The notes under the pieces: generated by a model | Seen by the model: the letters and a program-made list of their open reading frames with translations, nothing else | Told to the model about the DNA's origin: nothing | Database searches by the model: none | Translations under genes and position numbers: made by a program | From: Malus domestica | Lineage: Eukaryota; Streptophyta; Magnoliopsida; Rosales; Rosaceae | Direction of reading: 5' to 3' | Length of the DNA stretch: 64,000 bases | Assembly: GCF_042453785.1 (NCBI RefSeq) | Contig: NC_091668.1 | Coordinates: 12,172,001-12,236,000, forward strand | Shown: positions 1 to 64,000 of the stretch, piece by piece | Layout: every line of letters begins with the position of its first letter | Position numbering within the stretch: position 1 is the first letter of the stretch

Positions 1-1703
1 ATTTCTTGTTAATTTTGAGTCATGTTATATTTGGGTGTTGTATACATGATTTCTGGATTACTTGGAAATATTTTGAGTTTTGTTATTTGATTTGGAAGTG
101 TACTGTTATGTAAGTTGCAGAAAATTTGTTTCTTTGCAGAGAAAACTCAAGTTTCTAGTGGTCTTATTTTGCTCTTAATTCATAGGTCTTTATGTGTTCC
201 TTTGGAGAAAACTTTTATTGCGTTGAAAATACATATGTCCATGATTGTAACCCAATTGTTTTCACTCAGTTCCGTTGAGTTTTGGTTGATCAAAACCTTA
301 TTTAAATTTGGGTCGCGAGCTGCCAAACAGCAGCAGAAAACTGGATTTCCAGTTTCAAGACTCCAATTTTCTTTTAGCATAACTTCCAATTTAGAGCTCC
401 GTTTTCTACAAACTTTATATGTTTTTAAAGTACATAACACGAACTTCAAAACCCATGTAATATTACACGATTTGGTTTAGTTTTGAATGTTAAAAAATGA
501 GTCTAAACTTGTTTCAATAGTGCTGTTTTTTCTGCAGATTTTGTGAAGATGCAAAGTTCTGTTTTTAGCACACCTAATTTCTTTTCCAGATTCCTTTCTA
601 GTTCTCTTTACTTGATTTGAGTGACATTATCTGAGTTATAAGATTCCAGAATTTATGTACTTTTGTTAGATAATATCAATTTTGTGGTTGAACACTTAGT
701 TTGGTTTCTAATATGTGTTACTTGTGTTTATATTTTTGGTTGTATATTTGTGTTCCGATTAGGTTCTTCAGAGGAACAAAATTAATCGAATTCAAGGTAG
801 GGGGTTCTGGGAAACCTTCTATATATATATGAATTTAATTATTTCTTACTTAAGTACATATACAAGTTGATATACATGTTTCTATTGGATATTTGAGTAT
901 GATGAATGTTCGAAATGAAATTTGGGTCCATGATGTGGGAGTGAAGTGGGATTGTCGGAAAGAACTTCGGGAATCTAAGGTGGTGACTATTAGTTTTGTG
1001 TAGTTGAGCCAAACTCTTAGTAGGTACCAGGTCTCAGGTGAACCCACAGTGCACAGATTCTTTAAGGGTAATTCGGGACTGGAGACGAAGAGTTTAGGCA
1101 AGATGACTAACAAAAGGGGAGTTCGGGGATGTTTAGGGATGGGGGTTAATTCATATATTTAAACACTCGGGATCAAGTGGTATAGGTACGGAATGGGACG
1201 TACAAGGTCTGGGTGTTTAGTTATGTGGATTAACGGGTATAGTTAAGGCATTTGCATTGCATACTTACGCATCATTCTGCTTTTGGTTTTAATTCTGCTA
1301 TCTTACTTATACTTTATTACTTTAGTCATGAAGGTATATGTCCCTATTGAGCTTTTTAAGCTCACCCTAACGAAATTTTGCAGGTACAGAACCAGAAACC
1401 TAAAGGTCTACTTGCTGTCTGTTGTGTAATTATGTATAAGAAATAAAAAGATGAGCTTGTTGGCTTTTGCTCTCTTGTTTGAATAAAGAACTACTTTTGT
1501 GTGACCTTTGAGTAGTTCATAAGTTGTAATTTTGGCTGAAACTTTCAATAATGAATATGTTATTCAGTTAATTTTATTCCAAGCGAGTTATACATGCTTT
1601 TATTTCATGTCACATTCTTAATTATATTAGTTAAACTTATAATTAAGGTGTGATTCACGTTCTGAACCAAGGTTTATGTTAATCCTTGGGTTGGGGCGTG
1701 ACA
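1..1703. mobile_element. 3' part of a long LTR (Gypsy-like retrotransposon)
   Basis: No long coding frame is present. The stretch is AT-rich and ends at 1703 in GGGGCGTGACA, a typical end for the LTRs of plant Gypsy-type elements; an inner CTCACCC...CAGGT stretch (about 1361-1385) also recalls such LTRs. The other end lies outside the window, so length and target duplication cannot be checked. The end abuts a reversed fragment of a different LTR family, so this LTR apparently truncated it. Family assignment is an inference. Confidence 0.45.
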
Positions 1704-1704
1704 T

Positions 1705-1958
1705 AACATTAGAAAATATTGTGAGAGAATGATCTCTATTTATAAAAGAGAGTTTCTAGTTTCATTCTGACATTGACACGTGTCGTGTTGTGATTGGCTT
1801 TTAATGTTGACACGTGTCGCGCTATGATTGGCTTCTGATGTTGACACGTGTCGCGCTGTGATTGGCCTCCTGGTTGAAGGGAAACTCTTCTGGGTCCTTG
1901 ACGGTATAACGTTGACCGGTGCTCAGTAGTTTCGGATTTGTCAAGTATGGTACAAACA
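1705..1958 (-). repeat. Inverted, diverged 5' fragment of the LTR family found at 2189-2709
   Basis: Read on the minus strand, this matches roughly the first 270 bp of the LTR at 2189, including the start TGTTTGTACC, three CACGTGTC boxes, CCAAT boxes and a TATA-like stretch near 1740, with clear divergence. It faces the younger element head to head and stops abruptly at the neighbouring LTR end. It is a relic of an earlier insertion of the same family. The AT-rich stretch 1959-2183 between them shows no gene. Confidence 0.8.
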
Positions 1959-2183
1959 ACATTCATTGGTAACAGTTAAAAATATCGTCCGTAAACTATT
2001 ATTTCAATTATTGGAATGGTATAGAGACTTAAAAAATTAAAATACGGAAATATATGATGAATGTACCTATAACGGTGTTTAATTGTCAAAAAAAAAAATT
2101 ATGACAATTTTTTTTTTTAATTTTGAAGTTGTTAAAAAGCATGTAGACGGGTGAAAAAGAGGTAATGGTAAAAAAAAGATAAA

Positions 2184-2188
2184 GGGGT
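2184..2188. repeat. 5-bp target site duplication, left copy
   Basis: GGGGT here is repeated at 8426-8430, immediately after the right LTR. It marks the insertion of the 2189-8425 retrotransposon. Confidence 0.9.
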
Positions 2189-2709
2189 TGTTTGTACCAT
2201 ACTTGACCAATCCCGAAACTACCGAGCACCGACCAACGCTATACTGTCAAGGACCCAGAAGAGTTCCCCTCCGACCAGGAGGCCAATCACTACTCGACAC
2301 GTGTCAAGATTAGAAGCCAATCAGAGCGCAGCACGTGTCGACATCAAGAACCAATCATAACATGACACATGTCAATGTGACAAAGCTACAAGTTTTTCTA
2401 TAAATAGGGGTCATTCCCCCACAATATTGCCTAATGCCATTTTGTGTTAAATCATTCACAAGAACTCACTAAATTGAGAGCTTGATCCTTTGTACTTGTG
2501 TAAGCCCTTCACTACTAATAAGAACTCCTCTACTCCGTGGACGTAGCCAATCTGGGTGAACCACGTACATCCTGTGTTTGCTTCTCTGTCTCTATTCATT
2601 TACGTACTTATCCTCACTAGTGACTGAAGCAACCAAGCAACCAAGCGAAGGTCACAAAACCTGACACTTTCTGTTGTACCAAAGTCTTCGCTGATTTTGT
2701 GCATCAACA
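2189..2709 (+). repeat. Left LTR with promoter modules
   Basis: Begins TGTTTGTACC and ends GCATCAACA. It carries three CCAATCA boxes at 2283, 2317 and 2351 (period 34 bp), each followed by a CACGTGTC or CACATGTC box, then a TATA box CTATAAATAG around 2398-2407. Transcription would start near 2430-2440. Confidence 0.93.
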
Positions 2710-2730
2710 TTTGGCGCCGTCTGTGGGAAA
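2710..2730 (+). other. Primer-binding site of the retrotransposon
   Basis: TGGCGCCGTCTGTGGGAA starts three bases after the left LTR, the expected place for the tRNA primer site of a plant Gypsy element. The matching tRNA was not determined. Confidence 0.75.
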
Positions 2731-2816
2731 CGACACTTATTCCTACTCTCTTCAGCTGTGTCAAGCTGGTTTCTATCATTCGTACACTTTCTTTTGATCA
2801 GGCATCCCTCTCCAAC

Positions 2817-3836
2817 ATGGGAAGCGAAGGAAGCCACAGCACACAGAATGACACCCTCCTTGCACATAGTGCGAAACAACGAAAGAAGGAAGGAAAATGA
2901 GTTCTTCTTCAAGCTAAAGTCGATGAGTTGGAAGCTCAGAACAACAAGATAGCAATGAGGAATGAGGTCCTCCAGGAGCAATATGAGAAGCTCTTCGAGA
3001 CACTCCACGAAGCTAGGCAAGCTCAGACACGCGAGCTTGTTGCCCCCGTGGAAGTCAACCATCAACTGGGTGCCCTCCAACATGGAGGGTCACATGCATT
3101 CGACATAGATATCCCTGATAGGGAACAGATTACCCCTCGACTTGATAATCAACATGAGGCTTCTCTTAACCCAGTTGCTTCGACCCGAACCATGAGAAGT
3201 GGAGGGAGACACCTCTTTGCTGAAGGGGCAGAAGGATCGAAAGTCGTCTTTCGCGATTGTCGGGATTTCCTGAAGCAACGTCGAGAGAATTCCATCCATA
3301 TAAGCTCAAAGATTAATGACCCAAGGATTTCTGAGAGACTCGGTCCCCTGCCACGGCCCAAGCCGGCCACCAATTTGGGGAAGGGGCAACAAGTCCTAGA
3401 GAGACATGAGGGTACAGGGGACTCAGAGGTGTTCCGACAGACATACCCTGGAAGCCAGTACAGCGAGTCCAGGGAAAAATCACATGCCCTTGATCAAACC
3501 TTCCTAATTCCAAGAGGAGATGGAGATTTACGAAAGAAAGCTCCAGTGGCACATAACTCCGCTCAGGACCCCCTTGTCCTACAACTTCTTGAGGAAGTAA
3601 ACAAGTTGAAGGCTGAACGTCAGGCTGAAATACCTGACTGGAACCAACCCAGGCCTGGCCCTCTTACAAGGAGGATCCTCAACACCCCCCTTCAAGCAAA
3701 GACAAAGCAGAAGCTTGGCTTGCAACTTTATACTGGAAAAGAGGACCCGATTGAGCACCTTAACCTCTTTGAATCCACCATGGCATACCGATCTGAACAA
3801 GAGAAAATGGAGTTTCGAAGCTCACAACAAATCTGA
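2817..3836 (+). pseudogene. Broken gag of the retrotransposon
   Basis: ATG at 2817 opens a frame that meets a TGA at 2898-2900 and then continues in the same frame to a TGA at 3834-3836. Without the internal stop the product would be about 339 residues. The middle is charged and coiled-coil-like (about 2910-3060). The end resembles the start of the plant retrotransposon gag domain (a Tyr-Thr-Gly-Lys-Glu-Asp-Pro...His-Leu pattern near 3729-3768), but the frame then runs into the first 181-bp tandem unit and stops. The capsid domain is therefore truncated and nothing of pol follows. Probably not a functional capsid gene; a shorter protein from the ATG at 2928 cannot be excluded. Confidence 0.75.
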
Positions 3837-4505
3837 CGGGTTGACAGAAAAATAATAACCAGTCATTCATCATACCTGGATTTCTGGACTTATACTGCTC
3901 TGAGGGATCTCAAATTTGGATATGTTGTAGTTCACGAGCTGAGGAACAACTTCAATGAAGAAAGCATACCGATCTGAACAAGAGAAAATGGAGTTTCGAA
4001 GCTCACAACAAATCTGACGGGTTGACAGAAAAATAATAACCAGTCATTCATCATACCTGGATTTCTGGAGTCATACTGCTCCGAGGGATCTCAAATTTGG
4101 ATATGTTGTAGTTCACAAGCTGAGGAACAACTTCAATGAAGAAAGCATGCTGATCTGAGCAAGAGAAAATAGAGTTTCAAAGCTCACAACAAATCTGACG
4201 GGTTGACAGACAAATGATAAACAGTCACTCATCATACCTGGATTTCTGGAGTTATACTAATCCGAGGGACCTCAAATTTGGATATGTTTTAGTTCACAAG
4301 TTAGGGAACAACTTCGATGAAGAAAGTATGTTGATCTGAACAAGAGAAAATGGAGTTTCGAAGCTCACAACAAGTCTGACGGATTAACAGAACATTGATG
4401 AACAGTTACTCATCATACTTGAATTTCTGAAGTTGTACTACTCCGATGGATCTCAAATTTGGATATGTTGTAGTTCACAAGATAAGGAAAAACTTTCATG
4501 AAGAC
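3783..4505 (+). repeat. Tandem array, 181-bp unit, four copies
   Basis: Units start at 3783, 3964, 4145 and 4326, exactly 181 bp apart, each opening GCATACCGATCTGAAC or a close variant. The first two are nearly identical; the third and fourth are progressively diverged. The array begins inside the truncated gag end. Confidence 0.92.
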
Positions 4506-5118
4506 GACTTTGCAATCTGAGCTATAGAGAAAGGTGTTATCTTGCATCCACTCAGGCTGATTAGTGGAAACGAAAAGCAATTCCACCAAAGAAAAGATGA
4601 AAAAGAGAGAAAAGCTACTAATTGCACTTGATCTTGTCTAGTCAATAGCATGCAGCATCAAACACACAAAAGTTGGAAATATTTTTAGATAAAGCATATA
4701 CGAATGTGTGACATCGAAACAAGAATTCGTTACTTTGACAAATTAGTAACACGCGAGACACCTCATTCGGCAACTTTCTTCGCCTGAAGACTTGGGGGAC
4801 TCCCACCATATGCTACTGCACCTTGATACTCGGCAGTCTCACAACCACTCAGTGACTTGGATTTTTCAAGTCTCCAACCGAGAAGTTTTCCTCACTCGGG
4901 AAATTAAGGGAACACTACCTCAAACTACATGCTTCACTCACAAAGCTTCAACAATACAGGTTTCAACAAAAGCAAAAATTCAAAGAACTTTATGAAGAAG
5001 GCTTTGGTGTATTTAACACAATATGTTGAAATGAAGCAAAGCTTATTTATTAATATTTTCGATAAGCCACAAATATGTACATATACATGAGTCAAAATAA
5101 ACAAACAAAAGGGAGCCT
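4506..5118. other. Non-coding retrotransposon interior with a duplicated pre-LTR block
   Basis: No gene is seen. A purine tract CTTGGGGGACTCC lies near 4790-4803. Positions 4855-4920 resemble 7838-7904, the block just before the right LTR. An AATAAA on the minus strand at 5046-5051 would serve the antisense gene. Confidence 0.6.
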
Positions 5119-5799
5119 TCACAAAGGTTGCTTAGGGGAAGTCTCAGCAGTCGGTAGAGCCCCAGAAAGAGAAAGCACCGGAGGGTGGTTATCCGGAGCC
5201 TCAGTACTTGACAAAACCCCAGAAGGAGGAGGCATTGGAGGTTTATCATTTGAAGCTTCATTACCAGGTACAACCTTAGAGGACGAAGGCAATAAATGCC
5301 TTTGGAACAAACCCACAAACCGCTGATGATCAAGTAAAACCTTACCATCAGATTCCTTCATCTGGTCAAGCTTCCTCTTCATGTTTGTAGCATAGTCATG
5401 GGCGAGCCGGTGCAACTGCTTATTCTCATGCTTGAGCCCTCTAATCTCCTGTTTGAGACTCATCACTTCAGCAGCCAATGATTCAACTTGGCGGGTTCTA
5501 GCAAATAGGCGTTGGGCCATATTAGACACAGAACCTGCACACTGAACACTAAGAGCCAGAGAGTCCTTAACAGCCAACTCATCAGACCGTTTGGAAAGTA
5601 GTCTATTATCTTTGGGAGTGAGAAGGTTCCTGGCCACCACTGCAGCGGTCATATCATTCTTCATCACAGAATCCCCAACGGTAAGAGGACCAGTAGGGGA
5701 TATGAAGGATGGGCGCCATATGTTGTCTGGAGAAGGCGTGGCTGTCTCTTCTCCAAGGTTCAAGTCAAAGCGACGGTCGGAGGGTCCAGACATTTTCAA
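5119..5799 (-). CDS. Antisense ORF of the retrotransposon, 226 aa coiled-coil protein
   Basis: The frame is open for 226 codons opposite to the element's sense strand; a second Met lies at codon 3. The protein has a basic/acidic N-terminus, a predicted coiled coil over about residues 94-150 (Leu/Lys/Glu-rich, MSLKQEIRGLKHEN), and a Pro/Ser-rich tail of imperfect repeats (about 171-226). No enzyme motif is recognised. On the minus strand a TATA-like TTATAGAGG lies about 110 bp before the start, and AATAAA lies 68 bp after the stop. Additional antisense ORFs near the 3' LTR are known in Tat-lineage Gypsy elements, function unresolved. Intactness fits the youth of the insertion. It is not a shadow of a sense gene, since the sense strand here has no coherent frame. 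Confidence 0.6.
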   Translation of the reverse strand: MKMSGPSDRRFDLNLGEETATPSPDNIWRPSFISPTGPLTVGDSVMKNDMTAAVVARNLLTPKDNRLLSKRSDELAVKDSLALSVQCAGSVSNMAQRLFARTRQVESLAAEVMSLKQEIRGLKHENKQLHRLAHDYATNMKRKLDQMKESDGKVLLDHQRFVGLFQRHLLPSSSKVVPGNEASNDKPPMPPPSGVLSSTEAPDNHPPVLSLSGALPTAETSPKQPL

Positions 5800-7888
5800 A
5801 TGTGTTGAAGAAGGAAGAGGTCAGACAAATCAAGATCTTAGAAGTGCAAGAAATGAGCTTCTACTGGTAGAGATTCAAGTGTGCTGTGGAACTTAATGCC
5901 AGCCTCTATAAAAATCTGCACTCGACGGAGCTTCAGAAATCGAAGAGGCGTTTGCTTTCTCAAAAGCTGGGCTGCTCAGAGACCACGAGGGCCGATCTCA
6001 GAAATCGAAGAAGCACCTGCTTTTTCAGCCTCGTCAGCACCTGTCACATGCACACTCAGCTTTGCGGAAATTACGGGCAATCTGTCGAAGATTTCTGGTG
6101 AAGTAGAAAGCACGTGAATCTTACTGTTCAATCACCGCTCTCCATATGCACCATCAACTCCTCGGGTACCACATATAACTTTGTCAAAGATCTCTGACAA
6201 AGTTTAGGTACGAGAATTTCGAAGTTCCAGCTACCCTACTATTACCCATAAGGGTAAAGGAACAGCACCACTACTTGACAACTGGAAAGTCCCTATGTGT
6301 GTCGACCTCCGGGTTTTGCGGCAAGACAGGTTGGCAAGAACGTCCAACCTTTACTCACATTCGAGAAAAGACTCCCAACATAATTACTTTCTAAAAAACC
6401 GGAGTAGCACCGCTTTCCGAATCTCGAGAGTCAGATCCTCGACGGGATTGCTTGTTCGAAAACCGAAGAGGCACAACTCTCAGAACTTCGAGAGCCAGAT
6501 TTCCTTAGATAAAGCTTGTCTGTAATCTTCACACGTAACATCAGCTTTCCAGATACCACATACCACTTTTTCAAAGTGCTCTGACAAAATTAAAACACGT
6601 GAAGCTGGCAGCTCCCACTACATTGCTGTGACCAAGAAGGGTAAAGGAATAGCATTACTACTTGTTATTGGGAAATCCCTATATACATTGACCTCCCTCC
6701 TCAACGGACAGGCAAACCTGCAAAAATGCTCAACCCTTTCTCGCATTCGAAAAGGCACCCTCAACATAACCTCTCGAAATACTCAGCTTTATTTCCCCCT
6801 GATAATACCTCAGCAAATAAGCCATACCAAGAACAAGAGTATCTCATATCATCAGGGTCGAAAGCAAGAGTATCCTATATCATGCTTTCTCCCTATCTTT
6901 GTCTTTGTCCTTGTCCACACCTGCAGGACAAGGAGAAAGAGAGCAGTCAGTCGGAACCTGAAATCAAACCTCCAATTTGGAACTGACTGCCTGGAGCCTT
7001 TGCCTGGTTGCTTACTTAGCATTGCTCTCGAGTACTCATCCTCAACTGCTGTCAAGGTCACGAATTCCACCGGCAAATACCTCATGACAGTTGATCAGAT
7101 ATTGGCTCTTTACACTGAAGCTGCCAAGCGTGGATGAGTCACTATGAAGGAATGTTCTGAAGGACCATTTAAATGCAAAGGTTGCACACCACTTCTGCCA
7201 TGCAAAAGATTGAAGCAGAAGGTTCAACGGTGAGCTGAAACAGATCACTACAGCACGACACCTTTCCATACCACATTCATTATTCCGTCAACAGCAAAAG
7301 TATCCCATATCATCAAGGTCGAACGTACTCTAGATTTGATGGACTTGTTTTGACCCTCAAATTTTTGGGTCGGCCTTATACTCTGAAGGGCACAAGAAAA
7401 CCCTCCAGCACAGTTCAAGAATAAGCCTGTGGAAAGTTACTTCTTCAAAAGCAAAAGTATCTCATATCATCTCTTATCCATTTGCTTCTCCTTATCCTGG
7501 CAGTTGAATGAGAGACAAGGAGAATGAGAACAATCAACCGGAAGCCGAAGTCAAACCTCTGATCCTGGGTTGCTTACTTGGAAGTTTGACTGCTTACCTT
7601 GTCTGTCACCTCTTTCGGCAGATCTCCTAGCTCGGCGACTTGGGGGACTCCTACTATAGGGTTTGTATCACACTTGACTAAGCCCGAAACTACAACTAAG
7701 CTTCAAGTGAAATTGATACATTACCTTGTGCGTCAACATCAGCTAAATACACCATTCCCGGATGGAGGAAAGGTACTTCCAGAGAAGGGCAGATGAAGAT
7801 CAGACCACACTTCGGTACTTAGAAGTTTCGTGATTACTCAAGGGATTGGATCTTGCAAGTCCCCAACCGAGGAGTTTTCCTCACTCGG
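5800..7888. other. Non-coding 3' interior of the retrotransposon with diverged internal repeats
   Basis: Only short frames occur. Related blocks recur: AAGTATCTCATATCATC-like sequence near 6838, 7300 and 7450, followed at 6838 and 7450 by similar purine-rich stretches; and AGAAATCGAAGA at about 5936 and 6000. A PPT-like tract at 7638-7651 is followed at about 7659-7695 by a diverged copy of the LTR start. Confidence 0.6.
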
Positions 7889-7904
7889 GAACTTAGGGGA
7901 GCAC
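7889..7904 (+). other. Polypurine tract before the right LTR
   Basis: ACTTAGGGGAGCAC directly precedes the right LTR, the site expected to prime plus-strand DNA synthesis. Confidence 0.7.
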
Positions 7905-8425
7905 TGTTTGTACCATACTTGACCAATCCCGAAACTACCGAGCACCGACCAACGCTATACTGTCAAGGACCCAGAAGAGTTCCCCTCCGACCAGGAGGCC
8001 AATCACTACTCGACACGTGTCAAGATTAGAAGCCAATCAGAGCGCAGCACGTGTCGACATCAAGAACCAATCATAACATGACACATGTCAATGTGACAAA
8101 GCTACAAGTTTTTCTATAAATAGGGGTCATTCCCCCACAATATTGCCTAATGCCATTTTGTGTTAAATCATTCACAAGAACTCACTAAATTGAGAGCTTG
8201 ATCCTTTGTACTTGTGTAAGCCCTTCACTACTAATAAGAACTCCTCTACTCCGTGGACGTAGCCAATCTGGGTGAACCACGTACATCCTGTGTTTGCTTC
8301 TCTGTCTCTATTCATTTACGTACTTATCCTCACTAGTGACTGAAGCAACCAAGCAACCAAGCGAAGGTCACAAAACCTGACACTTTCTGTTGTACCAAAG
8401 TCTTCGCTGATTTTGTGCATCAACA
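7905..8425 (+). repeat. Right LTR
   Basis: 521 bp, apparently identical to the left LTR, and followed by GGGGT (8426-8430). It carries the same CCAAT/G-box modules and TATA box about 0.6 kb upstream of the NAGK start, and points toward that gene. Confidence 0.93.
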
Positions 8426-8430
8426 GGGGT

Positions 8431-8730
8431 TAAAAAGGATAAATGAGTAAATGAGTATTAAACGGTTACAGTTAAATGGTATGCGGTTATGGGTATGGTT
8501 AACCGTTTAAACAATTACCCAACGGGTAAACGGTTATACAAGCATGAACATAAACAGTTATGAGTAAATAATCGCGGTTACCCATCCATCGTAACCGTTT
8601 CCTATCCCAATAACTGAAGTAGATTCTCAAAGCAACTAAACTCGAATAAAATCGGTTCTCACGTGAGTTCAGTTTTCACTTCAGTCTCACTTTCACTATC
8701 GCGCTTCCACTGCCTCACTGAAAAGGAAAA
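8431..8730. promoter_or_regulatory. Upstream region of NAGK
   Basis: Positions 8431-8610 are rich in ACGGTTA/TAACCGTT motifs in both orientations, resembling termini of an old DNA transposon. A pyrimidine-rich leader (about 8665-8725) precedes the ATG. No convincing TATA box was found. Confidence 0.4.
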
Positions 8731-9720
8731 ATGTTGGCAGCTAAAACCCTAATAAACCCATCGCCATCACTCAAGCTCCCAAACAACCTCTCCCTCCGCC
8801 GCAAACCCCCATTTTCTCTCTCGATCCGCAACTCTCTCTCCCAATCCCCGTCGTCTCCTGATCCCACTCCAGGGCAACTCCGAGTCGACATCCTCGCCGA
8901 GTCTCTCCCCTTCATCCAGAAATTCCGAGGCAAGACCATCGTCGTCAAGTATGGCGGCGCCGCCATGAAATCCGAGTCCCTCCAGGCCTCCGTCGTCAAC
9001 GACCTCGTCCTCCTCTCCTGCGTCGGCCTCAGGCCTATCCTCGTCCACGGCGGCGGCCCCGAGATCAACCTCTTGCTCCGGCGCCTCGGCATCGAGGCGA
9101 CCTTCGTCGACGGCCTCCGAGTCACCGACGCCAAAACAATGGAGGTCGTATCGATGGTCCTTGTCGGGAAAGTCAACAAAAATCTGGTCTCCTTAATCGA
9201 CCGGGCCGGCGCCAAGGCAATCGGACTCTGCGGGATGGACGGGCGGCTTGTCACGGCCCGGCCCGTTCCGAACGCCGCCAAATTGGGATTTGTCGGGGAA
9301 GTTGCGCGGGTGGACCCCGCCGTGTTGCGGTCCAACGTCGAGGCAGGGTACATCCCGGTGATTGCGTCCGTGGCGGCGGACGAGACCGGGCAGCAGTATA
9401 ACATCAATGCGGACACGGTGGCGGGGGAGCTGGCGGCGGCGGTGGGGGCGGAGAAGCTGATCCTGCTGACCGACGTGGCGGGGATTCTGGAGGATCGAAA
9501 CGACGTGTCGAGTTTGGTAAAGGAGATTGATATCAATGGAGTGAAGAAGATGGTGGCGGAGGGGAAGATCGGCGGCGGAATGATTCCGAAGGTGAGTTGC
9601 TGCGTGAGGTCGCTGGCGCAGGGTGTGAAGACTGCTAGCATTGTTGATGGGAGAGTGCCCCATTCTCTGTTGCTTGAGATTTTGACTGATGAAGGGGCTG
9701 GAACTATGATTACTGGATGA
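8731..9720 (+). CDS. NAGK: N-acetylglutamate kinase, chloroplastic
   Basis: Catalyses ATP-dependent phosphorylation of N-acetyl-L-glutamate, the second step of arginine/ornithine synthesis, in plastids. One exon encodes 329 aa. Residues 1 to about 55 are Ser/Pro/Arg-rich and acid-poor, as in a transit peptide. The amino-acid kinase fold follows: VVKYGGAAM (71-79, Lys73), HGGGPEI (106-112), an Arg130 region for substrate binding, [10 protein letters not shown] (224-233), LLTDVAG (245-251), and KIGGGMIPK (279-287). Plant NAGK is known to be feedback-inhibited by arginine and relieved by plastid PII. The 5' half is GC-rich with C-ending codons, which opens long antisense shadow frames. Length is close to the known plant enzyme and no break is visible. 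Confidence 0.97.
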
Positions 9721-9784
9721 TTAAACGTTAATTAGTTGCTTAAGTACTGAATGATTAAATGTTAATTAGTTGCTTAAGTCCTGG
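9717..9784 (+). repeat. 34-bp tandem duplication over the NAGK stop codon
   Basis: TGATTAAACGTTAATTAG at 9718 recurs with one change at 9752. The first copy contains the NAGK stop codon, the second lies in the 3' UTR. The remaining spacer to 10267 has no gene; AATAAA near 9828 may be a polyadenylation signal. Confidence 0.8.
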
Positions 9785-10267
9785 TTCAAATCCTTCCCTT
9801 CCCCTTAGTGTAGCAACGTCGATTGTAATAAACAACGAGGTTCAACAATTATGAATTATCTGTTGCTCTAAGTCCATATCCTTTGATATTTGCATAACTG
9901 CTTAGAAATTCTCTGTGCATGATCGATATTGTACCGACAATGTGTCCAGAACATGTCAATGCGTTTTGTTATTGACATGTTAATCGATACAATACCGAGT
10001 CTTAAAAGAACCAACGTCTGTATATGAGGCGTCAAAGGTTGCGATGCTTTTCTGTGCTTTGGCTGCTCATTGTAAATTTTCTGCCTTGTTTGTGGATAGG
10101 GGTTGCTCAAACCTTCTTTGGTATTTGTTCTTGCCTATTTACTATCGGCTCTCTCCAGGGAATGACATATCGGGTGAAGCTTAGCTGTTAAGAGGTCTAA
10201 TTTCTCATTTACTTGGGTGACTATATTCATCTACTCTGTTAATTTTTTTTATGTTCGATTAATGTTT

Positions 10268-11340
10268 TTTACGGAATAATGGAGCGTGTTTCTGCTCTTC
10301 CTTCAGATGTGATCTACCAGGTAGTTGAATTAGCTCTTCAACTTCTTGAGTGCACACTGGATCAAGCCAGGAAAATTGCAGCCCTATTTTTTGCTGTGCT
10401 GCATTTGTTTTCGGGGTAGTTCTTGATGCTTTTGATTCTCAGGATGGCTTACAGAAGTTACTGGGACTTTTAAATGATGCTGCATCCGTAAGGTCTAGAG
10501 TAAATTCTGGGGCACTAGGACTCCCTAGTTCAGGATCACTTCGGAATGGCAGGTCACCTGCAGAAGTACTTACTTCATCAGAGAAACAAAAAGCTTTCCG
10601 CACATGTGTTGCCTTGCGGCAGTACTTCAGAGCACATCTTATTATGCTTGTGGATCCAAATAAGAACACTCCAAGTGCAGCTCAGAATCTTCCAAGTGTA
10701 AGGTCTGCTTTCAAGCCGCTTGACATCAGTGATGAAGCTGTGGATGCAGTATTCCTGCAGCTACAGAAGGACCGAAAGCTGGGTCCTGCATTTGTGAGAA
10801 CTCATTGGCATGCAGTAGATAAGCTTTGGGTCCTAATGGACTTATTACTATGTTGGAGTTATGCCAGGTATAATATATGCCCCACCCTTGCAACATGAAC
10901 TTCCAATATACTCTATTGCCTTTTCACTTGATTCCGTATCTGATTATACCTGATTTTTCTTTCTGCAGGCTCCACCTGTTGAGCGTTATTTACACGATTA
11001 CTTCAATATGCATTGGGTGTTCTGCATTTTGTTGCATTGGTCCCTAGCAGCCGCAAGATGATTCGACATTAAGCACTAATCGTGCAGGTGGTGGTAGCAA
11101 TCTGGACCTTGAGTTAAAGACCTGCTTATGAGTCATTTCTTACTTTGTTGTGTTGCTGTTCTGATATCAATGCATTTAATCTGATTTTCTCTTTGTCCCA
11201 GATATTCAACCGGCGCTTAATGTGTATGTCAATCTGGTTAGTCCTCCACCATCTATCAGTTATAAAGCACCTTTACTTTCACAAGGTCAGCAGTATCCTC
11301 AACCATCTAGCGCAAAACCTTGCTTCGGGTTTAGGTTAAT
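10268..11340 (+). pseudogene. DCAF1: DCAF1-like pseudogene fragment (DDB1-CUL4 associated factor)
   Basis: Pieces of the N-terminal helical part of plant DCAF1 are readable in order: ALPSDVIYQVVELALQLLEC from about 10281, then after a frameshift near 10390 VVLDAFDSQDGLQKLLGLL, FRTCVALRQYFRAHL and FKPLDISDEAVDAVFLQLQ. After another frame change near 10822 come GPNGLITMLELCQ and a GT donor at about 10869. APPVERYLHDY follows an AG acceptor near 10969, then another frameshift. IQPALNVYVNLVSPPPSIS follows an AG near 11201. Several frame changes and the lack of the WD40 part mean no functional DCAF1. Retained intron borders show it arose by DNA duplication, not reverse transcription. Identification rests on remembered similarity to the Arabidopsis protein. 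Confidence 0.82.
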
Positions 11341-11740
11341 TTTGACGACTAAGTATAAAGAAAATAAAATGTTTTAAATTTTGAAAAACAAGAACTAAAG
11401 TTGAGGAATATTGAGTCAATTGATATGGCGATAGAATAGGCAGTAAGAAATATTTGAGAATTATAATTGGGCGTGTCATATGTCGTATTTAAGGTCATCG
11501 ATAGTCGTTTAGACTTTCAAATTGTTGTTTTAATTTCTATAACAAAATTCGGACCTTTGATTTCTATATGATTAATGTAATTTAATTTTCGTTTTAATTC
11601 CCTAAGCTTTTGAGTTGTCCAACGAAGTTGTAAATGGCTTATTTAAGTCGTTGATGTTATTATTGTAACTCATCTTTTTATTCAACAATCAAATATCCTT
11701 TGGGATTTTTATCAAACTAGTGAATTCCAGAAACTTTGGT
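11341..11740. other. Intergenic AT-rich sequence
   Basis: No gene is seen. The end may belong to the LTR of the decayed retroelement whose primer-binding site follows. Confidence 0.5.
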
Positions 11741-12411
11741 TCTTCAAGGTTTTACATTTGTAATCTCTTTTCTTCGTGATGCGTCAATTGGTATCAGAGC
11801 AGGGATTTGCCATGTTCTAATGACAATTGATATGGGAATAGCAAACCTCTCTTCAATGTTGATTGTGGGAGGAAGACTATTTGTGGTACATCAAAGATCT
11901 TCTATGGTGGTTGCGCACAATCTTTTGTAAATGCGGAATGCATTGTAGGATTTCCCTCAAAGACAAACTCGTTAACTTGATGTTGGGAAGATTCATCGTT
12001 TAGAGGGTAGTGAATGCATAGAGGATTTTCTTGATTGAGTTTCAGTTGTGGATCAATTCTTCAAACAAATAACTATTTCAAAGGAGAAGATGGTCAAGAT
12101 AGCTGCTTTTCCTTTAAAAGGAAGTATGGCTTTTTGGTGGGACAATATGCAAAAGTCATAAATGAAAAAAGAAAGAAAGAATCATATCTGATTTTGACGT
12201 AAAATAAGAGAATTATTGTAGAGCTATGGTTTCCGTTTGAATATAATTTGTATCTTTTAAGAACGGAAAATGTTATTTAAAAAAAAAAAAAGTAGTGGTG
12301 GAAAAATTATTTAATGATCTCATATGCCAAGAAAGATGGGGAAGAAATTGAAGAAACTGAAGTTGAATCGCCAATTCAAAGTGATGTCATGATCGAAGAG
12401 GAAATCATAAT
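11741..12411 (+). mobile_element. Decayed LTR retrotransposon: PBS and gag remnant
   Basis: TTGGTATCAGAGCAGG at 11789-11804 matches the initiator-Met tRNA primer-binding site used by many plant LTR elements. About 170 bp later, broken frames resemble plant Gypsy gag (EDFLDW, AFPLKGSMAFWWD near 12020-12150). Frameshifts and stops prevent a protein call. Confidence 0.6.
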
Positions 12412-12591
12412 GGACTAGGATTCTCTCATCTCCTCTTTCTATCTCCTTTTATCCCCTCTTCTCACGTTCTCTATTTTGTCTTTCTCTTTCTATAAAAAAT
12501 TAATATAAGATGTTGACGTGACTTAACCATGACCGTTCAAATGGGAGGAAAGGGAAGGGGAGGGAAAAAAAAGGGGAGAGAATCATACTCC
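12412..12591. mobile_element. MITE-like element, 180 bp
   Basis: GGACTAGGATTCTCTC at the left and the complement of GAGAGAATCATACTCC at the right form imperfect terminal inverted repeats with purine/pyrimidine-rich arms. No coding capacity. Confidence 0.5.
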
Positions 12592-13783
12592 AACCATAAT
12601 AGAAGAAGACAATCAAGTTAGAATCCATGACAAACAAGGTATTGATAAAACTCAACTATTGTGGTCAATATGGTTGTAGGAGGTAAGCCATTATCAAACA
12701 CGAGCATGAACTATCAAGCATATTCAAATCTCATTTATGGATCGACTACATGGTTATACCATAAAGGTTTGAAGAAGTTTTCGCTCTTCATGTTAGAGAC
12801 TATATGTGCTTATCTAGCTTCGTGATTTCTAGTGCCATACAATTTTAAGATCAATTCGAGGTCGAGTTCCTTTCAAGTAGAATTATTCAAGTTCATTCTC
12901 AGCGATCAACATATTGGTTTGAGGAGCCCCTTCATATTATACACGTTTTGCTTATTGAGAGTTGTAATTCTAGTTCATTATCTTAGTCACTTGTGCTGAT
13001 TGGACTGTACCCGAATTAGCTAACACAATATGCTTCTTATTCTGCACCCCAAGTTCATATCTCCTCTCCTAATTTACATTGAATCAATTAAAATGCGGCT
13101 TGACGTGTGGTCCAATATTATAGTGGATAATATGTTGAATTATGCACTTGGAACTACTTGAGAAAATACCAATTAATTAGTAGCGGACCACATACTCCAT
13201 ACAATGTACACTATCGGATAAGGGAAGTTATAAAGGCGATGCTAATTAACAAAATAAGATAAAAGATGCTTAGAAAGATTTTAATTTATGCTTCTTTTGG
13301 AAATATTTGGCTCTAGGCAACCTGATGTGATACAAATAATTCCCCAAATCAGGTAGAAAAAATATTATCTTTGTTATAAATAGGCAAAAGTTAGAGAGAT
13401 AACCTTTGCTAGGAACAGGAACGAAGCAATTGTAAAATATTATACCAACACAAAATGATTGCAGAGGAAATGAGGAATATTATTATTATTAGTTGTTTTT
13501 CTCTCGTAGTATCTTAATCACCTATGTGGTGATCTATTTATAGAAGGTTTACAATGAATGAAAACAACTTCCCGTGACATAATAACACAACAAATTATGT
13601 CTTATTCATTACTATTCACATGTGGGCATACAATCCCACTATTTATAACAATCTTATATATTTGTGACAAAAAATTGATTAGTATAAGATTTACTCAGCC
13701 CTCCCACTTGCACAAACAATTAGAACTACAATCTACATATAACAAGAGGCAATAGCCTCCATCGTCTCTCTTCTCACTTGAAA
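12592..13783. other. Intergenic region and putative promoter of the K+ channel gene
   Basis: 12640-13140 looks like decayed retroelement sequence without usable frames. 13441-13783 is AT-rich and precedes the channel gene; TATA-like TTTATAG near 13538 and TTTATAA near 13641 are candidates. Confidence 0.4.
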
Positions 13784-16700
13784 ATGTCGTCGTGGTCGGC
13801 AACTGCATCGCCGCTGCCTTTGCTGTTCCGGAGGCGTTCGGGCGGGGAGATTAGGAATTTGGCCTCTGTGTCAAGCAGCATCTTACCGGCTTTTGGAACC
13901 ATTGTCGATGAAGCCCACTTGCAGCTCAAGAAATTTGTTATTGCTCCTTATGACAGGAGATATAGGTCAAACATAATGTTCTCGCTTAGATCTTTTCTCT
14001 TATCATATAGTATGACATACGTTACATACTATCGCATTTAACAATGAGTATAAATATCCGTTTTGATTCACAGTCTGACAACACGTTTTCGTATCCATGA
14101 AGGTGGTGGCAGGCGTTTTTGGTGGTGCTGGTGATATACTCAGCATGGGCGTCGCCTTTCGAACTGGCCTTCAAAAAGGTGGCAACTGGATCACTCCTGA
14201 CCGTAGATTTGGCTGTCGATGCATTCTTCGCCGTTGATATCGTCCTAACTTTCTTCGTGGCGTACTTGGACAAGACAACCTACCTCTTAGTACTTGATCA
14301 CAAGAAAATCGCTTTGAGGTAATCATTCTTATCTCTCTTCTCCTCCTGGATTTACTCCCGGCCCCTTTTAGGAGTGATTTATGGCGTCACAAATTAGATG
14401 TTTTTTGCCTTTTAGAAAAAAGATTAATTTGATACCATTTATGATTTTTTATTTAATAGGAAACATATTTGATTATGCAAAATTCTTGTTAGTATTGCCA
14501 TATAATTTAAGATTTTTTTTTTTTAATTGATGAGATTTGAAAGAAAATTTCAAGAATCTTGTTGATACTATATTGGATGGTTTGCTAGATAGACCAACTT
14601 ACTAAAATAAATTTTGGATACCAATTGGTGTCATATTTTCTTATTGAGTTATTTGTCGATTTTTACCCGAACTTACGCGAACTGCCAATTTCTCTCAAGA
14701 ACTTTAGTTTTAGCCAATTTTTTCTCTTGAATTTTTATAGGACTCGTTTGGATGTGCTTTCAAAATTACTAGAAAATGTTTTTAGGTTCCAAAAGCATTT
14801 GAAGTGCTTTTTACAAGAAGCACCGATTACGTGCTTCTTCCAAGAAGCACTTTAAGTGCTTTTCCAGGATTTGCTTACATTTTTATTAAGGATTAGTTTC
14901 AAAAACATTTTCATCAAAAGCGTTTTCAATCATTTTGAAAGTACATCCAAACGAACTCATAATCGGCCAATTTCCCTCTTGGCGTTATACTTACGGAAAT
15001 TTTTATCCGTCTTGATTTTTTACTTCTTCTCTTCCGCTAGTTCATTCCGTACACTTTTGTTTGAATGTTATCCCTAATGTGGACAACTATATATGAATCT
15101 TCTCCATGGCCTTACTTTTTCAGCAACATGTTGGAGTTGTGATGACATTTCATTAGTCTTTCTTGTGACTTGATTCACATGACCGTCTTGGTTCACCTCT
15201 TTCAATTTAAGACCCAAATCCAGATAAGGAAAATACTTACTCATCTAAAAATATTCATTACTAGAAACTGGCCAATTATAAGGAAAATACTTACTCATCT
15301 AAAAAAATTCATTACTAGAAACTGGCCAATTATAAATGTCCAATAAGTAATCGACTAAAATTAAAAAAAAGGGGAAAATTATCTTAAAAACAAATGATTG
15401 TATGGAATTTATTTCCTTTCTTCGGATCACACTAGCATGGTCAACTTGATTCTTATTAATTTATCTTACCTCACCACTTGAATTAGTTCTTTATTTCATA
15501 TTATTGTGAATTATCTAACATACAACAAGTATAATACGGAAAAAAAAGGGAACTTTAACGAAAAGCTTCTGGTACTATTCACTTTAACGAAAAACCACAT
15601 TTTTACACTAAAAAGTCAATCCTAGTACTATTCACTTTACCCTTCATTTTGTCCTTATTGTTAAAACTCAAAATTTTCAAGCCATTTTCATTAGTTTTCC
15701 TAAAATAAAAAAAACTCATATTGATTGCCAAAGTTAGCCACTACCAAAGATAATTAAAAAAAAGAAAAATTAGTATCTGATCCCTAGTTCTTACTGTTTA
15801 TTAACTAAGACCTTATTAGTTATCAAATTTTGATTCAAGTCCCTAGCATTAATGTGATAATGAATTTACATGTTTATTATATAATTTTTTAATATAAAAA
15901 TTAGTAATTAATTTAGGGTTTAATACTCACACCTCTATTAACTTCTAATTAATTTTCAATTCAAACATTTCCAAAATAATAAAAAATTAAATTAAATTAA
16001 GTTTGTACCTATTAGTTTTTTTTTATATATAAAAAGATTCTTAATTTTTAATCTTAAATGTACCCATTCATATAATTTTTCAATTTTTTTAATCTTAAAT
16101 GTACCCATTCTTAAATATATCAATTTGTTATATGTAAAATGTACCCTTTTTTAATATAAAATCCATTCAAATTTTTTAATCCATGTTTAAACTTATATGG
16201 GTACATTCTTTTTCGTTGATTTGAGAATGTATCCATGTTTTGGTACAATAACTTTTTTTGTTAATTTTGGTTAATGTACCCATACATATATGTACACACA
16301 CACACACAAAATATAATAGAGAGTATAATTTATATTTTATTATTTTTAATCCCATAAATTATGGGTTTTATTTAAAATCTCATTAATATAAACAATTACA
16401 AATTTCAATTTTTTATTTTTAATTTAAAATATATAGTAACTTACATTATTACATTAATGTTAGGGACCTCAATCAAAAACTAAAAACTAACAAGGTTTCA
16501 ATCAAAGAATATTGATAGCTAGGGACCGCATCCAAAGTATCCCTTAAAAAAAAGGGGTGAAATGCCAATTTAGCCTTTGAATTATCACCTAAGTGAAAAT
16601 TAGATCCTTAAGCTATTTTTTTTTCAAAAAAATCAATCCTTGAATTATAAAAAATTTCCAATTACATCCCTAATGGTAGATTTGAAGCTACCATATTCAA

Positions 16701-19700
16701 TTTTCCATCAATTTAAGTCACCTTACTTTCATGTGATACACATTGAAGGGTAGATTGGTAATTTTTCATAAAGAAATGGTGTATAGAGTTAGCTTTGGAG
16801 GGTAAACTAGACGTTAGATTTGCAACCTATGTGAAATGTTAAGGACTTATAGGCGAGAAAATGACGGTATTACACTCTAAAATGTGTCAAATGACTTAAG
16901 TTGACAAAAAATTGGATAAAATAGCTTTGCATATAATAGTAAGGATGAAATTAGCAATTTTTAATGAATTTAAGGACTTATTTTAACAAAAAAATAATTT
17001 AAGGACCTAATTTTCACTAAGATGATAATTCAGGGACTCAATCGGCGCTTCATCCTAAAAAAAATAAGTTAAGAACGATGATTAATTAATCTTGATACTA
17101 ATACAAATTATCTGTTTCTGTTGGCAATTATAGGTATGTTACAAGAATATATTTTCCATTTGACGTAGCATCTACTCTACCATTTCATGTGATATATAGA
17201 ATCCTTACCGGCAATATGCACCATCAACAAGTCTTTCGCTTCATCAATATGCTTCGACTATGGCGTCTCAGGCGTGTTAGTGAATTCTTCAAAAGGTACT
17301 TTAGCTCTTAACAACATATTAATCACACATAATTAACATGTGATTAAGATCCTAGTGAAGATTTTGGGTTTAATCCACATGCAGGCTAGAGAAAGACACA
17401 CGCTTCAGCTACTTTTGGGTTCGATACATCAAACTAATTTGTGTGAGTATCTAGTTTCCTCCTTTGAGCTATTGTTTCACTTAATATATCCATCATGTGA
17501 CCGCATAATGAGGTCGGATTTCCTATTATCATGGATCATAATTAGTAGTCTAACAACTTAATATGTTAGTTGAAGCATGCTTTACCATATGTTTTTTTAT
17601 TTATCGAACACTTTATATGTTGAGCCATCTCATTTGATTACATATTTAGAATATATGGTGTCTGCACATTCAAAAAAGCATGATTTCACGTAATCGACGA
17701 CCTAATTCGCAATCTAACAACATAACAATGCACAGATTTCTAATCAACCTCTCTTTTTCCCTTGTGGGGTTTTGGAGCACAGGTTACACTATTCGTAGTG
17801 CACTCATCAGGTTGCTTCTTCTTCTGGATGGCAACCCGTCAGAAGGAAGCAGCGGACACATGGATCGGTATCCAAATCAACGACTTCGAGACCAGAAGCA
17901 TCTGGTTGTGTTACACGTATTCCATCTACTGGGCCACCGTCACTCTCACCACCGTTGGATATGGCGACATACATGCGGTCAACTTCAAGGAGAAGATTTT
18001 TACCATCTTCTATATGCTTTTCAACATTGGCTTCGTTGCTTACATAATTGGAAACATGACCAATCTCATCGTCCATAGCGCTGTCCGAACTTTATTCATG
18101 GTACCATTTCCTCCTCTTTGCATTTTTCTCAAATAAACTAAAGAGAAATCAGCTTTCTAAGGACATTAACCGAGATGATTGTTGCATGAATGCCGATTGA
18201 ATGTGTAATAATAATCAGTCTAGTAACATAAACACGTTATCTTATAAAAAAAAAACTTTACTCAGTATTAATCTTGAATGCATGTAGGACCCACTTTGGA
18301 GTCCATAACCATAATAACCACCCATATGTGGATAATTGACCCAGCATTTAGAGACGGGAAATAATTTATGCACACATTTTTCTCTTTCTACACACTCTTG
18401 TTTATTTTTGTTGTTTAATTATTCTTTAATATATGCAATTTAAAAGCCATAAATAAATATGGGTGTGCAGGAAGTGAGAAAAAGGGTGTGCGAAAAACAT
18501 TGATAAACTAGACGCAATGTCGATTACCTATATAATAGACTAATTTGAAGTGACTAGTTGTGTTAAATTGTTCAATGTGGTTTGTAAACAGAGGAATGCA
18601 ATCAATGAGATACTGAGATATGCAAGTAAGAACAGACTTCCTCAAGGGTTGAAGGAGCAAATGCTGGCTCATATGCAGCTCAAGTTCAAGACTGCAGAGT
18701 TGCAGCAAGAAGTGGTGCTTCAAGACCTTCCCAAGGCAATCAGATCCAGTATTGCCCACCATCTTTTCCAAAAAACCGTTGAGAAAACCTACCTGTTCAA
18801 AGGAGTCTCTGAACGCCTTACTGTCCAATTGGTATAGCTACTCTCTTCTCTTCCTAAGCAATGATCTCGTCGTTGCATCAATTCATCAAAGAACTTTGTT
18901 GTTTGCAGATTTCAGAGATGAAAGCAGAATATTTTCCACCTAAAGTTGACATCATCTTACAAAACGAAATCCCAACAGATTTCTACATTCTAGTAACTGG
19001 AGCATTGGTACTCTCTCCCTCTCTCTCTCTCTCTCTCTCTAGTATGGTCATCTTGGTCATTCCTATATACGATATAGTAGAAACATAAACTTGCATCGCA
19101 TATTTGAAATGCAGGACGTGCTGAAGTACAAGAACGGCACAGAACAGGTACCCTTGAGCACTTCATTGTGAGCCTTCCATAGAGTGTTTAGGGTTCCAGA
19201 ACCTCTCTTATATGGAAGATGCAATTTACTCTCTTAAGGTTCCCCGGTGATGAATGGTGAGATGTAAGTTGCATCTTCCATACAGAAGAGCATCTACCTA
19301 GAAAGTTTTTATAGAGAGTGCACTGTGTTTGTATGTGCTAGTTTAACTCTTTAAGTTCTAAACATGAAGAAGTAATCATGAAGGGCTGGTAAACATGAAA
19401 GGCTCAAGAGTCAAGAAATTGTCGTAATATAGTAAAGCATGAAATGCAAGATGACATAAGCGTGTATGGAACGAAATTCACAAAAGTATCTCAAACAGCT
19501 CCTACTGTGCATCTCTCTATACAGAAATTGATCAATCCAACCTCAAGGAAGACACCCCTAGCTTTCTCACATTGAGTTGTGTCTTTTAAGCTTCCAACAA
19601 CCTGCAGACGCAGATGAACAAAGATCATAAAACTTCAACTTTCAACCGTAGCTCGGAAAGGATATTGTACTCATAAGAAATGGCTCATCTCAGATTTCCT

Positions 19701-21476
19701 CTTCAATAACCAGATACAGTCTGAAAATGAATACAAGGAATAGATATGGTAAAAGCAGAAACCATGAACTACCTATACCCCTCTCTTCCCCTAGCTTTAA
19801 CGGAAAGAAAAAGTAGCATTAAGCGGGAGATCGCCAACATTTTTAACCAACTAACTGATGACCTATGAATCAAGCCTCTGAATTCTAACACAGAAACAAG
19901 CTATTGCATCAATGTTGACAATGAGAAGCCTTTTCTTATGCATCTTGTTCTGATTAAACTTGCTTGTATTTTCAGTTTTTGTCAAACCTAGGATCTGCAG
20001 ATTTGGTAGGAGAAATTGGGATATGTTTCAACATCCCCCAACCTTTTACAGTGAGAACAAAAAAGCTTTCTCAGGTTATTCGGATCAGTCATCAATCATT
20101 CAAGCAAATGGTACAGTCACAGAATGAAGACAGCAAGATAATATTCAAAAACTTAATCGAGGTAACAAATCTATCTCATTCCCTTCTCAATATTATCGTG
20201 ACATTGTTTGGAAGTTTTAAGAAAAAAACTTGATGAGATTAAGTAAATTCTCAAGCATATCATTTCGCTAACACATAGAGCTTCGCATTGTGACCTAAAT
20301 ATCCATTGCTCTCGTTTTGTTCTTTTAAGATATACAAATAACCCTAGCATGCATAGGCAGTTGTTTATGCTGACTCTCTCCTTTTCAGCACTTGAGAGAC
20401 TTGCAAACAGAGGTGCGGGAAGAACTACCGTTTCTAACAGAATTGTTGGATGGCCTAAATATAGAGGTACACATCTCCATTTTTGACAGAATACTTTGAC
20501 TGTAAATCTGAGTCTATTTATATGGCCTTTCCTTAGCTTGTATTGTTTGTCAGAGAAAAACATCGTGAGCTCACACCAATGTAAATGTCTGGAAGAATTC
20601 CGAATTCTTCCAGACATTTTACTTAGATTAGCTTCAACTGCATTGAAGGAAACCCAACACTGAGTAGTTTCGGTTCATGCTAATGATGATGATTTTATTT
20701 GCAGCATATACAACCAAACGAACCAGTGAATTACCAAGGAGAAGCGAACATGGAAGGTAAACTCATCCCTTAGTCAAATCGAAAATGTGAAACACAAATT
20801 TTCTTTTGAAGAGGATGAACATGTGGACGCAGCATTACAATACTATGCATGAAATTTTTCACGATATTTGTCATCTTAGTTTAAGATTTTGTTATCATTT
20901 TACAGAAACAAGCGAAACTTCCCCTCCGGGGCCAATTACTATGAGAGTCATAATTCACGGACATCATCCAGATGAAGGTGACTCGAATGGAAAACTCATT
21001 CATTTGCCCGAGTCAGTGGAAGACCTTCTGAAATTAGCAGGTACTACCATATTTGAGACACATACCTCCACAAAAATATGTTCAAGGACTAAGCTAAACA
21101 ATTCCAAAAACTATAAAATGGCCGGAGATGATTAGTGGCTAATACAAATGGCCGGAGATGATTAGTGGCTAATACAAATGGTGAGAATAAAATCCGCCAC
21201 AGAAGATTCAACCTATGGCCAAACAAAGTAGAATATCACAATCTTCTCAGTAACTAACATTTACCAATCACTTTCATACCAAACAAAACACTAATTTTCG
21301 ACTTTGCTCACTCTTTCGTCACAAGTTGATAACATATTCGAACTTACTAACTATTTTACTGCGAAAATGCAGAGAAAAAGTTGGGAAAAAGAGGCAGCAC
21401 GGTTGTGATGGCGGACGGCTCACAGGTCGAAGAGCTAAATGCATTAAGAGACAACGACCGCTTGTTTATCTTTTGA
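13784..21476 (+). CDS. KAT3: Shaker-type K+ channel subunit, KC1/KAT3 type (13 exons)
   Basis: Exons: 13784-13965, 14103-14318, 17134-17295, 17385-17442, 17783-18100, 18592-18831, 18909-19007, 19115-19147, 19976-20161, 20389-20466, 20705-20756, 20906-21040, 21373-21476. All introns are GT-AG and phases join to 620 aa, somewhat shorter than Arabidopsis KC1. Plasma-membrane voltage-gated subunit: S1-S3 (about 62-130), S4 with Arg168, 174, 177, 179, 180, pore with TTVGYGD (262-268), S6, C-linker (about 313-390), cyclic-nucleotide-binding-like domain (about 391-498) and KHA domain (about 555-620). Closest remembered relative is Arabidopsis KC1, which modulates AKT1/KAT channels and does not conduct alone; the silent role here is inferred. 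GYGD is intact. Intron 2 (2.8 kb) holds several MITEs, and intron 7 starts with a (CT)n run. No break seen. Confidence 0.92.
14741..14958. mobile_element. MITE in channel intron 2 (218 bp)
   Basis: GACTCGTTTGGATGTGCTTTC and, at the other end, its imperfect complement GAAAGTACATCCAAACGAACTC give terminal inverted repeats of about 35 bp; the centre repeats AGAAGCAC/GTGCTT. No coding capacity. Confidence 0.72.
15224..15331 (+). repeat. 54-bp tandem duplication in channel intron 2
   Basis: ATAAGGAAAATACTTACTC starts at 15224 and again at 15278; the two 54-bp copies differ at about one base. Confidence 0.88.
15548..15701. repeat. Short interspersed repeat, MITE-like
   Basis: GGGAACTTTAACGAAAAGC at the left, an internal direct repeat of CTATTCACTTTA-type sequence, and CATTAGTTTTCCT at the right. 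From memory this resembles a common short repeat of apple/pear genomes; inverted ends are weak. Confidence 0.45.
15770..16547. mobile_element. Non-autonomous DNA element with ~90-bp inverted ends, channel intron 2
   Basis: AGTATCTGATCCCTAGTTC and the sequences that follow (AAGTCCCTAGCATTAATG) are mirrored at the right end (CATTAATGTTAGGGACCTC ... GGGACCGCATCCAAAGTA). The interior is very AT-rich with repeated AATGTACCCATTC and a (CA)n run near 16298-16309. Confidence 0.65.
16554..17055. mobile_element. Non-autonomous DNA element with ~60-bp inverted ends, channel intron 2
   Basis: GAATTATCACCTAAGTGAAAA on the left is mirrored by TTTTCACTAAGATGATAATTC on the right, within about 60 bp of inverted similarity. 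No coding frame. It ends about 80 bp before exon 3. Confidence 0.72.
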
Positions 21477-21600
21477 ACACAAACACTATGTATGAACGAA
21501 TGAAGACTAATCAATCAGTTTCGGCCATCTTGTAAACGAAATTTTATAATGTAATTCATGGAAAATATGAAGATTCAAGAACTTACAGCACCTGTGCATT

Positions 21601-22135
21601 CTATGGGCGGTTGTTGAGCATCTCCAAAACGGCATAAGCGGCCTTCTCGACTTGCTCTCTGGCTTCCTCTAAGCCTTTCTTCTTCTCCAGAGCAGATTCC
21701 TTGCACTTCTCGATCTCTTCCGAAATCCCGGCAGAGTTCTCATCAGTTTCGCTATAAAAAAAAAATTCAAAAAAAAAAATTAGATCATCTTTCGTAACTT
21801 CGGAAGTTTCAAATCGATCAAACAGTTCGTTGAAATTGAAATCAATTGAAAACTGACCTCATCATCTTAAACATGTTCTCCATCGCACCCTGGACTTGCT
21901 GTGAAATCACTGCGCGATTATATCCAAAATTTAATTTAAATTTAAACAGTTTTTTTTCTTGGCGCTCAAAACTCAAATTAGAAGGGACGAAATCGTAGAA
22001 CGGAATCGCAAATGATAGTGAAATTGAATTGTGCGAGAGAGAAGTGAAATGACCGTAGACGATGGATGACATCGGAGACTCGGACTCCGATTGGAGTTGG
22101 AGCTGAAGGTCCGACTGAGATGGTGAAGCCGCCAT
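21601..22135 (-). CDS. Small coiled-coil protein, 94 aa, three exons
   Basis: Exons on the minus strand: 22135-22054, 21909-21858, 21751-21601, joined by GT-AG introns with matching phases. The start MAASPSQSD leads into a Gln/Ser-rich N-terminus, then VISQQVQGAMENMFKMM and a long charged helix (SEEIEKCKESALEKKKGLEE) that looks coiled coil, ending MLNNRP. An in-frame upstream Met at 22252 would add 39 residues. The family is not firmly recognised; it vaguely recalls small plant proteins annotated as p53/DNA-damage-regulated-like, which is not asserted. Its stop lies 125 bp from that of the convergent channel gene, so the 3' UTRs may overlap. Confidence 0.65.
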
Positions 22136-22269
22136 TGGAGTGTCGATCTCTGTGTGTGCGCGTGTAAAGTTTGAGCTTTTGGCAAAAGCAGCAGCTGAAA
22201 TGGAGGAAATGTAGCGTTTGGATTTTAGATTCTGGACTGCGCTAATTGCCAATTTATAGAGTACTTCAA

Positions 22270-23197
22270 AAAAAAAAAAAAAAAAGGAGGGAAACTTAAT
22301 AAAATGTTAAATTTGAGTTTATTTAAAATATCACTTTTTTTTACTTCTCACACACTCCTTATTAATTTATGTGATTTGATCTTCTTCATTCGATCCAACA
22401 GTCAAAAACTAAGAAGGTGGGTGAGAAATAAAAAAGAATATGTGGATAGCACACCCCTATTTAAATCTAATCAGTTGAGTTTTAACTTTTAAAGCGAGTT
22501 ATCATTTTGGTATAGTGATATATCTTTCCTTCGTTTTAATTTTTTTTTCAATAGTTTTTTTTTCTATTATTGTGAACCAAATCAAATGGAACTTGAAAAA
22601 TAGAGTAGAGACAATAGTTATTTTGTGTTTGTTTTCTGTTTATATAACTACTATTTTAGAATGTTAATAACAATTTAGTTATAATCGCTTGACATATAAT
22701 ATAGTAAGAGAAGAGCTGCATTTTGTTGCCAAATCCATAACCGTGTAGTTTCTTCAATCAAATATTTGTGTTTTAGTTTTAAGACTTGCTTAGGTGGTTT
22801 TTAGGGCGGAGCTATGAAAAAAACGCATCTACTCAACGAAAGTGGAGCGTTTGAATTTATTTTTTTTTTTTTTTAAACAACCCAAACTCAAAACGGTGTT
22901 GCTTTGGACAAGGTTTTTATAAAATTCATGCTAAGTTTATATGTTTTCAACTTAATTTTATTATAATTTTATAATGTAAATTAAGAAACTAACTTATTTT
23001 CTATTAGTTTATTATGATTCTATATAGTAAATTAGAGAAATAATAATAATAGTTAAATATTTGATTGCTTCCCATCGTTGATGATGAATATTTTGGATAA
23101 ATGTTGTAAGGTTCAAAACAACAAATTGGGTTTTTTTTTAGAAGTTCATGTGTGCTGCAAAGTTGTGAAATTTAGGCTCAAAAGTAGAAAGTCTCCT
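22270..23197. other. Intergenic, AT-rich
   Basis: Contains poly-A/T runs and no supported gene. 22136-22270 would be the 5' leader and promoter of the coiled-coil gene. Confidence 0.6.
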
Positions 23198-24348
23198 TGT
23201 CACAGCCTGTTCATGATTTTTAAGTTTTATAAATTTTAAAATAATGATTTTACGAAAATACCGTTAGGGGTGAAGATGTTTGACTTTTGTTGACCGTTTG
23301 AAGTCACAATTAATGCTTCCAAATAGATCTTGAAGCTATGAACGCATAGGTGAAAGCTATTTGCGAGTCCGGATTATAACGGTATAATTACGGACGTTTG
23401 AAATTGTTCACTCAAATTTTAGTTTATAAACTAATTAAACTCCCACCGCGTGGGAATAGTAACCAATCAAATTAATGGGGGAAGGACCAATAAAAAATTA
23501 GAGGATATTTTTCACGCCACCACCACCCTCTTCAAGCTCTCACTCCCTTCTATAAAATCCAACCAAGAACACCTTGATAACCTATGTACATGGTGGTGCG
23601 AGGCCACAAAACCCGATGAAAACCAATGGTGCTCTGGCCACCCTTTTCACTTTTTCGGTGAATCGGCAAAGCAACGGTCGACACCACCACTTGGGTTTTG
23701 TAGCTCATCATCCCAAGAGTATATCCCGACTAGCCTTGACCCCGTTAGACCACCGTAGGCAACGAATCGACGTCAGGAAGCTTTAGGCACCCGCCGACTT
23801 TATCGGTGAAATTGACCATAGAGTAATCGACGATCCAACCATTAGATCATCACTAAACTTTAATGCATTATAGTAAGTAATATTTGAGGATATTAGAAAC
23901 TTATGGATTAAGAATCTGACGTACGGATCTTCCTGAATTGAATTTGTAAGTTCGTAAAATAAAACGTTGACCACCACTTGAATTTGCAATTGGCAGAGAT
24001 CCAACCGTTAGATCGTAATGAAACTTTAGTATGATGTTTTAGAAGCATAGTGTGGATCTTTGGAAGTTACGGATCTGAAATCCGAGGTGCGGATATTCCG
24101 ATTGAGTTATGTAGGGTTATGGACCCTACTGCCGACCTTTGACCGATGGTTGACTTTTGGTCAATGGGTTTCAAATCATTCTAGAACGTTTTGGGGGATA
24201 AGTTTTATGTAAGTTACGTGTTCTATCGATAAGAATTATGAGACGTGATTTGATAATTGTTCTAGGCACCGATCGTTCGTGACGCCTCGATATTTGTGCT
24301 AGGGAGTTGTAACGCAAACTCAGGTGAGTAGTTCTTTTCCTTTTTATA

Positions 24349-24381
<33 letters not shown>

Positions 24382-25418
24382 ATTGATAGTTTCCACAAAT
24401 GCTTTTGAATTGATTTATGCACTTCATGCCATGATTAAATTATGTTATGATAAATGTTGCACTGTTGTGAAATATCAAGATGATCATACGGAATGTGCAG
24501 GTAAGTTCAGGTAAGTTTGTTGTGTTGATTAGAATTATTGCATCATTATGGCATGCTTATACTCATATAGTTCGCTCATCATTGCTGCATCCCGGTGTTA
24601 GTGCTCCCGGCCTGGGCCAAAGCCAGCCTTCACGTGATTGTTCATCTCTTGCACCACACGCTCGCCTTGGATCCAAGTTAGGTGCTAGCTTGTCGTACAG
24701 GTCGCATTAGGCAACTTTGACTCATAGGTGACATGCGCATAGCGCTAGCCTTCACGTGATCGTAGCACTAGAATGTATATTATTACACCTAGCTTGTCGT
24801 ACATGTCACATTAGGTGACTCCAACTCGTGTGTTAGCATAGATTGATGAGCAATAGGTGCAGTCGTACTTGTCACATTAGGTGACTTCGACTTACATGCT
24901 AGTATATATTGTTGAGCTTATGATTATATTCATAATGCCATTGAGATATTCTGCTATGGCATATTTCTGGATTTATTGTTGGCATGCATTTGATTTCATA
25001 CTTATACGTAGTATGATTTTCGGGAAACTATACTTATTTTACGGTAATGGGTTACAATGTTTTCAGAAAGGTTTTATAAAACTTTATTTTCAGGGCCACT
25101 CACCCTTGTTTTTCGCCCCTCCAGGTTTTAGCGACTGAATTATCTTATCGACGAGGATTCTTGGCAAATCTAAGTATAGGTGGCTATCTTTGAGGGTATA
25201 ATCCTTATTTTATCTTACTGTACTTTACTTATGATCTGACATCACATGTGAAATGGGTTCATTCCCGCTCACAACGCACTCTTGTATTTCGGCACTTTTA
25301 ATTTTAAATTTATTCACATTTTCCACATCACTACACTTTATGGCTTCATCACCTTCCAAGTGTTGGCTAACATAACTCAATTCGGAATCCTAGTGGACAT
25401 TCTGGGTCGGGTGTGTCA
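23198..25418 (+). mobile_element. Probable solo LTR, about 2.2 kb
   Basis: Starts TGTCACAGCC and ends GGGTGTGTCA, with no protein-coding frame. It contains a (GT)n(AT)n run at about 24345-24380, a repeated block around CTTCACGTGATTG (24630) and CTTCACGTGATCG (24748), several TCGTAC(A/T)(G/T)GTC...CATTAGG repeats, and CACTCACCC...CCAGGT near 25100-25125 as in plant Gypsy LTRs. No matching second LTR and no clean 5-bp flanking duplication were found, so the borders are tentative. Confidence 0.45.
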
Positions 25419-26297
25419 CTTATCTTTCCGATCGTGTGACCTTATAAAACAATAGCATTGAAAATTCTGATGGTGATGTTACAGGTGATGACGTCATTTT
25501 TGGGTCGAAAAGAAAGTTATGAGATCTGGACTTTTAGGTTGGCTCAGATCTGTGAGCATATCATGTGCATGTCATGTACATACAGTGAGCATATCTTGAA
25601 AAATTCATCCAACGAATCACCAATTTTTACCAATTTTTAGTAAACACCATCACAACATTCAAACAAGGTAGGGAATTCCATGATATAGAAGGGAGAAATT
25701 GATTAAATTTTGTTTCACTATTACTTCATACAATTTTTGGGCTTATTCTCCCCTTCCCCAAATATGAAAAAGCTCACTTCTTTAATCCCACTAATTTGCA
25801 AATATTGGAAGGAAGAGAGCAAAAAAAACAAATGGGTTTTGTGCACCAGCAGTTAATGACTGTGCTTTGTTCTCACTCTCGTTGCGAGTCCAGTGGTTGT
25901 GATCTCAAGCCTCGATTGTTTGCCGTGATGCCAGAAAATGACTGGAAAACTCACGGCCTATTTGAGTTTCGATCCTAACGATCAGGGATGAGATTTGTGA
26001 CAAGGCTGGTGTTTTGGACTCGTGAAGACGAGATGAAATTGGTGGTGGCTTCAATTTGAACAGTGTTGGTCGAGATGATAGTGCATCGTGTGTGCACATT
26101 GAGAAGGGAAGAGAGAGTGCGTGAGGGAGAAAGTGAGAGAAGAGAGAGAGGAAGGGAGAAATAGTAGAGAGAGAAATCAGAAAATGAGAGGAAATAACTC
26201 ATTTACATACGAGGGCAATTAAGTCATTTCAAGGTGTAGGAAAAAAAATCACTTGGCTCGAAATATAAACTCTTTTTTTATTGGTAAATAAATTACA
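25419..26297. other. Intergenic, no supported gene
   Basis: Short frames only. 26100-26185 is a GA-rich purine stretch. Confidence 0.55.
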
Positions 26298-26436
26298 AAC
26301 TCTATACTTGTAAGTGAGAGATATTAGATTTGATTCTCTTTAAAAGCGAATTTGAAGTACATTATTACTAGTCTATTGTGATACTAAAACGCAATTTCCT
26401 ATCGTTTAAATAAAGTTGTTTGTTAAAAAAAATACA
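26298..26436 (+). repeat. Diverged SINE copy (family of 28660 and 50175)
   Basis: Shares CTTGTAAGTGAGAG...TTGATTCTC and the tail TTGTTTGTTAAAAAAAA with the two other copies. The 5' end is not clear. Confidence 0.55.
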
Positions 26437-26875
26437 AAATAAATTACAAACTCTTTGTGGATGGCTCCTTGGCATCCTTAACTGAAGCAACTACATACCA
26501 AAATTAGAATATTGAATTGAACGATTGAATTTTATATTTTATATTTTGAGAACGATTGAATATTTGATGTGGTCGTATTTTCCTGTATTTTTATGTAAAC
26601 GGTGAGAGCACATACCACCAACAACAACAGGCCAACACTGTGTCCACGTGAAGTATCTACCCAAAGCGTTTACCGAGGACAAAAATGAACCGGTAATTTT
26701 CCAACAATATAGTTTTATTTATTTGTCTATTCCGTACACTGGGAATTTTTTGGAACTTGTGGAGGTAGCAAACAAAGCATGATATAATCATATTTCTTAA
26801 ATTAAATAATATTTCACAAAAGTGAAAAACAAATATTATTTTGCTTTTCTTACTTTTTGTTTGAGTAACTAGGAA
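26437..26875. other. Intergenic, no supported gene
   Basis: AT-rich sequence directly left of the hAT MITE. Confidence 0.5.
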
Positions 26876-26883
26876 ACTTCCAG

Positions 26884-27765
26884 CAGGGCCGGCCCAGGTC
26901 CAGTGCAGGAGGGGCGACCGTCCAGGGCCCAAAAAAATTAGGGGCACCAAAATTATTAGGGCGGTATATTTATATATGTTTTGATAAGAGTATAAATTTA
27001 TAAAATTTGATTCAAAGACACAGAAATTTAACTAGAAGTGGTGGTTTGTCATTTGAAAACAATAAGGAGGTCTTGGGTTCAAAACACCATGTGTGCTTAT
27101 TTACTTTCCTTTTTTTTACAAATTTTTTTTATAAGAGTATAAATTTAGAAAATTTGGTTAAAGGATCAAGAAGTTTAATTAGAAACAATGATTTTTGTTG
27201 TTTAAAATTAACAAGAGGTCCTAAGTTCGAAATGCTATGTGCATGTTTATTCTTTTCAATTTTTACAAATTTTTGTTTGGTTGGTAATTTATTTTTAGTT
27301 ACTATCTAGTAGCTATGTGGGTTGTTATTTTTAAATATTCGTTTTAATTCAAGTCTAATCTTCAACAAAGAATAATACGTAGACCAAATTTGCAAATTAT
27401 ATTACGTGTCATCAAAATGTTTAATTTAGTAAGACTCGAAAACATCATTATTTTTTAGTCCCATATTGACAAGGTTAGTAAATAAGAAAAAAACACCTCA
27501 CGATTTATTCAAAAACACATTCAAAGTTCAAATGGAAAACAAAACTCATCATCTATCTACTTGTAAGCCCGAAGTTTTTTTGTTTCCCTCTCTCAATACA
27601 AAATAAATTAGTTTTTCTGTGTTTCTAAATTATTGAGTTTGAAGTGTTTTTCTAAGTATAATTTTTTCGATGTCTTATGTGTGAAAATAAATAATTTTCT
27701 TACATGAAGTTAGGGCACTTTTTTTTACGTCGCCCCGTGCCTCAAAAATCACTGGACCGGCCCTG
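26884..27765. mobile_element. Non-autonomous hAT element, 882 bp
   Basis: Ends are CAGGGCCGGCCCAGGTCCAG and the complement of CTGGACCGGCCCTG, a hAT-type inverted repeat. The 8-bp sequence ACTTCCAG lies at both 26876-26883 and 27766-27773, the duplication length expected for hAT. There is no transposase; the inside has two diverged ~100-bp direct repeats (about 27025-27115 and 27165-27255). Confidence 0.93.
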
Positions 27766-28050
27766 ACTTCCAGGATACAAGGTTTTGTAATTACATACGA
27801 TTATGTAATTTTTTTAGTTGAAGTGTGTTTATAAATTATTTTTTTCCTTGGAAGTGTTGCTAATTAAGCACCACATAAAATCCAATAAAGATGAGAGGGA
27901 AAAAAAGAAATTCTAAATGGACTTCCTCAAAATGAGAGTTCTCTATAAAATTTATGTCTTGTTTTAACGTTAATTTTCAACCAACATTATATATTATTGT
28001 GCCGAAAACATAAGATGGTAGAAAATTTCACTCTTAAGAGAGACCTTTAA

Positions 28051-28280
28051 GGCCGGTTTGGTAGATTGGATGAGATTGAGCCTTATAGATGAGATTTGAT
28101 TAGCAGATATGAATTACATAACGTATATGTGTGGCTGGATTACATAATTATTTTATTTTCTCGTATTTCAGATTTGTAGCAAATACAATTGGTGTTACAA
28201 TTTTTCTTACCAAACTTTAACTGTGCTACTAGCCAATTTAAGTGAAAATAGCACGTTCCAGCTTGCCCACCGAACGGGGC
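28051..28280. mobile_element. MITE, 230 bp, flanked by TTAA
   Basis: Ends GGCCGGTTTGGT and the complement of ACCGAACGGGGC; TTAA occurs at 28047-28050 and 28281-28284. The short target fits Harbinger (TTA) or piggyBac (TTAA) types. Confidence 0.65.
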
Positions 28281-28659
28281 TTAAGTAATTAAAAAAAAAA
28301 ACAAAAAACAAAAGCAGCCGAAAGCACCACTAGTTGAGTGAAACGTACATTCATTGTGCTCCTTAATTTAAATGGGACCCACATGAATTTACCCAGATCC
28401 CAACGTGTGATCAATCCAAAGAGTCGGTAGACGGTTGGGATACGTTTCTCCTTCGTATTTTATTTTTGTACCTATACCAATTGACATTTTGAAAAGTATT
28501 TGAGTTTTCTTATATAGAAAATATATTGTAATGTGGTAGTAACCTCGTTTTTTTTTTTTGAAATTTTTTATATTAAACCAGATCAATGATGAAAATATGA
28601 CGAATAATTAGAGACGGGGAAGATGTCATTAGCTTACTATTAATTAAAAGAAATATATT

Positions 28660-28830
28660 GTCACTTAGTACTATGATCTAGTAGTAATCATCTTCACTTG
28701 TAAGTGAGAATTCTTGTATCCAATTCTCGTCAAATATGATTTTGAACCATATTATTGCTAGCTCATTATGAGGCTAAGCCACCCCCTCCCCTGATGTAGA
28801 TAATATTGTTTGTTCAAAAATATAAATAAA
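28660..28830 (+). repeat. SINE copy
   Basis: Starts GTCACTTAGTACTA like the copy at 50175, contains CTTGTAAGTGAGAATTC and CCAATTCTCGTC (decayed B-box region), then GCTAGCTCATTATGAGGCTAA and a TTGTTTGTTCAAAAATA tail. Confidence 0.7.
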
Positions 28831-29721
28831 TAAATGCATTGATTCAATACCTAGTAAACAAAACATTAACCCCTTTTTTTTCTGAACAAAACAAAACATT
28901 AACTTAATACTTAGTTTAATAGAAAATTTGATTTAAGTAAATAAATAATTTTATACTTCAACTTAGATTAATAGCCGTTTCATTATTTACTTTAGACATT
29001 TAAAAATATTTTCTATACCATAGTTAATGTATTTTAACATAAATACGTTTTTGAGTAAAAAATGATCTTCTACCCTAAGGTCCAAAATTCCCTTTTCTTC
29101 ATGCAAAGGTCCATTTGGAGTTCATGGCACTCAGTTTGGTGGGCAAGCTAACCACTTAAGTTGCCCAACAGTTCACCATTTCAGTCCCTATATATGAGTA
29201 CATGTACTCAGTACCCGGTGAATCCTTATACTTAAGGGACTCATTTTCCGATTCATTGAAGATTTATTTTATCTTCATATTTGTTTTATACTCCTTTCGG
29301 TAGTTTTCCTTATTTAGAGACTCCATTGAAGATACTCTAAAGAATTGTATTGAAACTTATTAAAATGACTCAAAACATCGTGTGCAATAGTAAATGTTTT
29401 TAATCAACTAAATTGCAAGCATTTTTCAAAAAGAAATGAATTATCCTACCACATGAACTTGTATTGTATACGAACGTGGTGAAGGCCGATTAGACTGATT
29501 TAATTCACCATTCTTTATTGAAATATGGATTTGATTGACAATTGTTTAACGACATTTTCATATCGAAAGAGAAGTAAAATTCCTTAACAGCCAGCTCCCA
29601 CCGGTTGAGAAAGAGTGTTACATCAGTCATTTCCCCCAAGTTCATATATTTTGGTTATATTTTGTTAGCGACTTTCGTTTTAGTTGGATCTATCTCCCCC
29701 CTTCTGCAGGTGCTGGGTAAT
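28831..29721. other. Intergenic AT-rich
   Basis: No gene is seen. Confidence 0.6.
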
Positions 29722-30064
29722 TTAGGTCATCTCCAAGTTCCAACCGAGGGCTAGCCAGAGGGCTCGTTTGAGCCCTCTAGCCCTCCAAGATTCCCCAAGA
29801 TATTAATATTTTAATGAACAGTACAGGGCCATATTTGCCTCCGTCTCCAACCGAGGGCCAGAGGGCCAAAGGGCTCGTTTTAGCCCTGTCACAAAAAACC
29901 GTCTCCAACCGAGGGCCAAAGGGCCATAGGACCAAACATAATTTATTATTTAAATTTAAAAACTACAACAACTTAAATTTAAAAACAACAACTTATATTT
30001 AAACACTACAAATTAAATTTAAAAACAACATTAACTTAAATTTAAAAATTACAACGACTTAAAT

Positions 30065-31031
30065 TTAATATCCATAATTAATATCATCTTCATCATCCGC
30101 CATTGTAGGAGTATAGTCAGAGGTAAACAATTGCCGCCGAGCCATAATTTCTTTTTTTTTCCTATCAAAATAGGCCTTACTCATTGGAGTGTAATCCGAA
30201 GTGTTCCTTTCCATATTCTTATCATCCATCTCTTCTTGTATTTGTTTGGCTCGCTCTTCATGTCTACACTTCCTTTCTTCCGCCTCACGGGCATTTTGCT
30301 CCGCCAGTAATCGAAATGAGGCCGCCACTTCATGTTGAGCGGCGTAATCAGCATTTGCCTTGCCCTTTTCCCTCAACCTTCGGGCCTTGTTTCGTCCCAT
30401 AGCCCTAGGTAAAGAAATTTCGGACGGAGTCGGATTTTCTACCCTTGTTTGTTGAATGGTAGGAGATCCATCTTCATTCATATCTACAGATGGGGATGCA
30501 GCTTCCAAATGATCCACTCTATGTTGAGGTGGATCTTCAAATAACACCCACCCTTTACAAATTTCCCAACAACCGTGAAACTGAAAGGGTTTTGAGCTGC
30601 CCTCCATATACAATTCCTCCGCTTGGCGTACCTAGAAAATATAATTAAAAAAATTTTAGGAAATTAATTCACGAAATTAAATGTAATATAATTAAACATT
30701 TAAAATAAACTGTAAAAACACTAACTTCGTCATAGTAATTGGCGCCGCTTTCATGTCTACGTGCTGCTGCTAATAGTGCTTGATGCCATTTATTCAAACT
30801 TGGATGAAGATGTTTCTTCCATCTTGAAGAACAACTTTCGTGGTTTCGAGTATTCGGTGGAGTGGTGCCTTCGTAGAACTCTAAGTATTTTTTGGACACA
30901 CGAGTCCAAACACCTTCACTTGTTTGAGAAATCCCCCTCACACTATCTTCTGAGATCCATCTATAAGCCTTGCAAAGAGCTTCATCTTCTTTTCGGGTCC
31001 AAGCCCTACCTTTCATTGCAGATGAGGCCAT
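30065..31031 (-). CDS. Harbinger ORF1: Myb/SANT-like DNA-binding protein
   Basis: Two minus-strand exons, 31031-30726 and 30631-30065, joined at GAA|GT...AG|GTA, give 290 aa. Residues about 1-75 (MASSAMKGRAWTRKEDEALC) are a trihelix/Myb-SANT-like domain with spaced Trp. The second exon has KPFQFHGCWEICKGW, typical of this family, then a long charged helix (about 200-255) and an acidic tail ending DDEDDINYGY. In autonomous PIF/Harbinger elements this protein helps the separate transposase bind ends and enter the nucleus. The upstream Met at 31127 lies in repeat-rich sequence and was not chosen. No stop or frameshift interrupts the model. Confidence 0.78.
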
Positions 31032-31365
31032 TTTTTTTGAAAAAAAATGAAGGAAATATTGAAGGAAATATTGCAAATGAAGTGAAGAAATATTATAGAT
31101 GAAGGAAATATTGAAAAATTGAAACAAATATTATAGATGAAGGAAATATTGGAAAATATATTGAAGGAAATATTGAAAAATTAAAACAAATATTATAGAT
31201 GAAGGAAATATTAGAAAATATATTGAAGGAAATATTGAAGGAAATATTGAAAATTATTGAAGAAGGAAATATTGCAAATGAAGTGAAGAATTGAAAGAAC
31301 TTCACCATATTTATAGAAGAAAAAAATGTTTAAAATAAATTTAAAAAAAAAAAAAAAAAAAAACC

Positions 31366-31492
31366 AACGGCTAGCTGAGTCAGCTAGCCGTTAGATTAAA
31401 AAACATTTCAAACTATTAGTGTCGGTTATAACCGACACTAATAGCAGAACTATTAAAAAAAAAAACCCTTTAATGCTGTCGGTTTTAACCGA
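31366..31492. repeat. Cluster of palindromes upstream of ORF1
   Basis: 31366-31392 has 13-bp arms AACGGCTAGCTGA around one base. 31414-31443 is a perfect 30-bp palindrome centred on GGTTATAACC. GTCGGTTTTAACCGAC lies near 31478-31493. All carry CGGTT/AACCG cores. Confidence 0.9.
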
Positions 31493-31703
31493 CCGCAATA
31501 GGAAATATTAAAAAGAAAAAATAGCCAGCCAGGGGCTGGCTGGCTGGCCGAAAGCAGCCAGCCCTCCAGCCCTCCAGCCCTCACCGATCCCGTGGGACCC
31601 TCCCAGATTCCAGAGCCCTCTGGCCTAGCCCTCTGTTGGAGACGGTTTTAGGGCTATTTTCGGCCCTCTGGCCCTCTGGACCATTCGGTTGGAGATGGCC
31701 TTA

Positions 31704-32680
31704 GTCACTTAACTATTTTTCTCTCCCCAAATAATATTATCATTGTTGATGTTTGGTTGTTGGGTTAAATGTATCAAAAGTTAAACATAAATCTATTCTA
31801 TTAAGAGAAGAGAGCTTGTCAACTTTTTATCCATTTTTCCAATTTTGCCCTCACTTTTGAATACACATTGTTGACATGAGAATGACAAAATAGTAATTTT
31901 GTACCTTTTGACAAAATGACAATCATATCCCCATTTTCCCTATTTTGCCCTCATTTTTTATACACAATATTTACATAAGGAAGGCAAAATGGTAAATTTG
32001 TATCAAAATATTTACATTAGATAAAAATACGCACTTATTAAGAGAAATTATCCTATCATCATTTTTTCATACAGGTAAGTGAAGTCATGATATTTCTTGG
32101 ATAGTTTGAATGAACTGAAGTGGTTACGCTTGAGAAGAACGTGGGAGGAGGTGAACGGTCGTTCACACACAAAAAATGTGTGTTCTCTGCTAGTATTCGT
32201 AAAAAAAAGTAATGCCATTAATAGGAAGGGAAAGTGCCATAGGACCAAACTCTCAAAGGTCCTATGACCACATTGACAATAATTTGGGGGATTTCCACAA
32301 AACCCTAAACATGCATATGTGCTTACATTTGTTGTGGTCCCATATATGTTGTTATGCTTCTCATAAAAGCTAGAATGTCGTCATATGACCACATCGACAT
32401 TATTGGATTACCAAATAAGAATCCAACTCTGTTGACATAAAGAAACCCTAAAAAACATGGCATTGTCCAAAGCACTTCTAAGCTTAGCTTCAATACAAAC
32501 ACTCATATGGAATTGTCATTCCATGTTACATTTTATAAAGTCATCACCTTTTATCATAACAGAGAATTTTCAGACACTAGGTGGAAAGCAAACATATATG
32601 TTTAAAGTCCACCTCCACCATATGCTTAGCAAAAGTACATGGAGTCATTTTTGGTTGGCTTTTTAGCCAGAACGGTTCTT
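31704..32680. other. Intergenic with a diverged direct repeat
   Basis: TTTTGCCCTCA(C/T)TTTT...ACACA recurs at about 31850 and 31945, each followed by a GGCAAAATGGTAA-like segment. No gene is seen. Confidence 0.5.
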
Positions 32681-33000
32681 GGGATTAGCATAATTTCTTC
32701 CTTTGACCTCTGAGATTTGAAATCAATAGAAGTGGACCTTAAGTTTATCTACGGTCAATTATTTTGATCATTCCATGAAAAACATTTGATAAATAAGGAA
32801 CAAAATTACAAATATACCCTCAATTTAATAAACAATTGGCCAAACTGATTTGACAACAATTCCGGGTATTGTTGTCATTTTCTTCATTTAATGGAGTTCT
32901 TTCATGGAATGACAAAAATGATTGACAGTAGACAAACTTAAGAACCACTTCTATCGATTTTAAATCTTAGAGACCAAGGTAAAGAGTTATGCTAATCTCA
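32681..33000. mobile_element. MITE, 320 bp, ~100-bp inverted ends
   Basis: GGGATTAGCATAA on the left pairs with TTATGCTAATCTCA on the right, and similarity continues inward (AATAGAAGTGG / CCACTTCTAT, CATTCCATGAAA / TTTCATGGAATG). No coding frame. Confidence 0.8.
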
Positions 33001-34699
33001 TGTATCATTTTGACTACTTTTTTGTTTAATGACCTAGCCTTATGAAAAGTACCACATTAAATTAGGAGTCTAAAGAAATGCTTAGGAGACTCTTTCAAAG
33101 TAAGACTCTATAGATTTTTTATCACTTCATAGTTTAACGTTAATTTCTATACTAACATTACTATATTATGCTAAAAATATAAAGTAGCAGATAAATAATA
33201 GAGTGTCTCACTTTTAAGAAAATCTCCTTTAACATTTTTTAGTCTTAACTTTTGATGCCGTGGGAATTGAATTCCATAAGGGAAGGTAGGATTGGACAAG
33301 ACTGAATGGGAATTCAAATTTAGTTACTCAAACCATCCCCACATGTCTTGTGGGAACACCACAATACCTACAACCTACCCCCTCAACGTTCAAACCGTCC
33401 CGCTCCACCGCGTCCAATTCTTCGTTGCGTATATGATGAAGGTATCCAGTATTAGTTATCTATTGACTATTTTGTGTGTACACTTTATCGATTTTCCTTC
33501 ACTCATAATTTAATATTAATATCATTATTATAAAATACTGTGTTAAAAATATAATAATTTTATTTTTATAAGAGTCTCTTAGTGTTTTTTTCTGACCGTA
33601 GATTGACATTAATTAATTAATTAATGGATCAAAAAGGCCATCGGAAGAAAGCAAGGCCAAATGCATGTAATAATTACTGTAACTTGATCAATATATGAAT
33701 ATGAATATTATACCCCACGTGTCCCCCTTGGGACAAAAAGTAAAATCCCAACCTCATTTTAATTTAAAAATAGATAAATTTGGCACATGAAATAAACATG
33801 GTAACAAACACCTTGCACAGGTATAAAGCAACTCTTTTACTTTAATGAAAAATGATTTTCTTTAGATTCATTTTGTGGGATCATTTGTAATCATTCATTG
33901 TAAATCGTACAGTTAGTTTTCGTCAGATATTATTTGTATTTAATTTTTTTTGGTAAGTACTTTCATTATTATTTTTTAAACAAAAAAAAGTGAAAACTAA
34001 ATACTAAAAGTAGTTACCAATTTTTATTTATTTTTATCAAATTACGCACTTTGATTAACCTCGACAAACAAGGATTTTTTTTTAATTAAAAAGAAGAGAA
34101 TACATAATTTTGAATCTAACATAAAATTAAGAAAATATGTAACATGAAAGGATGACAATAATCGAGGAAAAATATAACCGTGAAAATTGTTCATATTTAT
34201 ATTCAATGAATGAACCATTTTATTTCTTATGTCCGCACATATTAGAAAATTTTTTATTCAAATTCAATTTCTTATAATAAAAAAATTCAACAACAATACA
34301 AAAACAATTTAAATTAAAAAAAAAAACTCATAGGTATGGAAGTATCAGCATGTATGTCTCGGTATGATTGCATTGGTACATAAGTTTCGATTTGATGTAT
34401 CAATACAAAGTTTTCGGTATGATGGATCGATACATAAGTTTCGGTACAATTGCATCAGTACATAAGTTTTGGTATGAATGTATAACCGCCGTTAACTTCC
34501 AATGGAGTACTTAAGAAACACAAAATTGAGGCTGTAAGGAAATGTCATAATCTCATAGCATGGAAATGGTCCTACTTATTTTTCCTTTGTGTTTTGTTTT
34601 GATTCATTTGCTTGCTTGCATCTAAAGTTTCTAACCGCCGTTAACTTCTGGAGTACTTAAGAAGAAGGGTAGGAGCGATGTTACATATGCATTGATTAG
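33001..34699. other. Intergenic AT-rich
   Basis: No supported gene. 34340-34480 has short repeated TAAGTTTCGGTA(C/T)-like motifs. 33060-33240 resembles 27930-28050 and 35550-35680, copies of a dispersed AT-rich repeat. Confidence 0.5.
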
Positions 34700-34871
34700 A
34701 TGAGGAATCTTTTTGTGAGGATCTACATTATATTTTTTCATCGTTTATTGTGTAGTCAGTTTTTGTTAGGTACTGTTAACGTTTACTTTTGAATGAAAAA
34801 AAATTCATAATAATTTATGACATCACAATGTACAATGAAATGATAGGATATGAAGATTCCTAAAATCCTCA
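34700..34871. mobile_element. Diverged copy of the GGATCC-ended MITE family
   Basis: Resembles the hairpin elements at 53673-53884 and 61282-61494 (TGTGAGGATC...TTTTTGTTAGGTACTG...GATTCCTAAAATCC), with extensive change. Confidence 0.45.
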
Positions 34872-35720
34872 GATGGGATCCAAATCCCATTAATTGATGC
34901 ACACCACACGTCAAATTAAATAAATCTGTTTTTCATCTTCAAGACATTTTCATATAAAAATGCACAAGAGGCCGTAAATTATTAGTTAATTACAAATCAA
35001 TTCATTTGTTGATTTTCGCACTCAAACTTATAAGGAATTGTCAATTTCTCCTAAAAAAACTTGATTGTATCTGATTATTTCCTTGAATTTTTATAATTAG
35101 CCAATTTGCTCCCTAACATTAAAAATTTTCATCCAAATTTTCATTCTTTTTTATCACATGGATAACACATGGCAAATTTTTGAAGGCAATAAAGGAATTT
35201 TATCCTTATGTGAACATCAAATTGTTTTTTTTCTTCTTCTCTTCCCCTAGCTAACTTCGTATGTTTTATGTTTGAAGATTAGCCATGGGAGTCTAATTAG
35301 CAATTGCAAAGTATTGTCTTTGCCCCTAATTTATCAAAATAGAACTATCCTTTTGCCTTCATACAATTGTCATGTACTGTCCACGTAACTAAAACGAATG
35401 GAAAATTGGATGAAAGAATTCAAAATCTAACGTAAGGGAGAAATTGACTATTTATAAAAGATTGGGGAGGAAATTAGTTAAAATTATAGTTTAAGGGAGA
35501 AATTGACAGCGCAATACAAGTTCAAGGACAAATTGATTGGAGAAATGCTACAGAGACTCTCTATGAATTTTCTGTCACATCATATTTTTCATAATATTAG
35601 CATGGTAATTAACGTTATTGTGAGGTGACAAAAAGTCCTGGAAAATCACACTTTTGAGAAAATCCCCTTAGCATTTTTCAATTGACAAATTATCTAATTC
35701 TTTCAATGTTTGCCCATCTT
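34872..35720. other. Intergenic AT-rich
   Basis: No gene is seen. 35546-35680 is the dispersed repeat noted at 33060. Confidence 0.5.
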
Positions 35721-35725
35721 GTTAA

Positions 35726-37170
35726 TGTCACATCCCGGCTCGGGTCCACCACATCCTGAGCCCGTTCCACCACCGTAGCACGATATTGTCCACTTTGGGC
35801 TTACCATTCCCTCACGGTTTTGTTTTTGGGAACTCATGAGCAACTTCTCAGTGGGTCACCCATCTTGGGAGTGCTCTAGCCTCCTTCTCGCTTAACTTCG
35901 AAGTTCCTACGAAACCTAAAGTCAGTGAGCTCCCAAAAGGCATCGTGCTAGGTAGGGATGGGAATATACATTTAAGGATCACTCCCCTGGGCGATGTGGG
36001 ATGTTACAATCCACCCCCCTTAAGGGCCCGATGTTCTCGTCGACACACTTCTGGCCAGGGATTGGCTCTAATACCATTTTGTCGCATCCTGACCCGGGTC
36101 CACCACATCCCGGGCCCATTCCACCACCATAACACGATATTGTCCGCTTTGGGCTTACCATTCCTTCATGATTTGGTTTTTGGGAACTCACGAGCAACTT
36201 CCTAGTGGGTCACCCATCTTGGGAGTGCTAACTTAACTTCGGAGTTCCTATGACACCTGAAGCCAGTGAGCTCCCAAAAGGCCTCGTGCTAGGTAGAGAT
36301 GAGAATATACATTTAAAGATCACTCGCATGGGCGATGTGGGATGTTACAATCCACCCCCCTTAGGGGCCCGATGTCCTCGTCGACACACTTCAGGCCAAG
36401 GATTGGCTCTGATACCATTTGTCACATCCCGGCCCTGGTCCACCACATCCTGGGCCCGTTCCATCACTATAGCACGATATTATCTACTTTGAGCTTACCA
36501 TTGTAACGTCCCACATCGCCCAGGGGAGTGATCCTTAAATGTATATTCTCATCCCTACTTAGCACAAGGCCTTTTGGGAGCTCACTAGCTTCAAGTTTCG
36601 TAGGAACTCCAAAGTTAAGCCAGAAGGAGGCCAGAGCACTCCTAGGATGTGTGACTCACTGGGAAGTTGCTCGTGAGTTCCCAAAAACAAAACCGTGAGG
36701 GAATGGTAAGCCCAAAGCAGACAATATCGTGCTACGGTGGTGGAACAGGCCCCGGAAGTGGTCCGCCCCGGGTCGGGATGTGAAAAATGGTAAGCCCAAA
36801 ACAGACAATATCGTACTACGGTGGTGGAATGGGCCCTAGAAGTGGTGGACCCGGGCCGGGATGCACCGTAGCATAATATTGTCCATCCCGGCTCAGGTCC
36901 ACCACTTCCCAGGCTCGTTCCACCACCATAGCACGATATTGTCCACTTTTGGCTTACCATTCCCTTATGGTTTTGTTTTTGGGAACTCACGAGCAACTTC
37001 CCAGTGGGTCACCCATCCTGGGAGTGCTATGGCTTCATTCTCGCTTATCTTCGGAGTTCCTATGAAACCCAAAGCCAGTGAGCTCCTAAAAGGCCTCGTG
37101 CTAGGTAGAGATGAGAATATACATATAATGCTTCCATGATCCACTTCCCTGGGCAATGTGGGATGTAACA
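35726..37170. mobile_element. Rearranged cluster of Cassandra (5S-rRNA-like) TRIM elements
   Basis: Several ~280-bp LTRs contain a segment like 5S rRNA, e.g. the complement of GCTTAACTTCGAAGTTCC near 35890 and GGGTCACCCATCTTGGGAG near 35852. Pieces: LTR 35726-36008 (-), spacer with TGGTATTAGAGCC primer site, LTR 36080-36349 (-), spacer, LTR piece 36420-36501 (-), LTR 36502-36783 (+), LTR piece about 36786-36862 (+), LTR about 36883-37170 (-). GTTAA flanks the whole cluster at 35721-35725 and 37171-37175, so it descends from one insertion. Cassandra is a known non-coding plant retroelement. Confidence 0.9.
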
Positions 37171-37230
37171 GTTAAGCTAAGAGGCCATTAAATATAACAT
37201 AATTGTTTTGAAATAGAAACTAGACATGAA

Positions 37231-38230
37231 GGATGTGTTTGTTTCACTGGATTATATTGGATTGAACTAAGTTCAAAGACTAAGCTGAATTGACTTGCCA
37301 TGAACTAACTAGCATAAGAATAATGGGGCATTTGGTACAAGGTCAAATTAAATTGCAGTACAATGTCAAACTAAATCATGGACTAAATTAATTTTGCGAT
37401 TTAAATATTTATTTGTCATTTTTTTAGTTCTCTCCCCTTTCTTTTTTCTTTTTCTTTTCTCTTTCTTTTCTTTCTAGATGCTTCTCCTTCCTTTCTGTTC
37501 TTTACTTTTCTTTTTGTCTTCCTTTTCAAACTCAGGAAACGGGCACAACCCAATGAACCCTAACTAGATGAAACATTTGCCGATGGATGCAGGCGTTAGA
37601 GTTGCAGATGGTGTGGTCGAGCACGAACGCATTGATGAGAGTTGGCGTCGAGCTTTTGGTGAATGGCAATTTGGATTTGCTCACCCAGGGAGGCACTGTT
37701 GTTGAGCAGGACATGGAGAGGGGAGAGAGAATGTAGTGGTTTGGTAGTGTGATTTCGCTAGATTGTGGACATAAAACATGCAACACGGGCAGGAGGGCAA
37801 GAGAGCAAACAAAGAGGAGGGAGGTCTTGGCGGTCCCATGGTTATGGTTTTTTTTGGGGGCGGAGGGGGGGGGGGAGGAGGGAGGTCTTGGCGGTCCCAT
37901 GGTTATGTTTTTTTTGGGGGGAGGGGGAGGGGGTGCTTTTAAAAAAATTGTTTCTGCTGTGCTGTCAGAATAAACTCATTTTTGCTGCTTTACGTTTTTA
38001 GTTTTTTTTTTTGCACCCAAAACTGTGAAAAAAAAGATGTTTTTAAGTGTTTACCAAACATTTTTTTGAACTCAGCTTTTTTAATACTTACTTTTTATAA
38101 AAGTATCTCAGTACCAAACCAGTACTTATTCTTATTAATCTTAATCTCAACACGGAACAAACAAAGAACTAGACCAATACCTAATGCAATCTAGTTCAAT
38201 GATTATTAGTGAGGCTAAACAAACACACTT
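37231..38230. mobile_element. TIR element of about 1 kb
   Basis: GGATGTGTTTGTTT at the left is mirrored by AAACAAACACACTT at the right, with GAA adjoining both ends. It contains pyrimidine-rich stretches, a 61-bp tandem duplication and G runs, and no convincing transposase. Confidence 0.6.
37814..37935 (+). repeat. 61-bp tandem duplication with long G runs
   Basis: GAGGAGGGAGGTCTTGGCGG occurs at 37814 and 37875. The intervening and following G-runs (up to 12 G) could form G-quadruplexes. Confidence 0.85.
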
Positions 38231-39735
38231 GAAATGCACTAAAAAAGTGATGGTTTCAACAAATAATAAAGTTATCATGCATAATTGTTACATTAATTTC
38301 TCTCTTGGCACTCTGAAAAATAAGGAAGCTAGATAAAAGGTACATTCACAAAGAGCACATCCATGTTTTTTAGATGAATGAGTTCATTACGATGTTAAGT
38401 TTTCACCCATTCATTTCGAGTTTAAAAGATAATTACTAAACGGTGTCTTGAAACAAAAGTAATTCAAATATCAAAGTGTATTTTCCACAAAAATAGAATG
38501 AAGCGGATCTCTTCCACCAATGCCATATGATCAAGTGATCCGGACCTTTGAAATTTCATCCAAAAATAAAAAATTATTATAATTTTTAAGAGATCAAAAT
38601 AGATGGGCTGTTGGATGAAATTTCAAAGGTCCAAATCATTTGATTCCATGACCTTGATGAAAAAAATCCGAAAATGACCTATTTCCAAAATAGAAAAAAT
38701 CAAGTGTTATAAAAAAGAAATGAGTTAAATGACTCCGTCAAGTCAAGCAACCGGCCCCCGTTAAGAGCCGTGAGGGTCTGTCAGTTAGTCTTTTTTGGGA
38801 CGAAAGGTCTGTCAGTTAGTCAGTCCGTCATAATTGAAACCATGCCTCATTAGGCATTTTTGTCGTCTTGTGATGACTCAGCAAGAAAGGGTAAAGGGAA
38901 AAGTCCATTTTCTCTTTTCTTAATTGCCCCTTTGACCCATTTCACCCCCTGACCAGTACTTCACATTTATAGTCCAATTATTACCAAGTTACCCCCACCA
39001 TTTTTTACTTTTACCACTTCCATACCTTCATAAAAATACCTAATTCCCCTTTTCTTGTACAAGAAAGTTACTATTTCGTGTTTGATTTTAATCGTTGATT
39101 TTTGTTTTACTTATTCAAAGGCTAGAAAGAAAAATGAGCGTGTGAAAAGCATTTCTTTTGTTAAATCTAATTTTGAAGCTAACACACGGTACACAAGTGA
39201 AAATTGATTAATGTGTAATTAATATATATCATGAATTATCTTCCATTGTTATTGTTGATTAAAATGGTTGAAGGACGGAACTTAAACTTTTACACGGAAT
39301 GTGGCAATAACTGTTATACTAGAAGCAGCATAAGCTCTTAAAAAATAATTCCATTACTAACGTATTATTTGAAATTCAATGTGGATTAACTTTGATCAAT
39401 AGATCTCGATACAGAGTATACAAACCAATAGATTCGTAAGCGATAATAAACGCTCTTAATCACTATAAACGGCACACAATTCAATGTAAGTTGATTATCA
39501 CCTAGATTGAGATTGAAAGGATTTTACTCAAAATAATTATCTCAGTTACTATTACATGCATTCTTCCAAAATTTTCCAAAAATAAACCAGAAAGTGGTCC
39601 AAAACCATTTTGATGCTGACGTGGCAACAGGAGGAGGAGGAAGGGATGTATGTAGTGGCAGATGCTGGTAAAATACGTACAAAAGCCATTTCTGTGGGCA
39701 AAAATACATCGTCGCATACAGACATAATTTTATTC
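38231..39735. other. Intergenic
   Basis: No gene is supported. 38497-38650 has a short inverted repeat (TGAAATTTCATCCAA / GGATGAAATTTCA). Confidence 0.5.
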
Positions 39736-39739
39736 TAGA

Positions 39740-40691
39740 GAGAGAAAGCGAGGTCAGAGAGCGAGAGAGAGAGAGAGAGACTGAGGAGTATTTCAGAAGC
39801 TCACTGCTACGCTGATTTTGAGGCACGAAATAGAGGGGAGAGAGAGAGAGAGAGAGAGATAGATATAGAGGAGTGGAAAACAAGTTTCACACACACATAG
39901 AAACACCGATACTTCATATATTTACTACATTTGGGCCTTCTTCTTCCATCTGAGCCATCATCTCGCTGAAATTTCCAGAGCTAGAGAGAGAAAGAACCCA
40001 GGTGGGGTTTTCCTCCTTTTAACTCATCGTTCATCTCAGTTACTCTTTTTCCTTGAATCCAATGCTGAGTTTAGTCCGTTTATTCTATTAATTTTTTTCT
40101 GGGTTTTGCGGATTGAGCAAAAAGATTCAAGCTTTTTGTTTTTCCTGGGGATTAATCGCCTTCTAATGCATGTTTGATCGGATTAAATGGGTTTTTTCTA
40201 TCTGGGTTTTCTCTGTTGCAATTAATTAAGTTGATTTTAATTATTTGTTGGTAATGCATTAATGATTTTTCAGGGATTCAACCCCCTTTTCTCCCTACAT
40301 TGAGTTTTTACCAAGAAAGTCATTTTTTCCTCTGCCTTGGATTTGATTAGATATTTCTCTGTCATTCCAGACACCCTTAAATGCTCTCTAATAATCGACC
40401 CAATAAAGAAAAAGAAAATAAAAATCTTTATATTATTCATTTGGGTGATCCAAAACCACCACCGAAATATATCTTTCAACTGAAAGGCATCAAGTTCTTT
40501 GTGTATGTGTGAGGTCTATTGATTTTTGTGTATTTTCTCCTTTATTTCTGCAATGCAGCTCTTGGATTAAAGCAGATGATTAATGGGTTATTAGCTGTTG
40601 AATAATCTTTGATTAGTTAGCTTCTGAATATGGTAGAAATAATGTATTTATTGATTCGTAAAACTTGTTGGATTTTTTTTTTTGGGTACAG
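39740..40691 (+). promoter_or_regulatory. Promoter, 5' UTR and leader intron of the FLZ gene
   Basis: Two (GA)n stretches (about 39764-39780 and 39838-39860) precede a TATA-like ATATAGAGG near 39863. The leader exon probably ends CCCAG|GTGGGG at 40001, and the intron ends TACAG at 40691, placing the next exon just before the chosen ATG. Confidence 0.55.
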
Positions 40692-40734
40692 AAAAGAGGG
40701 CTTTTGGTTTCCCAAAAGGGGGAAATTTGAGAGA

Positions 40735-42038
40735 ATGCTGAGGAAGAGAAGCAGGTCAGTTCAGAAGGATCAGCACCAAATGGGTCGTCTGCCAATTTCT
40801 GATGCTGCTGCTGTGTCTGATGTTTTAGGGCACAACCCTAAAAGCAACTCTTTTTTCAGTGTTCCTGGTCTGTTTGTGGGGTTGAGTACCAAGGGTTTAT
40901 CAGATTATGATGCAGTTAGGAGCCCAACTTCTCCTCTAGATTTTAGGGTCTTTTCCAATCTAGGTTACCCCTTTAGGTCCCCAAGGTCCAACCAGGATGG
41001 GGGGCAGCAGAGGAGCTGGGGTAGCAGTAAAGTAGGATTAAGCATCATAGATTCTATTGATGATGTGAAATTTTTCGGGAAAGTTCCTCAGTCATCTGAG
41101 AGTAAGAACATTCTTTTTGGACCCGGAATGAGGATTAATAAAATCCCAGAGCCTCAGTCCAATGCCAAGTGTTTTGATTATTCACCGAAATCTCTGCCCA
41201 AGAACTATGCAATCTCCCCTCATTCCAAAATCAAATCTCCTTTACAGAAGGGTAGTTCTGATGTTCTTTTTGAAATCGGAGAAGCCCCATCAGAACCTGA
41301 GTCATTCGGGAAAATCCGGTCCTGTTCATTAGATTCTGGTAGAGCATTTTCGACCCTATCAGGATTGAGCAACCTTAACCCCAACTCCACTTCTGGAGGT
41401 TTTTGCCCGGAAAATTTAACCACCCGTCAATTTATTGGAGGAAGCCCCAATTTAGCCACCCAAATGAAAACTGGATCCATCGAGTCTAGCAATGGGTTTG
41501 TCGGGTCTCTTTCGGCAAGTGAGATTGAGCTTTCTGAGGATTATACTTGTGTAATCTCTCATGGTGCCAATCCCAAAAAAACTCATATCTTTGGTGACTG
41601 CATTTTGGAATGTCACTCTGAGGATGTGAACAATTTTGGTAAGAATGTGGAAAAGGAAATTGGATTTGCCCACCTGGGTTCGAGCTTGGAGAATTTTGGT
41701 CACTACCCTTCAGACAATTTCCTGAGCTTCTGTTACTATTGTAACAAGAAATTGGAAGAGGGCAAAGATATATACATATACAGGTACATTTACCGAAACA
41801 GACACATCTGCTAGCCTTCTTATGATATGCAAAAGCTTTTGCTAAATAGTTTTGGTTTTAGTATGATTATAATCATATGACTTCTTGCAGGGGTGAGAAA
41901 GCATTTTGCAGTTTGAGTTGCCGGTCGGAGGAAATTTTGATTGATGAGGAGTTGGAAAAATGCAATGACCAGTCTTCTGGGAAACCTCTCGAGTCGGATG
42001 AGGAACTTTTTGAAACTGGCTTGCTTGCCGATAAATAA
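40735..42038 (+). CDS. FCS-like zinc finger (FLZ/DUF581) protein
   Basis: Exons 40735-41783 and 41891-42038 (GT-AG, phase 2) encode 398 aa. The start MLRKRSRSV was chosen because the upstream in-frame Met (40630) lies in the inferred leader intron. Residues about 15-320 are Ser/Pro/Gly-rich and probably disordered, with short motifs such as GLFVGLSTKG. The FLZ domain (about 329-372) has Cys333, Cys336, Cys356 and Cys360, and the intron falls within it at Arg350. FLZ proteins are plant adaptors that bind SnRK1 kinase and tune energy/sugar signalling. The exact subclass (FLZ8/10-like from memory) is uncertain. The gene converges with the PPR gene; no defect visible. Confidence 0.93.
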
Positions 42039-42639
42039 GAGACGCCTCTCATCGTCAGCCACCATGCGTGTGATTGATGAGCCTCTCGCAGGCGCAGCTG
42101 ATCATCCGTTTAGAAAGAGCTGTTTATGGGCATCGCCCGGCAGCCATGGATGATCGTTTTGTAAATTCACTCGTTTGCTAATCGTGCTTTCAGCTTTCAC
42201 GGTCTTGGTGGATGATAGGATTCAAAATTAACTAGTTTTTCTTTCCATAAAATGAGACATTTGATGTATGCCATCAAAGTACTATATTTCCTTGTAATTC
42301 AAGTAAAAGGGCGATAGCCGCCTTTTTTGGCTCCCCATTTTTACTACTTCAGCCTTAAGTCTCTCTTGCCGCCAGAGTTGCTGTGTAATCTTGAACCAGT
42401 TTTTGACTGAATATATAAAAAGTAGTACTATTACATACAAGTCTTTCTCTTCATCTTCGAGTTTTGGACAAGTACTCCGGAGTATTGAATAACAGCCGTC
42501 GAATTGGATCAAACGGCTTTAAGTGGCGGAGTATTCAATACCTCGGAGCACTGTTGATTTTGAGCAAATTTTGATTGATCTTTAGAGAGGATGGATGTGA
42601 AAGTTTCTTGAGCATATAGATTGAAATTATGATATGAAT
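42039..42639. other. Convergent 3' region between FLZ and PPR genes
   Basis: Contains the 3' UTRs of both genes; no further gene is seen. Confidence 0.6.
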
Positions 42640-45243
42640 TCACCAACAATCTTTACAAGTGCAGTTTCCGTCAACGAACCGATGGAATCTGTAGTTATCT
42701 CTGATTACAATCTCTCTGTTGTATGCCTGTGATATCAGTTTCATAGCTGAATGGCAATCTCTACATATCTGCAGATTATTCACTACTCGAATCGGAGTTC
42801 TGGGAGGGTTGCTTATAAGACCAAAAGCAACTGCCAGTCTTTCACTGTGGTAAGCTGAAGTTTCTTCCGGCTTCTGCTTTTGTAGTAAGCACTTTATCTC
42901 ATCCAGCATTGCATAAATCTCAGCAGATTGAGGGTCTGAAAAATCCCAAGCTGTAAATGCATGAACATTTCCATCCTGTTCTATCAGACTGCATCCTGGC
43001 TGCTTTCTCACTCCTAGTTCATGTAGCTTCTTTCTTGCCCAGCTCACGTCATCCAATCTTCCAGCTTTTTCATAAATGTTGGAAAGAAGAGCATAAGCAG
43101 AATCACTTTGAGGGTCTATTTCTATGAGCTGCTGAAATGCTTTTTCTGCAAGTGTTACGTTGCGATGGCTTCCACATGCTCTCAACAAGGAACTCCATAT
43201 AGAGATATCTGGTTTAATGGGCATGTTTTCGATCAATTTTACTGCCTCGTCTAAGCACCCGACGCGACCTAGGAGATCAACCATACAACCATAGTGCTGG
43301 ATCTTAGGAACAATGTTGTAGACATTACTCATCTTGTTGAAGTATCTGTATCCTTCATTGACTAAGCCTCCATGGCTACAAGCAGATAGAAGAGCTACGA
43401 AAGTGACGTGATCCGGCTTTATTGATAGGGCTTCCATTTTTGTGTAGAGATCAATAGATTTCGTGGCTTGCCCTTCCATGGCATGTGCTGCTATCATAGC
43501 AGTCCACACAAACACATTTCTTTCAGTCATCTCTGAGAATATCTCGTAGGCTTTTTCGATGCTTCCGCACTTTCCATACATGTCGATCAGAGCAGTTCCC
43601 AACATGTTATCTACTTCAATGTGTTTCTTTTTTATGTAGACATGAACCCAAATGCCATGATTCAGGGCTGCAACACTGGCACATGAAGATAGTACACTGA
43701 CTAACGTGACATTGTCGGGTTGTACATTTGAACTCTGCATCTTACGGAACAACCCAAACACTTCCCCGAATCGATGAGACATAGAATAGCAGTTGATCAT
43801 GGTGTTCCACGAGACCACATCCTTCTCAGGGATCTCATTGAAGAAGAGTCTAGCCTTCCTAACATCTCCACTTCTGCAAAACGCATCCAACATCGAATTC
43901 CACGAAACGACACTCTTGCAAGGCAACTGCTCAAAAACTAAGCAAGCCTCTGACAGCCTTTCACATTTGGCATACAAATCTATCAGAGCATTCCCAAGAA
44001 ATCCTTCAACATTCATTCCATATTTGACAACCAGACCGTGAATGGATCTGCCTAACCCGGAATCTCCCACGTGAACACATGCCGAAAGTACTGTGACCAT
44101 AAGAACATCATCCGGGATCAAATCTGTTTCCCTCATTTGCCTAAACAACTCCAGACTTTCCTTATAGTAACCTCCTTGAACATAACCCGAAATCATCGTC
44201 ATCCACGAAATCAAGTTCTTTTCTGCCATCTGATCGAACAGGAGCCTAGCAGCACATATTTCATTAGATTTCACATACCCACCAACCATAATAGTCCCCA
44301 AAACAACATCAATCTCAGAGCTTCCTCTACCAACAAGCTCAAGTGCCTTATCCATTCTGCCACACTTGACATACATATCCACCATACAATTCATCAAATT
44401 CCCCCCAATTTCCAATCCATTCTCCTCAATATACCGGTGCAACTCCTCCCCCGTTTCCAAATCCCTCAGCTTTGCGCACGCCAAAACTAAGCTAAGCATC
44501 GTAATCCCATCGGGTTTGACCCCATCAGCCTGCATTTCCTGAAACAAACTCAAAGCCTCATAACACATTCCCATGCGCACATTGCACGATATCATCGTAT
44601 TCCAACTAACCACATCTCTCTCAGGAAATACCTCAAACAGCTGCCGCACTTCATCCAACTTCCCACATTTCGAGTACAATCCCATCAAATTCTTAACCAG
44701 GGACCTATTGTCCCCCAACCCATTTTTCAAAATCCGTCCATGGATCTCTGTCCCGTGTCGAAAGGCCAAAAGCCTCGAACAAGCATGAATCAAGAAGTGG
44801 AAAGTGGATGCATCCAAAGGCACTCCTTCACTGACCATATAACAGTAAGTTACAAGTACATCTCTAAAAGCTCCATTTCGGAGCTTGTTTTCCATAAGGG
44901 TGTTACAAATAACGGTCTCTGTCTCGTGGGTTTGGCTGAAAATTTGATGAGCATGATGAGAATGTTTGATGGTGATGAAGAACCAGAGAGCGTGGCTCGC
45001 CGTGAAGGGGTCACGGATGAGGTTTGTGGTGATTAATCGGGCGTGGATCGGTGCGAATTCTCTGAGGTTTGAGCAGGATCTCAACAAGGTGATGGCGCAG
45101 TTTGATCCTCGGGTGGTTTGATTAAAGACTTCAATTTTGGTTGTTTTTTGTGTGGAAGATAAGCTTGAGAGAGGAGCAGGAATGGCTACGGCCATCCTTG
45201 CATTTTTGGCCGTTACTTCCCTCCAAATTTCATTTTGTAGCAT
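42640..45243 (-). CDS. PLS-class pentatricopeptide repeat protein, DYW subgroup (ends DCW)
   Basis: One exon encodes 867 aa from the first Met, or 851 from the Met at 45195 (MAVAIPAPLSS), which looks a better start for an organelle presequence. More than a dozen P/L/S repeats follow, with signatures DVVSWNTMI, NALIDLYAKC and LLSACSHGG; then E/E+ motifs (about 640-780) and a DYW-like domain. His799-Ser-Glu801 and Cys827-x2-Cys830-His831 of the deaminase are present. Such proteins bind specific organellar RNAs and direct C-to-U editing. Oddities: the C-terminus is CKDCW instead of DYW, and roughly 20 residues normally between E+ and HxE seem missing (LLQKQKPEETSAYHSE). The RNA target is unknown. 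Confidence 0.93.
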   Translation of the reverse strand: MLQNEIWREVTAKNARMAVAIPAPLSSLSSTQKTTKIEVFNQTTRGSNCAITLLRSCSNLREFAPIHARLITTNLIRDPFTASHALWFFITIKHSHHAHQIFSQTHETETVICNTLMENKLRNGAFRDVLVTYCYMVSEGVPLDASTFHFLIHACSRLLAFRHGTEIHGRILKNGLGDNRSLVKNLMGLYSKCGKLDEVRQLFEVFPERDVVSWNTMISCNVRMGMCYEALSLFQEMQADGVKPDGITMLSLVLACAKLRDLETGEELHRYIEENGLEIGGNLMNCMVDMYVKCGRMDKALELVGRGSSEIDVVLGTIMVGGYVKSNEICAARLLFDQMAEKNLISWMTMISGYVQGGYYKESLELFRQMRETDLIPDDVLMVTVLSACVHVGDSGLGRSIHGLVVKYGMNVEGFLGNALIDLYAKCERLSEACLVFEQLPCKSVVSWNSMLDAFCRSGDVRKARLFFNEIPEKDVVSWNTMINCYSMSHRFGEVFGLFRKMQSSNVQPDNVTLVSVLSSCASVAALNHGIWVHVYIKKKHIEVDNMLGTALIDMYGKCGSIEKAYEIFSEMTERNVFVWTAMIAAHAMEGQATKSIDLYTKMEALSIKPDHVTFVALLSACSHGGLVNEGYRYFNKMSNVYNIVPKIQHYGCMVDLLGRVGCLDEAVKLIENMPIKPDISIWSSLLRACGSHRNVTLAEKAFQQLIEIDPQSDSAYALLSNIYEKAGRLDDVSWARKKLHELGVRKQPGCSLIEQDGNVHAFTAWDFSDPQSAEIYAMLDEIKCLLQKQKPEETSAYHSERLAVAFGLISNPPRTPIRVVNNLQICRDCHSAMKLISQAYNREIVIRDNYRFHRFVDGNCTCKDCW

Positions 45244-45249
45244 CTGTAA

Positions 45250-46320
45250 ATGTAAGTTTATAGATAAGATTTTTTTCTTTCTTTTTCCTAATGCTTATGT
45301 GGGTCTTCTCGGCTACTGTAATGAATGAATAACCGTGACTTATCACCAGTTATCCCCCTTTAAAAAAAAATTATTGTTCATGGATTTGATAATTATGATT
45401 AGTTTAGGTCATGGATGCGATGATTATGATTAGTTCGTCAATTCATTTATTATTACTGTGTCGTGCAAGATATATAGATTATGTTGTCTGCATATATCAT
45501 AACACATCAACTATTATTATTGTGCCGTGCAAGATATGTGAATTATGTTGCCCGCATATATCATAACATGTCGATTAGTAACAAAATTTTCGGACAAAGT
45601 ATACTTTTGTGACTTGTGAGTCATCAATTTGTAGAGGCATTGAGAATGTACGATTAAATTAGAGGGCAACTAATGTACGGTACAACATATTAACTCCAAA
45701 CCCATGCGTCTCGACGCAAGGCGGATGTACATTAGGACCAAAGTGGTTTGAGGACTAACCAGAGTTTGAAAAATACGTATAAAAGTCTTTTAAGAACTTT
45801 CTAAATGTTTAGAAATGGTTTTTTTTTTATTTTTTATGTCCACCAAGTGTTTAATTAATGTGTACTAAGCAAATTTCGATAGGTTACGTTGACAACACTA
45901 AAAAAATCCTCTTATATCATTTATTAGATTGCTTAGATATATCGATATCTATTGACATATATGTATCATAATTTGATTGATGACAAGAAGACCACCACGT
46001 AATCAAAGAAATGTCTTGGGAATAAATTCTTTTTTTAGCGTACTTCGCTCTGTTTCTAAAACCTTGAGACCCCAAGTTCGAGTCATGGTACGATTACAGA
46101 AGTGCAACCTCCCTCCCCGCCCATTCTTTTTTTCGGGGCTTTCCCCATATGCACACTCCTCTCCTTTCGTCGAGTAACCAAATAAGCTAGCTTCGCCCCA
46201 AAACTAATAATGGAGAATGGTTATCCAACTGATTTACGACTTTACCAAAAATACTTGGCTGCTTAAGACCGGAATTTACCTAACGCTTAACAAGATTCGA
46301 TTCGCTCTATAAAAAAGACT
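45250..46320. other. Intergenic with an imperfect ~65-bp tandem repeat
   Basis: 45449-45585 contains two copies of a TGTGCAAGATAT...GCATATATCATAACA-like unit. No gene is seen. The PPR promoter would lie at about 45250-45600. Confidence 0.55.
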
Positions 46321-46691
46321 AAAATGGCTGTACAGGGCAGACGAGGACGACACACAAAATCGAAACAGAGAAACGAGAAAAGAACATTCAGACGGTAACT
46401 TGAGAAACCATCACAGCTACTCTTGCGTTAATTACGAAGGAAAGCAACACATACAAAAACATGACAAGAAAATAGAATCAAATGAAACACGACGGTGCAC
46501 CCCCGGCCAGAGCACTCCAACAGAAGACAACATGGAGGACCACAATTCCCTTCTTTCCACCACCGATATGGCCAGGGGGTTCAAAAGAGTCCGGAGCCTT
46601 TGTTGTGACTGCGAGTCTCGTGACACATCCGCAGCTGCACAAGGATAATCAATGCCAAAACCAATTTGATTGCAACCACATTGCCACCAGC
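46321..46691 (-). other. Probable 3' UTR of the CHY/RING gene
   Basis: Follows the stop codon at 46692-46694 on the minus strand. No separate gene is supported. Confidence 0.5.
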
Positions 46692-48808
46692 TCAGCCTCT
46701 CGTTTGGCGAGTGTTGTAAGATTTACAGTTCAGACATTTCCGGGCCACAACATGGTACTGCACCTGTGAGCTTTTCCCGCAGTCGTTGCAGAGGATCGAA
46801 ACCTGTCCGATAGGATCAAATAAGGAATTCTAACCACAATACTTACACACTAGGAAAACGTTGAGAGAGAGAGAGAGAGAGAGAGAGTACCAATCTGTTT
46901 TGATAGGGTTCAGGCATCGGTTGAGCTGCAATCTCTATGTCATATTTCTCCCATACCTTAGACATATCGCAAACTGACTTGGAGCAAAGAGGGCAAGCAT
47001 ATCTATCATCAAATATGAACAACCGGGTCAATTCGATACTTCTACTTATGATGCTCAATCAGGTAAATAAAAGGAATCAAAAGACGAAATCCGTCATATA
47101 CTCACTGATAATGATCCCTCATCTCTTTTAAGCAATTCTTGTGAATTGTGTGCCCACATGGCATGACGGTAACATCATTTCTTGTTTCGAATAAGAACTG
47201 CAAAACACCAATGTATGTTCGCTAAGTCATCAACAATATCAAAACAGAATACTTTAGTATCCGTCATAACTCAAAAGCGGATAAAACCAAAACTCCAGTC
47301 TTACCTCAAAGCAAACAGGGCAGTCGTGATGCATTGCTCCCTCCACACAGGGGTGGCTGTTCTTCAACAGCACTGAGTAGCAGCAACCTGACAAGAAGGT
47401 TGGTTTACATCAGTAACGTGACGATAAGAAGGATGCTAAATCTCTTTGAAAATAACAGGCAGGCATTGCTTACCACACTTGTAGCAGTGAAAGAAATTCT
47501 CGCGCCCCCCAATTCTGTCACAGAAGAGCACCCGATTGAGTGAAACAGTAATTAAAAATTTCGGTAGCAGAACTACAAAGAAAATGGTGAAGGCAGACAA
47601 GAAAACGTGCATGAGTGAGTGTCGCAAGAACCGATGCCAATAAAAAGACCGTCACGTTCTGGTGCCAAAAATTAATACGGAAGTGAAACTTGCATAATAG
47701 GTAATGACAGTTCAGTCGCCAGGCTTTTCAAAAAGACAATTATAACAAGGATATGGAAATTCTACCTGCAAATCCCACAGCCATTGCAATGGTACTGTTT
47801 CTTAGATACCTGCAAACAAAACCAAAAAGGTTTATCCGCCTGCACGAGCTCGGCACTTAAATGCGTCAATATTTCCCATTCCAGGCTTACACCACTATCC
47901 TAATCATATATAATCGAAAACGAAAACGAAAACATCTTTTGAGAAAGTGAGGCACTTACATCATCATCAAATAGCTTGCAAGTCTCACAGAAGTATTTCC
48001 CCATACATACACCACAGTTGACACAAACTTGTTGAACCTGGTAAAGAAGCAGCATACAAAAGACACTTGAGAAAAGTGCGAGCAAAATTCTCAACCCTAA
48101 AGCATCTTCTTTTCTGCTACACCAACTTAGTTTCACAATTGTAACTATCTTGATTAAGGACTTGACACAAATCCAAAAGCAATAAATCTGTCGATAACCC
48201 AAACTCACATCTTGCTCAGTGTCGCAAAGTGAACATATCACCTGAAATATCATGCATATTTTGTCAGATTACGAAGCAGAACAGTATAAGTTAGCCTATT
48301 AAGAAGCAAAGATAAGGAGATGCACTAACACATAAACGGATTTACCTGTTTCACTTGATGACGCGGCATGTCATGTCTATGCTTCTGATCAACACTAATA
48401 TCATTCTGTACACCAAAATGAAAAGTCAATGCAAATCGCCACAAGTGTTTATAATGGGTTACAATCTGAAACTGTTTAAAATCAAATACTCACCTTAGCT
48501 TCATTATGACAATGGCGACAATCAAAAATCTCATTGCAGCAAGGAGCTCTAATACTGCACCTTCGCCGATAGTGTGGACATCTGGAAAAATAAAACCATC
48601 ATAAAGTTATCTTCGTGGCAACCAAATAAGAAAAGAAAATCAACAAAGAAATGAGTAAGAATAATTACCCATACTGCATGTATCCTTTCTCTAGCAATTC
48701 AGTGGCCTCCCCAGTAACCTTCGATTCAAGTTTGAGCTTATACTCGCCATTTGATAGATTACAGTGGGCATCCCCCATTATGTTCTGCCTAACCATTATA
48801 TCTTGCAT
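46692..48808 (-). CDS. RZPF34: CHY zinc-finger and RING E3 ubiquitin ligase (RZPF34/MIEL1 type)
   Basis: Eleven coding exons on the minus strand: 48808-48669, 48581-48494, 48405-48346, 48241-48209, 48037-47960, 47809-47766, 47514-47474, 47387-47305, 47197-47106, 47002-46891, 46802-46692. All borders are GT-AG and phases close to 293 aa. An in-frame stop lies upstream of the ATG. Domains: CHY zinc finger from CPHYRRRC (about 48-107), CTCHY-type finger (about 110-180), RING-H2 (Cys184, Cys187, Cys203, His205, His208, Cys211, Cys223, Cys226) and a C-terminal zinc ribbon (Cys262, 265, 280, 283) ending YNTRQTRG. Plant relatives act as E3 ligases in ABA/drought (RZPF34/CHYR1) or MYB30 turnover (MIEL1); the partner here is unknown. 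A (GA)n run lies in the last intron. Confidence 0.94.
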
Positions 48809-50174
48809 ATCTCCAAACGGATATGGCAATACTTAGAAGCTGGAAATAAGCCTAAAGCACCTGCACGTACAAAGTTTAGCATCACTTGTTAAACCTCAGA
48901 GGCATTTAGTCACCCGATCAAGGCACGCAAACACCGCATGCCACTGCTTTCTTCTATAATGCTGCAGGCATTTGAAATCAGCAACAACAAATCCAAGCAA
49001 GGTTGAACAGCTCCAATCAGCATTTCCCCAAGAGAAGGATTCATCAAAACAAGTAGATATATAAACAATAGCTACAATGCAGCGCTCGGGAACTCCAGAG
49101 ATTCCATCTTTGGAAAATAAGAAATAACAATGCATCACTTGATTCCTTGAAGAAGTCTCATAACCAAATCCAACTAGACTGGGCATGACGACTTGACGCC
49201 CCAACCTATGGTACAAACAATAGATCACACAATCAAATGCGTTTTAAAAAGTTGTAAAAAATAGGGAAAGAACGCTAGAGATGGAAAAATGTGTTTTGTT
49301 GATTGTCCATAGAGGACAGACCTACCTCAATTGGAATTCTGCACCATCTCTGCTTCGAGTACTGAACTCACCCAACAGGCAAAATTTTAAAGCACTATAC
49401 CATCAGACTTTGAGTGGCTCTGCTCGAACCTTATAAGTTCTCTCATTATCAACATCGTGAACTACAAAAATAATCACAACTTTATCTCTTGACTTCCCTG
49501 ATAGAAGATAACCCGCCTTCACAGCCTCACGAATAATACCCCCTAACCAAAAGAATGGGTGCCAAACCCGTCTCACTACCATAGTTGCAAATTGATAGGT
49601 TTTGAAAGACTAATGACCAGAGTATGAGCATTGAGACTCATAATACCAAGAGGGAATCAATGCTCGACTAGCACTAGTTTGGGGGGATGGATGAAGAAAA
49701 CCCAGAAAACCATGCCACACCAGGAATTTCAGATACACGCCATACGGCAAACTCACAATGCTGTGACAACAAAGAAGTGGCGACAAGACCAAACTTGTAA
49801 TATAAGAAGCCACATTGGGATAGAGCTTTGAAGACCCAGTTTTTACTTTTTAAGACATTCAAACCCCTCAATCAGAACCATGATAAACAAGCATATACGC
49901 TCTGCACTTGGCGATTTCACCTCTAGAACGGATACAACAGCCCTGTAGATACTGCCGTAGAAAAACCGTCAAATACTACATCATACTCACTCACGGAACG
50001 CTCACTGTGTCCATACTCGAAATTCGCTCATTCTCCACTTCTTCAGTAACGCTCACGTTTCAACAAATAAACCAAATTCGGAAACTACAGCAGCATGTCT
50101 TCACCATACGAACATTTCAAGCAGGGCTAAACATTTCTCTCGAAAATTAGCAAACCAAACATAATCATTATCGT

Positions 50175-50536
50175 GCCACTTAGTACTACGGTACAGTGAT
50201 ATTCCTTCTCACTTGTAAGTTAGAGGTCTTAGTTCGATTCTCACCAAAGACGAATATTTTTTTTTTTTTAATGCAACGATGGATGATTTTCATTAAACAA
50301 AGGTCGTTACAGATGGTACACTAAGGCAGAGAATCTTCAAGGAGGATATCCAAAATTATGGTCGATGGATAGTCCAACCAAATACATTCATGGGAAACTG
50401 TAAGACCAAATCTAGCTAGACGATGGGCAACCGCGTTATTGCTAGCCCATGCTATGTCACATCATTGCTAGCTCTTCCTGAGGCTAAACCTACCCATCTT
50501 AATTTAGATAATATCGTTTGTTCAAAAAAAAAAAAA
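50175..50536 (+). mobile_element. SINE with 16-bp target duplication, interrupted by a LINE fragment
   Basis: ACATAATCATTATCGT occurs at 50159-50174 and 50537-50552. The body begins GCCACTTAGTACTAC, has a tRNA-like B-box (TTAGTTCGATTCTC) near 50228, and ends TTGTTTGTTC plus poly-A. About 200 bp inside (50256-50457) is foreign LINE sequence. Confidence 0.92.
50256..50457 (-). mobile_element. LINE 3' end (RNase H tail and poly-A), minus strand
   Basis: Reading the minus strand gives DIAWASNNAVAHRLARFGL and, further on, ILDILLEDSLP then a stop, the pattern of the RNase H tail of plant LINE polyproteins. A short 3' UTR and a poly-A run (T run at 50256-50268) follow. 5'-truncated, typical of LINE insertion. 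Confidence 0.82.
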
Positions 50537-52776
50537 ACATAATCATTATCGTCATTAGCAACAACCACCAAATTACATCACACTCAGTCAGCTAAAATTA
50601 TCACAAAATTAAATACTACAGCAGGTCTAATCCAATCAACAATTCACCAAATCAAATAAACCAGAGACCACGCAATGCACCATAAATTCACACAATTCAT
50701 TGCACGTTACCATGAAATCAAAAGTTTCAGAATTCACGCAATAACACAGCAAACAGACCTAAAGGTTAAACAGAATCACAAAAACAACACAAATTTCAGC
50801 AATTTCAGAACCAAATTCCCTACAATTGTAATCAATCAACGAAGAAACCAAATCCAATTCAAATCAAATCAACACAAATTACGCAATTATACGAACTTCT
50901 TAAAGAATAACGAACTTTCAATCTGCTGCGACACAAAAGCGGTGCAGTTGCCGATCTGAATCTGATAACAAACGGCGATGGGGATCCGATTCGATATCCG
51001 GAGCTCCGAAACTAACAGAGAAGGTCGTAGAGAGAGAAACGCCGGGATAGTGACGGAGAGAGAGAAAGCAATGCGGAATGATGAGAGAGAATTCGAACGC
51101 GATTGCTATTTATAGCATTTGCGAAGATAAGATCGCTTCGCGAGCCTCCGAAATTGGCCCGAAATGGAAAGCGTGGGGACCACTGGTGACAGCTCTCAGC
51201 AATAAATTGTCTGAAAATATCTCCGCTTTTTCCATATTTAATAATAACGTACTCATTCCTATGTATCATCACCCACTGTATTATCCTGCATATGCGAATC
51301 GAACAGTCCTCATACCATAAATTTGCATCCAACAGTCATAAAGAGAGGGATCGCAGTAGTTACAGTGAAGACGACTGCAGAATATCATTATCCTTTGAAA
51401 GTCGGTGATTTATGTGATCCAAGCGTACAAGTCACGTGATGGCGATCCAGCTTGCAATTTGGATTTGCGTTGACAATACGTGTTACTAAATTTGGTCAAG
51501 GTGCTTGACTGCTTGCCCCGCGTGCAGACGAATTAAGTGTGGATGATTTTGGTGGTATCAAATAGATATCTAATTAATTAGTCATGATTATATTGTTGTT
51601 ATATAGCTGGGTACGTTAATTTTACTTTAGAGTAACGTTAAGGACACATCGTATAATCAACATCTCATTAAATATATTATTAAAGATTAAGTACTTAAAA
51701 CTCTTTAAATTTTTTGTGTCATTTCGAATTGATGTCAATATTTTTTAACATTCTAAACAAGTACCCAACCTATTAGAAATGTCACATCTGTTAAGCTCAG
51801 TTAAAAATTTGTTAAATGAACTAGGACTTACTTTGTCTTTACAATCAATAGAAAGTCATAGAAGCATATAACATTCACCAACTAACGATCACCACCCCCC
51901 ATTAGGCCATTATCTCCAAACACAAAGCAAAATCATCAGCTCCACCGTACAACTCAAGTCGCCAACATTGAAAAGAAGGTCATGAAGGTTGCTAAACTGG
52001 TGTCGACTACCATGATGCGGCCACCACCATTTGCTCACAAACAAGAACTGAAAGTTTTATGAGCCGAGTTCCGACGAATGAGGAAATTACATGAGGAAAA
52101 TCAAACTCCTTGAAATCCTATTTGAATTCTTAACTCCCTTCTTTGTTAGGAGATAGCTCTCCTGATGTAATTTCAATGTGGGTCCATTTTCAATTCAATT
52201 CAATACATGTTTGATCATTGAGTTATACAATTTATAATCTATATTTGAAATTTAGATTTTTGAGGCAACTAATATTAATGTTGACCATGATATATCCAGT
52301 TGGTGGATTTTGAATATAATGTATGTTTGAAAAATTAACTAGGGCTTAACAGATGTGACATTCAATAGGTTAGGTATTTGTTCAGAATATTTGAAAATGT
52401 TGAGACCAATTTAAAATGAGATTAAAAAGTTGAGGGTAAACTAATGTGATATTCCTGACATTTTTCTTTTTCTAATTGATGTCTTAATTTCTCTCAAATT
52501 TCATGTTTTACTTATGAGCATTTTTTTTTCATTTATTAATACGATGATGTTTATCCAGTTGTCTTGAATCTTGATAACCTTTTTGGTTTGTATGGCTCAA
52601 CGTTCTATCCTTTCACTATGTCGATAATAATCTGATATTTGTTTTTGTATGACTGTTCCCACAATGTGCCCTGTTATCTTGAACACACAGTAGACACTAG
52701 GCAGGCACCGATGACCAGGGAAAGGGATCCGGACCGATGAACAGGTAAAGGATTCGGAGAGAATTCCTTCCTTCTA

Positions 52777-52911
52777 ATCCATCAAATCAAATGATTTGTG
52801 CCGTTGAAATTTGATCAAATGACTACGAACAGGGGATCCACTTTAAAAGTTATAATAACTTCAACCGTTAGATCAATTTTCAACAGCATGAATTCTCTGA
52901 TTTGATGGATT
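52777..52911. repeat. Hairpin segment present only in duplication copy 1
   Basis: TAATCCATCAAATCAAAT is mirrored by TGATTTGATGGATTA. Copy 2 has only AATCCACCACATTGGATT at the corresponding place (60518-60535). Confidence 0.7.
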
Positions 52912-53672
52912 AAGAGGAAGGGATCCTGAGAAGATTTCTTTCCCAATGACAATATCGTTGTCATGGAAAAAGTGAAAAACTCTGCCCTTCTTCACAATCA
53001 CATGCCGCCTGCCCCGTTTCCTTTGTTTCTTACTGTTGTCCCAAACGAGAATGTTTTGTATGTCAAGAATACAATTTGGTACACCTTGTTGAGAGTGTTT
53101 GATTCAACCAACTTGACAAAAGGCCACATACGCTTCACGTCACCCAGTTGTTGTCCATGTGTAGGCTTGAAAATCCGACACACGTGCTGGGGCGTGTTGA
53201 GAGTTGTCCCCACATCGGTGAGGGACAATGTTTGTTATGTGCTTATATGATCTTGGGTTACTCCTCATATTGCCAATTGATTTTATGGTAGAATCTCAAT
53301 TTCATCACAACTGTCATATTTTAAGTAGGATTTTTTTATTTTTTATTTTTTTATGTATCTACCACTTGTATTATGGCAAATTTTTTTTTGTCAAAGTATT
53401 ATGACACTTATTGTATTGGGCCGTGTTCTTAACACAGTGAAAAATATCTTTTAGAAAACCTAAAGAGTTAAAGAGGATGACATAGCGACTGTGACAAAGG
53501 TTTGTAGTTGAACCAACTTTCTCGCCCTCGATATGTTAACGCTTCATTAGAAGTGCTTTTATTAAAAACACGTTTGACATTTTATTTATAAAATAAATAA
53601 ATAAAGTGCTTTTTGAAAAAGCACGTCCGAATGCTTTTCTAAATGTACTTCTATGACTTTAGAAACGGATTT

Positions 53673-53884
53673 GGATCCTATCTGGATCTAAATTATGGGG
53701 ATCCTACGGATCCTCACATCTTAACCATTCATCGTAAATTGTGCGGTCAAAAATCATTTTGAATTTTTTTATTTAAAATTAAATACAAATAGTACCTAAC
53801 AAAAATTGACCGCACGATGTACGATGAATTACTAAGATGTGAGGAGTCTTAGAATCCCAAAAAGAGGATCCGTAAAGGATCCTC
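53673..53884. mobile_element. GGATCC-ended hairpin MITE, copy 1
   Basis: TCCTCACATCTTAACCATTC on the left is mirrored by GAATTACTAAGATGTGAGGA on the right, around an AT-rich centre. The same element is at 61282-61494. Confidence 0.75.
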
Positions 53885-54417
53885 ATCATTTAAAACACTT
53901 TTAACTTTTTTTAGAAGCAGCTTGATTGGATAGCTGTATTGATCTTTGCATTTTGCATTGCATGAATCCTTCAATTCCCACTTTTCACTTTTGTAACGCT
54001 GAAGCTTATATATGTGCGCGTGGATGATTGTTAGCTAAATGTATATAAGTTAGACATGCATAATCAAACTATTAATGTTGTTACATTCATGCATGTACAA
54101 TGACGCATGTAGATTGTCAACCATTAATGTATATATAAAATCTTACCGACGTAATCGAGTATCTTTGAGACTCATTTGCAAGTACAGTTGAAAGTTGCTT
54201 CTGAATGTGATGCAAGTGTCAATTGTTAAGTATCTAGGTCTAATACGCGTTATCTAGGTTGAAACACTGTCATCGCCCACTGTATTATCCTGCACATGCG
54301 ATTCAAACAGTCCTCGTATCATAACTTTACATCCAACAGTCATAAAGAGAAGGATCGCAGTAGTTATAGTGAAGACGACTGCAGTATATCATTATCCTTT
54401 AAAAGTCAGTGATTTAT

Positions 54418-55626
54418 GGGTGTGTTTGGTATGCGGGATGGGACGGGACGGAACAGAACGGGATGAGGCGTTCCGTCCTGCGTTTGGTACGCCAAAAATG
54501 GGTGGAACGCGCTGTTCCACGGGACAGAAATTGGGTGTTTTTGCGTCCTGCCTCCTCCCCTCGGAACGGGTTGTTCCACGTATGTGGAACACAAAAATTC
54601 CACCGTTTACCCTCCCTCTCTCTCCCGCAGCCTCCTTCTCCTGTACCTTCGTTACCCTCCCTTTCTCCTGTAGCATCCTTCTCCACCACAAACCTAGCAA
54701 CCCAAATGCTTCGTTACCCAGCAACCCAGATGAATTCGAGCTCGATTTCGGGCTTTCCGAGCTGAGTCGGCTTTCTCTTCCTCTTCTCTTCTATTTCTTT
54801 CGTCGGCTCTCTCTCTTTTAACTGAACAAAAATGGACAAGAAGCTCAGGAGCTTACCTCACGTGCCAAGGAAACATATTTTACAGGAACCCCATCAAGCA
54901 TGCTCGTAGAAATCAAGCTCCTAACATTCGACGGGAAGCTGAAAGCCTGAAAGCCTGAAAGCAGCAACTCCACGTCCACCTTCCAATGGCTTCCGTCAAC
55001 CCCTGTTGCTCCTCAATGGCTCTTTCCCCTTCTCCGTAAGCCCCCACCCCCTCTCTCTCTCTCTCTGGGTTTAAAATTTGTATTATCCGTTTATTGATTT
55101 GAATAATCACAGTGATCTGAAATGTTAATCCTGAAATTGTGAGAGATAAATCGAGGTTTTTCATGTTTTGGAATTGAGGCATTGTGTGTGTAATGTGTGT
55201 TTAATGTTAAATCTTCAAATGGAGGAGGTAAATTGATATTACGCTAAACCAGGTAGTGGATGGAAATTGGGAATCCATATTCGCCTCCCTTAGCCTTTTC
55301 ATATCGTTGGTTTTAAATTGGGGAAAAATAGTTTGATTTACTGGAATTGAAGAGAAAGATAATGAAATGAAGAGAAAGTATGAGTTTGATTTACTGGGTT
55401 TGATTTTTACTGGGAGATCTGAGCATGCGGGAGAGAGAGAGTCAAATGGAAGAAGAGAAAGCAGAGAAACGGGAGAGAGAGAGTCAAATAAAAATGGTAA
55501 GTTAGTCATTTAATCTAGTTTCGTTCTGTTCCATCTTGCCAGTACCAAACATGACATGAATCTTTGTTCCGTTCCGTTCCGTCCCGTCCCGTCCCATCCC
55601 GTCCCGTCTGTGTACCAAACGCTACC
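54418..55626. mobile_element. TIR element, 1,209 bp, absent from duplication copy 1
   Basis: GGGTGTGTTTGGTA at the left and the complement of TACCAAACGCTACC at the right, each bordered inward by GGGACGGGACGG-type tracts. TAT is repeated at 54415-54417 and 55627-55629. No transposase; short frames in the middle (54830-54950) are not recognised. The uninterrupted empty site is visible in copy 1 near 51412. Confidence 0.85.
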
Positions 55627-55874
55627 TATGTGATCCAAGCGTACAAGCCACGTGATGGGGATCCAGCTTGCAATTTGGATTTGGGTTGACAACACGTGTT
55701 ACTAAATTTGGTCAAGGTGCTTAACTGCTTGCCCCGTGTGCAGACGAATTAAGTGACTTGACGTGGATGATTTTGGTGGTATCAAATAGATATCTAATTA
55801 ATTAGTCATGATTATATTGTTGTTATATAGCTGGGTAATCCATGTACAACGGTTTCGTTAATTTTACTTTAGAG

Positions 55875-58800
55875 TAGGCCTGGCAATTCCTGACACGACC
55901 CGATAACCCGACACGACACGACCCGAAATTAACAGGTGTTCGAGTCGACACGATAACGAATCGGGTATTATCGGATAACCCGATAAGCACCTGTTAAGAT
56001 AACGGGTTGGTTCGGGTATACACGTGGGTAACACGATACACGATAAGCAGAATATTAATTTAATAATTTTATAACCCTAAAAAATACTATAATAATTATA
56101 TATATTAATTTAACAATTTTATACCCCTAAAAAGTTTAAAACTATAATTATATATATATATATATATATAATTAACTATAATAATTATATATACTATAAT
56201 AATTATACCCCCAAAATATTAACTATAATAATTATATATATATATATATATATATATTAAATTTTAAATTAAAATTTATACCCCTAAAAACTATAATAAT
56301 TATACGTACAAAATAAATAGATTTAAATCTACATAATAAATAAATATACATATATATACACACCATTGAACTTGATGGGATACACGAAACTAATTTCAAC
56401 GATCAAACTGTCAAACTTGTTTGTATATGCTTCGAGATCGCATAAGCCAAAAATCACAAAAAATAAACATTCAGAGATCAAGTAATGAGACAAAACTTTT
56501 CGACGATTATAAAACAAAAAATCACGATTTAACGGTTATTTTAACTCCGATTTTGATTATTTTTTACATCTACACTCCTTGACCTTATATGAATACAATG
56601 AATGAACTCGATCTTCATTTTAAAATAGTTACAATAGTGGATACCACAAAATCTTATGTTATACTTAATGAAAGTATAAATAAACTCTTAAGTATTAGTG
56701 AATCTATTGTTTTTATGGGATATGCATTATACGAAACTAGTTTCAACGATCCAACCGTCAAACATGTTTGTATATACTTCGAGATCACATACACCAAAAA
56801 TTGAAAAAAATAAACATTAAGAGATCAAGTAACGGGACAAAACCTTTCAACGGTTATAAAACGAAAAATCACGATTTAACGGTTATTTTAACTCCGATTT
56901 TGATGATTTCTTACAGCTACACTCCTTGACCATATATGAATACAATGAATTAACTCGATCTTCAATTTAAAATATTTACAATAGTGGATACCACAAAATC
57001 TTATGTTATACTTAATAAAAGTATGAATAAACTCTTAAGTATTAGTGAATCTATTATTTTTATGGGATACGCATTCTACGAAACTAGTTTCAACGATCCA
57101 ACCGTCAAACATGTTTGTATATACTTCGAGATCACATACGCCAAAAATTGAAAAAAACAAACATTAAGAGATCAAGTAATGAGACAAAACTTTTCGACGG
57201 TTATAAAATGAAAAATCACGATTTAACGGTTATTTTAACTCCAATTTTGATTATTTTTTACATCTACACTCCTTGACCTTATATGAATACAATGAATGAA
57301 CTCGATCTTCATTTTAAAATATTTACAATAGTGGATACCACAAAATCTTATGTTTTACTTAATGAAAGTATGAATAAACTCTTAAATATTAGTGAATCTA
57401 TTGTTTTTATGGGATACGCATTCTACGAAACTAGTTTCAACGATCCAAGCGTCAAACATGTTTGTATATACTTCGAGATCACATACGCCAAAAATTGAAA
57501 AAAACAAACATTAAGAGATCAAGTAACAGGACAAAATGTTTCGACGGTTATAAAATGAAAAATCACGATTTAACGGTTATTTTAACTCCGATTTTGATTA
57601 TTTTTTACATCTACACTCCTTGACCTTATATGAATACAATGAATGAACTCGATCTTCATTTTAAAATATTTACAGTAGTGGATACCACAAAATCTTATGT
57701 TATACTTAATGAAAGTATAAATAAACTCTTAAGTATTAGTGAATCTATTGTTTTTATGGGATATGCATTATACGAAACTAGTTTCAACGATCCAACCGTC
57801 AAACATGTTTGTATATACTTCGAGATCACATACACCAAAAATTGAAAAAAATAAACATTAAGAGATCAAGTAACGGGACAAAACCTTTCAACGGTTATAA
57901 AACGAAAAATCACGATTTAACGGTTATTTTAACTCCGATTTTGATGATTTCTTACAGCTACACTCCTTGACCATATATGAATACAATGAATTAACTCGAT
58001 CTTCAATTTAAAATATTTACAATAGTGGATACCACAAAATCTTATGTTATACTTAATAAAAGTATGAATAAACTCTTAAGTATTAGTGAATCTATTATTT
58101 TTATGGGATACGCATTCTACGAAACTAGTTTCAACGATCCAACCGTCAAACATGTTTGTATATACTTCGAGATCACATACGCCAAAAATTGAAAAAAACA
58201 AACATTAAGAGATCAAGTAATGAAACAAAACTTTTCGACGGTTATAAAATGAAAAATCACGATTTAACGGTTATTTTAACTCCGATTTTGATCATTTTTT
58301 ACATCTACACTCCTTGACCTTATATGAATACAATGAATGAACTCGATCTTCATTTTAAAAATATTTACAATAGTGGATACCACAAAATCTTATGTTTTAC
58401 TTAATGAAAGTATGAATAAACTCTTAAATATTAGTGAATCTATTGTTTTTATGGGATACGCATTCTACGAAACTAGTTTCAACGATCCAACCGTCAAACA
58501 TGTTTGTATATACTTCGAGATCACATACGCCAAAAATTGAAAAAAACAAACATTAAGAGATCATGTAATGAAACAAAACTTTTCAATGGTTATAAAACGA
58601 AAAATCACGATTTAACGGTTATTTTAACTCCGATTTTGATGATTTTTTACAGCTACACTCCTTGACCCTATATGAATACAATGAATGAACTCGATCTTCA
58701 ATTTAAAATATTTACAATAGTGGATACCATAAAATCTTATGTTATACTTAATGAAAGTATGAATAAACTCTTAAGTGTTAGTGAATCTATATATTAAATT

Positions 58801-59140
58801 AAATTTAAAAATTTGATTAGAACTGTATAAATGTTTTTTTTATTAAGCTCTTATTTTCGAGTGTAGATGTAGTACTTAAACGATAAATGTGTTTTAATGT
58901 TTTGAAGTAATATTTATGTGACAATGTGTGGTATGTGCAAATTTAAGAAAAAAATATATTTTTCTTAACGGGTCTTAACGGGTCATAACGGGTCGGGTCA
59001 CTTTACCCGTTGGGTAAAGTGACCCGACCTGTTAAGGACCCGTTAAGATAACAGGTGTGACACGACACGACCCGTTAAGATAACAGGTGTTACACGAAAA
59101 CGACACGAACACGACAGACACGACCTGTTTGCCAGGCCTA
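55875..59140. mobile_element. hAT-like element, 3,266 bp, carrying a satellite array
   Basis: Ends TAGGCCTGGCAA and the complement TTGCCAGGCCTA; CTTTAGAG is repeated at 55867-55874 and 59141-59148, an 8-bp duplication as in hAT. Both subterminal regions are full of ACGACACGACCCG and AACGGGT motifs. The interior is AT-rich and dominated by 347-bp tandem repeats. No transposase is present. Copy 1 of the segmental duplication shows the empty site near 51630. Confidence 0.9.
56591..58795 (+). repeat. 347-bp satellite array with three-monomer higher-order repeat
   Basis: Monomers start at 56591, 56938, 57285, 57632, 57979, 58326 and 58674 (last partial). Monomers 1 and 4, 2 and 5, and 3 and 6 are most alike, giving a 1,041-bp higher-order unit. 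A diverged partial monomer lies at about 56345-56590. Monomers 1, 3, 4 and 6 keep an open frame of 67-71 codons; 2 and 5 have a stop after five codons. Confidence 0.95.
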
Positions 59141-60196
59141 CTTTAGAGTAACGTTAAGGACACATCGTATTATCAACATCTCATTACCCTTAAATATATT
59201 ATTAAAGATTAAGTACTTAAAGCTCCTTAAATTTTTTGTGTCATTTTAAATTGATCTTAATATTTTTTAACATTCTAAATAAGGACCTAACGTATTAGAA
59301 ATGTCACATCTATTAAGCCAAGTTAAAAATTCGTTAAATGAACTAGGACTTACTTTGTCTCTACAATCAATAGAAGGTCATGGAAGCATATAACATTCAC
59401 CAACTAACAATCATCACCCCCCCCATTAGGCCATTATCTCCAAACACAACGTAGCTCCACCTTACAACTCAAGCCGCCAACATTGAAAAGAAGATCATAA
59501 AGGTTGCTAAACTGGTGTCGACTACCATGATGCGGCCACCACCATCTTCATTGCTCGCAAAGAAGAACTGAAAGTTTTATGAGCCGAGTTCCGACGAATG
59601 AGGAAATTACATGAGGAAAAACAAACTCCTTGAAATCCTATCTGAATTCTTAACTCCCTTCTTTGTTAGGAGATAGCTCTCTTGATATAATTTCAATGTG
59701 GGTCCATTTTCAATTCAATTCAATACATGTTTGATCATTGAGTTGTATAATTTATAATCTATGTTTGAAATTTAGATTTTTGAGGCAACTAATATTAATG
59801 TTGATCATGATATACCCAGTTGGTGGGTTTTGAATATAATGTATGTTTGGAAAATTAACCAGGGCTTAACAGATGCGACATTCAATAGGTTATGTATTTG
59901 TTCAGAATGTTTGAAAATGTTGAGACAAATTTAAAATGAGATTAAAAAGTTGAGGGTAAATTAATGTGATATTCCTGATATTTTTCTTTTTCTAATTGAT
60001 GTCTTAATTTCTCTCAAATTTCATGTTTTACTTGTGAGCATTTTTTTTTCATTTTTTAATACGATGATGTTTATCCATTCTTTATCTTGAATCTTGATAA
60101 CCTTTTTGGTTTGTATGGCTCAACGTTCTGTCCTTTCACTATCTCGATAATGATCTGATTAATTTGTTTTTGTATGACTCTGTTCCCACAATGTGC

Positions 60197-60410
60197 TCCT
60201 AGCTTATGTATATTCCTGACGTTCTATCCATGATAATGCGTTCCTAGCTTGCAGAACTACAAACCGGAGAACAAAAAACATACCCCCTTTCGATAAATCT
60301 TAAAAACGATAAGATTTGAATTAAAGACCTTACTTTCGCAGATGTCGCGTCTTATAATGTAAAGTGCTTATGCCAATTACAATCATTGAGATAGAAGGCT
60401 ATAAATGTGC
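60197..60410. repeat. 214-bp segment present only in duplication copy 2
   Basis: Bordered by AATGTGC at 60190-60196 and 60404-60410; copy 1 has a single AATGTGC at the matching point. Either a short insertion with a 7-bp duplication or a deletion from copy 1 at a microhomology. Confidence 0.75.
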
Positions 60411-61281
60411 CCTGTTATCTTGAACACACAGTAGACACTAGGCAGGCACCGATGACCAGGGAAAGGGATCCGGACCGATGAACAGGCAAAGGATTCGGAG
60501 AGAATTCTTTCCTTCTAATCCACCACATTGGATTAAGAGGAAGGGATCCGAAGAAGATCTCTTTCCCAATGACACTAGATCGTTGTCATGGAAAAAATGA
60601 AAAACTCTGCCCTTCTTCACAATCACATGCTGCCTGTCCTGTTTCCTTTGTTTCTTACTGTTGTCCCAAACGAGAAAGTTTTGTATGTCGAGAATACAAT
60701 TTGGTACACCTTGTTGAGAGTGTTTGATTCAACCAACTTGACAAACGGCCACACGCACTCCACGTCACCCAATTGTTGTCCACGTGTAGGCTTGAAAATC
60801 CGCCACACGTGCGGGGGCGTGTTGAGAGTTGTCCCACATTGATGAGGGACAAGGTTTGCTATGTGCTTTATGATCTTGAGTTACTTCTCATATTGCCAAT
60901 TGGTTTTATAGTGAAATCTCAATTTCATCACACCTGTCATATTTTAAGTAGGATTTTTTTTATGTATCTATAACTTGTATTATGACACTTTTTTTTCTTC
61001 AAAGTATTATGACACTTAATGTATTAAGCCGTGTTTTTAACATAGTGAGAAATCTCTTTTAGAAAACCTAAAGAGTTAAAGAGGATGACATAGCGACTGT
61101 GACAAACGTTCGTAGTTGAACCAACTTTCTCGCCCTCGATATGTTAACGCTTCATTAGAAGTGTTTTTATTAAAAACACGTTTGACATTTTATTTATAAA
61201 AAAAAACATTTAAAGTGCTTTTTGAAAAAGCATGTCCGAATGCTTTTCTAAATGTACTTCTATGACTTTAGAAATGGATTT

Positions 61282-61494
61282 GGATCCCATCCGGATCTAA
61301 ATTGTGGGGATCCTACGGATCCTTACATCTTAACCGTTTATCGTAAATTGTGCAGTCAAAAATCATTTTGAATTTTTTTATTTAAAATTAAATACAAATA
61401 GTACCTAACAAAAATTGACCGCACCATGTACGATGAACTACTATGATGTAAGGATTCTTAGGATCCCCAAAAAGAAGATCCAGAAAAGATCCTC
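61282..61494. mobile_element. GGATCC-ended hairpin MITE, copy 2
   Basis: Paralogue of the element at 53673-53884, duplicated with the segment; a few base changes. Confidence 0.72.
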
Positions 61495-61870
61495 ATCGTT
61501 TAAAACACTTTTAACCTTTTTCAGAAGCAGCTTGATTGGATAGCTGCATTGATCTCATTTTGCAATGCATGAATCCTTCAATTCCCACTTTTCACTTTTG
61601 TAACGCTAAAACTTATATATGTGCGCGTGGATGATTGTTAGCCAAATGTACATAAGTTTGACATGCATAATCAAACTATTAATGTTGTTACACTCATGCA
61701 ACTACAATGGCATGTAGATTGTCAACCATTAATGTATATATAAAATCTTACCGACGTAATCGAGTATCTTCAAGACTCATTTGCACGTACGGTTGAAAGT
61801 TGCGTCTGAATGTGATGCAAGTGTCAACTGTTAAGTATCTAGGTCTAATTATCTAGGTTGAAACACGCGT

Positions 61871-62417
61871 TATCTAGGTCGAAACACGCATTATCGACTT
61901 TTAATAGGTTCATCATGAGACTCGTACGCATCAACGGTTAAAAGTTATCTACGATCATAAACAACCGTCATTAGCTGAGCTCAAACTCTTAATTATGTTT
62001 CCTCACTATAAATCCTCCCAAAATTATCGTATCTTTACAACACACACCCAGCTTAGCCCCCCCTAAAGTGGTGTCAAAAACTTGATCAAGTCCAAGATGA
62101 GCGTTAAAATGGGAAACCACCCCAAATTAACGGTGTCTATGTTTGGACTGATCCAGTTTCACACAGATGTAATAAACACATGCGCTCATCACTTCCAGTA
62201 AATCTAGTTTTTTTACCCCTAACTGCCGCTCCTCGTACACTTGGAGTACAGTGAAAACCGAAGATTTACCTAATCAGTGGCACTGAGCTTTTTTTACTTT
62301 CACCCTGGAGAATTTGATCAGTTTTCCACCTCCAAACCCCTCTCTTCTTCTCTGATACCTGCTGAGAAAGCTAGCCCGGAGAAATTGAACCCATTAGATG
62401 TGATCTCTTTGCATGTG
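61871..62417 (+). promoter_or_regulatory. Promoter and 5' leader of the LRR-extensin gene
   Basis: CTATAAATCC near 62006-62015 is a good TATA box, suggesting transcription from about 62040 and a leader of about 380 nt, possibly with an intron. The segmental duplication ends about 130 bp upstream of the TATA box. Confidence 0.55.
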
Positions 62418-64000
62418 ATGAAGAGAAGAAACATTCACATTTTTGTACTCTCCATTTTCCTCATACCGATCTTATTCCTCGGTGCTGCTGCTGGCGAAGA
62501 GCTTCAGATTTCGCACAATGCCGGCCTGAGAGACTCGTTGCGGACGTCACATTACAAGCAAAGGCAGCTCTTGTATTACATTGACCAAGATGGGTCACGA
62601 GGTGAGACTGTGACAGTCCCAGACGCCCTTGTTTTTGAAAACTCAAGACTCAGAAGTGCCTACATTGCCCTCCAAGCATGGAAGCAAGCCATGGTCTCGG
62701 ATCCTCGGGATCAAATATCCAACTGGGTTGGATCCGATGTGTGCAAATACACTGGAGTCTTCTGCGCCCAAGCCCCAGACGACCCGTCGGTCCAAACGGT
62801 TGCCGGCATTGATCTAAACCATGCTGACATTGCAGGGTTTCTCCCGGAAGAGCTTGGTCTTCTCTCGGATATTGCATTGTTTCACATCAACTCAAATCGT
62901 TTCTGTGGCAAAGTCCCAAAGAGTTTCAACAAGTTGCAGCTGCTTTTCGAGCTTGATCTAAGCAACAACCGCTTTGCTGGGGAATTTCCTGATGTTGTTC
63001 TTCAGCTGCCAGCACTAAAATTTCTGGACCTGCGATTCAATGAGTTTGAAGGTGAAGTCCCCAAGGAACTGTTTGATAAGGACCTTGATGCAATCTTCAT
63101 CAACCACAACAGATTTTCCTTCGAATTGCCAAATAATTTTGGGAACTCGCCGGTCTCAGTCATTGTTCTTGCTAACAATAACTTCCATGGATGTGTACCG
63201 GCCAGCCTTGGCAACATGTCCAAGAATTTAAATGAATTGGTGCTCACTAACAATGGGTTCCACTCGTGTTTGCCAAGGGAGATAGGGATGCTAAAGAAAG
63301 TGACAGTGTTTGATGTGAGCCATAATCGGTTTGTGGGAGAGTTGCCGAAGGAAATAGTTGAAATGGAAAGCTTGGAGCAGCTGAATGTGGCTCATAACAT
63401 GCTCAGAGGGACTATACCAGAAGGTGTTTGTGAACTTCAGAATCTGGCAAAATTTAGCATTGAGCACAACTTTTTCACTGTCGAGCCACCAATGTGTTTG
63501 AAGTTGAAGGAGTTTGACGACAGCAAGAATTGCTTGCGGAAAAGGCCAAAGCAGAGAACCTTGTTGCAATGCAAATTGGCTTTGTCTAAGAAAGTTGATT
63601 GTAGTTCTTTTGGATGCTATCCTTTTGTTCCTCCTTCACCACCATCACCACCACTGCCTCCACCATCACCATCACCGCCTACACCATCACCACCACCGCA
63701 TCCTCCATCACCACCACTGCCTCGACCATTTCCATCATCGCCTCCACCATCTCCATCGCCTCCACCTCCACCATCACCTTTGCCTCGACCATCACCACCA
63801 TTGCATCCACCACCGCCTCCACCATCTCCACCACCGCCTTCGCCATCACCTCCACCTCCATCACCATCACCGCCTCCACCACCACCACCACCGCCTTCAC
63901 CATCACCACCACCACATCCACCATCACCGCCACCACCTCTGCCATCACCTCTGCCTCCATCACCATCACCGCCTCCACCATCACCACCACCACATCCACC
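62418..64000 (+). CDS. Leucine-rich repeat extensin-like protein (LRX), 3' end outside window
   Basis: ATG at 62418 opens a frame that stays open to the window end (527 complete codons). Residues 1-26 are a signal peptide. An LRX N-terminal region follows (YYIDQDGSRGE; SNWVGSDVCKYTGVFC), then about ten leucine-rich repeats (about 130-370) with xLxxLxLxxN patterns, a Cys-rich hinge ending VDCSSFGCYPF, and from about 402 a tail of Ser-Pro2-4, Thr-Pro, Leu-Pro and His-Pro repeats. LRX proteins are secreted, bind RALF peptides through the LRR part and anchor in the wall by the extensin part. No Tyr appears in the visible tail after Tyr399, although extensin tails usually have Tyr. The upstream ATG at 62413 is followed by TGA. 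No break seen. Confidence 0.95.
   Translation, partial: MKRRNIHIFVLSIFLIPILFLGAAAGEELQISHNAGLRDSLRTSHYKQRQLLYYIDQDGSRGETVTVPDALVFENSRLRSAYIALQAWKQAMVSDPRDQISNWVGSDVCKYTGVFCAQAPDDPSVQTVAGIDLNHADIAGFLPEELGLLSDIALFHINSNRFCGKVPKSFNKLQLLFELDLSNNRFAGEFPDVVLQLPALKFLDLRFNEFEGEVPKELFDKDLDAIFINHNRFSFELPNNFGNSPVSVIVLANNNFHGCVPASLGNMSKNLNELVLTNNGFHSCLPREIGMLKKVTVFDVSHNRFVGELPKEIVEMESLEQLNVAHNMLRGTIPEGVCELQNLAKFSIEHNFFTVEPPMCLKLKEFDDSKNCLRKRPKQRTLLQCKLALSKKVDCSSFGCYPFVPPSPPSPPLPPPSPSPPTPSPPPHPPSPPLPRPFPSSPPPSPSPPPPPSPLPRPSPPLHPPPPPPSPPPPSPSPPPPSPSPPPPPPPPPSPSPPPHPPSPPPPLPSPLPPSPSPPPPSPPPHP

Follow-up and report, generated by a model that had tools for sequence, protein, structure and literature searches.

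The hAT-like element and its insertion site

The window, that is, the whole stretch of 64,000 nucleotides of Malus domestica DNA analysed here (C8:12172001-12236000), contains a 3,266-bp element at positions 55875-59140, the features of which are collected in Table 1. The element lies within a tandemly duplicated segment (51266-54418 and 55627-61866; pieces 87-97% identical). By count alone, the terminal 12-mer TAGGCCTGGCAA is ordinary, with 3 matches at two or fewer mismatches against 2.93 expected; the non-chance signal is the exact inverted pair of 12-mers bounded by identical 8-mers, together with the empty site. The ends and the 8-bp duplication given in the preliminary description were both found to be exact, with the empty site in the same window. 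Insertion is certain, since an uninterrupted paralogue of the flank, with one CTTTAGAG and no element, is present in the window. As the element occurs in one segment copy only, the time of its insertion is bounded, and the empty site at 51625 shows that a single unit with precisely these limits was inserted after the segment duplication.

Open frames inside the element do not exceed 71 aa (the longest in the region has 100 aa), and the element is non-autonomous because it encodes no transposase. Scanning the window for Rfam families and tRNAs gave no matches. The transposases of other hAT elements bind subterminal motifs, and by analogy the left subterminal region is a candidate transposase-binding region.

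Table 1. Features of the window element and its insertion site (positions in the window; L049 and L050 are related copies described in the text)
Feature	Position	Strand	Remarks
Empty paralogous site, single CTTTAGAG	51625-51632	.	reads through without element
Left copy of 8-bp TSD, CTTTAGAG	55867-55874	.	matched by the single copy at the empty site
Left TIR, TAGGCCTGGCAA	55875-55886	+	same 12-mer, 0 mismatches, at both ends of L050 and of L049
Left subterminal region	55875-56040	+	ACCCG 7, CACGA 5, TAACAGGT 2
AT-rich spacer, left end to array	56041-56383	.	
Tandem array	56384-58790	+	monomer starts 56384, 56731, 57078, 57425, 57772, 58119; partial seventh from 58467
Block copy 1, ~1,005 bp, near-identical	56517-57521	+	basis of the apparent higher order
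Block copy 2	57558-58563	+	offset 1041/1042 from copy 1
Stretch common to L050 1856-1898 (43 bp, 95%)	58773-58815	+	includes TATA-like CTATATATTAA, found by eye
Right end, matches L050 from 4938 to right tip	58803-59140	+	comparison with L050
Right subterminal region	58956-59140	+	ACCCG 8, CACGA 6, TAACAGGT 3
Right TIR	59129-59140	-	exact inverted copy of TAGGCCTGGCAA, 0 mismatches
Right copy of 8-bp TSD, CTTTAGAG	59141-59148	.	identical to left copy

The array itself might provide extra transposase-binding sites, as has been proposed for the internal repeats of Galileo and Tetris (PMC4079207). CACGA, present 5 and 6 times in the outer ends, occurs once per monomer (7 in 2,407 bp, or 2.9 per kb vs 1.1 elsewhere in the window), whereas the outer ends carry ACCCG 7+8 times and TAACAGGT 2+3 times and the array carries neither. 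The monomer also has no sizeable match to the element ends, and its derivation from them was rejected; we consider a binding-site role for the array very unlikely.

The window holds further repeats at a distance from the element. An LTR-retrotransposon-like unit with few long open frames spans 2189-8425, with 521-bp direct repeats (2189-2709 and 7905-8425) that are 100% identical and GGGGT flanks on both sides; it is a young insertion, given the identical repeats and these flanks. Within it, a 181-bp sequence is repeated four times in tandem (3783-4504). A 341-bp tandem repeat of 2.2 copies lies at 35726-37170 along with additional pieces, in direct and inverted orientation, in which CATCCCGGCCC-like sequence is abundant, and CCACCA-type repeats with periods of 6, 9, 21 and 57 bp, possibly coding, occupy 63637-64000 and run past the window end.

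The element family across the genome

We searched the genome (651 Mb, 19 contigs) with one monomer of the array and took 40 scored loci, of 2,429 candidate places, together with their flanks. All 40 show at least one end of the window element's family. The left end is present in 39, the remaining one ending at the edge of the fetched sequence, and the right end, whole or partial, in 35. At 22 of the 40 loci the two ends form a pair flanked by identical 8-bp duplications, while the duplication has one mismatch at three loci and two mismatches at one; at 14 an acceptable end pair with target duplication was not found, some of these being cut by the fetched stretch and others damaged. Counting the last partial monomer, the loci carry 3 (2 loci), 4 (6), 5 (8), 6 (8), 7 (8), 8 (3), 10 (4) or 16 (1) monomers, with at least two of the 40 arrays (L031, L043) cut by the fetched stretch. 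A search with the left end also found L049, a 1,705-bp copy with ~2.5 monomers and the TSD ACTGCACA.

Monomers and ends thus recur across the genome rather than being confined to this locus, and the same ends, with other TSDs, enclose 3-16 monomers at the 40 scored loci. The proposal that transposition spreads a ready-made array was borne out in that the array travels with the element copies. Among 24 perfect duplications, T stands at position 2 in 14 and A at position 7 in 14, as raw counts; the target preference consensus of hAT elements is nTnnnnAn.

Full-length relatives carry the array upstream of a hAT transposase gene

A 206-bp query from the left end gave 40 scored matches (of 1,132 candidates; 96-100% identical), and a search for the PF05699 domain scored 150 of 1,495 candidates. 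Seven of the 40 scored left-end matches have a same-strand PF05699 domain at an inward distance of 4.3-6.7 kb, in every case within a 118-aa frame. One of these relatives, L050, spans 5,205 bp (73-5277), has perfect ends and is flanked on either side by GTTTTAAT. It contains a 573-aa open frame matching PF14372 (hAT RNase-H domain, 5.5e-26) and a 118-aa last exon matching PF05699 (hAT dimerisation domain, 3.6e-33). Its array of 3.8 monomers (544-1855) lies between the left end and the transposase gene. Next in order, all placed by eye, are a TATA-like string (1870), a stretch rich in pyrimidines and a coding frame from 2538; L050 1856-1898, the counterpart of window 58773-58815, is directly upstream of the transposase gene. 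The earlier assignment of the window element to the hAT type is therefore upheld by its short TIRs, its 8-bp TSD and the hAT transposase in a partner with the same ends.

L050 is the sole full-length copy read whole, and we regard it as a relative and not the direct parent because its monomers are only 88-89% identical to those of the window. A second candidate full-length copy, L051, was partly read and contains 11.8 monomers, with eight neighbouring pairs that are 100% identical. Relative to L050, the end-to-transposase spacing of the six other candidates differs by 6.96, 2.01, 1.97, 1.88, 4.75 and 1.52 monomer lengths. Spacing was rejected as a measure of monomer number, as L051 has 8 extra monomers, not 7. 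The presence of the array in a transposase-coding copy indicates that it belongs to the parent element and that the window copy arose from such a parent by internal deletion.

Internal deletions and the origin of the window copy

Similarity between the window element and L050 extends through L050 position 1898 and resumes at 4938, so that ~3.0 kb of L050-like sequence (~1899-4937), comprising the transposase gene, is absent. Junctions of the right part relative to L050, mapped on 20 of the 40 loci, fall at ~4938-4956 (5 loci), ~4846-4850 (8), 4600 (4) and 5025 (2), with L016 unplaced. These junctions indicate that the array was kept through at least four separate deletions. The window copy is very probably a non-autonomous derivative of a hAT family whose parent carries both the transposase and an array of ~346-bp units.

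We propose the following origin. The parent family would have possessed a hAT transposase and a short ~346-bp tandem array, located inward of the left end and ahead of the transposase gene. Internal deletions would have removed the gene while both ends and the array stayed, and the derivative was then probably moved in trans by the transposase of full-length copies acting on the common ends, the array being copied together with the element. Array length would shift by whole monomers, through unequal exchange, replication slippage or post-excision repair synthesis, and in the window copy one such change would have produced a second copy of a three-monomer block of ~1 kb. We infer that full-length elements gave rise to deleted ones; the reverse, in which a deleted element gained a transposase gene, is the less likely course.

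The three-monomer order arose by recent duplication in the window copy

The window array has a period of 347 with 6.9 copies and 94% matches, and consists of six full 347-bp monomers (m1-m6) and a seventh (m7) of 324/347 positions. The preliminary description was therefore right about the six monomers and had overlooked the partial seventh. Its two 1,041-bp three-monomer units correspond to a real repeat; m2 and m5 show 0/347 differences, and m3 and m6 only 3 plus one inserted base. The units are not clean three-monomer blocks, however, as m1 and m4 differ at 23 positions, 21 of them within the first 133 bases. The two block copies differ by 6 substitutions and 1 indel over 1,005 bp.

The closest relative of the window copy among the sampled loci, L010, has five monomers, of which the first corresponds to m1, the second to m4, the third to m2/m5, the fourth to m3/m6 and the fifth to m7. 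In the comparison with L010, the first 133 bases of m1 are of the first-monomer type, and the remainder is nearer the second-type monomer m4. An array of five monomers in which three were duplicated and one was lost would give this order. Because the m2/m5 and m3/m6 duplicates are nearer to each other than to L010, the duplication postdates the split of the two lineages. Inheritance of the higher order from an ancestor was rejected in view of the same closeness of the duplicates and of L010, which lacks the three-monomer repeat. Nor does m4 agree with a four-monomer array whose last and first monomers underwent a single exchange, since within monomer columns 98-133 it shows 10 differences from m7 but 1 from the second monomer of L010; two or more steps are required.

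Identity of at least 99% at three-monomer spacing was observed at 3 of the 40 loci, namely the window copy, L044 (several units) and L048, and the repeats at L044 and L048 arose separately, each on its own. In L012, a monomer pair is 99.3% identical at one-monomer spacing. Altogether, the three-monomer order is a local, recent duplication of ~1 kb, private to the window copy among the sampled loci.

Monomer order is shared between copies

We aligned 251 monomers (three of odd length omitted) and dropped three from cut arrays for a nearest-relative test. The nearest relative of a first monomer in another copy was itself a first monomer in 39 of 39 cases, compared with 6.8 on average and 22 at most in 2,000 within-element shuffles. 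Last monomers matched last monomers in 23 of 38 cases (shuffle mean 6.5, maximum 25); taken alone, the last-monomer signal is below some shuffles. The common order suggests that the array was inherited with the element. In a FastTree analysis, 16 monomers of the full-length type group with 19 first monomers (support 0.86), although over positions 1-133 similarity to L050 is just marginally higher for first monomers (0.885) than for internal ones (0.875).

Changes in monomer number can be followed in L039 and L048, which lie ~23 kb apart with flank and element 96% identical and carry 7 vs 10 monomers. Two of the extra monomers of L048 are 99.7% like their neighbours vs 97.7% like those of L039, and the third is 98.3% vs 98.0%. 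Three monomers were thus gained in place at L048, following duplication of the locus.

The array is very probably not a captured satellite

The preliminary description had read the array as satellite DNA with centromere-like higher-order structure. In such a scenario, a pre-existing, perhaps centromeric, satellite was caught in a small hAT element and then spread as a higher-order array. The monomer length and tandem order do look satellite-like, and the arrays do move along with the element. Against capture, element ends are present at 40 of 40 scored monomer loci, all of which belong to the element family, and the array is present in the transposase-coding L050. The higher order on which the centromeric comparison rested is private to the window copy among the sampled loci; a higher-order unit repeated many times or common to loci was not found, and there are two block copies in the window element.

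Long 347-bp arrays were also sought with a 5,671-bp array query, which gave 41 matches at 38 scored of 2,039 candidate places; the longest place, on C4, spans ~5.8 kb in two joined pieces. Long tandem arrays independent of the element were found neither among the 40 scored loci nor among the 38 array-query places. A large array would have yielded many full-length matches at one place. As the search skips very common words and an assembly may collapse satellites, the case for the absence of an independent long satellite is strong but not final. With element ends at all 40 scored monomer loci and no long array among the 38 scored places, a captured centromeric satellite was rejected, and satellite capture as a whole is highly improbable.

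A further array of ~15 monomers on C7 has a perfect element end as its left boundary, and the sequence to its right (L053, C7:13819240-13819760) shows no element end within 521 bp. The C7 array is either a truncated copy or the product of a later rearrangement.

Possible roles of the array

The position of the array suggests a comparison with the 5'UTR of mouse L1, in which working upstream repeats would drive or tune the transposase gene with an output that varies with monomer number. In L050 the array lies directly upstream of the coding frame with the TATA-like string between them, and the two copies of full-length or candidate status that were examined each contain an array, of 3.8 and 11.8 monomers. 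Mouse L1 promoters are tandem monomers whose number varies (PMC9022269). Column conservation across the 251 monomers, mostly from derivatives, argues against this, as no strongly protected block is apparent: the best 15-base window reached 0.9933 vs a permutation 95% level of 0.9930. With one 15-base window just over the permutation level, a conserved regulatory block within the monomers was discarded, and we hold a function as upstream repeats to be possible, if doubtful. It is tempting to speculate further that a tandem promoter array drives the transposase gene, that each monomer adds output, that expansion (from 3.8 to 11.8 in two full-length-type copies) tunes activity and that the derivatives spread an enhancer array, although we think this extended version unlikely. 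A passive, slippage-tolerant array is equally compatible with the data.

Discussion

In plants, Ac/Ds comprises an autonomous hAT element and internally deleted derivatives that keep both ends, and the window family resembles it as a hAT family with internal-deletion derivatives of the same kind. We know of no comparable upstream tandem array in Ac. In the literature outside Repbase and most subscription papers, we found no report of this hAT family, and none of a hAT transposase gene preceded by an array; a literature search for the end sequence returned nothing related, as judged by title.

Internal repeats have been described in hAT derivatives of cod, and transposons that carry repeats are known from Drosophila and Xenopus. 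The Atlantic cod MITEs gadMor-hAT-1784 and gadMor-hAT-8043 are likewise non-autonomous and hAT-derived, with internal tandem repeats in arrays of varying length (PMC12368964). In cod, however, 167-169-bp units lie inside ~600-bp TIRs, whereas the window element has one 347-bp array between 12-bp ends; the window family also differs from the cod elements in carrying the array in a transposase-coding copy. Tetris of Drosophila virilis is another non-autonomous DNA transposon with internal tandem repeats, and its repeat number changes through monomer duplication, also between alleles; unlike the window element, it is a foldback element whose two inverted arms both bear repeats, and its repeats form satellite-like arrays of kb size outside the element, none of which was seen here (PMC4079207). 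The miDNA4 MITE of Xenopus tropicalis and the central repeats of Helitron/DINE elements similarly combine a mobile element with a tandem array thought to seed satellites, but these are other element types, and no satellite surfaced here (PMC9659126). Mouse L1 shares variable tandem monomers directly upstream of the coding region; it is a retrotransposon with promoter activity shown (PMC9022269), whereas any promoter activity of the array in the window family is putative.

The family described here offers, in one genome, a transposase-coding parent, several kinds of derivative and arrays of 3-16 monomers, with monomer order as a readable record. It illustrates how satellite-looking, even higher-order-looking, DNA arises inside a transposon by local duplication with no link to a centromere, and it calls for caution in satellite surveys, where transposon-internal arrays may mimic higher-order satellites. 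Whether tandem monomers ahead of the gene serve DNA transposons as they do mouse L1 is a further, testable question.
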